A stretch of 44,305 nucleotides of DNA from a virus. Numbering within the stretch: the stretch's first letter is position 1; each line of letters opens with the position of its first letter. Under the pieces are notes generated by a model that searched no databases, was not told where the DNA came from, and saw only the letters and a program-made list of their open reading frames with translations. The stretch is taken from the IMG/VR virus record IMGVR_UViG_3300039307_000027, positions 1 through 44,305 of that record; one strand, given 5' to 3'. Both the position numbers and the translations under genes were made by a program. Below are positions 1-44,305 of the stretch, in pieces.

Positions 1-27
1 CAGCCAGGACTGCGCGGTAAAATGATG

Positions 28-56
28 TTGCACATGCTAGATGCCCGGCGTACTAT
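28..56 (+). promoter_or_regulatory. Possible sigma70-like promoter for the 76-267 gene
   Basis: TTGCAC at 28-33 and TACTAT at 51-56 are separated by exactly 17 bases and lie just upstream of a plus-strand gene. The hexamers match the consensus only partly (3/6 and 4/6), so this is a weak call. The nine bases TGTTGCACA also occur on the minus strand between the terminator at 6639 and the capsid gene start. Confidence 0.35.
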
Positions 57-71
57 CCGACCGGAGGTCGG
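57..71 (+). promoter_or_regulatory. Hairpin covering the ribosome-binding site of the 76-267 gene
   Basis: CCGACC (57-62) and GGTCGG (66-71) form a perfect 6-bp stem around the triloop GGA. The Shine-Dalgarno GGAGG (63-67) for the ATG at 76 lies in the loop and the 3' arm, so folding would partly hide it. This could hold translation low until the hairpin is melted, for example by a ribosome arriving from the upstream short reading frame. The same 15 bases could also be a DNA operator. Confidence 0.4.
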
Positions 72-75
72 CGCT

Positions 76-267
76 ATGTATCCTCTGGAAGCAAAAACCG
101 AAACCATAAAGATTGCTGAGACTGAAACTGATCACGCTGTTCTCGCAGACATTCGCAAGGCGACCCAGTCAATGCGCGCAATGATGATCTTTTTCACTGT
201 GATCGCCTCTATCACCGTCTTTGGCCTTCTCTTTATGTTGGCCCACTACATTGGGGTCAACCAGTAA
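76..267 (+). CDS. Small single-pass membrane protein, antisense within the tail operon
   Basis: This 63-aa protein has a charged N-terminal half (about residues 1-33) followed by one hydrophobic helix near residues 36-57 and a short tail. I chose ATG 76 because GGAGG sits 8 bases upstream. The frame is open back to ATG 22, where 18 more residues would be added without a clear ribosome site. It is one of only two convincing plus-strand genes. It is convergent with the tape-measure gene, whose stop abuts its own, and divergent from the DUF2460 tail gene at 44151 across the circle junction. It therefore sits inside the leftward tail operon in antisense. Its function is unknown. Size and topology would fit a superinfection-exclusion or regulatory membrane peptide, but that is inference. 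Confidence 0.6.
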   Translation: MYPLEAKTETIKIAETETDHAVLADIRKATQSMRAMMIFFTVIASITVFGLLFMLAHYIGVNQ

Positions 268-1905
268 TCAGAAAGCATTTCGCTTGCGCATGCCCCGCTG
301 CAGCGTCCGCGTCAGCCTGTCCTGATTTTGGTCGAACCAGGCATCAAGTCCTCTCGCATCCACGGCGTGAACGTGGAGGTGAACGCCGCCCCCGCCGCCC
401 TGCCGCACGTTTTCGGCCAGATGGGAAGGCAGCACCATTTCCTTCGGATGGAGCAATGCGAACCCGCCCGTACTCGGAACATCCCAACCGCCAGCAGCCG
501 ATGGGAGCCCGGCGCCCAGGCCCATAACAGTTGCGAACATGGCCGCCGCCGCTGGTATATTAAGGGGGAATGGTACTTCGCCATAGATGCGCGCTGCCGC
601 TTTATAGGCGTCCCGCATGATCTCCGCGAGTGCGTGTTCCTTGCCGATCGCCCCGGCGGTCAGGTTGTACTCGATCTGTGCTTCGATGGCCTTCTCGAAG
701 GTTGTTAAAATTGGCGTCAGCATCGAGATGCCCAACTCCCTGAACGCCGCGCCAATGCGCAGATTTCCTCTGAGCAGCCCATCGACCATCTGATCCATTG
801 CACGGTTCATCGGCCGGAACATCTCGTCAAATTCATGCTGCAGCTTTTTCTTGGCCCGCTCCGCCTCTTTGTTCGCCTTGTCTTGTGCGCGGACGACGGC
901 CTCCCACGCTTTCTCCCAGGCTTTTTCTGTTGCTTTCGCAGCTTCCTCGGCTGCATGCTCCATTTCCTTGTTGGCGGCTTCGTTCTCCTTGGCCTCTTCT
1001 TTGGCGAGGCGCGTTCGTTCCTTTGCGGCCCTTTCCTCGTCGTTCAACGCTGCCAGGGTCTGTTCACGCTGCAGTCGGGCCGCTTCCTTAGCTGCCTCCA
1101 TAGTTTCGTGAATGACTGCGATTTGTTCTTCCTTACGGAGCCCAGGGACCTGCTGCCCTTTTTCTGCTCCTTTTTCCGCAACTTCCTCCTGAGCTTTTGT
1201 GACGGCCTTTAACTGTTCCTCTAAGGCCTTGGCGTCCTTGTCCATTCCTGTTATCCAGTTATACAGAAATGCTGGACCGCGAACGGTTGCCGCCGCATTG
1301 TTCTTTATTGCGTCTAGCTGCCTATTTAGGTCAGCAGCTTTCTGAGCGAGCACTTCACCCAGTTTGCCCCAGCGTTCCTGCGAATCAACGACATTCAGGA
1401 TTTCGCGCGCATACTTCTGTGACCCGGTAATGCCAATGAGATTCAGCGCCTCTTGTTTGTCCGCCAATTCAACGTTCTTCATCAGCAGACGGTTGTTGTC
1501 GCTGATGATGTCGTTGTAGGTTTTGCGCGCCGCATCGTCCCATCCCGTGAACTTGGCGATGATTTTGTCGATCGCTTCGGGAACTTGCGCGAGCACCTGA
1601 ACGAACATGCCAATAGCTACCACCGAGAAAGCTGAAGCGAGGATGGGACCAATGGTGGAGGATTGTGCCAAAAACGAACCCAATACCCGAGGAATCCTGA
1701 TTCCAATTTCCTCGCCAAAGCCGCTAGCCGCGTGCCGCGCCTCCATTATGGAGTATTGGATCTTCTTCGGTGCATCGCCTGCACTCTCCATCGCGGTCTT
1801 GATACGCTTGGAAGAGTCTTCAATTGAGGCGGCTGCAGCTTGGCTTTCGCCGAAGAGGGCGCTGAAATCGGCTCGCGCCTGAATTTCGAGGATGTTGTCA
1901 GCCAT
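268..1905 (-). CDS. Tail tape-measure protein
   Basis: This 545-aa protein should set tail length and help DNA ejection. It has a hydrophobic stretch at about residues 73-112, long charged helical and coiled-coil segments rich in Ala, Glu and Lys through the middle, and a Gly-rich C-terminal part with GGWDVPSTGG and a His-rich VHLHVHAV motif of the kind seen at the ends of phage tape measures. It lies directly after the frameshifted tail chaperone, overlapping it by 8 nt, which is the canonical siphovirus order. At the usual 0.15 nm per residue the tail would be roughly 80 nm. Start ATG 1905 is the first residue of the conserved-looking N-terminus. The annotation is firm from position and architecture. 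The protein is short for its class. Confidence 0.9.
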   Translation of the reverse strand: MADNILEIQARADFSALFGESQAAAASIEDSSKRIKTAMESAGDAPKKIQYSIMEARHAASGFGEEIGIRIPRVLGSFLAQSSTIGPILASAFSVVAIGMFVQVLAQVPEAIDKIIAKFTGWDDAARKTYNDIISDNNRLLMKNVELADKQEALNLIGITGSQKYAREILNVVDSQERWGKLGEVLAQKAADLNRQLDAIKNNAAATVRGPAFLYNWITGMDKDAKALEEQLKAVTKAQEEVAEKGAEKGQQVPGLRKEEQIAVIHETMEAAKEAARLQREQTLAALNDEERAAKERTRLAKEEAKENEAANKEMEHAAEEAAKATEKAWEKAWEAVVRAQDKANKEAERAKKKLQHEFDEMFRPMNRAMDQMVDGLLRGNLRIGAAFRELGISMLTPILTTFEKAIEAQIEYNLTAGAIGKEHALAEIMRDAYKAAARIYGEVPFPLNIPAAAAMFATVMGLGAGLPSAAGGWDVPSTGGFALLHPKEMVLPSHLAENVRQGGGGGVHLHVHAVDARGLDAWFDQNQDRLTRTLQRGMRKRNAF

Positions 1906-2478
1906 TGTTCTTTCGCTTGATCGAGACGCCGGGCATGGACATCAGAGTTGAAACGGGTTCACTGCCGCCGTGCGTGGGTCTTTCTTTCCGATAGACGCCC
2001 GCGAGTGCTGCTGAAGTAATGTGCGTCGGCGGATTATTTGACCAATACTTCATCAACAACATGACCCGCTTCCAGGTCAGACGGTCCACTTCGTCGAATC
2101 TCCAGGTGGTTGCGGTGATGATGGTTCCATAGATGTCGTCCCAGTCGATTCCGAAGCCGGGCTTTCGGTTTTTTTTTGTTCTTCTGGCACGTCTTCGCTG
2201 ACCAGGCCGGACACCTGCAGCAACGCCTTCATCGCCCGCGGAAAGTTGCGAAGCGTGAGACAACGCTTCACGTCATCGGATTTCAGGGAAGGATCGGCAA
2301 CTTGCGCCGAACGAAAGATAATCTCTGCGGTTTGGATGATGGAGTCGCGCGCCGTGATGGTTCCGGCCTGCGCATCCACACCAATCTTTTCGAGCAGTTG
2401 CATGTCGAGCAGGTTCAGCGGGGTCAATACAAAGTCCCTGCCGCTCAGTTCGACGGTCTTGCGTTCTTCCAGCGCCAT
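1898..2478 (-). CDS. Tail assembly chaperone, -1 frameshift fusion (G-GT type)
   Basis: Reading starts at ATG 2478 and shifts -1 on a run of nine A (minus strand, 2177-2169). It then continues in the second frame as KKNRKPGFGIDWDDIYG to the stop at 1898, giving a 193-aa fusion. In lambda-like phages the short (G) and extended (GT) products together chaperone the tape-measure and tail-tube proteins during tail assembly. The second frame has no plausible start of its own but clearly codes (VDRLTWKRV, followed by aromatic and charged residues). It overlaps the tape-measure start by 8 nt. Position between tail tube and tape measure is diagnostic of this gene pair. Confidence 0.85.
2077..2478 (-). 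CDS. Tail assembly chaperone, short product (G type)
   Basis: This is the unshifted 133-aa product, starting at ATG 2478 with AAAGGA upstream. Residues 1 to about 100 form the helical core (MALEERKTVELSG, then LLDMQLLEKIG). The residues after the A9 slip site (TESPASESTGTTSM) are low-complexity, as expected for a disposable tail. The product is needed in excess over the fusion for tail assembly in related phages. It follows the strong terminator at 2503-2537, so its expression depends on read-through or on an unseen promoter. Confidence 0.85.
   Translation of the reverse strand: MALEERKTVELSGRDFVLTPLNLLDMQLLEKIGVDAQAGTITARDSIIQTAEIIFRSAQVADPSLKSDDVKRCLTLRNFPRAMKALLQVSGLVSEDVPEEQKKTESPASESTGTTSMEPSSPQPPGDSTKWTV
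2169..2177 (-). other. Programmed -1 frameshift slippery run (A9)
   Basis: On the minus strand the sequence reads CAA AAA AAA ACC in the first frame. Slipping back one base gives AAA AAA AAC CGA and enters the open second frame. An A9 run permits tandem tRNA-Lys slippage. No obvious pseudoknot was worked out downstream. Confidence 0.85.
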
Positions 2479-2502
2479 GAAGAGTCCTTTCTACGGAGCA
2501 AT

Positions 2503-2537
2503 AAAAAAGGGAGAGCGCAGGGGCAAGACGCTCTCCC
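2503..2537 (-). terminator. Strong intrinsic terminator after the tail-tube gene
   Basis: On the minus strand a perfect 9-bp stem GGGAGAGCG/CGCTCTCCC with an 11-base loop is followed by six T. It lies between the stop of the tail-tube gene (2564) and the start of the tail chaperone (2478). With the terminator at 6639-6679 it brackets the capsid-to-tail-tube block. Confidence 0.9.
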
Positions 2538-2563
2538 TCCTTGGGGTGACCGCGTGGGAAAAA

Positions 2564-3337
2564 TTACTGGCTGAAGTCCAATTCCAACCAGTTTCCAGAA
2601 GCGTCAGAGAATCCGGCAAACTCGATGTCCTGAATTAAATAGTCCCCTTGTTTCGTAGGGAAGTCCCAGCTCGTTATGCGGCATGCTTTCAGGCGCGCCA
2701 AAGTGACTTGCGCTTGGTACTGAATAAACATGTCCGCTGCCAAGACCGGACCAAATCCCATGAGTTGATTGCTGAGTGTAACCGACTGGCCGCCACTTGC
2801 CACCGAGTAGATGTAGGAAATCTTGATGCTGATTCCCGAGACATTGTCAGCCGAGGAGAAGATGTACTTCCCCTTATTCGCGCCGGTGAGCGATACGGAA
2901 TATTGCCCAGTCGTTGGAGTGCCACTGCCATCCGTGGCGATCCGCGTGAATGCAATGCCCGTTGCCGCGTTGATCACGCCCAAATCCGCGATAAAGTTCG
3001 TCGCATTGACGACCGTGATCGTGAACGGTGTGGCCGGAATTGCTGTCGGCCCTTCGTTGTACATCGGCGAGTTGTAGCCCGTCGCCGTAGTCTGTCCGAA
3101 GATATTATCGGTAAGCATCTTCCCGGTGAGAGAAGCGAACTTCGCCTTTCCAGCAATTTTCCCTTTCCCCGGCGCCACGTCCACCGCAAACTGCAATTGC
3201 CCGTACAACTCTTTTTGTTCGAAAGTCACCTTCAGACTGCCCTCCTGCAGAACACCGAGCGCCAGCGGCGTCGGGAATGCAGATAGGTTTCCAGCGTTCG
3301 GCGTTAATACCATTACGCCACTGTTGAACAGATACAT
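2564..3337 (-). CDS. Major tail (tube) protein with inserted beta-module
   Basis: This 257-aa protein is the probable tail-tube subunit, placed between the tail-completion protein and the chaperone/tape-measure pair. Its N- and C-terminal parts look like the tube fold (VTFEQKELYGQLQFAVDV near 37-54, and near the end QGDYLIQDIEFAGFSD). Residues about 104-178 form a separate module (FTITVVNATNFIADLGV, TTGQYSV, GKYIFSSAD, ISIKISYIYS). A very similar module is found in the tip protein encoded at 38336-41701, where it occurs once clearly and once in a more diverged form. Start ATG 3337 follows GGGAGGG. The strong terminator just after the gene fits an abundantly made protein. Confidence 0.85.
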   Translation of the reverse strand: MYLFNSGVMVLTPNAGNLSAFPTPLALGVLQEGSLKVTFEQKELYGQLQFAVDVAPGKGKIAGKAKFASLTGKMLTDNIFGQTTATGYNSPMYNEGPTAIPATPFTITVVNATNFIADLGVINAATGIAFTRIATDGSGTPTTGQYSVSLTGANKGKYIFSSADNVSGISIKISYIYSVASGGQSVTLSNQLMGFGPVLAADMFIQYQAQVTLARLKACRITSWDFPTKQGDYLIQDIEFAGFSDASGNWLELDFSQ

Positions 3338-3352
3338 AGAAAATCCCTCCCT

Positions 3353-3802
3353 TTAACTTGTGGTGATGATGTCGATCTTGATTAATGCAGCGCCGATTCC
3401 TATCTGGTATCCGGGGTCCTTTTGGCCCACTCCCGCGAACCTGCAATCCACGGCGATTTCGTTTCCGTTTGCGTCCTTGAGCGCCAACCTTCCCGTGGCT
3501 GGATCGGGACGCAGCGCCACGTCAATTGCATCGAGCATGTTGTTGATCACCGCGTAGCCTGGAACGGAGTTATCGCCCGTATCGACGTACACGATCGCCC
3601 ATATTTGCAGCGTCCAGTAAAGTGGGATGCCTAGGCCTTTGAACGACGGTGTTTCTTCCTCGACGAGGATTTCCAGTGCCGGGAGCCGTGCCGTGCCCAG
3701 CTTCGCCTCGGGTATCGGCGTGCGGCTGATCGTGTTGAAGCCGACAGCTTGCGAGATCTGGTTGTAAAACGCCGTGTAAATCGCTTCGCGTGCGGCTCTC
3801 AT
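3353..3802 (-). CDS. Tail terminator/completion protein (gpU-like position)
   Basis: This 149-aa protein begins with a helix typical of tail-terminator proteins (MRAAREAIYTAFYNQISQAV). A central stretch follows (RLPALEILVEEETPSFKGL, then YWTLQIWAIVYVD), with AVINNMLDAIDVAL later. The mixed alpha/beta layout, the length and the slot between the HK97 gp10-like protein and the tail tube agree with the cap that ends the tail tube and joins it to the head. Its start overlaps the upstream gene by 4 nt. The assignment rests mainly on gene order. Confidence 0.7.
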   Translation of the reverse strand: MRAAREAIYTAFYNQISQAVGFNTISRTPIPEAKLGTARLPALEILVEEETPSFKGLGIPLYWTLQIWAIVYVDTGDNSVPGYAVINNMLDAIDVALRPDPATGRLALKDANGNEIAVDCRFAGVGQKDPGYQIGIGAALIKIDIITTS

Positions 3803-4305
3803 CCGATGACACTCTTGTTTACGGCATTTCTGAGTCCGGCCATGATGACCATGCGGCGCTCTTGCAGCGACGTGTGCATGAACGGGCGCGCGGGAAGTAT
3901 TGTTACCTTCTTTTTCCTGCGATACGGTCCCCAGATAGCGTCTCCATGACGCGCACCGAGGGAATTGATGTTGGAGAGAGCTTTTTTGTTTTTCGCGTCG
4001 AACGGAGGAATTGTTCGGCCTTCTTCCTGGTATCTAGCGTAAGGCGCTTCTCGCCCCACAGCCACCTTGCCAATCACCGATGTGCGTGATTCCTGATAGG
4101 TGGAGGGGAACATCGAATGCTTTAGATTTCCCGTGAGGTGCCGAAGTCCAGGCCGGCCTGATAGTTTGGTCGATTTGATGTAGGCCATCAGATCGTACAT
4201 TTCCCTGCGCATTGCTACGGCCACATCTCCGACGAGCTTGTCGCCCATGCGCACAAACTTTTCGATCAGGATTTTGTCGGTCCCGTTGAACGAAATGGTG
4301 ATCAT
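3799..4305 (-). CDS. Head-tail joining protein, HK97 gp10-like
   Basis: This 168-aa protein matches the HK97 gp10/neck type. It has an N-terminal helix (KILIEKFVRMGDKLVGDVAVAM), the GxLKxS-like segment LTGNLKHSMF, the conserved AxYARYQEEGR-type segment (APYARYQEEGR) and a C-terminal RPFMHTSLQE. In siphoviruses this protein lies at the head-tail interface, between the connector and the tail terminator, exactly its place here. It overlaps both neighbours by 4 nt (ATGA type), so the three neck genes are translationally coupled. Confidence 0.85.
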   Translation of the reverse strand: MITISFNGTDKILIEKFVRMGDKLVGDVAVAMRREMYDLMAYIKSTKLSGRPGLRHLTGNLKHSMFPSTYQESRTSVIGKVAVGREAPYARYQEEGRTIPPFDAKNKKALSNINSLGARHGDAIWGPYRRKKKVTILPARPFMHTSLQERRMVIMAGLRNAVNKSVIG

Positions 4306-4946
4306 TGCATGACCGTGACGACGATGCGGTAGCGGTTCTCAATTTCCTTCATAATGGCCTCGGCCTCTTCCCTGTTGCTGAAAGTTGCCGACTCGCCCCC
4401 TTTCGAGCTGTTGGATTTGATTCCGATGCGCTTCCTGTTCATGTATTTGAGCGCGCAGATTTCGAGCGCGTATTGTTCGAGGTCGCCGGGAACTTGGGCG
4501 TAACCCGCGGTGTAGGAAATGTTCACGTTCTGCTTTCCGGCACGAAAGATGCCGTAAGGTGACATCGAGCCGATGTCGTTGCGTTGCCAGGAGTAGTAGC
4601 CGCCGCCCACGAGCATGATGGTGTAGTTGTCGAATACGAATCCAGGCTGTACGCCATCAGGAGAAAATGGGATGTCAATATCATCTACCGTTAGATCGGA
4701 AACCGCTGTGATCGGGAAGTTGCGCGCGATCATCGAAGGCGTTCCAGAACCGTCACGGGTTTCCATGAATGAGGAAGGAATGGTGAAGCCCAAAGCTGGG
4801 CGGGAAAGACGGCTGTAGATTTGATTCGAGACAGCGGTGATCAGGCGCGAGAGTAGCGTGTCGTCGGCATTGTTAGTTGAAGGAATGCTAATCCAATCCT
4901 TCAAGTCAGAAAGGTCAACAAGATCTGTGGGGTCCGCTTGCGGCAT
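4302..4946 (-). CDS. Head-tail connector/adaptor, gp6-like
   Basis: This 214-aa protein starts with LVDLSDLKDWI and DDTLLSRLITAVSNQIYSRL, the helical signature of DNA-packaging head-tail adaptors (HK97 gp6 / SPP1 gp15 type). A beta-rich central part follows (FPITAVSDLTVDDIDIPF) and then C-terminal helices (LEQYALEICALKYMNRKR). It should form the ring under the portal. AGGAGA lies upstream of ATG 4946. It is the first gene after the capsid gene. Confidence 0.8.
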   Translation of the reverse strand: MPQADPTDLVDLSDLKDWISIPSTNNADDTLLSRLITAVSNQIYSRLSRPALGFTIPSSFMETRDGSGTPSMIARNFPITAVSDLTVDDIDIPFSPDGVQPGFVFDNYTIMLVGGGYYSWQRNDIGSMSPYGIFRAGKQNVNISYTAGYAQVPGDLEQYALEICALKYMNRKRIGIKSNSSKGGESATFSNREEAEAIMKEIENRYRIVVTVMQ

Positions 4947-5063
4947 CGTGTTCTCCTGCAGAAATGAGGGGAGCCTCCTTCTCGAAACTCCCCATCACTT
5001 CCGAAGACTGCGGCGCTTGCAGCCTCTACGCTGGTAGGGTCATGGACCGCCGGCGATTTCGTT

Positions 5064-6575
5064 TTAGGCTACGTCCTGAATCAGGCCCAACCCGAACGGC
5101 ACGTAGAGCTGCAGGACTTCGTCGGCGTAAACGCCATACTCATAAGTCCGCTGGATCACGGGCCATTCCTTCGAGTAGTACTCCTGCCGGGTGACGACCC
5201 GCGCCACGCCGGGGATGTTCGCGTTCGGGTAGGGAACGTGCTTCAGGTTGGCAAAGAGCCACCCGGAAGGCATGTTCGGATGCAGGCGAACCGGTGTCGC
5301 CTTCGCGCCCTCCATGCTGAACTTGTTTAGGTAGGAAGTGACCAGCGCGCCCGCAGTGATTTCGCCCTGCGAGGACTTCTCGTTGGGCATGATGATGTTG
5401 TAGACCGGATTCGAGGTGCCGCTGAGCACGATCTGGGTGATCTCGTTCGCCAGCTTCGAGCCGACCCACAGTTCATCCGGCCACAAGCGGTAGTTGTCCC
5501 AGAAGGACTTGAACATCGCGTCGATTTCCACGACGCTGCCATGAGTGTCGGAAGTAAACTTCGCGCCGGCCAGCGAGGCATAGTAGCCGCCGCCGTTGAT
5601 GAGTTGGGTAATGAACCCATCGAACGATGTCGCGTTCGAGGAGTGGTCAGTGGAAAGGCCGGTCGCGTTGGCCTTCTGGTTGCCTGCAGTGCCAAGAGAG
5701 GGCGTGACGATGATGGGGATGTCGGTGATACCGACGAGCGAGCAGTTCGCCGCGCCAGTGGTTGTTCCAAGGTACCAGGCATAGCCAGCCGCACCCTGAA
5801 CGGGGTTGACCGACCAGGTGATGTGTTGGGTTGCGCCAGGCGTGATGGTGGCTTGCGCGGAAATCACGCCGACGCCGCCATTGACCGTCTGGGAGTTGCT
5901 GTATGGACCCGCAGAGGTCTGCGAGAACGACGGATTGGGCGAATTGCCCGCAGCGATGGCAGCAGTGGTGAAACCGTTTGCGCCGCCGCAGAGGGCTACG
6001 CCAAGCGGGGTCAGTGCCACGCAAAAGCAATAGACCGGAACTGCACCGAACGAGCCGTCAGAGCCCGCCGCCACGCCAGGCGTTCCAAGGAACGTCACTT
6101 GTGCGAGTGTGAGCGATGCGTTTCCGCCGAGGAGCATTTGCTCTTCGCCTATCATCAATGCTTCAAGCGTGGTGATTTGCGCGAGAGCCCGCATGTCATC
6201 GAAACCTTCGCCGGCATACTGCCCTTCAAAGGTCACCTGGTTTTCAATCCCGATGCCCTTGTAGGTCGCGGTGTAGTCCTTTTCCGTCAAAGACATGACC
6301 ATGCCGCGCTTCCCTTCCTGCACTCCGACGTAGGTCGCGGGAGAGCCGGTATTGATGCCGGTGATGGCCTTCCAGTGAGCCGCCGTGCCGTATCCGGAAG
6401 GCTTGTTCACCCGGGCGGTTTGATTCCGCAGGGGCGTCAGCACCGGATAGAGGCGCTTGGCTTGAGCTTCCAGGTCGTAGTAAACCAACCCGGTGTTTTG
6501 TGCGATCCCGGCGGTCGTCGCATCCTTGAAGAGTGCGAGTGTGCGCTGGGTCAAAGCAGACAATTCAGCGTTCAT
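5064..6575 (-). CDS. Major capsid protein with inserted Fn3-like domain
   Basis: This 503-aa protein follows the protease/scaffold gene and precedes the connector. It has the expected order: an N-terminal helix, an E-loop-like region (TYVGVQEGKRGMVMSLTEK, 81-99), a spine-type helix (GFDDMRALAQITTLEALMIG, 124-143), a long insertion at about 160-310, and a C-terminal axial part ending AVYADEVLQLYVPFGLGL-like (YGVYADEVLQLYVPF). The insertion holds HITWSVNPVQGAAGYAWYLG, which resembles an Ig/Fn3 strand pattern, so capsomers probably carry a surface domain. There is no separate decoration gene nearby. GGAGG lies upstream of ATG 6575. A terminator upstream (6639-6679) suggests it may have its own promoter. 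Confidence 0.85.
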   Translation of the reverse strand: MNAELSALTQRTLALFKDATTAGIAQNTGLVYYDLEAQAKRLYPVLTPLRNQTARVNKPSGYGTAAHWKAITGINTGSPATYVGVQEGKRGMVMSLTEKDYTATYKGIGIENQVTFEGQYAGEGFDDMRALAQITTLEALMIGEEQMLLGGNASLTLAQVTFLGTPGVAAGSDGSFGAVPVYCFCVALTPLGVALCGGANGFTTAAIAAGNSPNPSFSQTSAGPYSNSQTVNGGVGVISAQATITPGATQHITWSVNPVQGAAGYAWYLGTTTGAANCSLVGITDIPIIVTPSLGTAGNQKANATGLSTDHSSNATSFDGFITQLINGGGYYASLAGAKFTSDTHGSVVEIDAMFKSFWDNYRLWPDELWVGSKLANEITQIVLSGTSNPVYNIIMPNEKSSQGEITAGALVTSYLNKFSMEGAKATPVRLHPNMPSGWLFANLKHVPYPNANIPGVARVVTRQEYYSKEWPVIQRTYEYGVYADEVLQLYVPFGLGLIQDVA

Positions 6576-6638
6576 AAACTCTTTTCCTCCGTGGCTTCAG
6601 CGGTCAGCGCCTAACCGGTGAGCCGAGATTTGTGCAAC

Positions 6639-6679
6639 AAAAAACGCCGTCCTGACGCCCGTAGGCGTTGGTTCGGCGT
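6639..6679 (-). terminator. Intrinsic terminator between protease and capsid genes
   Basis: On the minus strand ACGCCG/CGGCGT forms an outer stem around a nested ACGCC/GGCGT hairpin, followed directly by six T. It lies 28 bp after the protease stop and 64 bp before the capsid start. It may separate capsid transcription from the upstream genes or act as a leaky attenuator. Confidence 0.8.
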
Positions 6680-6706
6680 GCTTGAAACTCGATTTAGTTC
6701 TGCTGC

Positions 6707-8407
6707 CTACCGCGCGATCGTGGGGTTGACGAACAGCGGCTTCGCAAGGGTGTCGCGGCCAAACTTCGCCAAGTCAACCTTGTTCCCGCCCGGGGTTGTG
6801 ACTTCACGCGGAGCCTCTTCCGCAGGAGCGCCTTCCTTGCCCTTTTCGAGGGTGCCCCCGGCAACCTTCGCCACCGCGCCAGCGGGCAGGTCGGACTTCT
6901 TCGGAAATGCTTTGCCGAGTTCTTCGAGGAAATCGGTGAAGCCTTTCTTCAGGTCGGCGACTTCGGTCTTCAACGCTTCGACTTCGGCGTTGGGTGTCGG
7001 AGTGGCAGCGGCTGCCGGGGCAGATGCGGCCGCAGCTTCCTTCGCCAGCTTCTCGGCGCCGTCCTTGCCGTCAGCTCCGTCGTGCAGCGCCGCAATGTGC
7101 GCTGCCATCGCCTCGTGGTGTCCCTTGATGGCGATGACGTGCGCCTTGTGGTGCGCAGCCATCTTTTCCAACTTATCGACGCGGTCAATCAGGCCAGTGG
7201 CCTTTTCGAGCAACGCCGTTTGTTCCGGTGTCATAGACTCGTCTCCTTCTTTCTTTGAAATTAGTTCCTGGCCTTCTTCCTCCGCGAGGTCTGTCAGAAT
7301 CGACACACCCTCCGTTAACCACGTCTTCAGGCGCGCAGGAATATCCGAACCATCGCCTTCCCATTCCGCCTCAGCTTCGAGGCAGGTCTGGACGGAGTAA
7401 ATGGTTTGCAGGAGGTCGGCCATGCGGCCCACATCCCACAAAGACTTTGCTAGCTTTTCGGTTCCACTGCCCGGCGTCTCCATGCCTTCTTTTTTGTAGA
7501 TTGCCGTCAGCTTTGAGATCGCCGCTTCTTTGTTCGGCCCTTCATACTTGTTGCCGCGGTAGCCATCGTGCAATGCAGCCCAGGCCGCACCCATGAGCCT
7601 ATGGTTGGGTTTGCCATCTTCATGGGTGTACGGCAAATGGCCGTTTTCGCCTTCGTGGACGAGGTACAGCACGCCTCCCTTGCGTTTTTCTCCCACGCTC
7701 TTTTTGTTGAGTTCGGCGAATTTCCGCATCTCTACCGTTCCATCGGACTTCACCATTTGGAAGGAGGCGCCTGGGACGCACTGATTGTCGCAGACGGTCA
7801 GTTCAAAGGGCCGTGCTGTGTAACGGGTCAGGTTCTTGTCGTCTTTCCACTTCTTTTCGTACCGCCCGCCGAAGGAGAATCCGGCATAGATTCCCTCTTC
7901 GATCTTTGCCCATACGTCATCTTCGACAATTCCAGCGTCCACTTCGATCTGCTTTGCGGCATCATTGAAAAGTAGGTCGGTCAACTTTCCAACTGCCCGG
8001 CTTGTATGCTGTTCACGGACGTTACCGAGGCTTTTCCCGCCGCTGTCCCTAAACCGTTCTTCGCTCCACGCTTTGATAAGTGGCTTCGAGGATTCGTAGT
8101 CAAAGATCTCGCCAACTTTGTCCGGCACCTCGGCTGCAGCGACGCCATGAATCGTGTGCGTTCTGGCATCTGCTTTGACCAGCTTAAAGAATCCAAACTC
8201 TTGATTCGTCGCGTCGTTCATAGATTTCTCCGTTGACTTCGGTCCTGCTACTCCATTGGCCTGCGCGAATGCGGACGCTTCGGCGTCCTTGTCGCTCTTG
8301 CCTTCCTTCTTCGCTTTCGCGTGTGCGCTGTTCCACACATCCAGCCATTGCTTTCGCTTCTCCTGCGGAACGTAGGAGGGAACTTCGCTGATCGATGAAT
8401 AGGGCAT
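6707..8407 (-). CDS. Prohead protease with ChaB-like N-terminus and scaffold-like C-terminus
   Basis: This is a 566-aa three-part protein. The first 55 residues resemble the ChaB fold (YSSISEVPSYVPQEKRKQW, VWNSAHAKAKKEG). Next comes an XkdF-like protease region (HTIHGVAAAEVPDKVGEIFD, SLGNVREQHTSRAVGKL, IYAGFSFGGRYEKKW). XkdF-type proteins are predicted serine proteases that cleave scaffold and capsid. The last roughly 180 residues are Ala/Glu/Lys-rich helical coil (LLEKATGLIDRVDKLEKM, then VEALKTEVADLKKGFTDFLEEL), as in scaffolding domains. No separate scaffold gene is present, so the fusion probably supplies both roles. I chose ATG 8407, 5 nt after the upstream stop. An in-frame GTG at 8434 would add nine residues. 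Confidence 0.8.
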   Translation of the reverse strand: MPYSSISEVPSYVPQEKRKQWLDVWNSAHAKAKKEGKSDKDAEASAFAQANGVAGPKSTEKSMNDATNQEFGFFKLVKADARTHTIHGVAAAEVPDKVGEIFDYESSKPLIKAWSEERFRDSGGKSLGNVREQHTSRAVGKLTDLLFNDAAKQIEVDAGIVEDDVWAKIEEGIYAGFSFGGRYEKKWKDDKNLTRYTARPFELTVCDNQCVPGASFQMVKSDGTVEMRKFAELNKKSVGEKRKGGVLYLVHEGENGHLPYTHEDGKPNHRLMGAAWAALHDGYRGNKYEGPNKEAAISKLTAIYKKEGMETPGSGTEKLAKSLWDVGRMADLLQTIYSVQTCLEAEAEWEGDGSDIPARLKTWLTEGVSILTDLAEEEGQELISKKEGDESMTPEQTALLEKATGLIDRVDKLEKMAAHHKAHVIAIKGHHEAMAAHIAALHDGADGKDGAEKLAKEAAAASAPAAAATPTPNAEVEALKTEVADLKKGFTDFLEELGKAFPKKSDLPAGAVAKVAGGTLEKGKEGAPAEEAPREVTTPGGNKVDLAKFGRDTLAKPLFVNPTIAR

Positions 8408-8411
8408 GGTT

Positions 8412-8675
8412 TTATTTGACGCTGATTCCACCACGCCTGCGTGTCACAGTTCTGACTCCCGCCGAACTCCCTGTGACAATCGGCTTCTCGATAACTTCCG
8501 CAGGTTTGAAGTTCTTGCGCGCCTCGCCCGTCAAAATCTTTCCCACGCGCCGCATGATTTCCTCGGCTTCCAGATCGGTCACTTCCCCGGGATGCGCGTC
8601 ACAGGTTTCGACCGTGCCGCACACTTCATGCACGATGGCGTGAATGCGACCCGCCAACTGTTCGACCGTCATCAT
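8412..8675 (-). CDS. Small protein between portal and protease, unknown function
   Basis: This 87-aa product has a helical N-terminus (MMTVEQLAGRIHAIVHEV) with two cysteines (VCGTVETCDAH), a charged helix (LEAEEIMRRVGKILTGEARK) and a basic tail (VTRRRGGISVK). It lies between the portal fusion and the protease in the head operon, and its TAA is 5 nt before the protease ATG. No family recognised. A head-completion or assembly helper role is possible from location only. The 151 bp upstream, to the portal stop, hold no other convincing gene. Confidence 0.65.
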   Translation of the reverse strand: MMTVEQLAGRIHAIVHEVCGTVETCDAHPGEVTDLEAEEIMRRVGKILTGEARKNFKPAEVIEKPIVTGSSAGVRTVTRRRGGISVK

Positions 8676-8826
8676 TGGTCTATCAAATGAAACCAGTCAT
8701 GCCAGAAAGAGTGCCTTCCAAGCATTTCTTGCTTGCGCCCCAATCTCGGGAAAATCCAGTAGTACAAGCGCACTCTCAGACCCCAAGGAAGCAACCAGTT
8801 CCAAGCATTTATCCAGAGATGCTGTC

Positions 8827-11118
8827 TCATTCTGCTTCCGTTGAATACGTTATTACTAAGTCACATACACAATTAGGATGATACGGTGGCCCATCGTCAC
8901 CCGTTGAAAACGTCTCGTCCAAATCAATCTCTCCATCGTCTGCGGCATCGTCGCATTCATCGTCGCCGTCGTGCATCGACCCGAGGATGCTGGCCTTCTT
9001 CATGCTGACGCCACTGCTCGCCGCGCCCAACAGGGCTCCTTGAATCTGCGCCTTTGCCAGCTCCGTCCGTGCAATCATCTCGGCGCGCGTTTCGCTGAAC
9101 TGAAACGAATCCGCAATCGAATCCTCCAGCGCCTGGGGCCCAAGTCCATCCTCAAATGCCCGAGTCACGGTGTCGCGCAGGGCGTCCCGTGTGGTGTCGG
9201 TGATAGCCCAGCGCGGATTCGGATTCTCGATCAGTGTGTCGCCGTCCCATTTCATGCCCACCATTTCCGCGGCACGGTCCCGAGCAAAATCCACGGCTGC
9301 CTGATTCACCTGATCGAACACTGCCTTGTCCGTCACGCCCACTTCCACCAGCACATCGCGCGCGACTTCCTGGGCTGTTTCCTCGATGGCCGACTGCGAG
9401 GAAGTGACGATCGCGTCCCATTCGAGCTCTATGGACCGCACGATGCGGTCGATCTCGTCCTCATCCGTCTTGGTGACTTCCGCATAGTGGTCTGCCACCT
9501 TGGCCGCAATCGACTTCCCTTGCTTCTTCAGGAAGCGTCCTAGTACCCCTGCCAGCCGGCCGATCCGCTTCTCAACCCGTGCGGGCAGCTTTCCCGTCGT
9601 TACCACAATCTTTTTTTTTTCGACTTTGGCCAGCTCGAGCGCAAACTTGTTGGCAACCTCCGCGGATTTGGCCCTAGATTCGCTCAAGGGCGGCTTTGCG
9701 GCAGGTGCCTTGGCTCCTGGTACGCCGCCGCTTGCTCCGTTCGCTGGCGGCAGCATAGGCTTCGGCGCGCCCGGTTTGACGCGCCCATCGCCACTCTTCA
9801 CGTCGTCCAGCATGATCGGGCCGGTTTGGGTCAGGATGAACGGCCCAATGCCCCACGGCTCCTCGCCGTCGCGGATGCGCAGTTCGTCCACGGAACTTTT
9901 CCCACAGCTTATGTAGATTTTGTCGACTTGCGCCTGCACCAGCGGATCAACTTCAACGTCATCATCGAAGGATGCCTCAATGTCAGGGAAGTTCAGGTAC
10001 TGCGGAGCCTGGATCAGGTAATTCAGCTTCTCCAGAATCCAGACTTTTGACGGCTCGAAACCTTCTTCGAGCGCCTGCCGTTGCTGCTGCTGGCCGCTGG
10101 CCCGGTTCATCATCTTGACGAATGCCGTAGGCGGCAGGGAGAAACAGAATGCTACGATACGCGCACGCCACTCCTCGAACTGATCGAGCAGCATATCTTT
10201 CTTGGCGAAGGTGATCTGCCCGGGCCCCTTCTCACCCAGTGACGGGATAAAACGGAGCATCCGCCGGGCAGCCAGATTGCCTTCCAGTGCTGCGTCGAAG
10301 GCGCGCTGGAACCGCTCGATCTGGTCCGGTGACCAATCGGGAGGCACCTGTGCGATAGCGTCAGGGATGGTACCTGAGGTGTACTCGGCCAACCGCGAAA
10401 CGTCGCGCCGCAGGCCCAAGTTGATCATGAAGATGATTTGCTCGACCGGGCTCATGCCGTAGACGCGATGCGTGCGCAGGTTGCGCGGCATGTAGACGAG
10501 CTGATTCGTGTTCAGATCGCAAAGGATCTGACCCTTAACGATTTGCTGGTAGGCGGTAAAAGGCGCTTTGGGTGTGGTGCCGTCCGGCCCGAGGCGGATG
10601 CCGATGGTGCCGCCGTCGGTGGGAACGAAGCGAGTCACCTTCTGGGTCTTTGAATCCCGTCCGACGAGCAAGCTGGCGCAATCCGCTACGAGTTGGTCTT
10701 CAAACCACAACCTCGTCCATTCGTGGAAATCGTGTTCGCCATCTGGCCGCTCGAAGAACTTGCGAACGTCATCCACGCCCGAGTCATTCTTACTGCGCTT
10801 CTTTACCTTTGAGTCGGGCTCGTCTGCATCCTCTTTCTTCAGTCCGAAGTGAACAACCATCTTCGATACCTGATCCTTCCGCGTCTCGATGCAGGTCCGT
10901 GTCAGATAGTCCGTGTCAGCCAGCATGCGCAACTGCTCGAAGGAGATTCCCTCGTAGCTCCGCGGCATGTACGAGATGTTGTAGCCGACTGGATAATCCA
11001 GCCGGCGCGGTTCGCCATCAGTGACCGTCGGCTTCAGCGGCGGCAGGGGCGACATGAAGACGTCATAGTCCGCCCGGGACATTGGCCGTGGAATAATGCT
11101 GGTCTTCGGAACGCTCAT
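8827..11118 (-). CDS. Portal protein fused to a gpF-like head morphogenesis domain
   Basis: This 763-aa protein combines two usually separate head proteins. Residues 1 to about 430 look like a portal: YDVFMSPLPPLKP, LRMLADTDYLTRTCIETRKDQ, then LVYMPRNLRTHRVYGMSPVE and FSLPPTAFVKMMNRASGQQQ. A Pro/Ala/Lys-rich linker (about 440-505) follows. Residues about 520-763 carry the Mu gpF / SPP1 gp7 signature (ARTELAKAQIQGAL, HDGDDECDDAADDGEIDL, YHPNCVCDL). The portal ring is the DNA entry and tail docking site. The gpF domain is a minor head protein thought to aid injection or assembly. A run of ten A (minus strand) in the linker could allow a truncated portal-only product. Start ATG 11118 has no strong ribosome site. 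Confidence 0.9.
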   Translation of the reverse strand: MSVPKTSIIPRPMSRADYDVFMSPLPPLKPTVTDGEPRRLDYPVGYNISYMPRSYEGISFEQLRMLADTDYLTRTCIETRKDQVSKMVVHFGLKKEDADEPDSKVKKRSKNDSGVDDVRKFFERPDGEHDFHEWTRLWFEDQLVADCASLLVGRDSKTQKVTRFVPTDGGTIGIRLGPDGTTPKAPFTAYQQIVKGQILCDLNTNQLVYMPRNLRTHRVYGMSPVEQIIFMINLGLRRDVSRLAEYTSGTIPDAIAQVPPDWSPDQIERFQRAFDAALEGNLAARRMLRFIPSLGEKGPGQITFAKKDMLLDQFEEWRARIVAFCFSLPPTAFVKMMNRASGQQQQRQALEEGFEPSKVWILEKLNYLIQAPQYLNFPDIEASFDDDVEVDPLVQAQVDKIYISCGKSSVDELRIRDGEEPWGIGPFILTQTGPIMLDDVKSGDGRVKPGAPKPMLPPANGASGGVPGAKAPAAKPPLSESRAKSAEVANKFALELAKVEKKKIVVTTGKLPARVEKRIGRLAGVLGRFLKKQGKSIAAKVADHYAEVTKTDEDEIDRIVRSIELEWDAIVTSSQSAIEETAQEVARDVLVEVGVTDKAVFDQVNQAAVDFARDRAAEMVGMKWDGDTLIENPNPRWAITDTTRDALRDTVTRAFEDGLGPQALEDSIADSFQFSETRAEMIARTELAKAQIQGALLGAASSGVSMKKASILGSMHDGDDECDDAADDGEIDLDETFSTGDDGPPYHPNCVCDLVITYSTEAE
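9611..9620 (-). other. A10 homopolymer in the portal/gpF linker
   Basis: The minus strand reads GAA AAA AAA AAG at codons 500-503 of the portal fusion. A -1 slip meets TGA about 12 codons later, and a +1 slip meets TAA within about four codons. Either event would yield a portal of about 505-515 aa without the gpF-like domain, which is close to free-standing portal size. Confidence 0.7.
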
Positions 11119-11304
11119 TGTGTTATCGTTCGACCGTGTTCGTCGCTAAGGCCAGCCTGCAGTTGGCCTAAACTTCGGCACCTTTGCACTTAACGTCTGC
11201 GTTGACTGCTACTACGCGGAACGCGATTCAGGAAAGACCGGGCCCGTGCATCGTAGAGTCGGCTGGGGCGGCCGTAGCAGGTAATCCCAGCCGGCCACCG
11301 GCGT

Positions 11305-11541
11305 TCAACTCAGACCGAATGTGTCCTTCACGCCTTCAACGTACTTCTTCTCTTCCACCCGCGAGATGTAGCCGCGTGCGAAGGTCAACTCCGCTGCCGC
11401 TTTTTCGAGGGCTGCATGCTGGTCGGCCTGAATCACAACGTGACCGGCGGGAACGTGGTCCAATGTGCATCGCCCTTCCAGATCAACCCTGCCGATCAGA
11501 ACTCTCCAAGCGAAAGCGATTCGCGCCAGAATCGTTGACAC
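11305..11541 (-). CDS. Small hypothetical protein before the portal gene
   Basis: This 78-aa protein starts at GTG 11541 after AGGAGG. It has MSTILARIAFAWRVLIGR, a short hydrophobic/basic N-terminus, then an acidic helical part (HAALEKAAAELTFARGYI, VEEKKYVEGVKD). It could be peripherally membrane-associated. No family recognised. It lies between the exported-protein cassette and the portal gene. The following 186 bp (11119-11304) carry no gene but do contain two imperfect inverted repeats (AGGCCA/TGGCCT near 11148-11170 and GGCTGGG/CCCAGCC near 11260-11293). Confidence 0.6.
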   Translation of the reverse strand: MSTILARIAFAWRVLIGRVDLEGRCTLDHVPAGHVVIQADQHAALEKAAAELTFARGYISRVEEKKYVEGVKDTFGLS

Positions 11542-11558
11542 TTTTTCCTCCTATGGAG

Positions 11559-11951
11559 TTACTGAGCTGTTGCAACCGGAGACACCGCCGCTGCCGCTTG
11601 CGCTAAAAAAGTTGCGCTGGCCTCTGGGCTCGAGTTGGCATCAATCGCTCCAGGCGCGGTGCCCACGATCACGTAGAAATACTTCGTTCCGGCCGTGCCT
11701 GTGGTGTCGAGGTAATTGGTGACGGTGACTGCCGCGATCTGCGTGTAAGGCCCTCCGGTAACGGTCGAACGATCCACTTTCCACCCCGTAGCGGCGACCT
11801 GCCCCGCAGTTGGGGTGCCTGCTGTCCACGTCACGTTGACGCCATGCTGCACGGCCTGCGCCTTGACCACTTGGCGTTTGTTCGGCCAAAACAGCAGCAG
11901 TACCGGAATCAAAAAGAAAAGCCCGATTATTCCCATCCAACGGTGTTTCAC
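11559..11951 (-). CDS. Membrane-anchored or secreted Fn3-domain protein
   Basis: This 130-aa protein starts at GTG 11951 after AAGGAGA. An N-terminal hydrophobic segment (WMGIIGLFFLIPVLLLFW, residues 5-22) is followed by Lys/Arg and no clear cleavage site, so it is probably a signal anchor. Residues about 35-112 have the fibronectin type III pattern (VNVTWTAGTPTAG, GWKVDRSTVTGGPYTQIA, TNYLDTTGTAGTKYFYVIVG). The C-terminus is Ala-rich. It is the last of four consecutive genes with export signals lying between terminase and portal. Exposure on the outer face of the cytoplasmic membrane is expected. The function is unknown. Confidence 0.75.
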   Translation of the reverse strand: MKHRWMGIIGLFFLIPVLLLFWPNKRQVVKAQAVQHGVNVTWTAGTPTAGQVAATGWKVDRSTVTGGPYTQIAAVTVTNYLDTTGTAGTKYFYVIVGTAPGAIDANSSPEASATFLAQAAAAVSPVATAQ

Positions 11952-11962
11952 GTGATTCTCCT

Positions 11963-13609
11963 TTATTGTGCTTTTGCAAAGACCTGTGTGGCTGGCGCCG
12001 CGACTGGCGGGCCAGAAAGAGGAAGTTGCAACGCCCCCCGGTCAATCGTGCCGTTCGCACCAAATGTATTGCCGTTCATATCCACGTTGAAGTTGTGAAC
12101 GGCGGTCGTCACGTTGCCATCGTAGTAGGTAGAACTGCCAACATTGGAAATACTCACGCCGGGGTGGCTCAGGAACGGGTCGGGGGTAGTAAGTGCGAAA
12201 CCCGCAATTGTGGACGCGGTTTCATTCACAAACGGGTTTGCTCCCGCCCCGCTGACGATATAGCCGTGTGTGTTCGTATCGCTGTAGCAAGAAGAAGCCA
12301 CCCCCTGGTAGTATGCGTTGTAATCCCACGTGTAGGTCATCCCAGGTATGGAGTTCCAAAAGTAACCGCCGTTCCCCCAGCAACTAGGGTTTGTATTCGA
12401 CCCTCCAACCAAGAGATTGTCTTCATCGTAGGTAACGATGTTTCCGGTAATCGTGCCGTTCTGTCCGCTGTTATGTGGAGGGCCGGAAAGCTCCTGACTG
12501 TCGTACAGGATGCCATTCGTATATCCATCAAGCGTGTTGTGGACTACGTACAGAACACCGTTGTAGTTATCGCCCAGCATGTCCACAATGCCCCAGTTTT
12601 GAATCCCGATGCCATAGGAACCCAAGTTGAGCGCACGATATGCTGCATCCCAAAACGAGATGTTGCCGTAGAAATACCAATTCGTGATGGTAACGGTTCC
12701 AGCATCGGAATCGGCCAAATTCCCGTTGTAGTCGATGTCCTGAAATACATTGTAACGAACGGTCAGGTCAGAGAAAACGGCGGCGAATCCTTCATCGTGG
12801 CCACCGTTTTGGCCTGTGTGATTGTAGCTGATCCAGTTGTACTCGAACGTGGCCCAGTCGTTAAGGCCGTAGTTCATTTGAAACTGAGTGTTTCCCGTGT
12901 GGTGGGCATAAGAATGCCCAACGTAAAGATAACTACAGGTTCCAGAAGACGATGATTGTTGATAGATGGCATCGTCCTGCCAGATGCCGCAGTTGTCCGA
13001 CGAACATTTGTCAGCAGTAGAGTTGTTGTTGGGAAATCCGCTCCCCGTGCCCTCTATCTCCACGTATTGAGCCGTGAAGTGCGACGAATCGTAAAGATTG
13101 ATAGCTCCACAATCATTCGGACAGGACGTGTTGACGTTCCAGAATTTCAGCGTGTAGCAGGCCGTGTTGTTGCTGGGGTAGCTGCAGCCCGACACCGCTT
13201 GTCCATTGACCGTCCAGTAGTCTGTCGTGAACGATGTCTCGTTTGAGAATACGGCTTGCCCCGCAAAGCCACTGCTCCAATCACCTGCTGGGCCGTGGTT
13301 CGCGGCAGTCACACCCTCGATGAAGATGCGCGTTGTCCCGCTGTCGGACGTACTAAAGTTCGGCGCGGTATAGCTGCCCGTTCCTACCCAGTAAGTGACG
13401 CCCCGGGTAAGCGAAGCAGGGTTCACCTGAGTTCCGCCAGTCCCGAATCCCGTGTAGGCATTCGTCCAATTTGCTCCGCTGTGCGTTCCCGTTGCGCTGG
13501 CGAGCACGTAGCAGTTACCACTACCGTCGCAGCCTAAACCAAAAGCGGCAGGGGCAAACAATCCAAGCAGTGATGCAAAAAGAAAGAGTCTTTTCGACAT
13601 AGCGTTCAT
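11963..13609 (-). CDS. Secreted right-handed beta-helix protein (pectate-lyase-like fold)
   Basis: This 548-aa protein has an N-terminal Sec signal peptide (SKRLFLFASLLGLFAPAAFG, cleavage near AFG|LGC). Repeated short strands with Asn and aromatic ladders follow, typical of right-handed beta-helices (LKFWNVNTSCP, FTAQYVEIEGTGSGF, ATFEYNWISYNHTGQNGG, LTVRYNVFQDIDYNG, VLYVVHNTLDGYTNG, GTITGNIVTYDEDN). The many cysteines would suit an oxidising extracytoplasmic space. Beta-helices are common in polysaccharide-degrading or -binding proteins, but no catalytic residues can be assigned. ATG 13609 overlaps the upstream stop by 4 nt. The longer frame to 13714 only adds an Arg-rich out-of-frame reading of the neighbour. 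Confidence 0.75.
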   Translation of the reverse strand: MNAMSKRLFLFASLLGLFAPAAFGLGCDGSGNCYVLASATGTHSGANWTNAYTGFGTGGTQVNPASLTRGVTYWVGTGSYTAPNFSTSDSGTTRIFIEGVTAANHGPAGDWSSGFAGQAVFSNETSFTTDYWTVNGQAVSGCSYPSNNTACYTLKFWNVNTSCPNDCGAINLYDSSHFTAQYVEIEGTGSGFPNNNSTADKCSSDNCGIWQDDAIYQQSSSSGTCSYLYVGHSYAHHTGNTQFQMNYGLNDWATFEYNWISYNHTGQNGGHDEGFAAVFSDLTVRYNVFQDIDYNGNLADSDAGTVTITNWYFYGNISFWDAAYRALNLGSYGIGIQNWGIVDMLGDNYNGVLYVVHNTLDGYTNGILYDSQELSGPPHNSGQNGTITGNIVTYDEDNLLVGGSNTNPSCWGNGGYFWNSIPGMTYTWDYNAYYQGVASSCYSDTNTHGYIVSGAGANPFVNETASTIAGFALTTPDPFLSHPGVSISNVGSSTYYDGNVTTAVHNFNVDMNGNTFGANGTIDRGALQLPLSGPPVAAPATQVFAKAQ

Positions 13610-14931
13610 GGGCCGATGACTGCCTTTCCGCCGACGACGGCGTGCCCGCCGATCGCGCCCGTGCCGCTCACGGATGGCTGGTATGCGCCCTTCAAGGTCA
13701 TCAGAACTCCCCAATAGTGGTTCCCGGAATTGCCGTTCGTTGCCGTAGCTGTTGGCGAAGCCACCGTTGATTGTGTTGCGTAGAACTCATCGAACTGCAA
13801 CACGTCTCCAGTTCCTACTCCCCAATATCCCGACCCGGCAGTGAAAGGTTGGCCCGCGCCTCCCGCTTGATCACTGGCGAAATTGGCGGCGACCAGTTCG
13901 TAGGCATAGTTGGTATTTGACCCCGCTCCCGTGGTCATCGAAGGAGCCGAGGTTCCCCCGGCAGCGTGCGTGATGTCCGCAGCCGCCGTGTTATCCAATC
14001 CGTCGAACTCGAAGCAGTCGGTATATATGTCACTTGGCGAACTCGTGATTGTTGTCGTTACCGAAGACGATGCCGCTCCGTTCTTGGCATACCAGACATA
14101 CGAAGTGATAGTGCTGCCCGTGTGCGTCGGGCCATCAATCACGGTGTAGGAACTGCTCCCACTGTCTGCAAAAGACGTGAGTGTTCCAGCCTGGTCGAGC
14201 CACTGCGCACTGCAAATGATGGCGTGACCTGCCACCGTGTTATTGTCCCAATAAATCACGTTGGTATTGCCGCCGCCCGAAGCCCCCGCTTCTGTCTGGA
14301 TCAACTGAGGCTCGGCTTGAAAAGAAAGCGTCTCGGTGAAATTGACGTACGTATCGCCGGTTGCCGCTGTAGTCCGTCCACCGTAGTGCATCGTAGCCGT
14401 ATAACTAGCGGCCATCGACCCGCCGGCCGAATTGATGAACCACTTCACGACGATACGATCACCTATGGCAAACGTGGTACTCGTCGGTGAACCGGTCCAA
14501 TTATTCGCGGCGTTACCCGTGCCAAGCTCTGTCCCGAAAGAACTGTCAATCACCGTCGTGGATTCCGCTCCAGCGGTGTACTTGATGACCTGGACCTCGA
14601 ATCCGGCGTTCGCCAAAGCGTTATTCTCGTTCCCCCAACCGTTGAATGTAACCGTGCCCGAAATTGTGACGGCACTGGCGAGTGGAGGAGAAATCCAAGC
14701 AAGGTTTGCCCCACCAGAGGTAGCTGTAAGCTGCTTTGGGGGGCTGGCTGTCGTCTGCGTCACTGAAGCTACCGCCGCAGTGAAGTCCGCGTTGTTGTTT
14801 AGGTCCGATGCGTAGTAGGTGGCGAAAAGATTTGAGTTCAAGTTCGGATTGATCTTCATGTACAGCTTATTCGCCAACGCGCAGGGCGCGGCGTAGGCCA
14901 GCAGAATCAGAAGCGGTATCAGTTTTCTCAT
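13606..14931 (-). CDS. Secreted beta-sandwich surface protein
   Basis: This 441-aa protein has a signal peptide ([21 protein letters not shown]). Two beta-rich modules follow: one at about 20-205 ([50 protein letters not shown]) and one at about 210-420 ([63 protein letters not shown]). The second resembles jelly-roll domains in environmental surface and phage-associated proteins. The C-terminus is Gly-rich ([18 protein letters not shown]). Start and stop overlap both neighbours by 4 nt. A role as an adhesin or sugar binder is inference. Confidence 0.7.
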
Positions 14932-17900
14932 TGTAGTGTGCAGCTCCCGCCGCGGCGGATATTCAAAGTTGAAGTGGTGCTGCTGAGTGCGGCTGCGTCG
15001 ATGATGAGAGTGCTGCCAGCCACAGCAGCTCCTTCAATCGTGCCCCAAATTTCGGCTTGATAATTCGTTGTGGTTGCACCGCCGGCCGTGCCAGTGCCGA
15101 CGTTCTGATGCCCGGTCGTGGTGTTTGAGATATAGCCGGTAACAGTGGCTCCAGCAGCAGAAGTTTGCACGGCAGTGGAGACGGTTAGCTGCGTTGGTGC
15201 GGCTGAAAGATTGACGCCGAACTGAGGGCCAGTGACAGTGGTATTTGTGCTCTCCCACAACATGCTGCAATTGAATCTATAGGTCTTGGCGGATGCAGTT
15301 GCTGGAAGCGCCCAGCTAAAAACTGTAGAGGCTGTATTCGTGGAATTGGTGTAGTCCGCGCCGGTAATGCTCTTTGTTCCCAGCGTCGATTGGATGATTC
15401 CGGCGGCCAGAACAGCACCAGTCTTGTCCACACTGAACTGTGACGCGCTCGCATTCTGCAGATCCATGAGCATAGATCCCGTGCCCGCGGTGCCCGTGGT
15501 TGTGTTCACAAAGATTACGCCAGTCACTACGCCTGTGGTATTCCAAGTAGGCAGAAGGCAAAGGGTGCAAAGCGTCTGCGATCCGTTCAGCGAGTTATCG
15601 ACCTTGAGCGGGCTGGCGGTTGAGCCGACGAGCGTCTTGATTTCCGCTTCGTACTGCGCACCAGCGCCGTTCGTCGCCGCTGTAGTTTCGCCAATGGTTA
15701 GCCCAACCTGCGAAGCCGTCGTCTGGTTGTTGTTGAAGAAAATGGGGAAGTTCCCGTTCGCATAAGTCGTCGAAGCTGCAGCCGCAGAGAGAAGGTCAAG
15801 CGTTGGCGATGCCCAGCTTGCCGTGCCGCCGGAAGTTTCCTGCAGGAACTTTGTGCCGGAAGTGTTGCCTGCGAACTTCGCCCAGGTTGTGCCATCGCCC
15901 TTGAGTAAGTCTCCTGCAGCCGCTGAAGTGAGAATTGATTCCGTCATCACGCTGGAAGCGTTCGTATAGAGCGGGATGCCTGTGGCCGCTGCTCCGGGGA
16001 GTAAAATCTCGTATGCCGTAACCCCTGCTGGACATTCCAGCGTTGCGGTATTCGCCGTGGCGTGCCCATTGGCCGAGCCTTGCGTACATTGGAAGTAGCC
16101 AGCCGTCGTGCCCACGGTCGTCACGTTTCCAGCTTTATCAACCTTGAATACTGGCGTTCCGCCGATGGCCAAATCCATCAGCAGCGAACCTGTGCCCGAC
16201 GCCGTATTCGTCACATTGACGTGCACTGCGGCATCTGCCACGCCGGTTGTGTTCCACGTTCCCGTGATATTCAGGAAGTCGGTTACGTTTGCACCGGCCA
16301 CCGTGCCACCGGCGATGATTGCCTTACCAGAAGCGCCGGCCGTACCCGTGGCGCCCGCAGATCCCAAGTTCACGATGAAGTCGCCGCCCTTGCCAGTTGT
16401 GCTGCCCACTGCGGCTGTCCCGCCGTTGCTGGTCGTAAGGGTGATGTCTCCGCCGGCCCCGCCCGTGCCTGAGGTTGCACCTGCGTTCGACCCGACGCCT
16501 GTCGTAAAGGTGAACCCGCCACCCTTTTTACCAGGGTTTGTTGCTCCGCCGTTTGCCCCGCCAGCACCACCCGCTGCGCTGATTGCTAAGGGCGCATCAG
16601 CGGCAGAGGCAGCAGTGGCTTGCGTGAGACTCAAAGGAATGAGGGTCGAGCCCGAGATCGTGGTCAGGTTCAAGAGATTCGCTGTGCCTGCCGATGTCGC
16701 AGCCGTTGCCTCGGTAATGGTAAATACCGACTGAGCAGAACTTGTGGCAGCCGAATTAATCACGAACGGATTGTTACCTAGAGCAATTGCCGTGATTGCG
16801 CCCGTAGGTGTGACAACCTGGTTCAGTGGGATGTTCGGAAGGTCGCCGACGGCGATCGCACGGTATGCAGGGGCACCCGCCGTTGCTGTGGCAAACAATG
16901 CATGAGTCGTGGTCGTGTCAGTCGAGGCCGTGACAACCGCTGTGCCGGTCAGTGCTGGTAGGGTAATCGTAAAAGCGGACGCAGCAGATGCGGGCGTCAG
17001 GCTGACGCTGCCCGTCGCCGTCACAGAAGCGATCTTCAGAATGCCCGTCGTCGTGCCAGCCACGCCAATCGTCAGTGTGGGAGAAGAATATGTCAGGTTG
17101 ACAGACGTGCTCGGCGCGGCACCAGTGCCACCGCCAATCATTACTCCACCGGATGCCAGAAGGGCGGTCGAAGACTCCGCAGATGTGCTCGAATACCAGG
17201 GGATGCCGCCTTGCGTGAAGCCCGCAGATGCCGGGAAGGTGTTCCCATTCACGCTCGTGGCGTTGATCGTGCCCGTGCCGATGGCAGCCAACGTCCCCGC
17301 GCTCGACATCTGCACCCCGTTCGCAGTGCCTTGCGCGGTGATTTGGAATGGATGAATTGAAGAAGTTCCAACAGAATGAACTTCTAGCAGCGCGCCCGTG
17401 CCCGTGTTTCCCGTCGCGTCAATCAGCGAGAACAGGTTGTTCGTGCTAGTGTTGCCCGAATAAGTGAACTGGGTATTGTCGCCTACCGGCATCGTGATTG
17501 CCAAGGATGCCGTTGGTGCCGTCAAGGCAGACCACACAGACGAACCACCGGAGATCGAATTGCAGCCCAGCGCATGAGTCGTGGTGTTATACGTCAGCGC
17601 GCTCGTTCCAGTAGAACAGCTCGGCAGTGCTACCGCTGTCGGTGCCGCAGCGCTCCCCGTCGCATTCAGCAGGACCGTGTCCGCAGCCTGCGTCGAAAGG
17701 TTCGTCAGCGCAATGCTGGCTACGATGCTCTCTGTGACCACGCCCGAACTGTTCGTCCAGTAGGGGAAGCCTGTCGCTGCAGCACCTGGCAGAACAATCT
17801 CAAAAGCCGTGACCGCTGCCGGGCACTCGAATGTGATTGTATTCGCGGTTGCATGACCGTTCGCGGTTCCCTGCGTGCATTGGAAATAGCCGGCGGTTGA

Positions 17901-20882
17901 ACCATTCGCCGTGAACGCTGGCCCAACGAATCCGCTTGTCGCTGTCGTTGTGACCGTCGTCCCATTGTCCGTGATCGTGGAATTATTCGGCGCGCCTCCT
18001 GCACCACCGCCGCGGACTAGCACGTTCGTATTCAGAATTGCCGAAGAGCTTTCCTGTACTGTTGAGTTGAAGTACGGAATGCCACCCGACGTGACCGTCC
18101 CACTGACCGTCAAAGGCAGAGCAGTCGAGCCGCCAGTGATGGAGTTGCAACCGAACAACCCGGTCGCTGTGGTGAACGTCAATGCGCTGGACCCCGTCGA
18201 GCAACTGGGGAAGGATTGCAGGGTCGGCATGATCGGGAAAAACGTGTTGGTGTTGTCGGTGTATTGGAAGCCGAAAGCATACTGCGGCAGCTTGCCGAAT
18301 CCTGTCTGCGAACCCGATGCCGGGGTATAAATCACGGTCCCAGCGCCAATGTTGAACACGCTGAACACGATGTTTCCAGCTAGCGTTGGACCCGTCATGG
18401 TTGTGGCTGACCCGTTGCTCGTGGTCAGCAGTTCTGCGTTCATCGCTGACGTGACGGTATCGGACGTGCCCACGAATGCGTTGACGGGAACACCTGGGAT
18501 CGTGCAGGTTGGGGCCACAGCAACGCCACCCACGACGTTGTAGCCGCACACGTAGTTCCCGTTTGCCGTTGGAGGCGTCAGGCTGCCCACTGTGGTCGAA
18601 CCGGTGTAGTACGCCATCCCGTAAGTAGTGCCGCTGGATAGCGTGCCCGAAGGAGCGGACCATGTGCCATCACCACGCCAGAACGTACTCGAGCTGGCGC
18701 CGGTGCCACCACTCAAGTTGTTGATGGACAGATTCCCGGTGACCTGCGTGGCCAGATTCAGTGTGCCGCTGATATTCGAGAAGCCTGGCTGCGCGCACCC
18801 AGGAGCTGTGTTGCGCGTGAGTGCGTTCACCCATTGATTTGCCGAGCAGGAACCCACGCCCGAATACGCGCTGCCCAGTCCGGCATCGGTCAAGGTGCCC
18901 GATATGGCGAACTGTACATTGCCCACACTCGGATTCGACGCATTGATTGTAATGCCCGTAACAGTCGCACCGTTCTGGAAGTTGATCGTGGACTGATTCG
19001 AGGTGTTGGTGCCATTGACCTGAATTGTCGCTCCACCACTCGAAGTCGTTCCGCAAGAGAACGCATGCGTCGTGGTGCTGTAATTCAGATGGTTTCCGGC
19101 TGAGTCCAGGCAGGAAGGAATTGTGGCCCATTGGCCGGTAGCCGCGGCGGTTGTATTCAGGAGCTGATCGGCTGCTGAGTTCGTGGGGACCGTAGTGCCA
19201 TTGACGCGGATTGCGGTCAAAGTCAGCGACCCGGCCGAGTTCGTGACGTCTCCCGTGTGGGCAGGCTCTTGACCGGCCTGCAGCGTGCCAGAGACGTCGG
19301 TTCCCAACGCCACAGCGCCAAAGGAAGGCAGCCCAGAGGCATTGCCATGCAGGACTGTTATTGTGGTGCCCAGGGAGGCCAGAACCTTCAAATCTGAGCC
19401 ACCGTTGCCCACGACCACGGCATTCAGCGTCAGATTGCCTGCGGAGTTCGTAACCGTGCCCGCACCTGAAGGTGTACCCCAGGTTCCATCGCCTCGCCAG
19501 TAAGTCGAAGACGACGCGCCAGAGCCCCCGTTCAGGTTGGCAACAGGCAGGTTTCCGGTCACTTCCGAGGCTAGATTGACCTGAGCCCAGATATTCGTGC
19601 CATGCAGGACTTGGCCGCTGGTGCCTGTGGCAAGGCGTGCGAGGATCCCACCGCTGACCGTCCACAGGTCGCCATTCGTGGTCAGAGGTGTGGCCGACAG
19701 AGGAAGCGTGCCAAGAAGGTTTGAATACGACGGCTGCGCCTGGCTGAAGACGCCTGTGGCTGAATTGTAGGCCGTGATGAACTGATTTGCGACGGCTGGG
19801 GTGTTCGCGGGCGCAGTGGGCGTGCCGGAAACCTGCGAGTATGCGATCGTGACGTAAGCCTGCGCGCCGTTCAGGAAGGTATTCGCGTTTGCCGTGCCCC
19901 CACCGAGTTGTGCCGCTGGTACTAGCCCGCTGCTGTTCAGGCCGGCGTAGCCGCTGACTGCGCCCTTGTGACTCGTCACTTCGCAAGTAGGGCATGCCAG
20001 GGTCGCACTCCCACCCGATCCGCTAAAGCTCAAGGGCGAACTAAACGTCGCGGTAATCAGGTCAAGAGAATAATCCCCACTCGTCGCAGTGATCGCACCA
20101 GTGCGTCCAAATACGGATGACACCGCGCCACCGCCCCCGCTAGTCGGCATGCAACTCGCGCCGGCCGAGTTGATGCAGCCAATTAGGCCGCTTCCAGAAT
20201 CGAAATAGACTCGGCCAAAGCCCGCCGCAGGGTTTGCTGGTGCGACTTGTTGCCCAATGTCGAAGTAGTGCGTGCCAAGATTGTTGTTGGCACTTAGGTC
20301 AAAAGCGTTTGTGACCTGTGCGGCAGTGTAGTCGCCACCGACAGCCGCAACGTCACCTGTGCGCCCAAACACTGAACTGACTGCACCGCTGCCACCAGAT
20401 CCCGCTGCGCATTGCCAGCCGCTTGATGTCCATTTCGTAAAGTAGTTGTTGGGGCAGCCGGGGGGCGGCAACAACTGGGCCATCGGCACCATCACGCCCG
20501 GCGCTGTCGGCCACAACACGCGCACACCGCTGAGATGAATCGTAGTGCCGCTCAGCGGTACGACCCAGTTTTCGTGAAAGCGGGCGGTCGAAGTCGCATA
20601 ATCCACGCTGTAACTGGTGCCAAAAGGCGATGCGCCGATGTTCGGCACAAGCTGCACGCTGAACGAGCCGGTCGCATCGAGTGTGATGTAGGTTTTTTGC
20701 CCAATCAGAACGGTATAGCCATCCAACGACGTAAAAGTTTGATTCGTCGTGATGGTCATCTGGCCGACGACAGTGCCGTTCTGTGGCGGGATGAGCTGGT
20801 CGGCAATTGTCGTGCGAACCTGCGCGGAGACTGGCAAGGCAGCGAGCAAAAGAAATGCGAGGATGATCAGTCTGTTCTTCAC
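14928..20882 (-). CDS. Giant exported fibre/adhesin-like repeat protein (1984 aa)
   Basis: This is the longest gene in the window. It starts at GTG 20882, 4-nt coupled to terminase and preceded by GAGGAAG. Residues 1-20 are a clear Sec signal peptide ([20 protein letters not shown]). A compact beta domain (about 21-145) and a Gly/Ser linker follow, then two copies of a tail-fibre-type motif ([14 protein letters not shown] at 167; [14 protein letters not shown] at 253). Fibre-like repeats come next ([16 protein letters not shown] and [16 protein letters not shown]), two diverged copies of a roughly 57-aa block (AGYFQCTQG to TES) and a long Gly/Ala/Thr/Ser-rich passage. A C-terminal beta-sandwich ends RRGGSCTLQ. 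The repeats say fibre and the signal says export, two facts not usually combined. Whether it is virion-associated or placed on the host surface is undecided. Confidence 0.8.
15934..16104 (-). repeat. Internal duplication in the giant fibre-like gene, C-proximal copy
   Basis: This encodes [19 protein letters not shown] and the following [14 protein letters not shown] block. It matches 17725-17895 at a constant offset of 1791 bases, with diverged third positions, so the duplication is old and the protein sequence has been kept. Confidence 0.75.
17725..17895 (-). repeat. Internal duplication in the giant fibre-like gene, N-proximal copy
   Basis: This encodes [19 protein letters not shown] and the following [14 protein letters not shown] block, the counterpart of 15934-16104. 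Confidence 0.75.
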
Positions 20883-22399
20883 GCTTCCTCGTCTTTCCGC
20901 GCCAACTTCTCGTAGTAATCCAACATGCCCATCCTGTGTCGCATCATCTTGAGCGCCTGACTCGCAGCATCGCCGCGGTCATTGGGCTTCATCGGGAATC
21001 GCGTGATCTCTCGGATATGGTCCATCACCGGGAAGGGCGCAATCCCTGGCGCAGGAAACTCAACATTGCCCGCCTGATATTCGGTACTGACCGCGAACAT
21101 GCGCGCAGTCTTGTCACCGTCAGGCTGCACGTCGATCAGACCGTCCACAGTCGCTTTCAATTCTTGAATAATGGCGGGACCATTCGCTTTGTTCTCAACG
21201 TATTTGGCATGCGCGAATGGCGGGCGGGAAGAGAAACTCTTCAGCGCTTGCTTTGTCTCTACGAAATCCATGCGTCGTCGTTCTTCATCAAGTAAGAGTT
21301 TTCGAGCACCAATACGTCCCCACTTCTGCCCAACAACAAAACTCGCCTCATCGCTTTTGCTTCCAAAAGACATATCCCAGGACTGGATAACTTCGTCGAA
21401 CCCGTCGGGGACGACGTTGTAGAAGTGCTGGCACCACTCTTCCTTGATGATGGCTCCGCCTTTGGGGCTTGGTCGCTGCTGATACTGCCCGTGGTAGTTC
21501 GGGACATCGCGCCTAAGCGACGCAACCACAGATTCAGGAAAGCGAGCAGGCCACAGCAAATCACCAGCGGCACGGCGATAAACACGACCAGAAATAGGAA
21601 AAGTCCACTCTTCAGCATCCTCGGCCTCCATCGGCAGCGAGATGACTGTCCATTCCCCGGGATTCATTTCCGTCAAATGCCCCGTGAGATCCGCGATGTC
21701 CAGGCGCTGCATGATGATGACGAACGCGCCCGTTGCCTGGTCCGATAGCCGCGTGCGCAGCGTATCGTCGAAGAAGAGATTTGAGCTTTTCAGTTCCACC
21801 TCTGAGGCTGCCTGCTTCGGATTCAGCGGATCGTCCACAATCACGTCGTGACTGCCTTTGCCCGTAGCCGTGCCGCCTGTCGAAGTAGCTGTCATGCGTC
21901 CGCCCACCGCGTTCTCGATTTGGTCCTGACGTTCCTGTGTCAGAGCTACTTGATCGGGGAACATTCGCTGGAACCATTCCGAACTGACCAGCTTCGAGCG
22001 TTCGATGTTGAAGCCTTCGGACAGCTCGCCAGAATATGAGCTGGACAGAAAGCGCCGCGTAGGAATCTGACTCCATGACCAGGTGGGATAGAAGACGTTC
22101 ACAAGCCGCGACTTGCCCGTCTGTGGTGGCACATTGATTATTAAGCGGCGAAGAACGCGATCCTTGACCAATGTGAGATATTCGCAAATCAACTCCAAAT
22201 GCCAGTTCCACTTTAATTCCGTGCCGGGCTCAAGTAGTGGCCAGGCTTGCTGACAAAAAGACGCTAGATCCCTAAGACTTTCTTTTTCCTTTAGAAATTG
22301 CTCCAGTTCCAGCAGTCGCATCGCCTCGACCTGTTGTTCTGGCGGCAGGCGATTGATAGCCTCCAGCGGCGAGCAACTCGGCAAGACGCCGTTGGACAT
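20879..22399 (-). CDS. terL: Terminase large subunit
   Basis: This is the packaging motor ATPase and headful/cos nuclease. With ATG 22399 the product is 506 aa, the usual size. The ATPase half shows Walker A PPQTGKS (about 91-97) and Walker B DVIVDDP (about 185-191). The RNase-H-like nuclease half shows candidate acidic residues in QSWDMSF (D342), VENKANG (E402) and NDRGDAASQ (D477). The frame is open to 22603, but the extra Ser/Lys-rich N-terminus is the small-subunit gene read in another frame. ATG 22399 lacks a clear ribosome site and ATG 22321 is an alternative. The stop overlaps the GTG of the giant exported protein. Confidence 0.9.
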
Positions 22400-22706
22400 C
22401 GGGGAGCGCGAGGTTGATATTTCCGCCTTCTGGTCCGCTGTGCTCGATTCGCACAGTGGCTTTTCCTTCGATTCGATTGACGAGCTCTTGGAAGGCCTGG
22501 ATGTCGCCTGCGAGGACTTTCTCGAAAAGAGCCTCGACCGCAAGACGGGCGAACGTTTTGCCTGTTTTTGGATCAGTGGCTTCCGCAAGTTCTCGTCCGA
22601 CATCAGTGAACGGCGCCTTCTTCGGCCTACCGCCCGGATTGCCGCTTACTCCCTTTGGCCAGTGGTACTTTCGCAGCCACTCGCGTTTTCTCTTGGTGTT
22701 TCCCAT
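22272..22706 (-). CDS. terS: Terminase small subunit-like protein (DUF5681 type)
   Basis: This 144-aa protein begins with basic residues and the signature WPKGVSGNPGGRPK (16-29), which defines DUF5681 proteins commonly encoded next to the large terminase. Helical segments follow ([47 protein letters not shown]). It overlaps the large-subunit frame by about 128 nt if that starts at 22399. Recognition of phage DNA and loading of the motor is the expected role. The family link is known, while the role here is inferred from position. Confidence 0.75.
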   Translation of the reverse strand: MGNTKRKREWLRKYHWPKGVSGNPGGRPKKAPFTDVGRELAEATDPKTGKTFARLAVEALFEKVLAGDIQAFQELVNRIEGKATVRIEHSGPEGGNINLALPDVQRRLAELLAAGGYQSPAARTTGRGDATAGTGAISKGKRKS

Positions 22707-23239
22707 GCTGTTCTGAGCATCCGCTCGGACGCGATTTCCCTGAGCCGTGCTATCCGTGCCTTCAATTCCCTGACTTTCGCAAGAGTGCTTTCAACTAACG
22801 CCTCCGATAAGTGGCACGATTTTTGGCACGGCTTGGCACGGCCAGCGCGGAGAGGACCTAACCCATTCAATTCGTTGGAATAAGTTGGCACGATGCTCTG
22901 TGCCAAAGTCCCCGCTGTCCGCACGCTACTGGGGCGCGTTCTTTTGGACATACCAAGATAATTCGCATGGCCCACGCGAATCATTCTTTGCTGCTGACTC
23001 GGCAGTAATTCCCCGCCGTGCCACACCTGCTCAAATCCCTCTGCAAAATCTTGAACGTGCGCGCCGCAAAGCGCGTGGCCACGCATCGCCAACCGGTCGC
23101 ACCCGAGCAGCGCACACTCGTTGCGGTTGCCGTTTGCGTTCGCGCATCGTGCGAACTTTTCTAGATGGACATAGCAGAGGGTGTGGCCGGATAAGGCGAG
23201 GCGATAACACCCGGAGTGCTTGCAGTTTCGCGTCGGCAT
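22646..23239 (-). CDS. Tandem zinc-finger-like protein upstream of terminase
   Basis: This 197-aa protein has two copies of the same metal-binding pattern, C-x4-C-x10-C-x2-H: CKHSGC with LCYVH at residues 6-25, and CALLGC with LCGAH further on. A helical C-terminus follows (STLAKVRELKARIARLREI), with the last 20 residues overlapping the small terminase gene. The duplicated fingers suggest nucleic-acid binding. I do not recognise the family. The start has no clear ribosome site and overlaps the upstream gene by 79 nt, so translational coupling is possible. Confidence 0.65.
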   Translation of the reverse strand: MPTRNCKHSGCYRLALSGHTLCYVHLEKFARCANANGNRNECALLGCDRLAMRGHALCGAHVQDFAEGFEQVWHGGELLPSQQQRMIRVGHANYLGMSKRTRPSSVRTAGTLAQSIVPTYSNELNGLGPLRAGRAKPCQKSCHLSEALVESTLAKVRELKARIARLREIASERMLRTAWETPRENASGCESTTGQRE

Positions 23240-23541
23240 TGGATACTCGAGAGCATCGTGGAAGCCCAGTCGCGGTGATACCTGTCGGCGAGCGCGAGGG
23301 CTAAAGGTTCACCCACGCGCGCACTGAGCCCGCGAACGGGGATCATCCTGATTAGGCGCAGCACTCCTTTCAATCTGGTGCGGCGCAAAGGGTCTCGCAA
23401 AGTTTCTACGAGATTGACGGACGTGTAGTCAGAGGCTTGCTGGCGGGAAAGATGCGCGTGGGAATTGTCCGAGCAGGTATGAAGATTGAGTGTGGCGAGC
23501 GTCCAATCGTGCGGGATGAGGCAGTAGAGCTTCGCTGACAA
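23161..23541 (-). CDS. Hypothetical protein, start uncertain
   Basis: This 126-aa reading begins with TTG 23541. The frame stays open upstream for about 30 codons (RRLAAQQSAGPDFDCTSVSE) without ATG or GTG, so the true N-terminus is unclear. Central residues look like a real basic helical protein (SVNLVETLRDPLRRTRLKG, VRGLSARVGEPLALALADRY). The last 26 residues overlap the zinc-finger gene and look less protein-like. It may be a small DNA-binding protein or a degraded gene. Confidence 0.4.
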   Translation of the reverse strand: MSAKLYCLIPHDWTLATLNLHTCSDNSHAHLSRQQASDYTSVNLVETLRDPLRRTRLKGVLRLIRMIPVRGLSARVGEPLALALADRYHRDWASTMLSSIQCRRETASTPGVIASPYPATPSAMSI

Positions 23542-23671
23542 AGTATTTTCAGAGACGCTGGTGCAGTCAAAGTCCGGCCCTGCTGATTGCTGGGCGGCAA
23601 GGCGACGCAGCGTCAGAAGATAATGGAGTTATGAGGCAGGGGGAGCAGGCGCGTCAATGAAGAAAATGCAC

Positions 23672-23851
23672 TTAACTCGAAATTGGTCTATTAGTTGTGT
23701 TTTTTACTCGGAGGACAGGCACTTCGCGGGTATTGAAACGCCTCTCGCAGTTCATGCATTCGCGGCGCCGGCGCAACACGTGACGCTTTATCCGATACCG
23801 CGAATCCACAACTTTTGTAGGACCGCCACAGTAAGGACACGGAAGTTTCAC
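23672..23851 (-). CDS. NrdR-like zinc-ribbon protein (truncated NrdR homologue)
   Basis: This 59-aa gene is preceded by AAGGGA and starts at GTG 23851, because an in-frame TAG lies 5 codons upstream. The product KLPCPYCGGPTKVVDSRYR ... RRRRECMNCERRFNTREVP closely follows the zinc-ribbon of NrdR, the bacterial repressor of ribonucleotide reductase genes, whose N-terminus reads MxCPxCG...VxDSR...RRRRxCxxCxxRFTTxE. Zinc ligands are Cys5, Cys8, Cys32 and Cys35. The ATP-cone that senses dATP in full NrdR (about 150 aa) is missing, so this would be a ribbon-only DNA binder. A possible role is to bind host NrdR boxes and de-repress or mimic regulation of nucleotide supply, which is inference. Confidence 0.75.
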   Translation of the reverse strand: MKLPCPYCGGPTKVVDSRYRIKRHVLRRRRECMNCERRFNTREVPVLRVKNTTNRPISS

Positions 23852-24086
23852 GTCGTTCCCTTTCTACGCTCGGGGGCCGCCTGATAGGTCATTCAATCCT
23901 ATCTCCGTGCGACGGCCCCTCCGCGCTGGTTGCTGGCCGAGATTCCCCACTTCGGCTCCCTTGAGTTCACTCACGGCCTTTACCTACAACCTGTATCGCT
24001 TCTAGCCGTCAGGCCCACAGTTAAGTGGCGATAGACAGTAGCCGCACTCTCTCAACCGACGCTGACGCGCCGCAGCAACCAAACTC
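23852..24086 (-). other. Leader region with strong stem-loops upstream of the NrdR-like gene
   Basis: These 235 bp carry no convincing larger gene. At 23873-23919 an outer 7-bp stem (GGGGCCG/CGGCCCC) encloses an inner 6-bp stem (GATAGG/CCTATC) with a 9-base loop. A second hairpin (GCCGA/TCGGC) lies at 23936-23956. A 36-codon GTG-started reading frame (23974-23864, beginning SELKGAEVGN) spans them and ends in the TAG that precedes the NrdR-like gene in the same frame. It could be a leader peptide or chance. A weak TTGAGA-N16-TATCGC promoter-like pair lies further upstream. A structured regulatory leader is plausible. Confidence 0.45.
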
Positions 24087-24269
24087 TTACTTGCCCTCGA
24101 TAGCGTCTGCCAGAGATTGCAACCACTCCTCCATCTCCTCGGGAGTTGTGGGCAATATCACAATGGCGTCCCTGACCATCTGAGCGCAGCGGTGACGTTC
24201 ATTGTCCACCATGCTCGACGCGTGCGCTCTGGCCCAAGCTGCGTACATCTCATTTGTGATCTCGTGCAT
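24087..24269 (-). CDS. Small acidic helical protein
   Basis: This 60-aa protein reads MHEITNEMYAAWARAHASS and ends EEMEEWLQSLADAIEGK. I chose ATG 24269 because GGAG sits just upstream and the preceding gene stops one base before it. The longer frame to 24329 only adds an Arg-rich reading of the neighbour. No family recognised. It is part of the run of small accessory genes. Confidence 0.65.
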   Translation of the reverse strand: MHEITNEMYAAWARAHASSMVDNERHRCAQMVRDAIVILPTTPEEMEEWLQSLADAIEGK

Positions 24270-24270
24270 T

Positions 24271-24549
24271 TTATTTCTCCTTGTCCGCCTCGCGCTCGCT
24301 CGGGGCGGAACGCTCCAACCGCGTGCCATTCTCTAATATCCAAGACAAGAGTAGTGGCACTGGTGCGTCGAAATCCCAAGTGGATTCTGCGTGACATTTC
24401 CCGCAAAAGTAAATCACAAAACTGCCACCCTCGTAGCACTCCGTCTTTTCATCACCACAAAGTTCGTTGCGGCACTCTGGGCAATAGCAGAACGTGCGTT
24501 GCTTACGCAGAACCTTCCAGCGTTTATATCTGGCCCACAATTCTGCCAT
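24271..24549 (-). CDS. Small zinc-ribbon protein
   Basis: This 92-aa protein starts at ATG 24549, with GGAGG in the end of the preceding gene. Basic residues (LWARYKRWKVLRKQR) are followed by a four-cysteine ribbon, CPECRNELC and FCGKCH, about 30 residues apart, then a Leu-rich segment and a charged tail. Metal binding is well supported by the paired CxxC motifs. Partner and role are unknown. TAA is followed after one base by the next ATG. Confidence 0.65.
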   Translation of the reverse strand: MAELWARYKRWKVLRKQRTFCYCPECRNELCGDEKTECYEGGSFVIYFCGKCHAESTWDFDAPVPLLLSWILENGTRLERSAPSEREADKEK

Positions 24550-24554
24550 GTGGC

Positions 24555-25274
24555 TCACTTCCCACCTCCGCTCGGCCCCGCGAGGGCGCGAATACATGGT
24601 GCAATTCTGTATCCCATCCAACCTGCAAGCGTATCGCATAGTTCCGCCGCTTTCTCCCGCGCATCGGCGCAGACTTGGGCATCGTGGACTGGGAGCCAAG
24701 CGGCGAGCTCGTCGGCACATTCATCCTTACCTGCTTCAGTGCAAGCGTGAAAGCCATCATTGCATTCGGCCTGTTTGCGCCACTTTTTTACCAAGTCCAC
24801 ATCGCTCGCTGGCGCGGCTGGAGGACTTCCCGTAGCAGGGTTTATTGATCCTTCGGCAATGTCTGCCGCCTCTCGCGGACTGTAGGGCGCGGCGGCTGGT
24901 GCTGGCTCCGTGTAATGGCTGCAACTCTTCATGTGAATGATTGGCCCCAGCTTTCCTACTACACGACACTCGGGGCAAAAGGGCGCTGGCGAGAGAAGGG
25001 CGGCGGCTTTGTCGACTGTGCTTCGCTTACCAGACCACAACCCGTGCATTCCAAGGTCAACTACGTCCTGCAAAACTTCACGCACCTGTTCCTCCGTGAG
25101 CCCCACGGGATGCGTGGCGAGAAGGGATTCCAAACTGACTTTCATCTTATCCGCTGTCGCCAAAATCTCTTCAAGCGCATCGTGCATTGCGCGTTCGTTA
25201 GTATTCCCATTCCAATATTCAAGAATGTGCTCAACATTTCCAAGCAACTCCCGCAACGCTTCAATGAGATTCAT
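24555..25274 (-). CDS. Helical protein with central cysteine motif, unknown function
   Basis: This 239-aa protein starts at ATG 25274 after GGAGGAAG and overlaps the upstream TGA by 4 nt. The N-terminal half is helical (LIEALRELLGNVEHILEYW, then LTEEQVREVLQDVVDLGM). FCPECRVVGKLGPIIHMKSC may bind metal. An Ala/Pro linker leads to a helical C-terminal domain with several cysteines (WRKQAECNDGFHACTEAGKD, ADAREKAAELCDTLAG). It looks like modular early-phage accessory protein. No function can be assigned. Confidence 0.6.
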   Translation of the reverse strand: MNLIEALRELLGNVEHILEYWNGNTNERAMHDALEEILATADKMKVSLESLLATHPVGLTEEQVREVLQDVVDLGMHGLWSGKRSTVDKAAALLSPAPFCPECRVVGKLGPIIHMKSCSHYTEPAPAAAPYSPREAADIAEGSINPATGSPPAAPASDVDLVKKWRKQAECNDGFHACTEAGKDECADELAAWLPVHDAQVCADAREKAAELCDTLAGWMGYRIAPCIRALAGPSGGGK

Positions 25275-25471
25275 GGCTTCCTCCGCTCGTCCTTGAGAAT
25301 GTCTTCGCATTCTTGGCAGTAACAACTGCGCCCGTACCGCTTCTTGGCAAATTCGGGAGCGGCGGATATGGGAAATAGCGTGAAGTGCTTCCACTGGTGG
25401 CACCGGGCACAAAGAATCGTGCTGCGGTCCGCTCCGCAGGTTGGACAAAATTCGGTGCGAGATGCGTTCAT
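25271..25471 (-). CDS. Small zinc-binding protein with two ribbon pairs
   Basis: This 66-aa protein has FCPTCGADRSTILCARCHQW and then CYCQECEDIL, giving three CxxC knuckles in a very short chain and probably one or two zinc sites. I chose ATG 25471 because GGAGGG is 9 bases upstream. A GTG at 25477 also overlaps the preceding stop but is too close to the ribosome site. Role unknown. Confidence 0.65.
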   Translation of the reverse strand: MNASRTEFCPTCGADRSTILCARCHQWKHFTLFPISAAPEFAKKRYGRSCYCQECEDILKDERRKP

Positions 25472-25473
25472 GC

Positions 25474-25665
25474 TCACTTGCCCTCCAGTAACTTCGCCTT
25501 ATCAAATGATTTTAGCCACGTAGTAATTTCAGGATCGTTCAGAAGTGGTTTTAATGCTTCCTTATCAGCTACGCGCCCATCGGGAGACAAAAGCTCCTGT
25601 GTGTGAATCACAATTGAAGCGAGTTTTATTTCAAGTGTTTCTGGCATATATGAAACTTTTTTCAT
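25474..25665 (-). CDS. Small hypothetical protein
   Basis: This 63-aa protein starts at ATG 25665 after GAGGAGC. It is alternately hydrophobic and charged (LEIKLASIVIHTQELLSPDG, EALKPLLNDPEITTWLKSF) and probably forms a small helical fold. There are no cysteines, unlike its neighbours. No family recognised. Confidence 0.6.
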   Translation of the reverse strand: MKKVSYMPETLEIKLASIVIHTQELLSPDGRVADKEALKPLLNDPEITTWLKSFDKAKLLEGK

Positions 25666-25687
25666 GTGCGATAGCTCCTCTCGGTCA

Positions 25688-25753
25688 TTAACTCAAATCC
25701 CAAAAACTCTTGCCACTTCGCTCCTCAGCCTTGCGGCTGCCCCGCTGGCTCAC
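25688..25753 (-). CDS. Possible tiny gene (21 codons)
   Basis: GTG 25753 overlaps the stop of the upstream nuclease-like gene by 4 nt (GTGA). The product SQRGSRKAEERSGKSFWDLS ends cleanly in TAA before the next gene. The coupling pattern is the same as at many true junctions here, but the length is too small to be sure. Confidence 0.3.
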   Translation of the reverse strand: MSQRGSRKAEERSGKSFWDLS

Positions 25754-26055
25754 AGCTCTTCTTCGCGCAATCCTTTGTCGCCCCATGCGTGCAGAAAGAT
25801 TCTGCCGCCGCAGCTTTTCCATCCATAGTGATGAGGACTCGCCAGGATCTTCGCTTTCCGCGCGGCAAAATTGCTCCATGAAGTCGTTTGCACCAGCGCG
25901 ATCGCCACCTGTGGTTTGTAGGCGCAAATGTCGCCGAAATCAAATAGGTCTTTCCGCACGTTCGCACGCGGAATCCACTTCTCGACCACCTGACAAGTGA
26001 AGCCAAGCTTATTCAGATAATCGAGACTCAACTGCATGGGCGATTTCCTTCTCAT
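25750..26055 (-). CDS. Small PD-(D/E)XK-like nuclease/resolvase-type protein
   Basis: This 101-aa protein contains LDYLNKLGFTCQVVEKWIP followed by RKDLFDFGDICAY and ALVQTTSWSNFAARKAKI. The order E25, a D-x-FGD motif (D36-D42), then Q56 and a basic AARKAKI helix resembles small restriction-like or Holliday-junction resolvase-like folds found in phage accessory regions. DNA cleavage or resolution is a family-level guess. ATG 26055 overlaps the TGA of the preceding zinc protein (ATGA). ATG 26037 with AAGGA is an alternative. Confidence 0.6.
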   Translation of the reverse strand: MRRKSPMQLSLDYLNKLGFTCQVVEKWIPRANVRKDLFDFGDICAYKPQVAIALVQTTSWSNFAARKAKILASPHHYGWKSCGGRIFLHAWGDKGLREEEL

Positions 26056-26228
26056 GCTGCTCTTTCTGCCGGTCGGCGCAGCGTTTCCAGTTTTGCGTAC
26101 ACTGGCCCGACGCGTATTTCTGCCTTCAATTCCCTGCAGCACTGATCGCACAAGACGAACACGACGCCGCGGCCTGGTGCTGTTCGCAACGTCGCTTCGC
26201 AGATCCCGCAGATGAGACGGGCGCTCAC
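26052..26228 (-). CDS. Small zinc-ribbon protein with GTG start
   Basis: This 58-aa gene is framed by 4-nt overlaps on both sides: GTGA with the HNH gene stop and ATGA with the nuclease-like start. The product SARLICGICEATLRTAPGRG ... VLCDQCCRELKAEIR has two cysteine knuckles (CGIC and CDQC) 17 residues apart, so it is a zinc ribbon. The C-terminal part is helical (VYAKLETLRRPAERAA). Double coupling and good motif spacing make it a likely real gene. Role unknown. Confidence 0.65.
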   Translation of the reverse strand: MSARLICGICEATLRTAPGRGVVFVLCDQCCRELKAEIRVGPVYAKLETLRRPAERAA

Positions 26229-26590
26229 GGTAGCAGCCTCATCTGTCCGGTTTCACGTTCGCGCCGTTCACGTCGATGCTGCCTGTGAAGTTTCACGTCG
26301 TAGCGCAGGTGACATCGCTGGCACATCGCTTTTAGGTGGCGCCGCCTTGCGCACTTCGGGCTGTGGCAGAGATGCGCGGTAGTGAGAACCACTTTCCCCT
26401 GTGCCCATTTAGCCGAATGTCCGTGCAGTTCTACGCAACGCCGTGGGCCTCCAGTCGTGCGATGTAACCCACATTCTCCTGTGCATTCACACTGCGGGAC
26501 ACCGTCAACATTCTTCGCGCGATTCATAACTTCGGCGCGAATCTGCCGCCAGTTTTTCGGGTACTGCGCGCGCTCGGAAGAAATAGGCAT
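26225..26590 (-). CDS. HNH-type endonuclease-like protein
   Basis: This 121-aa protein follows a known small phage HNH-like layout: YPKNWRQIRAEVMNRAKN, CECTGECGLHRT, then VVLTTAHLCHSPKCARRRH and LKAMCQRCHLRYD. The His/Asn-like and paired Cys residues would form a zinc-stabilised beta-beta-alpha metal nuclease. Such proteins can nick or cut DNA, often near cos or for homing, but no partner is visible here because terminase lies 3.5 kb downstream. ATG 26590 overlaps the preceding TGA (TGATG). A GTG at 26593 is the alternative. Confidence 0.75.
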   Translation of the reverse strand: MPISSERAQYPKNWRQIRAEVMNRAKNVDGVPQCECTGECGLHRTTGGPRRCVELHGHSAKWAQGKVVLTTAHLCHSPKCARRRHLKAMCQRCHLRYDVKLHRQHRRERRERETGQMRLLP

Positions 26591-26985
26591 CACGGTTTCT
26601 TTGGAGTTGGCGCAGTCGGTGTGGGCGTTGGAGCTGCTGGCGGCAGCGCGGGTATCTGTGGTTTGAAACTAAGAGTCTCTTCCTCCCATGTGTATCCCTG
26701 CGGCACCTGGCCCTGTAGTCGTGTGGCCATGCCGTTCAATTGGTCAATCTTCGCGGTAAGATTCTCTTTTTTCTGGATTGCGGCGATTTCGTCCCTGAGC
26801 GCTTTGAACTCCTGCCACTGCTCGACGAACTCCTTCGGCGCGATTTTGTTTTCCGCCGGCGCTACCTTCAAGGCTTTCAGAGGCGGAGTTTGGTTGCACC
26901 CCACGATCAGCACCACGAGGCCCAACAGCAAAAGCAGAATGCACCCTGCGAAAATCGCGTACTCTTTTCTCGAAATGTTGCTCAT
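26590..26985 (-). CDS. Membrane-anchored coiled-coil protein, lipoprotein-like
   Basis: This 131-aa protein has a strong hydrophobic segment (IFAGCILLLLLGLVVLIV, about 10-27) followed by GCNQ, a lipobox-like arrangement. A coiled coil follows (about 45-85, EFVEQWQEFKALRDEIAAI, ENLTAKIDQLNGMATRL) and a Pro/Thr-rich tail (PTPTPTAPTPKKP). GGAGG precedes ATG 26985, which overlaps the upstream stop by 4 nt. It probably faces the periplasm. It is far from the lysis genes, so a spanin role is not favoured. Confidence 0.65.
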   Translation of the reverse strand: MSNISRKEYAIFAGCILLLLLGLVVLIVGCNQTPPLKALKVAPAENKIAPKEFVEQWQEFKALRDEIAAIQKKENLTAKIDQLNGMATRLQGQVPQGYTWEEETLSFKPQIPALPPAAPTPTPTAPTPKKP

Positions 26986-27287
26986 GCTTCTTTTCCTCCT
27001 ATTTTTTGTTCCACCTTCGGAATTGGTTCGACTTGGACACGGCCCTCGGGAATCTGTGGCGTCGGCCACAATGCCTCGAAACTTTCGCTGTAAACCAGCA
27101 TGAAAAATGTATTGCGCTCGCGGTTGAACGCCGTGCGAAGCGCTTTCGCATCCGGCGGGAAGCCTTCGGTGACTTGCCAGTGGATCTCCTGGCCGTGAAC
27201 GAACACCTTGAGCAGCTCCTCCACCGGCACCGCATAGAGCTTCACGCGGTTGAGGTTCGGCTTTGTCACCACTGCGGGCTCAGTCAT
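26982..27287 (-). CDS. Small hypothetical protein
   Basis: This 101-aa protein starts at ATG 27287, overlapping the replication gene's stop by 4 nt. The sequence RVKLYAVPVEELLKVFVHGQ, then FNRERNTFFMLVYSESFEAL looks like a compact alpha/beta fold. The C-terminus is Pro/Lys-rich. No family recognised. Tight coupling suggests co-expression with the replication protein. Confidence 0.6.
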   Translation of the reverse strand: MTEPAVVTKPNLNRVKLYAVPVEELLKVFVHGQEIHWQVTEGFPPDAKALRTAFNRERNTFFMLVYSESFEALWPTPQIPEGRVQVEPIPKVEQKIGGKEA

Positions 27288-28195
27288 TTCGTTTTCCCCG
27301 CGAGGTCTGGATATTTCGCTTCGAGCTCCTTGAGTTCCCTGTTGGTCCGCTCTGCTTGTTCGGGAGTTGGGTTTCGATTTCCTTCTCCAGCCCTTGCTTC
27401 GGCAAGTACCGGGGAACTCCCGGTCAGTTCCCATTTGTCATAGTTCCCTTCCAACACCTTCAGATAGTTCGTGTCGTTGGCGATGAACCAGTCGAACGTT
27501 GGCGTCCACGTTGGCCAGCCAATACGGCTCGCGTGCTCAACGCTTTGCTCAAATTCCGACAGGTACTTTTGCGTCTCTACTTTATGATTCAGAAGACGCT
27601 GGCGGCACTTACTCAGGCGCTGTGGGGATAACTCCCTCACTCCTGGCAGGCTTCCGCGCTTCTGATCGTAGATTGCTAAAAGATTCTCTGGAGAGGCACA
27701 CACAGCGGCGTCAGCCGCAGGTTTTGACGTATTCCCTACCCCTACCAAACCTAACCCTACCCCTACCAAACCCAGCGAGGATTGTCCTAGGGAAGCCCCT
27801 AAGAGAGTCCTAGGATGCAAAAACTCCCTAAGTTCTTGAGCGGGCGGCACCTTACCACATACCATTTTTATTCTTTGGCTAGGTGGTGGAAGGCGTCCTT
27901 CCTTCTCAATTCCGACCCAATAGCCCCATTCTTTGCCATCTGGCTCATGCCAACGGAAAAGCAGCCTCACGCGCTCGTACTCATCGAGGATAGATTTGAC
28001 CGTATCGGGGAAGATGTCCGGGCGGTTGAAGCTGTACACTCGGGACCAGATTTGCGTCGGGCAACACTCAAAAGAACCGTTGGCTAATGCCAGGGTGACC
28101 AAGAGCGCATATTCGGCGCGAAACGATAGCGGCATCACCTCACGCAGCTTCTGCGAGGTCGCAATCGAATCCCCGTCCACGATCCGCTTAGGCAT
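27284..28195 (-). CDS. Replication initiation/helicase-loader-like protein (winged-helix plus DnaT-like C-terminus)
   Basis: This 303-aa protein shows a two-domain plan. The N-terminal region (about 20-100) is winged-helix-like (SFRAEYALLVTLALANGSF, TVKSILDEYERVRLLFRW, KEWGYWVGIEKEGRLPPP). A Gly/Val/Leu linker (GLVGVGLGLVGVG, near 150) leads to a C-terminal region with TFDWFIANDTNYLKVLEGNY, typical of phage proteins related to DnaT and replication proteins that load the host helicase. No phage polymerase or helicase is present, so replication should depend on host machinery recruited here. ATG 28195 overlaps the upstream stop. The DNA encoding the linker carries the candidate origin repeats. 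Confidence 0.75.
   Translation of the reverse strand: MPKRIVDGDSIATSQKLREVMPLSFRAEYALLVTLALANGSFECCPTQIWSRVYSFNRPDIFPDTVKSILDEYERVRLLFRWHEPDGKEWGYWVGIEKEGRLPPPSQRIKMVCGKVPPAQELREFLHPRTLLGASLGQSSLGLVGVGLGLVGVGNTSKPAADAAVCASPENLLAIYDQKRGSLPGVRELSPQRLSKCRQRLLNHKVETQKYLSEFEQSVEHASRIGWPTWTPTFDWFIANDTNYLKVLEGNYDKWELTGSSPVLAEARAGEGNRNPTPEQAERTNRELKELEAKYPDLAGKTK
27734..27815. repeat. Iteron-like repeats and palindromes inside the replication gene (candidate origin)
   Basis: Two tandem 21-bp units start at 27734 and 27755 with 18 identical leading bases (CCCTACCCCTACCAAACC). They are followed by two copies of the palindrome-containing TCCTAGG (27785-27791 and 27808-27814). An AT-richer stretch lies at about 27855-27880. 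The arrangement inside an initiator-type gene resembles lambdoid origins, where iterons encode the initiator's linker. Confidence 0.45.
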
Positions 28196-28451
28196 TCGCC
28201 TGCTCTCTTCGATCAATCACATCTAGCAAACTCATTTGTCCTTTTGGCGCCGGGTGCATGAACCACGAATAGACCGTGCCGTCGGTGCGTTTCTGCGTGG
28301 AGTTCAGGATCTCGAATCCTTCCGCGCGCAACTCGAATACCCGGGCGTTGTACTGCAGCGAGATCGCCGCCAGCAGGTAACATGGCACCCACTGACCGGC
28401 ACGCTCCTCGAGGAGCTGGCGCACTTTGTCGCGTTGGGTCAGGCGCTTCAC
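28188..28451 (-). CDS. Small winged-helix-like DNA-binding protein
   Basis: This 87-aa protein starts at GTG 28451. RDKVRQLLEERAGQWVPCYL, then LQYNARVFELRAEGFEI fits a winged-helix domain that reads short DNA sites, with a wing around STQKRTDGTVYSW. It overlaps the replication gene by 8 nt and may act with it at the origin or regulate the operon. Such stand-alone helix-turn-helix proteins commonly lie beside phage replication genes. Confidence 0.65.
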   Translation of the reverse strand: MKRLTQRDKVRQLLEERAGQWVPCYLLAAISLQYNARVFELRAEGFEILNSTQKRTDGTVYSWFMHPAPKGQMSLLDVIDRREQANA

Positions 28452-28452
28452 G

Positions 28453-28932
28453 TCAGTCTTCGTCGTCTTTTTTTACCTTGACCTTAACGCTTTCCTTCTC
28501 GTGAACAAGCCTGATTTCGATTCCATCGCGCTTGTAGAGTTCTTTGTTGTTCTTCTTCATCAGATCGAGTAGCTTCCCTTTCAGCTCGATTTCGGTTTCG
28601 AGTACGTGCATGCGGTCGTCTCTGGTACCCGCATATTCCCTGGCGGCGTCTTCAAGCTCTTCGATTGCAGGGTCTTCCATTCCAGGCAAGCGCACTGTCT
28701 TGCCGCGCTCGCTCGGCGGTACTTGTGATTGGCCAGCAGCTTTGCGCTTCTTGCGCTTCTCTTCGCGTTGCTGCTCCGTGTCGCCGGCTGTCTCCACGAA
28801 GGCTTGCAACTCCTCGTTCTTGACGGGCGTGTCAAAGTCAGCTACGGGATCGAGCGGCTGGATGCCGCGCTTTCTTGTTTTCTTTGGCGCCTGTTTCGGT
28901 AAATGCACTTCCGGACTATTCTTTTTTTTCAT
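28453..28932 (-). CDS. Charged coiled-coil protein
   Basis: This 159-aa protein starts at ATG 28932 after GGAGGAAGG, overlapping the previous stop by 4 nt. The N-terminal half is basic and disordered (KKKNSPEVHLPKQAPKKTRK). The C-terminal half is helical (IEELEDAAREYAGTRDDRM, LETEIELKGKLLDLMKKN) and ends in a Lys/Asp run. It resembles small phage proteins of unknown role linked to replication or recombination. No catalytic motif is visible. Confidence 0.6.
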   Translation of the reverse strand: MKKKNSPEVHLPKQAPKKTRKRGIQPLDPVADFDTPVKNEELQAFVETAGDTEQQREEKRKKRKAAGQSQVPPSERGKTVRLPGMEDPAIEELEDAAREYAGTRDDRMHVLETEIELKGKLLDLMKKNNKELYKRDGIEIRLVHEKESVKVKVKKDDED

Positions 28933-29174
28933 GCCTTCCTCCTGAAACTCGACGCCTCTGGACAATCGGAAAAATGCGGCACACGAATCGTGTAGAGCAC
29001 TGGCTGCGGGAAAACTTTCGTTTCGTCCTTCACGTCCTTGACACTCATCGGCATCTTTTTTCCGCGAGGGGTGACCCACCATTCGATGTAAGCGCCGCAG
29101 CCCCTGCAATTGCCCTCGCCGTCGAAGACATAACCCATCGCCACCAGATCTTCGCGTTTCTGCGGAATGCTCAT
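28929..29174 (-). CDS. Small cysteine-containing hypothetical protein
   Basis: This 81-aa protein contains GNCRGCGAYIEWWVTPRGKK and PHFSDCPEASSF. The CRGC and later HFxxC residues form a likely single zinc site around an aromatic sheet. The pattern is common in small phage proteins of unknown function. ATG 29174 overlaps the upstream stop (ATGA). Confidence 0.65.
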   Translation of the reverse strand: MSIPQKREDLVAMGYVFDGEGNCRGCGAYIEWWVTPRGKKMPMSVKDVKDETKVFPQPVLYTIRVPHFSDCPEASSFRRKA

Positions 29175-29395
29175 CGTTGGAATAACTCTCTAAATTCCCG
29201 AATCTTTTCGACCGGCATGGCAAAGCGCAGGCTCAAGGTCGCTTCCAGTTTTGCTTTGCGCTCGGCTACCTTCTGCGCGATTCCCCAGCAACCGTTCTCG
29301 ATGCATAAATGCGTGTCCCGGCTTACAAAGCGATTGTCAACGGCCCCGCATCCTTCGCAGCGTGGCCCGCGCACGAGTTTGAGGAGGAAGATCAT
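29171..29395 (-). CDS. Small four-cysteine protein
   Basis: This 74-aa protein starts at ATG 29395, overlapping the stop of the methyltransferase tail frame. CEGCGAVDNRFVSRDTHLC, then ENGCWG gives four cysteines suitable for one zinc, followed by a long helix (AQKVAERKAKLEATLSLRFA, EKIREFRELFQR). Role unknown. Confidence 0.6.
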   Translation of the reverse strand: MIFLLKLVRGPRCEGCGAVDNRFVSRDTHLCIENGCWGIAQKVAERKAKLEATLSLRFAMPVEKIREFRELFQR

Positions 29396-29541
29396 GCTGT
29401 CACCAGCTTTCGCTCCAGCAACCGCTCCGCATAATCCGCCACACAGTTCGCCAGTTCGGGAGGGATAGTGGCCATTTTCGCCGTCCATTCCTTGCGTTTC
29501 TCGCTGCCACTGCTTGACCAGGAGCCATCATTCAACTTGCG
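29392..29541 (-). pseudogene. Orphaned C-terminal tail of the cytosine methyltransferase after an in-frame TAG
   Basis: After the TAG at 29542-29544 the same frame continues RKLNDGSWSSSGSEKRKEW, then MATIPPELANCVADYAERLL to a TGA at 29392. The TGA overlaps the next gene's ATG in the ATGA style used throughout. The IPPELA segment resembles the C-terminal IPxxLAxxIA motif of phage DNA methyltransferases. Conserved character and coupling argue that the TAG is recent, is a sequencing error, or is read through. A TTG at 29535 could restart translation, but no ribosome site is visible. Confidence 0.6.
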
Positions 29542-30048
29542 CTATTCTGTGAGTGCTTGCCGATCAACTCGCTTGAGTTTCTGAATGATGCTTCCACCAG
29601 TCTGGAATCCCTTCTTGATTCCTTGCGGCATAATTGGTGGGACCGCGTTTCCCCAAAGGTAAAACGGCCCGCAGTGATTCTCGGCGTTACCAACAAATCC
29701 CTGTGCATAACGCACGTTCTCCATTACATAGGGCACGCCGCTCGCTTCGCAGAGTTTCCGCGTGTGATTGAACAGCTTGATGGCCAGTTCTGGATAGGGC
29801 GGATTCGGGTGGAAGTGCTTCATGCCGTGAACGCTAAATTGCTCGCAAGGTGGACTGGCTACGATGAAGTCAAAATCATTCCGAAGGAAGATGCCCGCGC
29901 TGAGTTCAAGTACGTCACATTTCCAAAATGTGCAACCTTGGGGGATTTCGGGCGACTCAACCAAATCCATGCCCACACATTCCCATCCCCGCGCAGCAAA
30001 CGCCCTGCTCCAGCCCCAGCGCCCGCAGAATAGGTCAAGCAGCCTCAT
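29542..30048 (-). CDS. DNA cytosine-5 methyltransferase, cut short by an amber codon
   Basis: This 168-aa product has the cofactor motif DLFCGRWGWSRAF (5-17), the catalytic PPCEQFS (66-72, Cys68) and the ENV motif (VMENV, 108-112), all in the order of C5 methyltransferases. Phage enzymes of this compact type modify the genome to evade host restriction. Translation ends at TAG (codon 169), yet the same frame continues for 49 sensible codons. The intact gene would give 218 aa. The catalytic core is complete but the C-terminal helix is lost. ATG 30048 overlaps the upstream stop by 4 nt. Confidence 0.8.
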   Translation of the reverse strand: MRLLDLFCGRWGWSRAFAARGWECVGMDLVESPEIPQGCTFWKCDVLELSAGIFLRNDFDFIVASPPCEQFSVHGMKHFHPNPPYPELAIKLFNHTRKLCEASGVPYVMENVRYAQGFVGNAENHCGPFYLWGNAVPPIMPQGIKKGFQTGGSIIQKLKRVDRQALTE

Positions 30049-30254
30049 CGCCGATTCCCCGCCTCAGCCAGATAGGCCGAAACGATGTGCCGGACGAGCA
30101 TGTTCTCGATTCCCAATCGAATCTCCCGCAACTCGTCGGAGCTCAGCGCCTGGGGATGTTGTTCCCATGTGGCTTCGCAGCCGGTTTTTGCGGCCAGGAG
30201 TTGCGTGATCTCCGCATGCAACTGCGATGGCGTGATGGTCAATAGGTCGATCAT
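30045..30254 (-). CDS. Small hypothetical protein
   Basis: This 69-aa helical protein (LLTITPSQLHAEITQLLAAK, SDELREIRLGIENMLVRHI) has a single cysteine. I chose ATG 30254 with GAGG upstream. The frame extends to 30401, but the added N-terminus is Arg/Pro-rich and out of character. Coupled to the methyltransferase by ATGA. Function unknown. Confidence 0.55.
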   Translation of the reverse strand: MIDLLTITPSQLHAEITQLLAAKTGCEATWEQHPQALSSDELREIRLGIENMLVRHIVSAYLAEAGNRR

Positions 30255-30306
30255 GTGGGCCTCGAAATGGGCGGTTACTATTCGCGCCGCCCTCGCGGTT
30301 GGAGGG

Positions 30307-30681
30307 TTAAGTGGTTGATGCGGGCGCTGGCGGATTGACCGCCGTGTCATCGGCTGCCAGTACGCCCGTGGCGGCACCCACGGACGCAGTAAGCGAATCA
30401 ATGTCAGCCTGATTCACAATGACTTGCCCTGGCCCCGGTCCTGGCGTGGAATTGGCCAAAAGTTTCTTCACATCTGCGTCAACCGTAGTCACCTTGGCCG
30501 TGAGTCCTGCTACTGCTGCCTGCAATCCTGAAAGTCCTGTTCCCAAATGTTTCCTCCCTTTTCTTAATTCATCCCATATGACGATTAGCCACACGAGAAG
30601 AGCGGTCAGTAACGCTGCAATCAGTAGTGTTCCATTTGACAACTTTGACAACGCTGCGATCAGTGCTGTTCCGTTTGACAT
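30307..30681 (-). CDS. Single-pass membrane protein with duplicated N-terminus
   Basis: This 124-aa protein begins SNGTALIAALSKL followed by SNGTLLIAALLTALL, an in-frame tandem duplication visible in the DNA as two near-identical stretches of about 29 bp. The second copy runs into a transmembrane helix (to LIVIWDEL). A helical linker follows (LSGLQAAVAGLTAKV), then a Gly/Pro linker and a tail found in many small phage proteins (VNQADIDSLTASVGAATG). Role unknown. Confidence 0.6.
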   Translation of the reverse strand: MSNGTALIAALSKLSNGTLLIAALLTALLVWLIVIWDELRKGRKHLGTGLSGLQAAVAGLTAKVTTVDADVKKLLANSTPGPGPGQVIVNQADIDSLTASVGAATGVLAADDTAVNPPAPASTT

Positions 30682-30688
30682 TTCTGCG

Positions 30689-30979
30689 TCACCTCAAAAG
30701 CAAAATGCCCCATGCACACAGGCTCGCCAGAATCGCCACGACGATGCCCCAGGACCAGGAGATTCCCGGCTTCACTTGCAGCGGCCGGGACTTCCGAGGG
30801 GCAGTGGAAGCCCCGGTCTGTTGCTGCATCAGGGAAGGCGGGTGGATTTGGACAAGAGGAGCGCTCGTCCAGTCTTCCCCGAAAGTTTGCACCACGGTCA
30901 TGTTCGGGCCGCAGTGGATCTCCATCATGGCGTTCTCACTGACGTAAACATCGAAGCTGTTGTTAGTGTCCACGATCAT
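30689..30979 (-). CDS. Tail-anchored membrane protein
   Basis: This 96-aa protein starts at ATG 30979, 4-nt coupled to the Imm5-like gene. The soluble N-terminal part (MIVDTNNSFDVYVSENAMME, MTVVQTFGEDWTSAPLVQI) is followed by a basic stretch and one C-terminal hydrophobic helix (WGIVVAILASLCAWGILLL). The pairing with an immunity-type gene may be functional, but nothing else supports a role. Confidence 0.6.
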   Translation of the reverse strand: MIVDTNNSFDVYVSENAMMEIHCGPNMTVVQTFGEDWTSAPLVQIHPPSLMQQQTGASTAPRKSRPLQVKPGISWSWGIVVAILASLCAWGILLLR

Positions 30980-31575
30980 TTTGAAGCTCCGATGCTCGCA
31001 GGAATCTTCAATTGCTTCCTGCAAATGTCAGCGGATTCGCGGAGCCGTGCGGCGTAGGCGGCGTCGGCGGCGTCGGCGTCGGCGGCGTCGGCGGCGTAGG
31101 CGGCGTAGGCGGCGGCGCAGGCGGCGGCGCAGGCAGCGGCGTAGGCGGCGGCGCAGGCAGCGGCGTAGGCGGCGGCGTAGGCGGCGGCGTAGGCAGCGGC
31201 GTAGGCGGCGGCGTAGGCGGCGTCGGCGGCGTAGGCGGCGCAGGCGGCGGCGGCGGCGCTCCGCACATCCTCAATCGTACCTTCCCCTTTAGCCCATTTC
31301 CGCGCCGCTTCGATGGCCAGTCGTGGCCGTTTGTCGTCCGGGTACTTATCCTCAAACGACTTCAGCGACAATTCCGCGCAATCACAGCACGCCAGGACAA
31401 TTTGTTGTCGCGTCGGCCAGTCTTTCTTTCCTTGCATCTTTCCGCACAGCCACAGCATCCAGTCTCCGCGTTCGCAGGCTTTCCACGCGGCGCGCAGCGT
31501 TTTGTAATTCTTCGCCCAAACAACTGATTCTTTGCAGGCTCCAATCGCTTTCAGACTTCTCGTTAATGTGGCCAT
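30976..31575 (-). CDS. Imm5-like putative immunity protein with Ala/Tyr repeats
   Basis: This 199-aa protein starts at ATG 31575 after GGAGGG. Residues about 15-110 match the family annotated as putative immunity protein (VWAKNYKTLRAAWKACERGD, then CAELSLKSFEDKYPDDKRP, RLAIEAARKWAKGEGTIEDV). A long Ala-rich helix made of AAYAAAYA/AACAAAYA units follows, then LRESADICRKQLKIP. Imm5-type proteins were first linked to polymorphic toxin systems, and phage copies are known but unexplained. The coding DNA is a GC-rich microsatellite (31050-31259), so length can vary by slippage in multiples of codons. Confidence 0.7.
   Translation of the reverse strand: MATLTRSLKAIGACKESVVWAKNYKTLRAAWKACERGDWMLWLCGKMQGKKDWPTRQQIVLACCDCAELSLKSFEDKYPDDKRPRLAIEAARKWAKGEGTIEDVRSAAAAACAAYAADAAYAAAYAAAYAAAYAAAYAAACAAAYAAACAAACAAAYAAYAADAADADAADAAYAARLRESADICRKQLKIPASIGASK
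31050..31259. repeat. GC-rich microsatellite in the Imm5-like gene
   Basis: About 210 bp are built from GGCGGCGTA, GGCGGCGCA and GGCGTC triplet blocks, encoding (AAYA)n and (AACA)n on the minus strand. Repeat number is expected to vary between genomes and can confound assembly. Confidence 0.85.
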
Positions 31576-31850
31576 GCTTCCCTCCGTTTCGGCCCATAGG
31601 ACCAGCCCCGCGGCATTGCTATCACTTTTGCCTGGCGCGCTTGTAAGACGCGGGCAAGATTGAGGAGCGATGTGGACCCGCAGACCTGACAGGTGGAATG
31701 CTTTGACGGCGTGATGTACTCGCAGTTCGCGCACAGCACAGACTCTTTGATCGGAATGGAAACGACGGTGCGGCCGGCTGGGGCGTGGTGCTGAATGTGA
31801 AGCCAAACGCTTATCGCGATCAGAATCAATCCAAGAATCAGACCATCCAT
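31563..31850 (-). CDS. Membrane-anchored zinc-ribbon protein
   Basis: This 95-aa protein has an N-terminal helix (GLILGLILIAISVWLHI, residues 3-19), then a linker and a four-cysteine ribbon (LCANCEYITPSKHSTCQVCG). A basic C-terminus follows. It overlaps the Imm5-like gene start by 13 nt. Topology suggests that the ribbon is near the membrane. The 102 bp upstream contain only a 7-bp hairpin (31926-31947) without a T-run. Confidence 0.6.
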   Translation of the reverse strand: MDGLILGLILIAISVWLHIQHHAPAGRTVVSIPIKESVLCANCEYITPSKHSTCQVCGSTSLLNLARVLQARQAKVIAMPRGWSYGPKRREAWPH

Positions 31851-31952
31851 TACTTCCCCCGCTTTCGCATGCGGCCCGGTCTTACCTTGACTCGTTCAGG
31901 GCCAGAGGCTCCGGGCCGTCACGCTATTCCCAGTACGCCGTGGGAATCTCTT

Positions 31953-32654
31953 TCAACCACGAACAGAGACAGAGTTCTCGGGGTACGCTTGCACACCCGG
32001 TATATTGGTCAAACTCTTCTGGCTGCGCACCACGGAGCCGATCGCGGTCTCGTTGAACTGCAGAAATCCCAGCAACCTGTCGTCAGCGGCCGCTGCCTTC
32101 ACCAGCGCCTTGATCGCGTCCAGTTCGCTGCCCTTCTTCCGCCATTTCCAGTTCGTCCGACTGGCCACACCATCAAACTTCGGCACTGAAGTCGGAACGC
32201 TCACCACCGGTGCAGGCGCTTGCGCGGCATTTTCGAGAACCAGGTCGGCCAGTTCCTTGTCGCCCTGCGATTCGAGTTGTGCCGCTTCTGCCAGCGCGTC
32301 CTCTTCCTGTTTTTTGCGCGCTTCTTCGGCCAGCCGCAGTTCTTCCTGCCTGCGCTTGCGGTCCTCTTCCTGCCTCCAGACCGTCACTTTGCTCTTGACG
32401 GAAATTTCGGCTTGCTCCAATGGCTCCATGAACTTCTTTTTCTGTGCCACCGCTTCCTTGTGCGTGTCGTATGCCTTCTTCACGATCGGGTCGAAGACGT
32501 CCGCGACCTGTTTTTTCCGATTCGCCACGAGGGTCAGAAAAGAGCACGCGAACTCGTACTGCTCCGCGTCCTTCACAACAATCTGATTCGCCTGCGCCAC
32601 AACCGCAGGGACTAACCTCTCAACTTCCTGTGGAGTGATGATTGCTGTTGCCAT
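31953..32654 (-). CDS. Coiled-coil recombination-associated protein
   Basis: This 233-aa protein is typical of long-helix phage proteins encoded next to exonuclease/annealing genes. It has an N-terminal region (VERLVPAVVAQANQIVV), long charged helices at about 45-135 (HKEAVAQKKKFMEPLEQAEI, RRQEELRLAEEARKKQEED) and a C-terminal globular part (SRTNWKWRKKGSELDAIKAL, SQKSLTNIPGVQAYPE). Gam-like or nuclease-modulating functions are reported for some relatives, but I cannot assign one. It directly follows the RecB-like nuclease. Confidence 0.65.
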   Translation of the reverse strand: MATAIITPQEVERLVPAVVAQANQIVVKDAEQYEFACSFLTLVANRKKQVADVFDPIVKKAYDTHKEAVAQKKKFMEPLEQAEISVKSKVTVWRQEEDRKRRQEELRLAEEARKKQEEDALAEAAQLESQGDKELADLVLENAAQAPAPVVSVPTSVPKFDGVASRTNWKWRKKGSELDAIKALVKAAAADDRLLGFLQFNETAIGSVVRSQKSLTNIPGVQAYPENSVSVRG

Positions 32655-32655
32655 G

Positions 32656-33255
32656 TCACTTTCCTTTCGATTGTTTCCAGTAAACGAGCGCCAGGGCCCA
32701 CTTCCAAACCTGGTAGTCCCGCGCCTCTTTGAACAGGCACAGTGAATAAGTGCCGTTCGGCTTCAAATGAACTGCGGCGCGTTGGCGCACGATGCCATCC
32801 TGCTGGCGCAGTGCGTGCTCATAAGCCGCTGTCTGCGGCCCCCAACTGATCTCCACTGCCGCCGTGCACTTGATGTCCAGCAGCACTGGCTTTTCGCCCA
32901 GGAAGCCGTCGCGGTCGAAGGTGTAGCCATATTCCATGCCGTCGATCGTGGCGATGCCGCGGGTCTCGCACTTGCGCGGCGTGAATCGTGCTTCTTCCCT
33001 GAATCGCATCCATGCGGTCAGGTAGGGAACGATTTCCGATACAACGGACTCACGATTGAGGTCGTCTTCATCGAAATAGTGCGCGGCCTTGTGTACCGCT
33101 GTTCCGAGTCGCGCCTTTGCATCCAGAACTTCCGGCTCAACGTGGCTGTAATCCACCAGACCGACTTCCTGCAGTACCTGCGTGACAGAAGGGATGATTC
33201 TGCCGCCACGCAGGTACGTGTGCGTTTCCTCGACGAATTGGAATGCGGTCACCAT
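32656..33255 (-). CDS. RecB-family PD-(D/E)XK exonuclease
   Basis: This 199-aa protein carries the full motif set of RecB/Cas4-type nucleases: GTAVH (51-55), an acidic region with DRDGFLGEKP (about 114-123), LLDIKC (125-130, Asp127 and Lys129) and QTAAYEHAL (141-149). Such phage enzymes resect DNA ends for recombination or replication restart. It sits between the metal-binding RDF-like protein and the coiled-coil protein, forming a recombination block without an obvious annealing protein. ATG 33255 is chosen over an in-frame TTG at 33261. Confidence 0.85.
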   Translation of the reverse strand: MVTAFQFVEETHTYLRGGRIIPSVTQVLQEVGLVDYSHVEPEVLDAKARLGTAVHKAAHYFDEDDLNRESVVSEIVPYLTAWMRFREEARFTPRKCETRGIATIDGMEYGYTFDRDGFLGEKPVLLDIKCTAAVEISWGPQTAAYEHALRQQDGIVRQRAAVHLKPNGTYSLCLFKEARDYQVWKWALALVYWKQSKGK

Positions 33256-33257
33256 GG

Positions 33258-34394
33258 TCAAAAGGGAATATCTTCGTCACCGGCTTTGAAGTCTTCTGGC
33301 TCATCCATCTGTACGCTCTTGAACCTCCGCATAACCTCGTCATAGAGGGTGGGCGGGATCTCCGCGCTCGACCTGATGCCCCACTTGTTCATCAGAATGT
33401 TTTTGACCTGCTCCGTGCCCCAGCCAGTCTCGACGCAAACGCCATAGAAGGCGCGACGCTGTTCGGAGGAAATGAACTGGACTGCTGGCTGTTGTATGCC
33501 TGCCGGAATTGTAGTGGTCACATATTCGGACCTGCGCGTTGGTTGCTGCACGGCCGGCACCGCGGCAATCTCGCTCTCGGGGTAAAACTCCTGGGCCACA
33601 TCCGGCGCGCGTTCGGTTTCCGGCTCGTTCTCTGCTACCAACTCCACCTTGCGGCCACTCCCCAGTAGCTTTTTGGTCTGCTCAAACAACTTAGCGTGCT
33701 CCGTCATCGTGGAAACCAGGCGGTTCATGTCTTGGGCGGAGAGTTCGATGTTCAGGGCGTAGATTGTCGTGGAAACTTTCTTGCCCTTGGCCGTGTCCAT
33801 GTATGCGGCCTTTTCCGGGCGCACGACCAATTTGCAGCGAATGCCTGCAAGCCTGCCGCCGGTCACGGTGCGGATCTGTTCCAGCGCGGAGTGGATCTGG
33901 CGGATGGAGCGGTAGGAAGTCGTGTGCAGCCGGCAGAGCGCGCCCAGGCGGGGAAATTCGGCCAGAACGAAGTAGAGGTCGCCGGAAGGCTTGCAGGTAC
34001 CTGCTTCGAGGTCTTTGCAAGCATCGCCACAGGGCGTCCAATCTTCGCCATCTGGTGCCCTCTCTGTGCGGCGGGTGGCTTCTCTGCCATCGCCCCAGCA
34101 CTTTTTCTCCGTCCTGCTCCACCAAGCGTACTCAGTGCGGAAGACATTCTCGATTTCGTCGTCAAGCAGGATGATCCAGAACTCACGGCATTCGTGGCCG
34201 TAGTGCTTCACCAGTTCCTGGTCGAGTTCCCATTCCAGCTTTGTGCTTTTGCGCAGGAAAATGAAGTGGTCCAGCTTGTTCGGCCTGGTGCCATTCGCCG
34301 TGCTGACCACTTCGCCGATCGCCACTTTCGTCGTCACAGCCAGGCGCTGAATCGCCTCGCCTGATTCACTGACCGTCAATCCGATGATTGCCAT
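33258..34394 (-). CDS. Metal-binding early protein, recombination-directionality-factor-like
   Basis: This 378-aa protein belongs to a widespread phage group often labelled hydrolase or metal-binding. It has LDHFIFLRKSTKLEWELD, then FRTEYAWWSRTEKKCWGDG, CGDACKDLEAGTCKPSG (four cysteines) and CRLHTTSYRSIRQIHSAL. Cysteines in the sequence C..CG..C...C suggest a zinc site. Distant likeness to phiC31 gp3-type directionality factors exists in the layout, but no integrase is present, so another DNA-processing role with the neighbouring nuclease is more likely. GGAGGGG precedes ATG 34394. The C-terminal third (VQFISSEQRRAFYGVCVETGW) is a separate helical domain. Confidence 0.65.
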   Translation of the reverse strand: MAIIGLTVSESGEAIQRLAVTTKVAIGEVVSTANGTRPNKLDHFIFLRKSTKLEWELDQELVKHYGHECREFWIILLDDEIENVFRTEYAWWSRTEKKCWGDGREATRRTERAPDGEDWTPCGDACKDLEAGTCKPSGDLYFVLAEFPRLGALCRLHTTSYRSIRQIHSALEQIRTVTGGRLAGIRCKLVVRPEKAAYMDTAKGKKVSTTIYALNIELSAQDMNRLVSTMTEHAKLFEQTKKLLGSGRKVELVAENEPETERAPDVAQEFYPESEIAAVPAVQQPTRRSEYVTTTIPAGIQQPAVQFISSEQRRAFYGVCVETGWGTEQVKNILMNKWGIRSSAEIPPTLYDEVMRRFKSVQMDEPEDFKAGDEDIPF

Positions 34395-34410
34395 GCGCCC
34401 CTCCTGAAAA

Positions 34411-34878
34411 TCACCACCCCCCGTTTTTCTTGCTGTATGCGATCGCCACGGCGTTGTCCGCAGGCCCGTACCACTGTAAAAGCCGCTCAATCTTGTGGTG
34501 GTTGTGCCTGTGTGCCCAATATGACGCGAGCCACAGGGCGCCGTCCTGCGCGGCCATCATCACCACGGCCGGACCACACTTCTGCGTTGGCAGAAAATCC
34601 TCGTGTCCTCTGTGCCCCAGATTGTTGCAGGTCTGCGCAGCGTCAAAGGTCAGCAGCGTGGCCGTTGTTGCCAGCGCAATCTTTGTGTGCTTATCCCAAT
34701 ACCGCGTTTGCACAACTCGCTTCGGTTCTGGCGAGATCGGAAGATCGTTAGTCAACGCTGGGATTGGAAGAAGCAACGCGAGTGCTACTACGCATATTAC
34801 TACTACGTAAGATGTACTATTGGATTCTATTTTAATTACTGGTAACTTCGCGGCGTCCCGAAAGGAAAATATGGACAT
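34411..34878 (-). CDS. Membrane or secreted protein at the head of the early operon
   Basis: This 155-aa protein has a hydrophobic segment (VVVICVVALALLLPIPAL, about 29-46), usable as a signal peptide or anchor. A hydrophilic part follows with CNNLGHRGHEDFLPTQKCGP, a second mildly hydrophobic stretch (VVMMAAQDGALWLASYW) and a His-rich HRHNHHK. The start is uncertain. ATG 34878 overlaps the divergent plus-strand gene by 8 bp, and a weaker downstream start is possible. Unknown function. Export would place it on the cell surface early in infection. Confidence 0.55.
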   Translation of the reverse strand: MSIFSFRDAAKLPVIKIESNSTSYVVVICVVALALLLPIPALTNDLPISPEPKRVVQTRYWDKHTKIALATTATLLTFDAAQTCNNLGHRGHEDFLPTQKCGPAVVMMAAQDGALWLASYWAHRHNHHKIERLLQWYGPADNAVAIAYSKKNGGW

Positions 34879-35074
34879 TCCATTTCGGTTTCTGTTGGAT
34901 TCATCGAACGGCGTGATTGGGGAATACGAACTTTCGCGGCTCAACCATGCGGCAAACTTGCGGAAGGAAATACGTGTAAACTTCGAGCGCGCCGTGGACG
35001 ATCTTGCGGAAGCAAGATTCGCTAGGTGGCTGCTCGATAACCGCAGAAAATTGACTATGCGGCGGCTAAAATGA
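34871..35074 (+). CDS. Small charged protein on the plus strand, divergent from the early operon
   Basis: This 67-aa protein starts at ATG 34871 with AAAGGA upstream. The composition (YELSRLNHAANLRKEIRV, FERAVDDLAEARFARWLLDN, then basic LTMRRLK) looks like a real helical protein. The frame continues upstream to 34820, but without a ribosome site. It faces away from the leftward early genes, across an AT-rich stretch (about 34785-34860) with a direct repeat CTACTACG, and is followed by a terminator at 35121-35151. The location suggests a regulator, but no known motif is seen. Confidence 0.55.
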   Translation: MDIPFRFLLDSSNGVIGEYELSRLNHAANLRKEIRVNFERAVDDLAEARFARWLLDNRRKLTMRRLK

Positions 35075-35120
35075 GGATTTTGGGTCCTGCCTACAGATAT
35101 TATGTTAACTTGGAATTGGC

Positions 35121-35151
35121 GGGCATTCATGGCTAGGCCACCTGCCCTTTT
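35121..35151 (+). terminator. Intrinsic terminator for the plus-strand gene
   Basis: GGGCA (35121-35125) pairs with TGCCC (35143-35147), with an inner TGGC/GCCA stem (35130-35133 and 35137-35140), followed by TTTT. It lies 46 bp after the plus-strand stop and overlaps the 3' end of the convergent RHH gene. Confidence 0.6.
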
Positions 35152-35300
35152 GATTGCCGCACGGAAATATCATTCAGAACACAAAGTCGCACGTATTCAG
35201 AGAGGCGAAGATTTAGCCGCTTGGCCTGATTTTCAATCGCCTTGCGCTCGCTAAGAGTTGCCCTAAAGCCTGTCGTCTTTACTCGGTTCTCTCTTGGCAT
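35133..35300 (-). CDS. Ribbon-helix-helix-like DNA-binding regulator, likely leaderless
   Basis: This 55-aa protein (PRENRVKTTGFRATLSERKA, then IENQAKRLNLRLSEYVRL) has the beta-strand plus two-helix plan of Arc/CopG/MobC-type regulators. A well-spaced promoter (35307-35335) puts the expected transcription start at or within a base or two of ATG 35300. There is no Shine-Dalgarno, so the mRNA is probably leaderless, as for lambda cI. It is the best candidate for a phage regulator here, and autoregulation through repeats in the promoter is plausible. Confidence 0.65.
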   Translation of the reverse strand: MPRENRVKTTGFRATLSERKAIENQAKRLNLRLSEYVRLCVLNDISVRQSKGQVA

Positions 35301-35306
35301 GGTGGG

Positions 35307-35335
35307 AGTATCCACTTTTGTTAAACGCCTGTCAA
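35307..35335 (-). promoter_or_regulatory. Consensus-like sigma70 promoter for the RHH gene
   Basis: On the minus strand TTGACA (35335-35330) is followed by a 17-base spacer and GATACT (35312-35307). The -35 box is perfect. Seven bases downstream is ATG 35300. Just upstream lie two copies of AAAATAGT (about 35338-35355), possible operator half-sites. Confidence 0.75.
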
Positions 35336-35444
35336 GCACTATTTTAAACTATTTTTGTGGAAATTTAGAGGGGCGGAAAGAGGACTGGTAAGATAGGAAA
35401 CCGACGCAATCGGGGCGGGCGCTTACTTCTTAGGCATCAGGCAG

Positions 35445-35747
35445 TTATGCGCCGAGGGCGGCCTTGGCGCGGGCTTCTTCCTCTTGCGCACGTTCCAGAT
35501 CCCCGGCATTGGCCAGCAGTCCGTGCTTCTTCTGAATCTCGCCCAGTCCCCAGTTAAGCAGCTTGGCGAACTCGTTGCCCTTTGCGGCATAGCGTTGCGC
35601 GCGGGCCGATATCGTTTCGTCCAGATTGCCGTCCGCAAGAACGTTCACGAAGTCGTCCATACCGGTCAGTACCCGCTGGAGGTAATAATGGTGCGAAGCG
35701 TTGACCTGCGCCTGAGCGATTTGTTCCGGTGTCAGTGGTGTGCTCAT
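35445..35747 (-). CDS. Small helical hypothetical protein
   Basis: This 100-aa all-helical protein (LTPEQIAQAQVNASHHYYL, ISARAQRYAAKGNEFAKLL, LERAQEEEARAKAALG) is 4-nt coupled to the upstream membrane protein. It is at the end of the lysis-region transcript. Function unknown. Between it and the RHH promoter (35340-35444) I see no further gene. Confidence 0.6.
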   Translation of the reverse strand: MSTPLTPEQIAQAQVNASHHYYLQRVLTGMDDFVNVLADGNLDETISARAQRYAAKGNEFAKLLNWGLGEIQKKHGLLANAGDLERAQEEEARAKAALGA

Positions 35748-36088
35748 TTTTTACTCGGTTCTATTACGGTAGTCCCAGTACCGTCAATTCCCTGCTGGTA
35801 GGCTTTGGTGATGGACTGGGGCACGACGAGCATGAGGGTGCGGCCCCTGGGGTCGCGCAGGAGTAGCGAAAAAACGCAGACGGTCATCCACACCATGCCC
35901 CAGCCGATTGCGATGGCCCAGGGCTTCCCTGCGATGAGCAGGAAGCCACAGGGTCCAAAGAAGCCGATGAACGCGGAAAAGAACACAGAGAGAAGCAGGC
36001 GTATCCAGTTCTGAATCTCCCCGTGCTCGATTTTGGACAGGATCAGCCCGCCAATGCCGCTGATCGCGCCGCTGATGAGTCCGCCCAT
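35744..36088 (-). CDS. Two-helix membrane protein, holin candidate
   Basis: This 114-aa protein has a Gly/Ile-rich N-terminus (GLISGAISGIGGLILSK), two hydrophobic segments (LLLSVFFSAFIGFFGPCGFLL, about 31-52; AIAIGWGMVWMTVCVFSLLL, about 58-77) and a polar C-terminus. Size, topology and position 1.1 kb after the endolysin suggest a holin, which would release the endolysin by making membrane holes. The other candidate is the N-terminal part of the 36483-37193 protein. The assignment is by context only. Confidence 0.55.
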   Translation of the reverse strand: MGGLISGAISGIGGLILSKIEHGEIQNWIRLLLSVFFSAFIGFFGPCGFLLIAGKPWAIAIGWGMVWMTVCVFSLLLRDPRGRTLMLVVPQSITKAYQQGIDGTGTTVIEPSKK

Positions 36089-36089
36089 G

Positions 36090-36266
36090 TCACATCTCTG
36101 CGATCAGCGCTTTTTGCACCACATCTACAAGCGCCAGCTCTATCTGCGGATCGAGAGGGACGTCGTGCTCGCCAAGCCATCTGCACACAGCCTCCGTCAC
36201 TCTCACCGACAGGCGCGGTATCGTGTTGGGCATACCTTCGGTTGTCCTCTGGGGATCGTTATCCAT
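36090..36266 (-). CDS. Small hypothetical protein (58 aa)
   Basis: This gene starts at ATG 36266, one base after the upstream stop, and ends in TGA two bases before the holin candidate's ATG. The product (NTIPRLSVRVTEAVCRWLGE, DPQIELALVDVVQKALIAEM) is a plausible small helical fold. The tight fit between neighbours supports it. Function unknown. Confidence 0.6.
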   Translation of the reverse strand: MDNDPQRTTEGMPNTIPRLSVRVTEAVCRWLGEHDVPLDPQIELALVDVVQKALIAEM

Positions 36267-36267
36267 G

Positions 36268-36474
36268 TTAGCGCCCCGACTGCAAGTTCCGAATCACCGG
36301 AAGCAAGACGGACTGAATTTTGTACATGAAGTAGCCGACCAGCTTCTGCGCAGCAGGCTCAGCAATTTCCTTCTCGGTGACGCATTCATAGATGTCGCCG
36401 ATAATCAGGTTGTAGCCTTGATCATCAGTAACCGGATTCTTGCTCAAGAACTCGATAAGTTCTGTGGTCAGCAC
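36268..36474 (-). CDS. Small hypothetical protein
   Basis: This 68-aa protein starts at GTG 36474, 8 bp after the barrel gene's stop, with TGAGG just upstream. The product (LTTELIEFLSKNPVTDDQGY, NLIIGDIYECVTEKEIAEPA, KLVGYFMYKIQSVLLP) looks like a mixed alpha/beta protein. The frame extends to 36576, but that part overlaps the barrel gene and is Arg-rich. Unknown role. Confidence 0.5.
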   Translation of the reverse strand: MLTTELIEFLSKNPVTDDQGYNLIIGDIYECVTEKEIAEPAAQKLVGYFMYKIQSVLLPVIRNLQSGR

Positions 36475-36482
36475 GACGCGCC

Positions 36483-37193
36483 TCAGAAGTGGAATGTCGG
36501 CCCAAACTTCACGATGAGCCCGTTGTTTTGATAGCCGGGGAACTTCGCCCACTCGACACTTCCGCCAAGCGTCCACGATCCGCTTTGGGTCAGCATGTAG
36601 TTGGCACCCCCGCCAGCCGTGAAGGCGTAGTGGTTTTTAGTGACGCCCGCCAGAGTCACTTGATCGACGCCAGCGCCCGCGGTAACGAAGGTCTGAACTC
36701 GAAGAAAATTCACGTTCGGGCTGATGCTATCGAGCTTCTTGTTCAGCCATGCAACCCGATAATTCACCCCGCCAGAGAAGACCTTCAGCACCCCGTCCGT
36801 ACTGATTAAGTTGCGATCGTAGATGTCGAGGTTGGGCGTCGGTGTGAATGCCAATCCGCTATCATTGGCCGCGATCGTCTGATGGTTGCCAGGCAGCGAC
36901 AGAACATTCGTATTCAAAGACCAGGGCTGAGAAACGGGAGCTGCCGGAGTCTGCGCCATTGCCACACCAGAAATGAGCAGGCAGAGGATGACTACTTTGG
37001 CGATGTAGGCCACCTTGGCCGGAGTGCCATCGGGATTGTAGTAGTGGTTGTAGAGTGCGAGACCTAATTGGGAAAAGCCAAGAGTGAACGCCACCAGGGG
37101 CTGATATTTCGCGGGAATGATCCCACCGAACAGGTTGACGGCCTGACCGATGAGAAGCAGGAACTGATAAAGCAAATGCATGAACACTGTCAT
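36483..37193 (-). CDS. Holin-like membrane segment fused to a signal peptide and outer-membrane beta-barrel-like domain
   Basis: This 236-aa protein has two unlike halves. Residues 1-60 form holin-like helices (HLLYQFLLLIGQAVNLFGG, QPLVAFTLGFSQLGLALY, then NPDGTPAK). Residues 61-80 look like a second, complete Sec signal peptide ending in an AxA site (AKVVILCLLISGVAMA|Q). Residues about 90-236 alternate as amphipathic strands (VNYRVAWLNKK, NFLRVQTFVTAGAG, YAFTAGGGANYML, WTLGGSVEWAKF, GLIVKFGPTFHF) and end in phenylalanine, the usual outer-membrane barrel signal. An internal GTG (37013) could give a barrel-only product. It follows the endolysin gene, so a lysis or outer-membrane role is possible. 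Outer-membrane location is inference. Confidence 0.6.
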   Translation of the reverse strand: MTVFMHLLYQFLLLIGQAVNLFGGIIPAKYQPLVAFTLGFSQLGLALYNHYYNPDGTPAKVAYIAKVVILCLLISGVAMAQTPAAPVSQPWSLNTNVLSLPGNHQTIAANDSGLAFTPTPNLDIYDRNLISTDGVLKVFSGGVNYRVAWLNKKLDSISPNVNFLRVQTFVTAGAGVDQVTLAGVTKNHYAFTAGGGANYMLTQSGSWTLGGSVEWAKFPGYQNNGLIVKFGPTFHF

Positions 37194-37208
37194 TGTTGCT
37201 TTCTCCTT

Positions 37209-37709
37209 TTAATTTGAGAATCCATACGTCTGATCGACCCAGTCCCAGACGGCTTGAATGCCGCCGTCCGTCAAAAGCTGCAGCAGATTGTCATCAGGGT
37301 CCGCAGGCAGTTCCAGCAAAGAAAGATGGGGTGCATCGGGAAATGTGCGCCACTGCGCGCCTTCGGCCAGTCCGACGCTTAGAGCCTGCGAGAGAAATTG
37401 TTTCCAACGGCCATCAACGGTTGACCAGTCCGGTTGCCATGTGGGCATCCCTGGCAGGTCCGGGCAGCAATCCACGGCGAGCCCGTAGTTGTGCATCGAA
37501 GAGCCCGGTTTTGCGTTCGTTACGACCGGACCCGGCGCTGTGCGGCCTTTCGCATAAAGCGCCGCCTGTTCCGGCCAGGTGCGCAACGCTTGGGTGACGC
37601 GAAGATGGATTGCGAGCGAACTGGCGGTAAGAAGCTGATCGAGCTGGAGGATGCGGCGCCGCAGTTCCGGGTGAACGGTCTGCAGCCGCGTGAGACTGAT
37701 GGCATCCAC
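37209..37709 (-). CDS. Endolysin, M15-family peptidoglycan peptidase
   Basis: This 166-aa protein belongs to the M15C-type L-Ala-D-Glu (VanY-like) peptidases. The zinc ligands are in SSMHNYGLAVDC (His73, Asp80) and PDAPHLSL (His128). The supporting motif RTWPEQAALYAKGRT precedes them. It cuts the peptide side chains of peptidoglycan at lysis. There is no signal peptide, so a holin is needed. It is flanked by a spanin-like protein upstream and the holin/barrel fusion downstream, which makes a lysis cassette. Start ATG 37709 lies 2 bp after the previous stop. Confidence 0.88.
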   Translation of the reverse strand: MDAISLTRLQTVHPELRRRILQLDQLLTASSLAIHLRVTQALRTWPEQAALYAKGRTAPGPVVTNAKPGSSMHNYGLAVDCCPDLPGMPTWQPDWSTVDGRWKQFLSQALSVGLAEGAQWRTFPDAPHLSLLELPADPDDNLLQLLTDGGIQAVWDWVDQTYGFSN

Positions 37710-37711
37710 TG

Positions 37712-38071
37712 TTAGACTTTTCTGAATCCCCCAAGGTGCATCAAAACTCGCTCACCGATGAGTCCAAGCAATGCGATAACGATTCCGATGAGGAGCTGCT
37801 TATTCAATTCATTTGTCTCTTCAACCCTGGCTAGGCGTTCGGGAATCTTCGATTGCCTGAAATCTTCGATCTGTTTATCAAGCTCCTTTAGACGCTCGTC
37901 CTGTACTGAAATTTGGCTGGACAGGACACTGTGCTGGGCTTCGATCACCCGCAATTCCGATTTTATTTCCTCATGGGAAACTTGCCACGCGCGCACACTC
38001 ATAGTGCAGAGACAGAAAAGAGCAACGAGACAAATGCAAATCGCCAAAATACGTATTTTAGTGCTGGGCAC
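37712..38071 (-). CDS. Spanin-like protein (N-terminal signal, coiled coil, C-terminal membrane helix)
   Basis: This 119-aa protein starts at GTG 38071. Residues 6-28 are a hydrophobic signal or anchor (IRILAICICLVALFCLCTM) with cysteines but no perfect lipobox. Residues about 34-85 are a coiled coil (EEIKSELRVIEAQHSVL, QDERLKELDKQIEDF, RLARVEETNELNK). Residues 92-110 are a second membrane helix (LLIGIVIALLGLIGERVLM). The order matches unimolecular spanins, which bridge inner and outer membranes to finish lysis of diderm hosts. Position immediately before the endolysin supports this. A plain inner-membrane coiled-coil protein is the alternative. Confidence 0.6.
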   Translation of the reverse strand: MPSTKIRILAICICLVALFCLCTMSVRAWQVSHEEIKSELRVIEAQHSVLSSQISVQDERLKELDKQIEDFRQSKIPERLARVEETNELNKQLLIGIVIALLGLIGERVLMHLGGFRKV

Positions 38072-38072
38072 G

Positions 38073-38339
38073 TCAGGTTCCTTCGGAAAAGAATTTGCTG
38101 CGCAAAAGTCTCTGATGTTCGTGGCCAGCGACTTCTTTGGCGACGTTCATCTTCGCCTCGTCGATGTCTTTCAGGAACTGCTCCTCGCTGTATTCGTGGT
38201 TGGGCTGTGGCGCCATGACGTGCTCGCGTCGCGTCTCGCCGCACGTGGCTACGAATAGGATCGAGCCGTCCTTGCGCTCTGTCACATCAACGTCCGCGCT
38301 GTATGCGTCGCTGATCTTTACGTCCTTAAAAGTTTTCAT
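38073..38339 (-). CDS. Small hypothetical protein after the tip gene
   Basis: This 88-aa protein starts at ATG 38339, overlapping the tip gene stop by 4 nt. The N-terminal part is beta-like (FKDVKISDAYSADVDVTE, GSILFVATCGETRREHVM) and the C-terminal part helical (QFLKDIDEAKMNVAKEVAG). No family recognised. Coupling to the tip gene suggests late expression. Confidence 0.6.
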   Translation of the reverse strand: MKTFKDVKISDAYSADVDVTERKDGSILFVATCGETRREHVMAPQPNHEYSEEQFLKDIDEAKMNVAKEVAGHEHQRLLRSKFFSEGT

Positions 38340-41300
38340 TCGATGGCCTCGATCCATATTTCCGCGATGTCCACGGTGACGACCTGCCCTGGCGTACTGT
38401 TCGCTCCGCTGTCTTGAACATCGACCTCGACGATGACGTTCGAGAGGCTGATATTAGTCGGAACACTGACGCTGAACGTCGTAAGCGATTGAGTTGCACC
38501 CGGTCCCAAATTCAAGGGCTCAGAATAGAAGCCGCCCGATTTATTCTCGAATACTTGGAGGAGCACGATTTGCGAGCCTCCGGTAAGGTTGTTCGTCAAG
38601 CAGCGCATCCTGACTTTCACTGTCACGCTTGAATAATGGCGCAAAATACTAGGAGGCGCCGAACAGCGAAACGCGATCGCGTCGCCGCCTGAGCCGCTGG
38701 TCGTTATCGACAAGTTAGCGAAGCTGGTCATGTCGCCATCAAGGGCAAAGTTCGGATTCGTGATCGTGTGATTGCCGTTGGAGACAGTCGCTGCCGTAGA
38801 ACTTGGGGTAATGATGTTCAGCATGCCGCCTTGCGAGCCGTTGCCGCCGTCGTTGTTGCCAGTCGTGTCCGGCGCGCCGGCGCGCGGTGTCTGGATCGAG
38901 CCGACGAAGAATCGGGTCGTGCCGTAGGTATCTTCCTTCGTTGTCGTCGCGGTATAGCTGACGCTCCCGCCGAAGGCCGGAACGCCAGAATCGTCGAAGT
39001 AAACGTAATAGAGCGTGTTGTACGCGAGCGCGGTGATTGATCCCGAGTTGTAGCTGATGTTCACATGGCCCGCCAGCGCCATCGAGAACGCTGCGACGTT
39101 GATCGTCGCGTTGGAGCCCGCGTCGTGGCCCATCAGAGGATTCGATAGCGGACGGTACGCGGCATAGCCAGGCGCGACGATGCCCAGGTATCCCGTATCC
39201 ATCTCGATCGCCCCGGTCGTCCCCTGCAACGCGAACTCGTATGCCGTTACGTTGGCGAGGTTCTGCTCGTTCTGTCCGAGCAGATTGAAGCTCGTGAACT
39301 TGTACCAGATGTTCTTCCCGACGTAGGTGGGGTCGTATTGAAACTGGAACGATGCCTCGTCCAATCGGCAGAACAGATCGCCAGTGAGGTGCGCGCCTGC
39401 CAACGTGCCATATATTCCGCGATAGAGTGTGGTGAGGTTGTACTGCTGGTCGGCAACGAGTGTGGCCGTCTGGTAGCTGAGGAGCTCAAGAGTTGGTCCT
39501 GCGCTCACAATTGCACAAAGGGTGACGTTTGCCGCCGCTCCCCCACTAGTCGTGCTGGACAATGGCGTGTCGTCCGTCATGGCCACGGCTAGCGTGTGCG
39601 TTGTATCAGGATTTGCCCCGCCATAGGCGGCGAGGCCAGCCACCAAGGTGCCCATACGTGCGGGAAAGTTCACCGTGTCTTGTAGCTGGTAATTCGTGCC
39701 ATCGAAACTCACCCAGACGTGGCAACCGCCCCAGTTCTCGTTCGAGCCGTTCACGAACCCGTACAGCATATTTCCCTGCTGCAGGCCGAGGCGCCCGGGC
39801 GCCTCAAAGATCACTGCCTGCGTGTTTCCGGGATCCTCCTGGCCAGGCAGCGGCGCCGGCGGATTGTTCGTGTCCTTCGGATTGTAGGCTGGCGCCGCCG
39901 CGCCCCAGATGAAGTCTTCCGCCACGATGGACAAACCCTTTTCCGGGTCATCTTCAATCTTTTGGATGCGCACTGGCGCACCGTTCAAGCCCAGCACGGA
40001 ATCTGTGATCGTGACGACATCCATCGGCTCGAGGAACGCAAACGAGGAAGGCAGGCGGAACTCGTAAGTGTTGCGGATGTAGACGTTGCGCTGCAGGCGC
40101 ATGGAAGCCGCGTACTGTGCGGCCAGCAGCGTCGTGATGAAGTCCCAGGACTGCGAGTCTTCGCTCCGCAATCCGTAGCGCTGAATCGAAGCGTCATCCT
40201 GTTCATAGACCACTTCGGGGTTGTAGTCGTTCACTCGCGCCGAATAGGACACCGACACGCGGTTGTAGGCGTCCATGTAAGGCGTCCGCGTGACCTTCAC
40301 GGGGTCCTCGGCCTTATCGTCTACCAGGAAATTACTATCAGTCAGGCTGGCCACAGGCGTAGTCGAGGGCTGATACAGCACGCCGTGTCCAACTGCCGAG
40401 GTGTCGCAGTAGGGAACGAACTTCAGAAGCCCTTCGGACCAGTAGGCCCCCACCATGCCAGCTTCGAGCCATTCGCCGATTACGCTGGCCGTGGATTGCT
40501 GATTCTCCAGAACTGGCGAGATGAAGAACGAGTTCGCGGTCCAGCATTTCCGCGCCAACGTCAAGTCGCCGATGCTGGCGAGCGGAAAGCCGATACCGTA
40601 GCCAGGATCTGAAAGAATCGCCGTGATGCAGTCGGCCGGATTCGCATCAAGGATGCCGCCGCCGACTTGGTAGGCCCCAGCGACCTCGTAATTGTAGTTG
40701 GGAAGTTCCGGCGAGTAGCCGAGGTAGAGCTGTGATGACGCAATCATCGCCAACTGGGTGTACCCCAGTGCCTGCGATGGATGCTTCGAGGTCAGGTAGG
40801 ACCAGGGCGACTGACCTTGCCCGCCGCCGATGAGCGTCAGATTGATCGAACTGGGCGCGTTGTTGTCGGTGTTTGGATCAGCATACTGGTAATTGATGAC
40901 AATTCCCTGCCCCGTATCGGCTGCCGCAAAGGTGTAGGTGCCTCCAGACTGCGAATACTGGCCAACCGTCGGCCCGCTGGAAACTTTCGTGAAAGCGTTC
41001 CCACCAGGATAATACTTGACGCCAAGGTCCGTGTTGAATGTAGCTGAGTTTTGAACGGTGACCGTATACGGACCAGAGAACGGAACAATGGAAAGTTCTT
41101 CCGTTGCGAGAATGTAGCGGTAGAAGCCATACGAAATCTGGACGTTCTTGCCTGCGTCAGCGGACGCAAACGTGTAAACGCCCGTGGCGGGATTGACTTT
41201 GTACTGCCCTGCGCTGGGCGTGCCCGTGGTAGGCGTCATGCCGACTGGCGTGTTGCCAGCCAGCGTGATCGCTCCGGGCGAGCCATAATCGTTGATCCCT

Positions 41301-41701
41301 GAATAGCTGTAGGCTGTGACTGCCGCGACTCCCTGGTCAGACGCAAATGCAGCGGCGTAGGTGGGCGTATACGTGTAAGGCGAGCCCACGGTGTAGGATT
41401 CCGTGACGCCTTGGACGACGAAGCGCCCGGTATTGTCCCACACACTTAGGAGGGCACTCAGAGGCCCATGACAGAGCGCCGCCATGATGGAAGCCGTGTA
41501 GACGTACTGGCTGCCGCCTTTGCCAAGCCCCTTGCCGCCCTGCTGCTTTGCTTTGTTCGCTGTGAAGTCGTTGTACCAGATCAGCTTTGCGGTGAGCCTG
41601 TTCTGTCCGATCAGGATAGGAATAGGAATCCCGAGGATGGCAGCATTGGTGCGGATCGCGTGGTACTTCTGAATGACTTGCTGTTTTTGGCCGAAACCCA
41701 T
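38336..41701 (-). CDS. Tail tip/host-specificity protein (J-like, GTA gp15-like)
   Basis: This 1121-aa protein ends the tail operon in the gene-transfer-agent-like order DUF2460-DUF2163-NlpC/P60-tip. The N-terminus (QKYHAIRTNAAILGIPIPIL) and YVYTASIMAALCHGPLSALL resemble tip attachment proteins. Residues about 208-273 form a beta-module (YTVTVQNSATFNTDLGV, VGQYSQSGGTYTFAAAD) shared with the tail-tube protein, and a more diverged copy lies at about 100-196. The core has VIGEWLEAGMVGAYWSEGLL, MDVVTITDSVLGLNG and a Gly-containing Fn3-like part. The C-terminal roughly 250 residues are beta-rich, probably the receptor-binding end. ATG 41701 is one base after the upstream TAA. Confidence 0.85.
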   Translation of the reverse strand: MGFGQKQQVIQKYHAIRTNAAILGIPIPILIGQNRLTAKLIWYNDFTANKAKQQGGKGLGKGGSQYVYTASIMAALCHGPLSALLSVWDNTGRFVVQGVTESYTVGSPYTYTPTYAAAFASDQGVAAVTAYSYSGINDYGSPGAITLAGNTPVGMTPTTGTPSAGQYKVNPATGVYTFASADAGKNVQISYGFYRYILATEELSIVPFSGPYTVTVQNSATFNTDLGVKYYPGGNAFTKVSSGPTVGQYSQSGGTYTFAAADTGQGIVINYQYADPNTDNNAPSSINLTLIGGGQGQSPWSYLTSKHPSQALGYTQLAMIASSQLYLGYSPELPNYNYEVAGAYQVGGGILDANPADCITAILSDPGYGIGFPLASIGDLTLARKCWTANSFFISPVLENQQSTASVIGEWLEAGMVGAYWSEGLLKFVPYCDTSAVGHGVLYQPSTTPVASLTDSNFLVDDKAEDPVKVTRTPYMDAYNRVSVSYSARVNDYNPEVVYEQDDASIQRYGLRSEDSQSWDFITTLLAAQYAASMRLQRNVYIRNTYEFRLPSSFAFLEPMDVVTITDSVLGLNGAPVRIQKIEDDPEKGLSIVAEDFIWGAAAPAYNPKDTNNPPAPLPGQEDPGNTQAVIFEAPGRLGLQQGNMLYGFVNGSNENWGGCHVWVSFDGTNYQLQDTVNFPARMGTLVAGLAAYGGANPDTTHTLAVAMTDDTPLSSTTSGGAAANVTLCAIVSAGPTLELLSYQTATLVADQQYNLTTLYRGIYGTLAGAHLTGDLFCRLDEASFQFQYDPTYVGKNIWYKFTSFNLLGQNEQNLANVTAYEFALQGTTGAIEMDTGYLGIVAPGYAAYRPLSNPLMGHDAGSNATINVAAFSMALAGHVNISYNSGSITALAYNTLYYVYFDDSGVPAFGGSVSYTATTTKEDTYGTTRFFVGSIQTPRAGAPDTTGNNDGGNGSQGGMLNIITPSSTAATVSNGNHTITNPNFALDGDMTSFANLSITTSGSGGDAIAFRCSAPPSILRHYSSVTVKVRMRCLTNNLTGGSQIVLLQVFENKSGGFYSEPLNLGPGATQSLTTFSVSVPTNISLSNVIVEVDVQDSGANSTPGQVVTVDIAEIWIEAIE

Positions 41702-41702
41702 T

Positions 41703-42137
41703 TTAGAAAAGGCTGAAGTACCGCCGCTGCCTGCGCCGCAAAAATCCCTCTTTGGTGCCGTGTGAACCGATCACGCCGCGGTCGCGCACCGGATGAATCA
41801 CAAAGTTGGGCCATTCGGCAACGATGGCGCCGTGGCTGAACGTGCGGCCCACGCGATAGAGCACGAAGTCGCCCGGCTTCACTTCTGCTTCCATGATTTC
41901 CCGCATGTACCGCAAAATCAACTGGAGGTAAAGCTCCTCATCGCTGTGCAGCATCATCTGCGGCGCATATTCCGGCGGTTTTGGGATCAGCTTCAGGCCG
42001 GATTCGTTCAGCACGCAGACTGGCAGATAGGCACAGTCCACGCCGACGCCCTTGATGCCGGCGCAGTCGTGGAACGGAGTGTTCAGCCAACTCTTTGCGA
42101 CTTCGACAATACGCGCGCGGGATTCGTCTTCTGTCAC
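41703..42137 (-). CDS. NlpC/P60-type tail hydrolase
   Basis: This 144-aa protein has the NlpC/P60 catalytic residues Cys35 (GVGVDCAYLPV), His102 (TFSHGAIVAEW) and a third polar residue, probably His115 (FVIHPV). It starts at GTG 42137, overlapping the upstream stop by 4 nt (GTGA). The N-terminus is helical (ESRARIVEVAKSWLNTPFHD). Homologues in GTA-like tails (gp14 position) cut cell-wall peptides so the tail can cross the periplasm. Confidence 0.85.
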   Translation of the reverse strand: MTEDESRARIVEVAKSWLNTPFHDCAGIKGVGVDCAYLPVCVLNESGLKLIPKPPEYAPQMMLHSDEELYLQLILRYMREIMEAEVKPGDFVLYRVGRTFSHGAIVAEWPNFVIHPVRDRGVIGSHGTKEGFLRRRQRRYFSLF

Positions 42138-43012
42138 ACTGCTACCTCTGGATTGGGTACATAAGGCTCTGACCCATTGTTGAGTAAATTTCCGAGTTGG
42201 CTGCAGCGCGCCTGCGTCTTGTTGCAGCCCTGATACATCGTGAAGCCATCGCCAACGGCCAGCGGCAGCGGCGTGAATCCAGCCAGCACAATCTGCGTGG
42301 TCGAAGGCTGTGACTTGATGCTCATAGTGATTCCCGCATTGGCACCAGACGTGAACGTGATGAAGCCCAAGGCGTATACCGAAGCGGTTACAGCCGAGTT
42401 CAGGTTGATGGTCTGCGTTGTTGAACCTGCGGCCACGGTGCGCGAAACAGAAAACCCGGATTTGACCAGCGTGCAGTTCGCATCGTAGAGCGTGTGACGG
42501 CAGGAAGCCTGAATGAGTTTCGGCGGCGTTTTCAGATTCAACAGATAGAGGAGGTCCGCGACAGTGAACTCCACAATCGAGCGCCCGGTCTGCTTGAAAT
42601 CGAGGATCTGTCCGACGAATTTGATTTCCACGCCGCGAGTCGTATTCGGCGATTCGCCTGGTGCCCAGTAGGCTGTGTAGACCGTGACGGCTGTTCCATC
42701 GAACAGCCCGGCGGTCAGGCACTGCATCATCGGAATGTTCGTCCCAGGGAAAAGAATCGAAGCCGGGAGCATCGCGGTCAGCGGCATGTCGTTCGCAGCA
42801 AGGCTAAACGAGGCTTCCATCTTCAGCACGCCGCGCTGCCAGGCACCGTAGAGCGATGAATAGAAAATGTTGCCGCCGTAGGTGAGATTGACCTGGCTGT
42901 TCGTGGTGCGGAGGACTTGGCCGTTGACGAGAGTGATCTGGAAAAGGTCGGCCCTGCCGAACACGTTGTTCGATTGCAGAAACGCGAGAAGCCCTGCAGG
43001 AAGATTTTTCAC
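42134..43012 (-). CDS. Tail protein, DUF2163 / BR0599 family
   Basis: This 292-aa protein matches the baseplate-hub-like family at the gp13 position of gene transfer agents. The N-terminal part reads LPAGLLAFLQSNNVFGRADL and WQRGVLKMEASFSLAANDM. The conserved cysteine stretch CRHTLYDANCTL (near 171-182) and the C-terminal YQGCNKTQARCSQLGN define the family and probably bind a metal or Fe-S centre. It starts at ATG 43012, 4-nt coupled to the DUF2460 gene. Confidence 0.87.
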   Translation of the reverse strand: MKNLPAGLLAFLQSNNVFGRADLFQITLVNGQVLRTTNSQVNLTYGGNIFYSSLYGAWQRGVLKMEASFSLAANDMPLTAMLPASILFPGTNIPMMQCLTAGLFDGTAVTVYTAYWAPGESPNTTRGVEIKFVGQILDFKQTGRSIVEFTVADLLYLLNLKTPPKLIQASCRHTLYDANCTLVKSGFSVSRTVAAGSTTQTINLNSAVTASVYALGFITFTSGANAGITMSIKSQPSTTQIVLAGFTPLPLAVGDGFTMYQGCNKTQARCSQLGNLLNNGSEPYVPNPEVAV

Positions 43013-44151
43013 AGGATGACGGAACGAAACTTGAGACTCGACATTTCCCAGTGCTGATAAAGGAACTCTTGCAAATCAGCCCATTCGTCTTCCTCGAAGC
43101 GGCAGCGGAAATAGAAGCCGCCGGTCCAAGTGAGCTTGCTAGAAGCTGCAGGTGCGGTGGCAAAAGTAACGATGCCATTTGGAATGTTCTGAGCAGTTGT
43201 CGTTGGCAAATATCCCGTGGCAGCGGGTGACCGTTCGAGTTGCGCGCCCCAAGCGTAGACCGTCTGCGCGACTTGGTTGTAAGTGGAGATTATAACTGCG
43301 AAGTTTCCGTTCTGCAGCAAGTCAAACGTTCCCGTTACATAATATCTCGTCCACGTGGTCGTCACGGTCACGAGTGTAACAGCTCCCGAAACCCATCCAC
43401 CGACGTTCAGTGACACTTGCTGCGTACCGGATGCACACTTCAACCAGATCGAAAAAGTAAACTGAGCGCCCTGAGCGTTTATACCAGAAGGAAACAATTG
43501 ATAGATGATCGACTCTCCTGGTCCCGACACGGTGCTCGGAAAAGCGATCGTGTCCGCCGTCGCCGTACCGTCAGGAGCCGTCGTCGAGTTGGCCGTCACC
43601 GTCGGGTTCGATGCACCGCTATTGGTAAGCGCCCAGGGCGAGAGGTTGAACGCTGCCGACTGCAGCAGCAGATTCTCCTGGCCTATCCAATAAAGCGCGG
43701 CCGACCCGGTGCCGGCGAATGGTGTCTGCAGCGTCCCACCAACATAAATGGACGGCGCGCCCTTCAGGTTCTGGACGATGTCGTTGAGGCTGCCCACCTG
43801 ACGCTGCAACTGGAATTGTGTGGTGGCACCGTCGCCGTAGCCGAATACGCCCATCGCCTGGGTCACCGTATCGTCATACGGATCATCGTAGAGCCAATCG
43901 AGATTCGCGCCGCCTACCTGTCCCATGAATCCGGCGAGCGTCTGCAGCGCGGATGCCGTCGCATAGTCGCCCTTCAGCAACTCGAAAGCCAATTCAAACT
44001 TCCAAATCGAGTAGGGCGTGAGCGAGATGCGATTCTCACCGCGATTGTTGGCCGGAATCTGAACGATGGTGCGGAATGATGGCGTCTTTTTGACAGGCCA
44101 CGCCGGGCCGCCGTTTGTCGCCGTGAAGCTGGGGAAAATGAGATTACTCAT
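43009..44151 (-). CDS. Tail protein, DUF2460 family, with inserted carbohydrate-binding-like domain
   Basis: This 380-aa protein is the first tip gene after the tape measure. Residues 1-150 (FRTIVQIPANNRGENRISL, YSIWKFELAFELLKGDY, FGYGDGATTQFQLQRQVG) and 321-380 (FYFRCRFEEDEWADLQEFL) are the DUF2460 fold. Residues about 158-320 are an insertion with the signature of jelly-roll lectin-like domains (NLLLQSAAFNLSPWALTN, TAPDGTATADTIAFPS, TVYAWGAQLERSPAATGYL). The insertion may bind a cell-surface sugar. DUF2460 proteins are usually about 200 aa, so the added size is all insertion. No clear ribosome site precedes ATG 44151. Confidence 0.85.
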   Translation of the reverse strand: MSNLIFPSFTATNGGPAWPVKKTPSFRTIVQIPANNRGENRISLTPYSIWKFELAFELLKGDYATASALQTLAGFMGQVGGANLDWLYDDPYDDTVTQAMGVFGYGDGATTQFQLQRQVGSLNDIVQNLKGAPSIYVGGTLQTPFAGTGSAALYWIGQENLLLQSAAFNLSPWALTNSGASNPTVTANSTTAPDGTATADTIAFPSTVSGPGESIIYQLFPSGINAQGAQFTFSIWLKCASGTQQVSLNVGGWVSGAVTLVTVTTTWTRYYVTGTFDLLQNGNFAVIISTYNQVAQTVYAWGAQLERSPAATGYLPTTTAQNIPNGIVTFATAPAASSKLTWTGGFYFRCRFEEDEWADLQEFLYQHWEMSSLKFRSVIL

Positions 44152-44190
44152 GTTAGACGTTTAGTGGTACTATCTGCTGCCAGGAGGTCA

Positions 44191-44238
44191 ATGTGGCAAT
44201 ACTCTTCCCGTCTCAGCCAGGACTGCGCGGTAAAATGA
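44191..44238 (+). CDS. Possible 15-codon leader peptide before the plus-strand membrane gene
   Basis: AGGAGG is followed three bases later by ATG 44191 and the reading MWQYSSRLSQDCAVK, ending in TGA. On the circle the TGA overlaps ATG 22 (ATGA). It could be a translated leader that opens the RBS hairpin of the 76-267 gene. It is too short to be sure, and the ribosome site spacing is tight. Confidence 0.3.
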   Translation: MWQYSSRLSQDCAVK

Positions 44239-44305
44239 TGTTGCACATGCTAGATGCCCGGCGTACTATCCGACCGGAGGTCGGCGCTATGTATCCTCTG
44301 GAAGC
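44214..44305. repeat. Terminal direct repeat, right copy
   Basis: Identical to 1-92. It includes the promoter-like element, the RBS hairpin and the first codons (44289-44305) of the gene annotated at 76-267, so that partial copy should not be counted as a second gene. Confidence 0.95.

Follow-up and report, generated by a model that had tools for sequence, protein, structure and literature searches.

As a rule, tailed phages produce their fibres and put them together in the cytoplasm, and we know of no two-compartment fibre assembly described for tailed phages. Among the systems closest to the locus reported here, PblA and PblB of Streptococcus mitis phage SM1 are released by the phage holin and lysin (PMC7600539). 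For Porphyromonas gingivalis phages, part of the published account describes genes with general-secretion signals, several of them exposing an N-terminal Gln, and attributes signal-peptide calls on capsid proteins to cleavage by the prohead protease (PMC10367356). The neck fibre of Anabaena phage A-1(L), formed by gp80-gp82 (PDB 8KEG), is a multi-gene fibre that self-assembles before docking (PMC10966104). Finally, Tunturi 1 and 2 infect Tunturiibacter, and the main text of that report makes no mention of signal peptides on their proteins (PMC11924767). Across the literature that we searched, we found neither exported fibre cassettes in packaging operons nor matching signal peptides on tail fibres.

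Results

The window (the whole stretch of DNA analysed, 44,305 bp) is one IMG/VR record of a soil phage. An exact 92-bp terminal repeat is common to its two ends, and the relatives L027 and L028 span the end-to-end join, so the genome is complete (closed), which allows its gene content to be assessed. Besides the features in Table 1, it encodes a putative protease, a phrog_13692 protein in the capsid position, a putative tape measure, a DUF2460 protein, a baseplate hub protein (PF09931), a J-like hub (PF13550) and an M15-type endolysin. Lysis-type genes follow the hub, with no recognisable fibre gene there, and no fibre gene besides the cassette was recognised anywhere in the closed 44-kb genome. 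Because the DUF5681 ORF overlaps the 5´ end of the TerL ORF, the true TerL start may be further in.

We also noted an ORF at 30976-31806 that matches Imm5_like (Imm-5 like putative immunity protein, PF21805, E 4e-10), an unusual phage cargo, and a recombination directionality factor-like protein (PF18897) at 33258-34490, with no integrase recognised among the genes searched. Near the endolysin, a 236-aa protein (36483-37193) has two hydrophobic stretches followed by a signal-like segment ending AMAQ, then a barrel-like C-terminal part, and gave no family match.

Table 1. Coordinates of the cassette, its members and its borders in the window
Feature	Position	Strand	Description
Portal-MuF fusion	8827..11118	-	phrog_2662 E 9e-78; PF04860; downstream cassette border
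78-aa ORF between Fn3 and portal	11305..11541	-	No signal peptide; conserved in relatives
130-aa Fn3-like protein	11559..11951	-	N-terminal signal or anchor (predicted); weak Hoc-like PHROG match, E 0.018
548-aa beta-helix-type protein	11963..13609	-	Predicted signal peptide; fold as read in the original prediction, no Pfam match
441-aa beta-sandwich-type protein	13606..14931	-	Predicted signal peptide; C-terminal half aligns with proteins of L002 (283 aa) and L004 (238 aa)
1984-aa fibre-like protein	14928..20882	-	Predicted Sec signal peptide, first mature domain, trunk repeats, C-terminal domain common to L002
Fibre first mature domain, residues 22-140 (about)	20463..20819	-	Used as profile A4/A5
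Fibre signal peptide	20820..20882	-	Predicted cut before Q; kept in L002 and L003
TerL	20879..22603	-	phrog_38 E 8e-76, Terminase_6C; longest ORF
DUF5681 ORF	22272-22706		Overlaps TerL 5´ end

As the original prediction had it, four consecutive minus-strand genes lie between TerL and the portal, in the order and at the coordinates that it gave. Three of the junctions are 4-nt overlaps (TerL/fibre GTGA, fibre/441-aa ATGA and 441-aa/beta-helix ATGA), and the beta-helix/Fn3 junction is an 11-nt gap containing AAAGGAG. For the beta-helix gene, the start was corrected to the ATG at 13609 (548 aa), which overlaps the preceding stop, from the longest-ORF TTG at 13714. That the overlaps start at the TerL stop supports the proposal that the cassette is made together with the packaging genes. 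Neither promoters nor terminators were found above chance within the cassette and, because the overlaps couple it to TerL and it has no promoter of its own above chance, its expression is expected to be late. The cassette proteins gave no significant match in Pfam, PHROG and PDB sequence searches.

The signal-peptide calls come from our own strict heuristic, not from SignalP, and require a basic n-region, a hydrophobic core and a small-x-small cleavage motif. All four cassette N-termini were called as a Sec signal peptide or anchor, again as predicted. By these N-terminal features the fibre, the 441-aa protein, the beta-helix protein and the Fn3 protein fall among Sec/signal peptidase I substrates, with cleavage less clear for Fn3. 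The heuristic reads the Fn3 N-terminus as VKHRWMGIIGLFFLIPVLLLFWPNKRQVVKA^Q and, given the long charged c-region, this protein may be anchored rather than cleaved. Among control ORFs of at least 300 aa taken from the neighbourhood of this portal family in genomes from outside the Acidobacteriota, 14/316 were positive, several of them probably host genes. The corresponding count for the cassettes of the window and L002 was 5/5 (Fisher p 4e-7), and this base rate leads us to reject chance hydrophobic N-termini. The remaining structural genes of the window were negative, save for a weak internal hydrophobic match in the hub. We do not claim a Bacteroidetes-type Q rule as a host adaptation: Gln followed the cut in 3/29 cases compared to 6/33 controls, in a test that used 400 kb of one Acidobacteriota genome and a crude cleavage caller.

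Redirection of a fibre to the host surface was also among the options of the original prediction. In a diderm host, a Sec signal by itself takes a protein as far as the periplasm, and the mature cassette proteins showed no second membrane segment, no Pfam domain and, by inspection, no lipobox that would place them among surface-anchored proteins such as lipoproteins, outer-membrane barrels or autotransporters. With Sec alone leading to the periplasm and no anchor or secretion domain recognised, surface display is not supported.

Related phages revealed extensive turnover within the cassette. The same TerL-SP-SP-SP-SP-portal order is present in L002 (TerL 91%), where TerL is followed by a 2047-aa fibre, proteins of 283, 648 and 120 aa, and the portal. 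Signal peptides were called on 4/4 of these products, and the last three differ from those of the window; the 283-aa protein is possibly distantly related to the 441-aa protein, for which no relatives were found in IMG/VR. DNA homology between the window and L002 ends within the fibre at 17730 (short repeat matches aside) and restarts at 11553, just past Fn3. The Fn3 protein, replaced in L002, is conserved beside the portal in L022, L023 and L026-L028. For these phages homology with the window begins at ~12010, in the last codons of the gene preceding Fn3, which encodes a different protein with a PATxxFAKAQ tail similar to that of the window beta-helix protein. The breakpoints in the two comparisons thus indicate that members are swapped while the export signal is kept, and their position inside the cassette is that of modular exchange as in the tail fibre/receptor-binding class. 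Retention of hydrophobic N-termini is not a universal rule, since in the more distant L004 (TerL 66%) the beta-sandwich homologue has no signal peptide. L004 also encodes a 139-aa protein with a signal peptide and an 809-aa protein whose signal peptide, called from a TTG start, is doubtful at best. TerL and portal directly or almost directly adjoin each other across most of the portal family, which marks the cassette site as an insertion point for extra genes.

Several other observations concern this region. The contigs of L023, L026, L027 and L028 all start within a few bases of one place, ~1.48 kb before the portal and inside the variable cassette, a pattern that hypervariability of the cassette within the population would produce. 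A small protein family between TerL and portal, compared by eye, has a signal peptide in some phages only (L120 2999-3490 and L128 8456-9691 versus L038, L092 and L154). An intein-like insertion of ~270 aa, absent from the window, is found near the portal-MuF C-terminus in several peat relatives (L025 261-3371 and L026-L028).

The cysteine content of the mature proteins was also examined. Cys makes up 1.61% of mature cassette-type proteins compared to 0.73% of fibre-like proteins without a signal peptide (p 2.6e-12), and the number of Cys is even in 17/19 of the former and 11/24 of the latter (p 0.004), p-values that overstate the case because the sets were hand-picked and are not phylogenetically independent. 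The fibre trunk repeats contain 12 close Cys pairs and, when the window and L002 fibres are compared, there are five places where two closely spaced Cys are present in one fibre and missing from the other. This paired gain and loss, the strongest of the cysteine observations, is as disulfides in an oxidising compartment would predict and is independent of the signal-peptide call. The fibre N-domain is under strong purifying selection (dN/dS 0.02-0.05), and the fibre signal peptide gave a dN/dS of 0.10-0.16 over few sites. Collectively, the cassette proteins are very probably exported, with added support from L002, where different members again carry signal peptides, and from the cysteines.

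A profile of the first mature domain, from which the signal peptide was left out, matched 35/396 Acidobacteriota genomes. A broader profile matched 38/396, with 0/398 Pseudomonadota and 0/199 Planctomycetota genomes. According to the heuristic, a signal peptide directly precedes the domain in 27/30 matches. Because of this distribution, the host of the window phage is probably an acidobacterium. Most of the matching genes lie in a conserved chromosomal phage-like cluster containing an XRE regulator, a capsid-like protein, a head-tail adaptor, the signal-peptide fibre (SP-fibre), TerL, a HipA-like kinase, DUF3037 and a portal. The cluster TerL is found in 36/396 Acidobacteriota genomes (about 9% of sampled species), with one match each, and in 35/36 of these genomes the fibre domain is upstream of it on the same contig and strand. 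The cluster, seen in L219-L234 and L265-L268, may be a domesticated phage of some kind, such as a gene transfer agent. In L234 and L221, a second protein with a signal-like N-terminus lies beside the SP-fibre.

Comparable blocks are present in other phages. In Tunturi 1 and 2 (PP887698, PP885685), gp12, gp13, gp14, gp16 and gp17 start with signal peptides by the heuristic, and the depositors' annotations for several genes of the block read tail fibre, tail spike, pectin lyase or virion structural protein. Residues 921-980 of the window fibre share 62% identity with Tunturi 1 gp13 (E 1.5e-14) and, together with the trunk motifs, this 60-aa match bears out the earlier reading of tail-fibre-type repeats in the giant member. 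No signal peptide was detected on the Tunturi 3-5 fibres that we examined, so signal peptides on fibres are not universal in Acidobacteriota phages. The viral contig L162 has four consecutive signal-peptide genes (154, 338, 306 and 514 aa) at 50538-54616, directly before the portal. It also has three fibre-like genes without signal peptides after the hub, which suggests that in this phage the putatively exported set supplements ordinary tail fibres. Related exported fibres gave pectate-lyase, beta-helix or weak GDSL-type matches.

For the fibre N-domain, tblastn against cultured phages gave no match, and the AlphaFold model (pLDDT 52) had no Foldseek match at E 0.001. A weak profile match to gp82N of the A-1(L) neck fibre (E 0.057 with A5) was absent with the deeper profile A9; the link to a neck-fibre domain, weak and lost as sequences were added, is not one to rely on.

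Discussion

The explanation that we consider best, and in which we place moderate confidence, is that the cassette is a late, translationally coupled block of Sec-exported fibre or adhesin proteins freed at lysis. We prefer late, exported, disulfide-folded fibres because a Sec signal leads to the periplasm and no anchor or outer-membrane route was recognised. After crossing the inner membrane via Sec, the proteins would be processed by signal peptidase I and acquire disulfides as they fold in the periplasm, separated from the cytoplasmic assembly of virions; lysis, or else a secretion route of the host, would then free them. Their adhesive folds could attach to debris, to extracellular matrix or to polysaccharide on the host surface, and some of the proteins, the long fibre in particular, may become part of particles already released. 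What makes such joining after lysis appealing is that no other fibre gene is recognised in the window. The domain types in relatives suggest glycan binding and, by the same analogy, the proteins may act as secreted hydrolases. Superinfection blocking, aggregation and virion capture, all raised in the original prediction, are guesses.

Other readings assign the proteins to the particle or to the host. One possibility, which we think unlikely, is that they are genuine virion fibres made by way of the periplasm, where they would form disulfides before being attached to tails, necks or heads once lysis has brought the compartments together. Such fibres would fit with the trunk motifs common to Tunturi 1 gp13, the closed 44-kb genome in which no other fibre gene is recognised, a swapping of members typical of receptor-binding proteins, and the almost constant placement of the SP-fibre next to TerL in the chromosomal phage-like cluster. 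However, L162 carries conventional fibre genes as well as its four-gene signal-peptide block, the neck-fibre match of the N-domain is not significant and the structure model is poor. We suggest only tentatively that Acidobacteriota phages and a chromosomal phage-like element use two-compartment assembly, with Sec-exported fibres that would acquire disulfides in the periplasm and be fitted only after lysis.

Signal peptides, the pectate-lyase and GDSL-type domains of related exported fibres, and similar proteins in conserved chromosomal clusters would also be expected of proteins for the host instead of the particle, namely accessory (moron-type) adhesins or hydrolases that alter the envelope, attachment or superinfection immunity. 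We regard this as improbable, given that no anchor was found to hold the proteins at the surface and that a block coupled to TerL, with no promoter of its own above chance, is expected to be expressed late, near host lysis. Even more doubtful is that the hydrophobic N-termini are virion features, either propeptides cut by a head protease or hydrophobic docking segments, despite the precedent of the P. gingivalis phage capsid signal calls put to the prohead protease in the part of that account cited above (PMC10367356). A basic n-region, hydrophobic core and small-x-small motif recur here in unrelated proteins, the same architecture is seen in chromosomal proteins, and the capsid and protease of the window have no such N-termini. 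The disulfide-like Cys pairing also argues against virion features, and head-protease propeptides are rejected by it.

A recurring set of fibre-like genes that are export-tagged, coupled to packaging and exchanged in the manner of receptor-binding proteins suggests one of two things: that assembly has a second compartment, or that phages secrete a class of adhesins and hydrolases with a role away from the virion. Tunturi 1 or 2 on Tunturiibacter is a cultured phage-host pair that makes the question directly testable. For annotation, structure-based "tail fibre" calls may conceal exported proteins.

The nearest functional parallel is with PblA/PblB, phage tail proteins that can also be on the host cell surface as adhesins (PMC7600539), a likeness drawn from function; they differ from the cassette in being released by holin and lysin, not by signal-peptide export, and in having a Gram-positive host. 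The signal-peptide proteins of P. gingivalis phages are not assigned a function, nor is a TerL-portal fibre cassette described, in the part of the report considered here (PMC10367356). No signal peptide is mentioned for the A-1(L) neck fibre (PMC10966104), unlike the cassette fibre. Tunturi 1 and 2 resemble the window in that gp12-gp17 are consecutive late genes, most of them overlapping, for fibre, spike and pectin-lyase-like proteins, but these phages are podoviruses and the block comes after a tail gene, not TerL. In the Acidobacteriota chromosomal cluster, which has a single chromosomal copy, the fibre is before TerL and the HipA-like kinase and DUF3037 lie between TerL and portal, in contrast to the window; as in the window, an SP-fibre with the same first mature domain adjoins TerL, and the portal is of the same broad family.

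Follow-up and report, generated by a model that had tools for sequence, protein, structure and literature searches.

A probable replication origin with short phased sites and a G/T-rich tract inside the initiator gene of a phage

Does a repeat-bearing stretch within a phage replication initiator gene represent the site at which replication starts, or does it only encode a flexible linker between two protein domains? This question was raised by the IMG/VR virus record IMGVR_UViG_3300039307_000027, which was analyzed over its full length of 44,305 nucleotides (referred to as the window). The record features a 92-bp terminal repeat at its ends and therefore is very probably complete and circularly closed. 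Based on comparative sequence analysis, positions 27,734–27,815 very probably constitute the core of a theta-type replication origin located inside its own initiator gene. An earlier note on the same DNA had placed the origin within the coding sequence of the initiator, on the model of lambda O. This plan is well supported by the relatives of the phage, whereas the labels given to its parts had to be revised: the 21-bp units belong to a strand-asymmetric tract, and the CCTAGG sites are the likely iterons.

The initiator gene and the repeats in its linker

The phage replication initiator gene is an open reading frame on the minus strand (27,284–28,216) with PHROG matches in its C-terminal part and phrog_1408 matches in its N-terminal family. 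It opens with TTG at 28,216, and the start shared by the family is an ATG at 28,195 (MPKRIVDG...). The N-terminal winged-helix domain (27,869–28,195, minus strand), the presumed iteron binder, was modeled by AlphaFold2 as helices and a two-strand wing with a mean pLDDT of 88.2. Fold comparison returned winged-helix proteins, including the initiator entries 4pql, 4pt7 and 5kbj, at Z values of 6.8–7.5 that are tied with many other winged helices; it supports a winged helix without a decisive family. These three entries, titled initiator or Rep-DNA complex, are presumably RepA_N proteins. No RepA_N Pfam match was obtained for the window protein or for the 26 N-terminal domains of the locus set described below. 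The family phrog_1408 ('replication initiation protein') was matched by 20 of these 26 domains, with a best value of 7e-10 and a value of only 0.032 for the window.

The C-terminal domain (27,419–27,724, minus strand; residues 165–266) matched phrog_10469 (4e-9) and phrog_345 (3.6e-7), representing DnaD-like helicase loader and O-like initiator families. Between the two better-predicted parts, residues 110–165 showed pLDDT values below 50 and are predicted to be disordered; the model of the whole protein, with a mean pLDDT of 67.5, is of low confidence away from the two domains. In the related locus L007, genes for a DnaB-like helicase and a DnaC-like loader are found upstream and downstream, respectively. 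Based on the C-terminal PHROG matches, the winged-helix N-terminal domain of the phrog_1408 family and the disordered residues 110–165, the repeats are correctly described as part of the interdomain linker of a replication initiator.

The repeated sequence CCCTACCCCTACCAAACC occurs at 27,734–27,751 and 27,755–27,772, identical in 18 of 18 bases and spaced by 21 bp. Two such matches were obtained in none of 100 shuffles, and no further match with up to three mismatches exists in the window. Translation of the repeats yields LGLVGVGLGLVGVG within the stretch of low pLDDT. The earlier note had described two 21-bp units sharing 18 bases, a linker encoded by them and two palindromes beside them, and all three observations held. 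On the minus strand, both units are part of a strand-asymmetric G/T tract (27,734–27,773) comprising eight GG runs, one every 5–6 nt.

The hexamer CCTAGG is present at 27,786–27,791 and 27,809–27,814. It is not enriched across the window (three copies observed, 4.4 expected), and two of its three copies lie within 29 bp at this place. Three candidate iterons are distinguished on the minus strand: TCCTAGG (27,809–27,815), located 42 nt before the GG tract and kept as TCCTAGGA in the relatives L002–L004; TCTTAGG (27,798–27,804), bearing one mismatch and located at -31, where the three nearest relatives possess an intact CCTAGG; and CCCTAGG (27,786–27,792), located 19 nt before the tract. Accordingly numbered from the tract, the sites at -42, -31 and -19 (27,815, 27,804 and 27,792) are spaced by about one helical turn. 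Since the second site is degenerate, the array of the window is not significant on its own by autocorrelation (P 0.645), and the case for an iteron array is carried by the family and not by the window alone.

Further features were inspected around these sites. A short GC hairpin after the tract (GCGGC-TGAC-GCCGC, 27,705–27,718, minus strand) is listed tentatively, with P 0.077 in the window; among the 26 loci chosen for the tract it reached P≤0.05 in eight, with a combined P of 3e-6, and it was rejected as a part of the element for being too patchy. AT content is 56% in the region 27,815–27,880 and 43% in the genome as a whole, and the most AT-rich 60-nt segment of the gene (60%) is situated elsewhere; the AT-richer stretch of the earlier note is accordingly weak. 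No Rfam match was found in 24,000–37,000. Another chain of eight GG runs was observed on the minus strand at 1696–1741, within an open reading frame of 545 amino acids (268–1905). It is not accompanied by an iteron array and was rejected as a second origin, and because of this chain the GG tract alone is no marker. Elsewhere, at 31,049–31,252, a minus-strand open reading frame (30,976–31,806, 276 amino acids) harbors about 16 copies of the 12-bp tandem repeat GCGGCGTAGGCG, encoding an Ala/Tyr-rich sequence (AAYAAAYA...).

The window gene is represented at 90–91% protein identity in three IMG/VR contigs. These closest relatives (L002–L004) contain TCCTAGGA three times, at distances of 11 and 12 bp, and their second 21-bp unit is shorter by 6 bp. 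The proposal that the 21-bp units are the initiator-binding iterons was therefore given up, as they form the GG tract and one of them is shortened in all three relatives. Between the window and L002, synonymous changes were found in 4 of 64 codons over the element plus the following 39 codons, versus 59 of 236 in the remainder of the gene (Fisher P 0.0008). A disordered linker under protein selection alone is expected to drift, and the window linker does not. Mosaic exchange between phages could partly account for the local conservation near the element.

The element in related loci

Using the N-terminal domain as query, 30 and later 34 loci in viral contigs and three in bacterial genome contigs, all of them Acidobacteria MAGs, were collected. 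Together with the window and without L045 (partial sequence), 37 loci were available, 31 of which remained after removal of near-duplicates. GG chains were defined as G runs spaced by 4–8 nt with no CC between them. Omission of L034 and of four loci with chains under five (L021, L033, L046 and L051) gave a set of 26 loci; because these five were dropped, the tests for lags, hairpins, stop codons, phased sites, AT content and G-quadruplexes cover loci chosen for the tract.

The N-terminal domain is followed by a short array of repeated sites and then by a C-poor GG run on the coding strand. The sites differ from phage to phage, e.g., TCCTAGGA, TCCCGGA, CCAATGG, TCAGCGG and TCTTAGA. In the 450 nt after the domain, chains of at least five GG runs were detected in 27 of the 31 loci, of at least six in 24 and of at least seven in 20. 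The rest of the same loci, comprising 366,618 nt searched on both strands, contained 45, 13 and 4 chains of these respective lengths. On the opposite strand of the same region, a chain of six was found once and a chain of five three times in the 31 loci. Among loci fetched after the pattern had been noticed, L049, L050 and L052 featured chains of 9, 9 and 6, and L051 featured none.

The domain was also detected in 4 of 396 sampled Acidobacteriota genomes, one of which was already in the set. The distant Acidobacteriota loci L144 and L145, which like L143 were examined after the pattern had been noticed, possess a purine GG chain of eight after the domain. In L143, ACTCCGG-type sites about 11 bp apart are followed, within about 150 nt after the domain, by a period-6 AAGTTT/AAGTCT tract free of GG runs, a sequence suggesting that the period matters more than GG.

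A search of all IMG/VR contigs with two tract fragments, 18 and 19 nt long, moreover returned 32 stretches. Nine of these, with chains of at least seven, all adjoin this initiator domain, and the other 23, with chains of 4–5, do not. Since the nine contigs were already known, this search addresses specificity and not discovery. The element is associated with replication initiators.

Exceptions were also recorded. In 2 of the 31 loci (L021 and L051), no element was found near the initiator domain, and chains of 6–7 elsewhere in these contigs lack iterons at the usual position. Both initiators have similar C-terminal parts and are devoid of linker and element; the origin of these phages may have moved elsewhere. 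The chain of L033 is short, and the longest chain of L034 is off position. The initiator of L012 has a different N-terminal domain; at 5325–5400, TTCCCGGAA-type sites exactly 10 bp apart precede a purine-rich GAAGTAGAAGAA repeat, which, judged by its layout, is the same plan with another tract type. A purine tract occupies the same relative place in L013. In L019, L020, L023, L024 and L047, the winged-helix domain and the element are joined to various C-terminal domains or to almost none, in the manner of a portable module.

Geometry and conservation outside coding sequence

Repeat lags upstream of the tract were analyzed for the 26 tract-selected loci. The only strong peaks were at 10 (z 7.6) and 11 (z 10.0); the next-largest was at lag 22 (z 2.6), and lags 3, 6, 9 and 12 did not exceed 1.7. 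In 14 of the 26 loci, versus 1.9% of the control windows, three or more phased 7-mer sites were present (allowing one mismatch, on either strand), mostly near -40, -29 and -19 from the tract. Hence the element shows a fixed geometry, and its sites recur once per helical turn without keeping to the codon register. A modest enrichment was seen for exact palindromic 6-mers ahead of the tract (27 versus 16.7 expected, z 2.4).

In 8 of the 26 loci, the GG chain begins after a stop codon, where programmed frameshifting is possible. Four of these eight feature a purine-rich AGGAG-like leader before the next open reading frame; in L027, L028, L030 and L032, the next gene starts 40–60 nt past the chain. 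Fused loci such as L023 read on in frame into the same second domain. A ninth non-coding case is L046, with the element about 50 nt behind the gene. Mean GG spacing amounts to 5.43 nt where the tract is non-coding and to 5.51 nt where it is coding, and in the coding loci L024 and L050, which show exact 5-nt spacing, the GG runs cross all three frames. Given that the tract lies after a stop codon in eight relatives and behind the gene in a ninth, and that the lags are out of codon register, it is the DNA that is conserved and not the linker protein. In the comparison of relatives proposed by the earlier note, the DNA element persists even outside coding sequence; an initiator without the element, which that note had named as a refuting case, exists in L021 and L051.

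These observations bear on the reading that the stretch is low-complexity DNA made by slippage and tolerated as a flexible glycine-rich linker. It would account for the predicted disorder, for the Gly-X repeats encoded in many loci and for the frame-locked 6-nt units of L025, L044 and L049. A tract lying beyond the coding sequence in eight of the 26 loci and past the end of the gene in L046, a 5-nt spacing crossing all frames, iteron lags of 10–11 that are no multiples of 3 and synonymous changes rarer than in the remainder of the gene oppose it, and it is regarded as extremely unlikely. An initiator-bound site serving regulation or partition, i.e., an autorepressor operator or a centromere and not a replication start, would have phased iterons as well, since such iterons also serve operators and centromeres. 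The element, however, is located within or behind the gene and not where a promoter would lie, a search of 26,900–28,900 returned no sigma-70-like site, and place and order match the lambda and pSK41 origins; this interpretation is considered unlikely.

A location of the origin elsewhere was considered in connection with nucleotide skew. The GC-skew test suggested in the earlier note, by which a minimum or switch near 27.7 kb would support an origin there, spoke against the element: the cumulative minimum lies near 34.6–34.7 kb, 7 kb from the element, and 27.75 kb is midway on the detrended curve. The region 34,411–35,130 includes a 100-nt stretch of 64% AT (34,794), among the most AT-rich of the window and close to the lowest point of the detrended G-C skew (34,618), and is one example of where such an origin might lie. 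In the window, however, skew follows the gene strand. Across the 13 other contigs its course mostly either runs monotonically with the gene strand or bears no relation to the element, and it is nearly uninformative there; a consistent relation to the element is absent from the 14 contigs. Moreover, no GG tract of at least six runs occurs near 34.8 kb. An origin outside the element, at this place or another, is judged to be very unlikely, and the element at 27,734–27,815 remains the preferred location.

Comparison with known origins and proposed mechanism

The lambda origin is described as lying inside the initiator gene O (PMC7466680), with an A+T-rich region holding nearly all purines in one strand and with a requirement for transcription through or near the origin (PMC5043065). 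In lambda as in the phage described here, the central part of the initiator gene holds iterons and then a strand-asymmetric tract, arranged alike relative to the direction of transcription; in lambda O, the 40-nt segment richest in purines (80% on the coding strand) begins where iteron 4 ends. In contrast, lambda iterons are 18 bp long and 20–24 bp apart, compared to 7–8-bp sites 10–12 bp apart in this family, and the lambda tract is A-rich, whereas the phage tract is G/T-rich and about half GC. Inverted-repeat iterons of 18–19 bp spaced by about 20 bp, which characterize lambdoid origins, occur neither in the window nor in its relatives. By tblastn against phage records, no similarity was found beyond one C-terminal match.

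For SPP1 gene 38, an origin-binding protein is reported to bind direct repeats located within the gene that encodes it, and an AT-rich unwinding element lies next to them (PMC6316719). Candidate direct repeats inside the own initiator gene are shared with SPP1 oriL. An AT-rich unwinding element is not: no positioned AT-rich stretch is kept in place across the 26 tract-selected loci (median P 0.425), and such an element was rejected for lack of a fixed position.

The closest match in architecture is the plasmid pSK41, in whose rep gene, according to PMC5703833, four Rep boxes located centrally are bound by the N-terminal winged helix, the linker, encoded by ori, tolerates in-frame deletion and the C-terminal domain is DnaD-like; for pPR9, the same source describes the exchange of N-terminal domain and origin as a unit. 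The three-part plan of winged helix, linker and DnaD-like C-terminal domain is common to both systems. They differ in iterons, tract and host, and the phage protein lacks a RepA_N Pfam match. In position and geometry, the window corresponds to an embedded origin, with tandem candidate sites between DNA-binding and recruitment domains. As no AT-rich element is positioned and a G/T tract is found in its place, the locus is assigned to a variant of the embedded-origin plan and not to the lambdoid or SPP1 group. An origin inside the initiator gene is known; what differs is the pairing of short iterons, phased at one turn, with a phased G/T tract that takes the place of AT-rich DNA.

With lambda, SPP1 and pSK41 as models, protein binding, opening and a role of the GG tract can be envisaged as follows. 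The winged-helix domains of the initiator would bind the three short phage-specific iterons on one helix face. The bound array would strain and open the adjacent tract, and the G/T-rich coding strand would be held open or captured. The helicase would then be recruited by the C-terminal DnaD/O-like domain or, in split relatives, by a separate gene product. Opening at the GG tract is the least certain step of this scheme; as the non-template strand, the G-rich strand could favor an RNA-DNA hybrid during transcription of the gene. Variable iterons beside a constant type of tract would fit a site specific to the initiator, adjoining an opening element that the phages share. G-quadruplex formation was rejected as a common function, with G4Hunter values of at least 1.2 in only 6 of the 26 tract-selected loci; the window tract (1.78) is among these six, and formation in the window is possible without being a family trait.

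Tentatively, and with some doubt, the tract is proposed to be a new type of opening element. It would consist, on the non-template strand, of C-poor GG runs every 5–6 nt, or roughly half a turn of the helix, replacing the AT-rich unwinding element at about 19 bp from the last of three phased iterons. It would be portable together with the winged-helix domain, whether it lies within a linker, separates split genes or follows the gene, and would be opened by strand-specific capture or an RNA-DNA hybrid and not by easy melting. Titles and abstract openings of the papers searched yielded no description of a GG-phased tract at a phage origin.

If this interpretation is true, it would provide a precise origin address for diverse uncultured soil phages linked to Acidobacteriota, as well as a rule for finding further such origins. 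Furthermore, strand asymmetry would be separated from AT-richness, two properties that are usually confounded in origins. Opening without an AT-rich stretch would become directly testable, and the natural non-coding copies of the element would represent ready-made constructs for this purpose.

Follow-up and report, generated by a model that had tools for sequence, protein, structure and literature searches.

Why would a phage encode two membrane helices and an exported, apparently strand-rich domain in one reading frame immediately behind its endolysin gene? This question is raised by P0001, a single ORF in a virus record of 44.3 kb that also carries a portal-MuF gene, a terminase gene and tail genes (the window, by which we mean the whole stretch of DNA analysed). 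An earlier note, made from the nucleotide sequence, had read the frame as two inner-membrane helices followed by a signal peptide with an AxA site, and this reading was borne out. Hydropathy places hydrophobic segments at residues 3-19, 32-48 and 64-80, the AlphaFold model has helices at residues 2-22, 28-52 and 58-80, and the third segment ends in VAMA/Q (the slash marks the predicted cut), ahead of about 156 residues with the C-terminus GPTFHF. The gene does directly follow the endolysin, as had been proposed, its start codon lying 15 nt past the end of an M15-type endolysin gene (Table 1). The gene on the other side of the endolysin matches in position the gene for a transmembrane coiled-coil protein in the related cassettes described below. 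The 114-residue protein encoded beyond the fusion is a second holin candidate in the window; it is 98% identical in L002, L003 and L005, where its gene lies directly 3' of the fusion.

Table 1. Features of the fusion gene and its neighbours in the window
Feature	Position	Strand	Basis or remark
Fusion ORF P0001: holin-like N-half, signal peptide and barrel-like C-half	36483..37193	-	236 aa
Two-helix holin-like domain, residues 1-64, tail NPDGTPAKVAYI	37002..37193	-	Helices by hydropathy and AlphaFold; stand-alone relatives
Predicted internal signal peptide, residues 65-80, predicted cut AMA/Q	36954..37001	-	Sequence; cut-site residues kept in aligned barrels
Barrel-like domain, residues 81-236, ends GPTFHF	36486..36953	-	Homologues; profile link to OMP_b-brl-type proteins
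GTG codon, Val61 of the N-half tail motif	37011..37013	-	No ribosome-binding site; motif present in stand-alone N-halves
Shine-Dalgarno AGGAG of the fusion gene	37203..37207	-	Sequence; good, AAAGGAG context
Endolysin, M15/VanY type (Peptidase_M15_4)	37209..37709	-	Pfam 9.9e-9; PHROG endolysin 4e-22
Membrane protein with a coiled coil between N- and C-terminal helices	37712..38071	-	Weak family matches only
114-aa protein with hydrophobic segments	35744..36088	-	Weak PHROG holin match, E 0.14

The fusion is maintained in one frame

The fusion gene is present on seven other viral contigs, six of which encode an identical protein and are therefore counted as one. Between the P0001 gene and that of L002, changes are distributed over the three codon positions as 14/10/80, and omega is 0.057 overall (0.07 in the N-half, 0 in the signal peptide and 0.05 in the barrel part). 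This pattern of changes, together with the low omega, indicates that the N-half, the signal peptide and the barrel part are all under purifying selection in one frame. A sequencing artefact was considered as the source of the fusion and was ruled out by the independent contigs and by the purifying selection.

Family searches of P0001 (Pfam, PHROGs) and a tblastn search against annotated phages gave no significant match, an initial scan of genome contigs found no relatives, and there was no match in 45 portal-related records and genomes, many of them fragments. The DNA pattern for NHxxNPDGTP matched only the same phage or unrelated sequences.

Each half exists as a separate protein

A pattern scan recovered small stand-alone relatives of the N-half at eight loci, one near-duplicate being counted once (L194, L211, L214, L220, L222, L225, L228 and L234). 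All end in NPDGTPAxVAY or near variants of it, a tail for which the scan itself had selected; beyond it, nine aligned sequences all share glutamines Q10 and Q42 in the helices. In the stretch inspected, a barrel gene stood beside none of the eight. The N-half is thus a stand-alone small phage membrane protein elsewhere. It shares with class II holins its small size and two transmembrane helices, as do its stand-alone relatives. A search against PHROGs linked it to no holin family with significance. That it functions as a holin we infer from the helices and from where the gene lies in the window and in L181 (see below); we go no further than this, since most of the stand-alone relatives lack a recognised endolysin as neighbour and several are found near a terminase gene.

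For the C-half we searched 397 genomes from the order of an Acidobacteriaceae genome. Separate homologues with a signal peptide were found in L253 (E 1e-23), L254/L259 (4e-15) and L258 (1e-14), at about 30% identity; with the signal peptide removed, they still match P0001 with 89 bits (L253), 63 bits (L254/L259) and 67 bits (L258). The earlier suggestion of a gene fusion, which was to be checked by looking for relatives with the halves in separate genes, is therefore upheld. A C-half occurring as a soluble domain with no signal would have spoken against it; every separate C-half carries a signal peptide of its own. Since these homologues occur there, Acidobacteriota are the likely host of the phage.

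The L258 gene is directly preceded by a Tlde1-domain gene, probably an endolysin, and a gene for a 63-residue protein with two transmembrane segments. In L259, the barrel gene is preceded by a holin-like gene and a coiled-coil gene; its frame (5447-5929, minus strand) ends about 25 residues short of its relatives, through truncation or an assembly error. A second protein with a signal peptide is encoded near the lysis region of the window (34411-35130, minus strand), and a homologue of it (28% identity, E 7e-11) lies at 4857-5408 of L260, on the same contig as the L253 barrel.

A second barrel family at the end of the lysis cassette

A second fusion was found in an Acidobacteriota genome (L181), where a coiled-coil gene and a GH24 lysozyme gene are followed by a fused ORF of 252 residues. 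The N-half of this ORF is related to the N-half of P0001: a search covering 396 genomes matched the two with E 1e-4 and 32% identity. The barrel part has an identity of 32-33% with the stand-alone proteins of L191 and L239; pairwise comparison showed no significant similarity to the barrel of P0001. In a comparison of the two family profiles, which bears on whether the families share an ancestor, the probability was 41% and the E-value 3e-4 with the signal peptide included. Each of the two fused barrels thus resembles separate barrels more closely than it resembles its fused counterpart, so that two independent fusions of neighbouring genes would be the simplest account; alternatively, a single fusion may have been followed by exchange of the barrel. 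At a distance of about 5 kb downstream of the L181 fusion, a fragment of 42 residues (L262; G319:C127:43826-43951) shares 88% identity with the end of its barrel and is a relic second copy.

In L191, L239, L249 and L248 the genes come in the order membrane coiled coil, endolysin, two-helix membrane protein and signal-peptide barrel, with one additional gene ahead of the barrel in L248; in L191 the barrel gene overlaps the two-helix gene by ATGA. By Pfam, the endolysins are of the Amidase_2 type in L191, Hydrolase_2 in L239 and GH24 in L249, and that of L248 looks DUF5675-like. The order of the cassette is therefore constant while endolysin types are exchanged. Signal-peptide barrels of two families recur at the end of the lysis cassette, and each family is fused to the same N-half family.

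A possible role in lysis or in receptor masking

A role in lysis is suggested by the fact that the barrel gene keeps this place when the endolysin is exchanged, and by its fusion to a gene of holin-like character. On the main rival explanation, the barrel masks a receptor or excludes superinfection, with an effect like that of phage T5 Llp or of the Lom/Ail-type prophage proteins, and the late or lysis operon does no more than provide for its expression. Phages do encode small outer-membrane barrels, several of the relatives are in bacterial genomes and may belong to prophages, and the 5.8-kb contig of L253 has no recognisable endolysin. Against this, the place after an endolysin and a two-helix gene is kept as the endolysin type changes, and the fusion would link production of the barrel in a lysogen to that of a holin-like protein which may be lethal. 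We therefore regard masking as a serious but rather unlikely explanation.

The C-half as a probable outer-membrane barrel

The earlier note had described the C-half as about 145 residues of amphipathic strands ending in Phe. The terminal Phe and a segment of about 156 residues are there; a closed barrel was not confirmed for P0001 itself. A home-made test for strand alternation gave a non-significant z of 0.5, in a setting where the OmpX control reached only 1.8. The AlphaFold model of P0001 (three near-identical rows) has a mean pLDDT of 37 and is uninformative; a closed barrel was not seen in it. Nor was there a direct Pfam match of P0001 to OMP_b-brl, a Pfam match to the Lom/Ail/OmpX family, or a PDB sequence match of the profile; PDB sequence searches with the profiles of both barrel families returned nothing relevant. 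The model, the strand test and the lack of a direct Pfam match would suit a beta-rich periplasmic or secreted domain in place of a membrane barrel.

Three lines of evidence oppose such a soluble domain. With the signal peptide removed, the window-family profile matches the chromosomal proteins L266 (1.6e-5) and L267 (2.5e-5), the best of 6000 shuffles reaching 0.04; L266 in turn matches OMP_b-brl (PF13505) with 3.9e-5, a little below Pfam's cut-off, and L258 matches the same profile with 0.014. The model of L239, a stand-alone protein of the second family, consists of a signal helix and eight main strands (pLDDT 44). NspA, Ail and a designed barrel are among its best matches in the PDB, where OmpX, PagL, OprF and OmpA are also listed (E 0.02-0.5) with some soluble beta proteins mixed among them. 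In viruses it is matched best by phage proteins that carry the annotation of outer-membrane barrel, with E-values down to 9e-5. Finally, the C-terminal G-x-x-F-x-F resembles the beta-signal of outer-membrane proteins. Given the transitive profile match, the low-confidence model from the second family and the C-terminal motif, the C-half is very probably an outer-membrane barrel, and a soluble domain is correspondingly improbable.

A proposed precursor of two products

The earlier note had proposed that a possible internal start at GTG 37013 could yield an inner-membrane form and a separate outer-membrane form. This proposal found no support: the codon is Val61 of the NPDGTPAxVAY tail, which is common to stand-alone N-halves that have no barrel, and it lacks a ribosome-binding site, while good ones precede the main start and both of the separate barrel starts that were inspected (L191 and L239). 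Cleavage of one precursor by signal peptidase is a simpler route to two products. In all aligned barrels, fused and separate, a small residue (Ala or Ser) precedes the predicted cut and Gln follows it; since these residues are kept in both, signal peptidase I would be expected to cleave the fusions as it does the separate proteins. Lys60 and Lys66 precede the third helix of P0001, and by the positive-inside rule they favour a cytoplasmic loop at this point and a periplasmic C-half.

We propose that P0001 is a precursor made at lysis time, a reading whose chances we consider evenly balanced. Residues 1-64 would form a holin-like two-helix protein of the inner membrane, and the third hydrophobic segment would act as an internal signal peptide that places the C-terminus in the periplasm. 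Host signal peptidase would cut after AMA, so that the holin-like protein stays in the inner membrane while the remainder, probably a small beta-barrel, is released and inserted into the outer membrane by host machinery. There the barrel may act in the outer-membrane step of lysis, either as the outer-membrane counterpart of a lysis protein in the inner membrane or by making the outer membrane itself unstable, and the fusion would fix equal synthesis and timing of both products. The very existence of the fusion strongly hints at joint action of the two products.

The two membrane parts in one ORF could also be taken to mean that the uncut protein tethers the two membranes, as unimolecular spanins do in a single chain (PMC6139136), but this is very unlikely, given the retention of the AxA/Q site found in the separate, presumably cut, proteins, the lack of a periplasm-spanning linker between signal peptide and barrel, and the separation of the two parts in most relatives.

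Relation to known lysis systems

Like the lambda spanins Rz and Rz1, the system would consist of one inner-membrane and one outer-membrane product encoded in the lysis cassette and acting at the same step. It differs in that the outer-membrane product has a signal of the signal-peptidase-I type and a probable barrel in place of a lipobox and lipid anchor, and in that the inner-membrane half is built of two helices, a long periplasmic coiled coil being absent. The unimolecular spanin gp11 of phage T1 is likewise one ORF with outer- and inner-membrane parts adjoining the endolysin; in gp11 the lipobox is N-terminal and the helix C-terminal, whereas in P0001 the order is reversed, the N-terminal lipobox of o-spanins and u-spanins is absent from the sequence, and the two parts are separated by a cleavage site. 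Class II holins resemble the N-half also in lying beside the endolysin, but P0001 has no significant holin-family match and continues into a signal peptide and barrel. With the eight-stranded barrels of the OMP_b-brl (PF13505) and OmpX/Ail/NspA type the C-half shares the signal peptide, a mature chain of about 150 residues and the C-terminal Phe, and relatives of P0001 supply the transitive profile match and the resemblance in fold; unlike these barrels, P0001 gives no direct match, is encoded by a phage in a lysis locus, and is fused to an inner-membrane domain.

A regular-expression scan found no ORF with a lipobox in the cassette of the window or in those of L181, L191, L248 and L249; in L239 such an ORF (5450-5797) lies downstream of the barrel. 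About 10 kb from the lysis genes of the window, a lipoprotein-like ORF of 131 residues with a proline-rich tail (26590-26985, minus strand) may encode a spanin component, and on account of this candidate an ordinary spanin may be present in the window.

Most studied phages use spanins for the outer-membrane step. A survey covering 677 phages recognised no spanin in about 13% of them, and its authors state that the part of an o-spanin could be played by an outer-membrane protein (PMC6139136). With two barrel families and two fusions to one inner-membrane family, the cassette described here provides named genes for testing this question. We regard the fusion as a variant of the phage lysis cassette with a putative function in lysis, and there are hints that a barrel protein serves these phages in the outer-membrane step. 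It is tempting to speculate, tentatively, that some phages of Acidobacteriota, and perhaps of other diderms, have a further, barrel class of outer-membrane lysis protein that replaces the lipoprotein spanin; its partner would be a lysis protein of the inner membrane with two helices, to which it has been fused on two occasions. Outer-membrane barrels encoded by phages are already annotated in public data. A described fusion of holin and barrel was not found in the literature searched, in which subscription journals are thinly covered, in agreement with the earlier note.

Other features of the window and related loci

Three consecutive large ORFs with clear signal peptides (11963-13714, 13606-14931 and 14928-20882, minus strand) lie beside the terminase gene of the window. 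Single large, fibre-like ORFs with signal peptides are found just upstream of the lysis cassette at 2463-3770 of L239 and 1571-5632 of L261. The window also contains a 12-bp tandem repeat in 16.5 copies (31049-31252), which lies within an ORF (30976-31806) and is translated into an Ala/Tyr-rich repeat.
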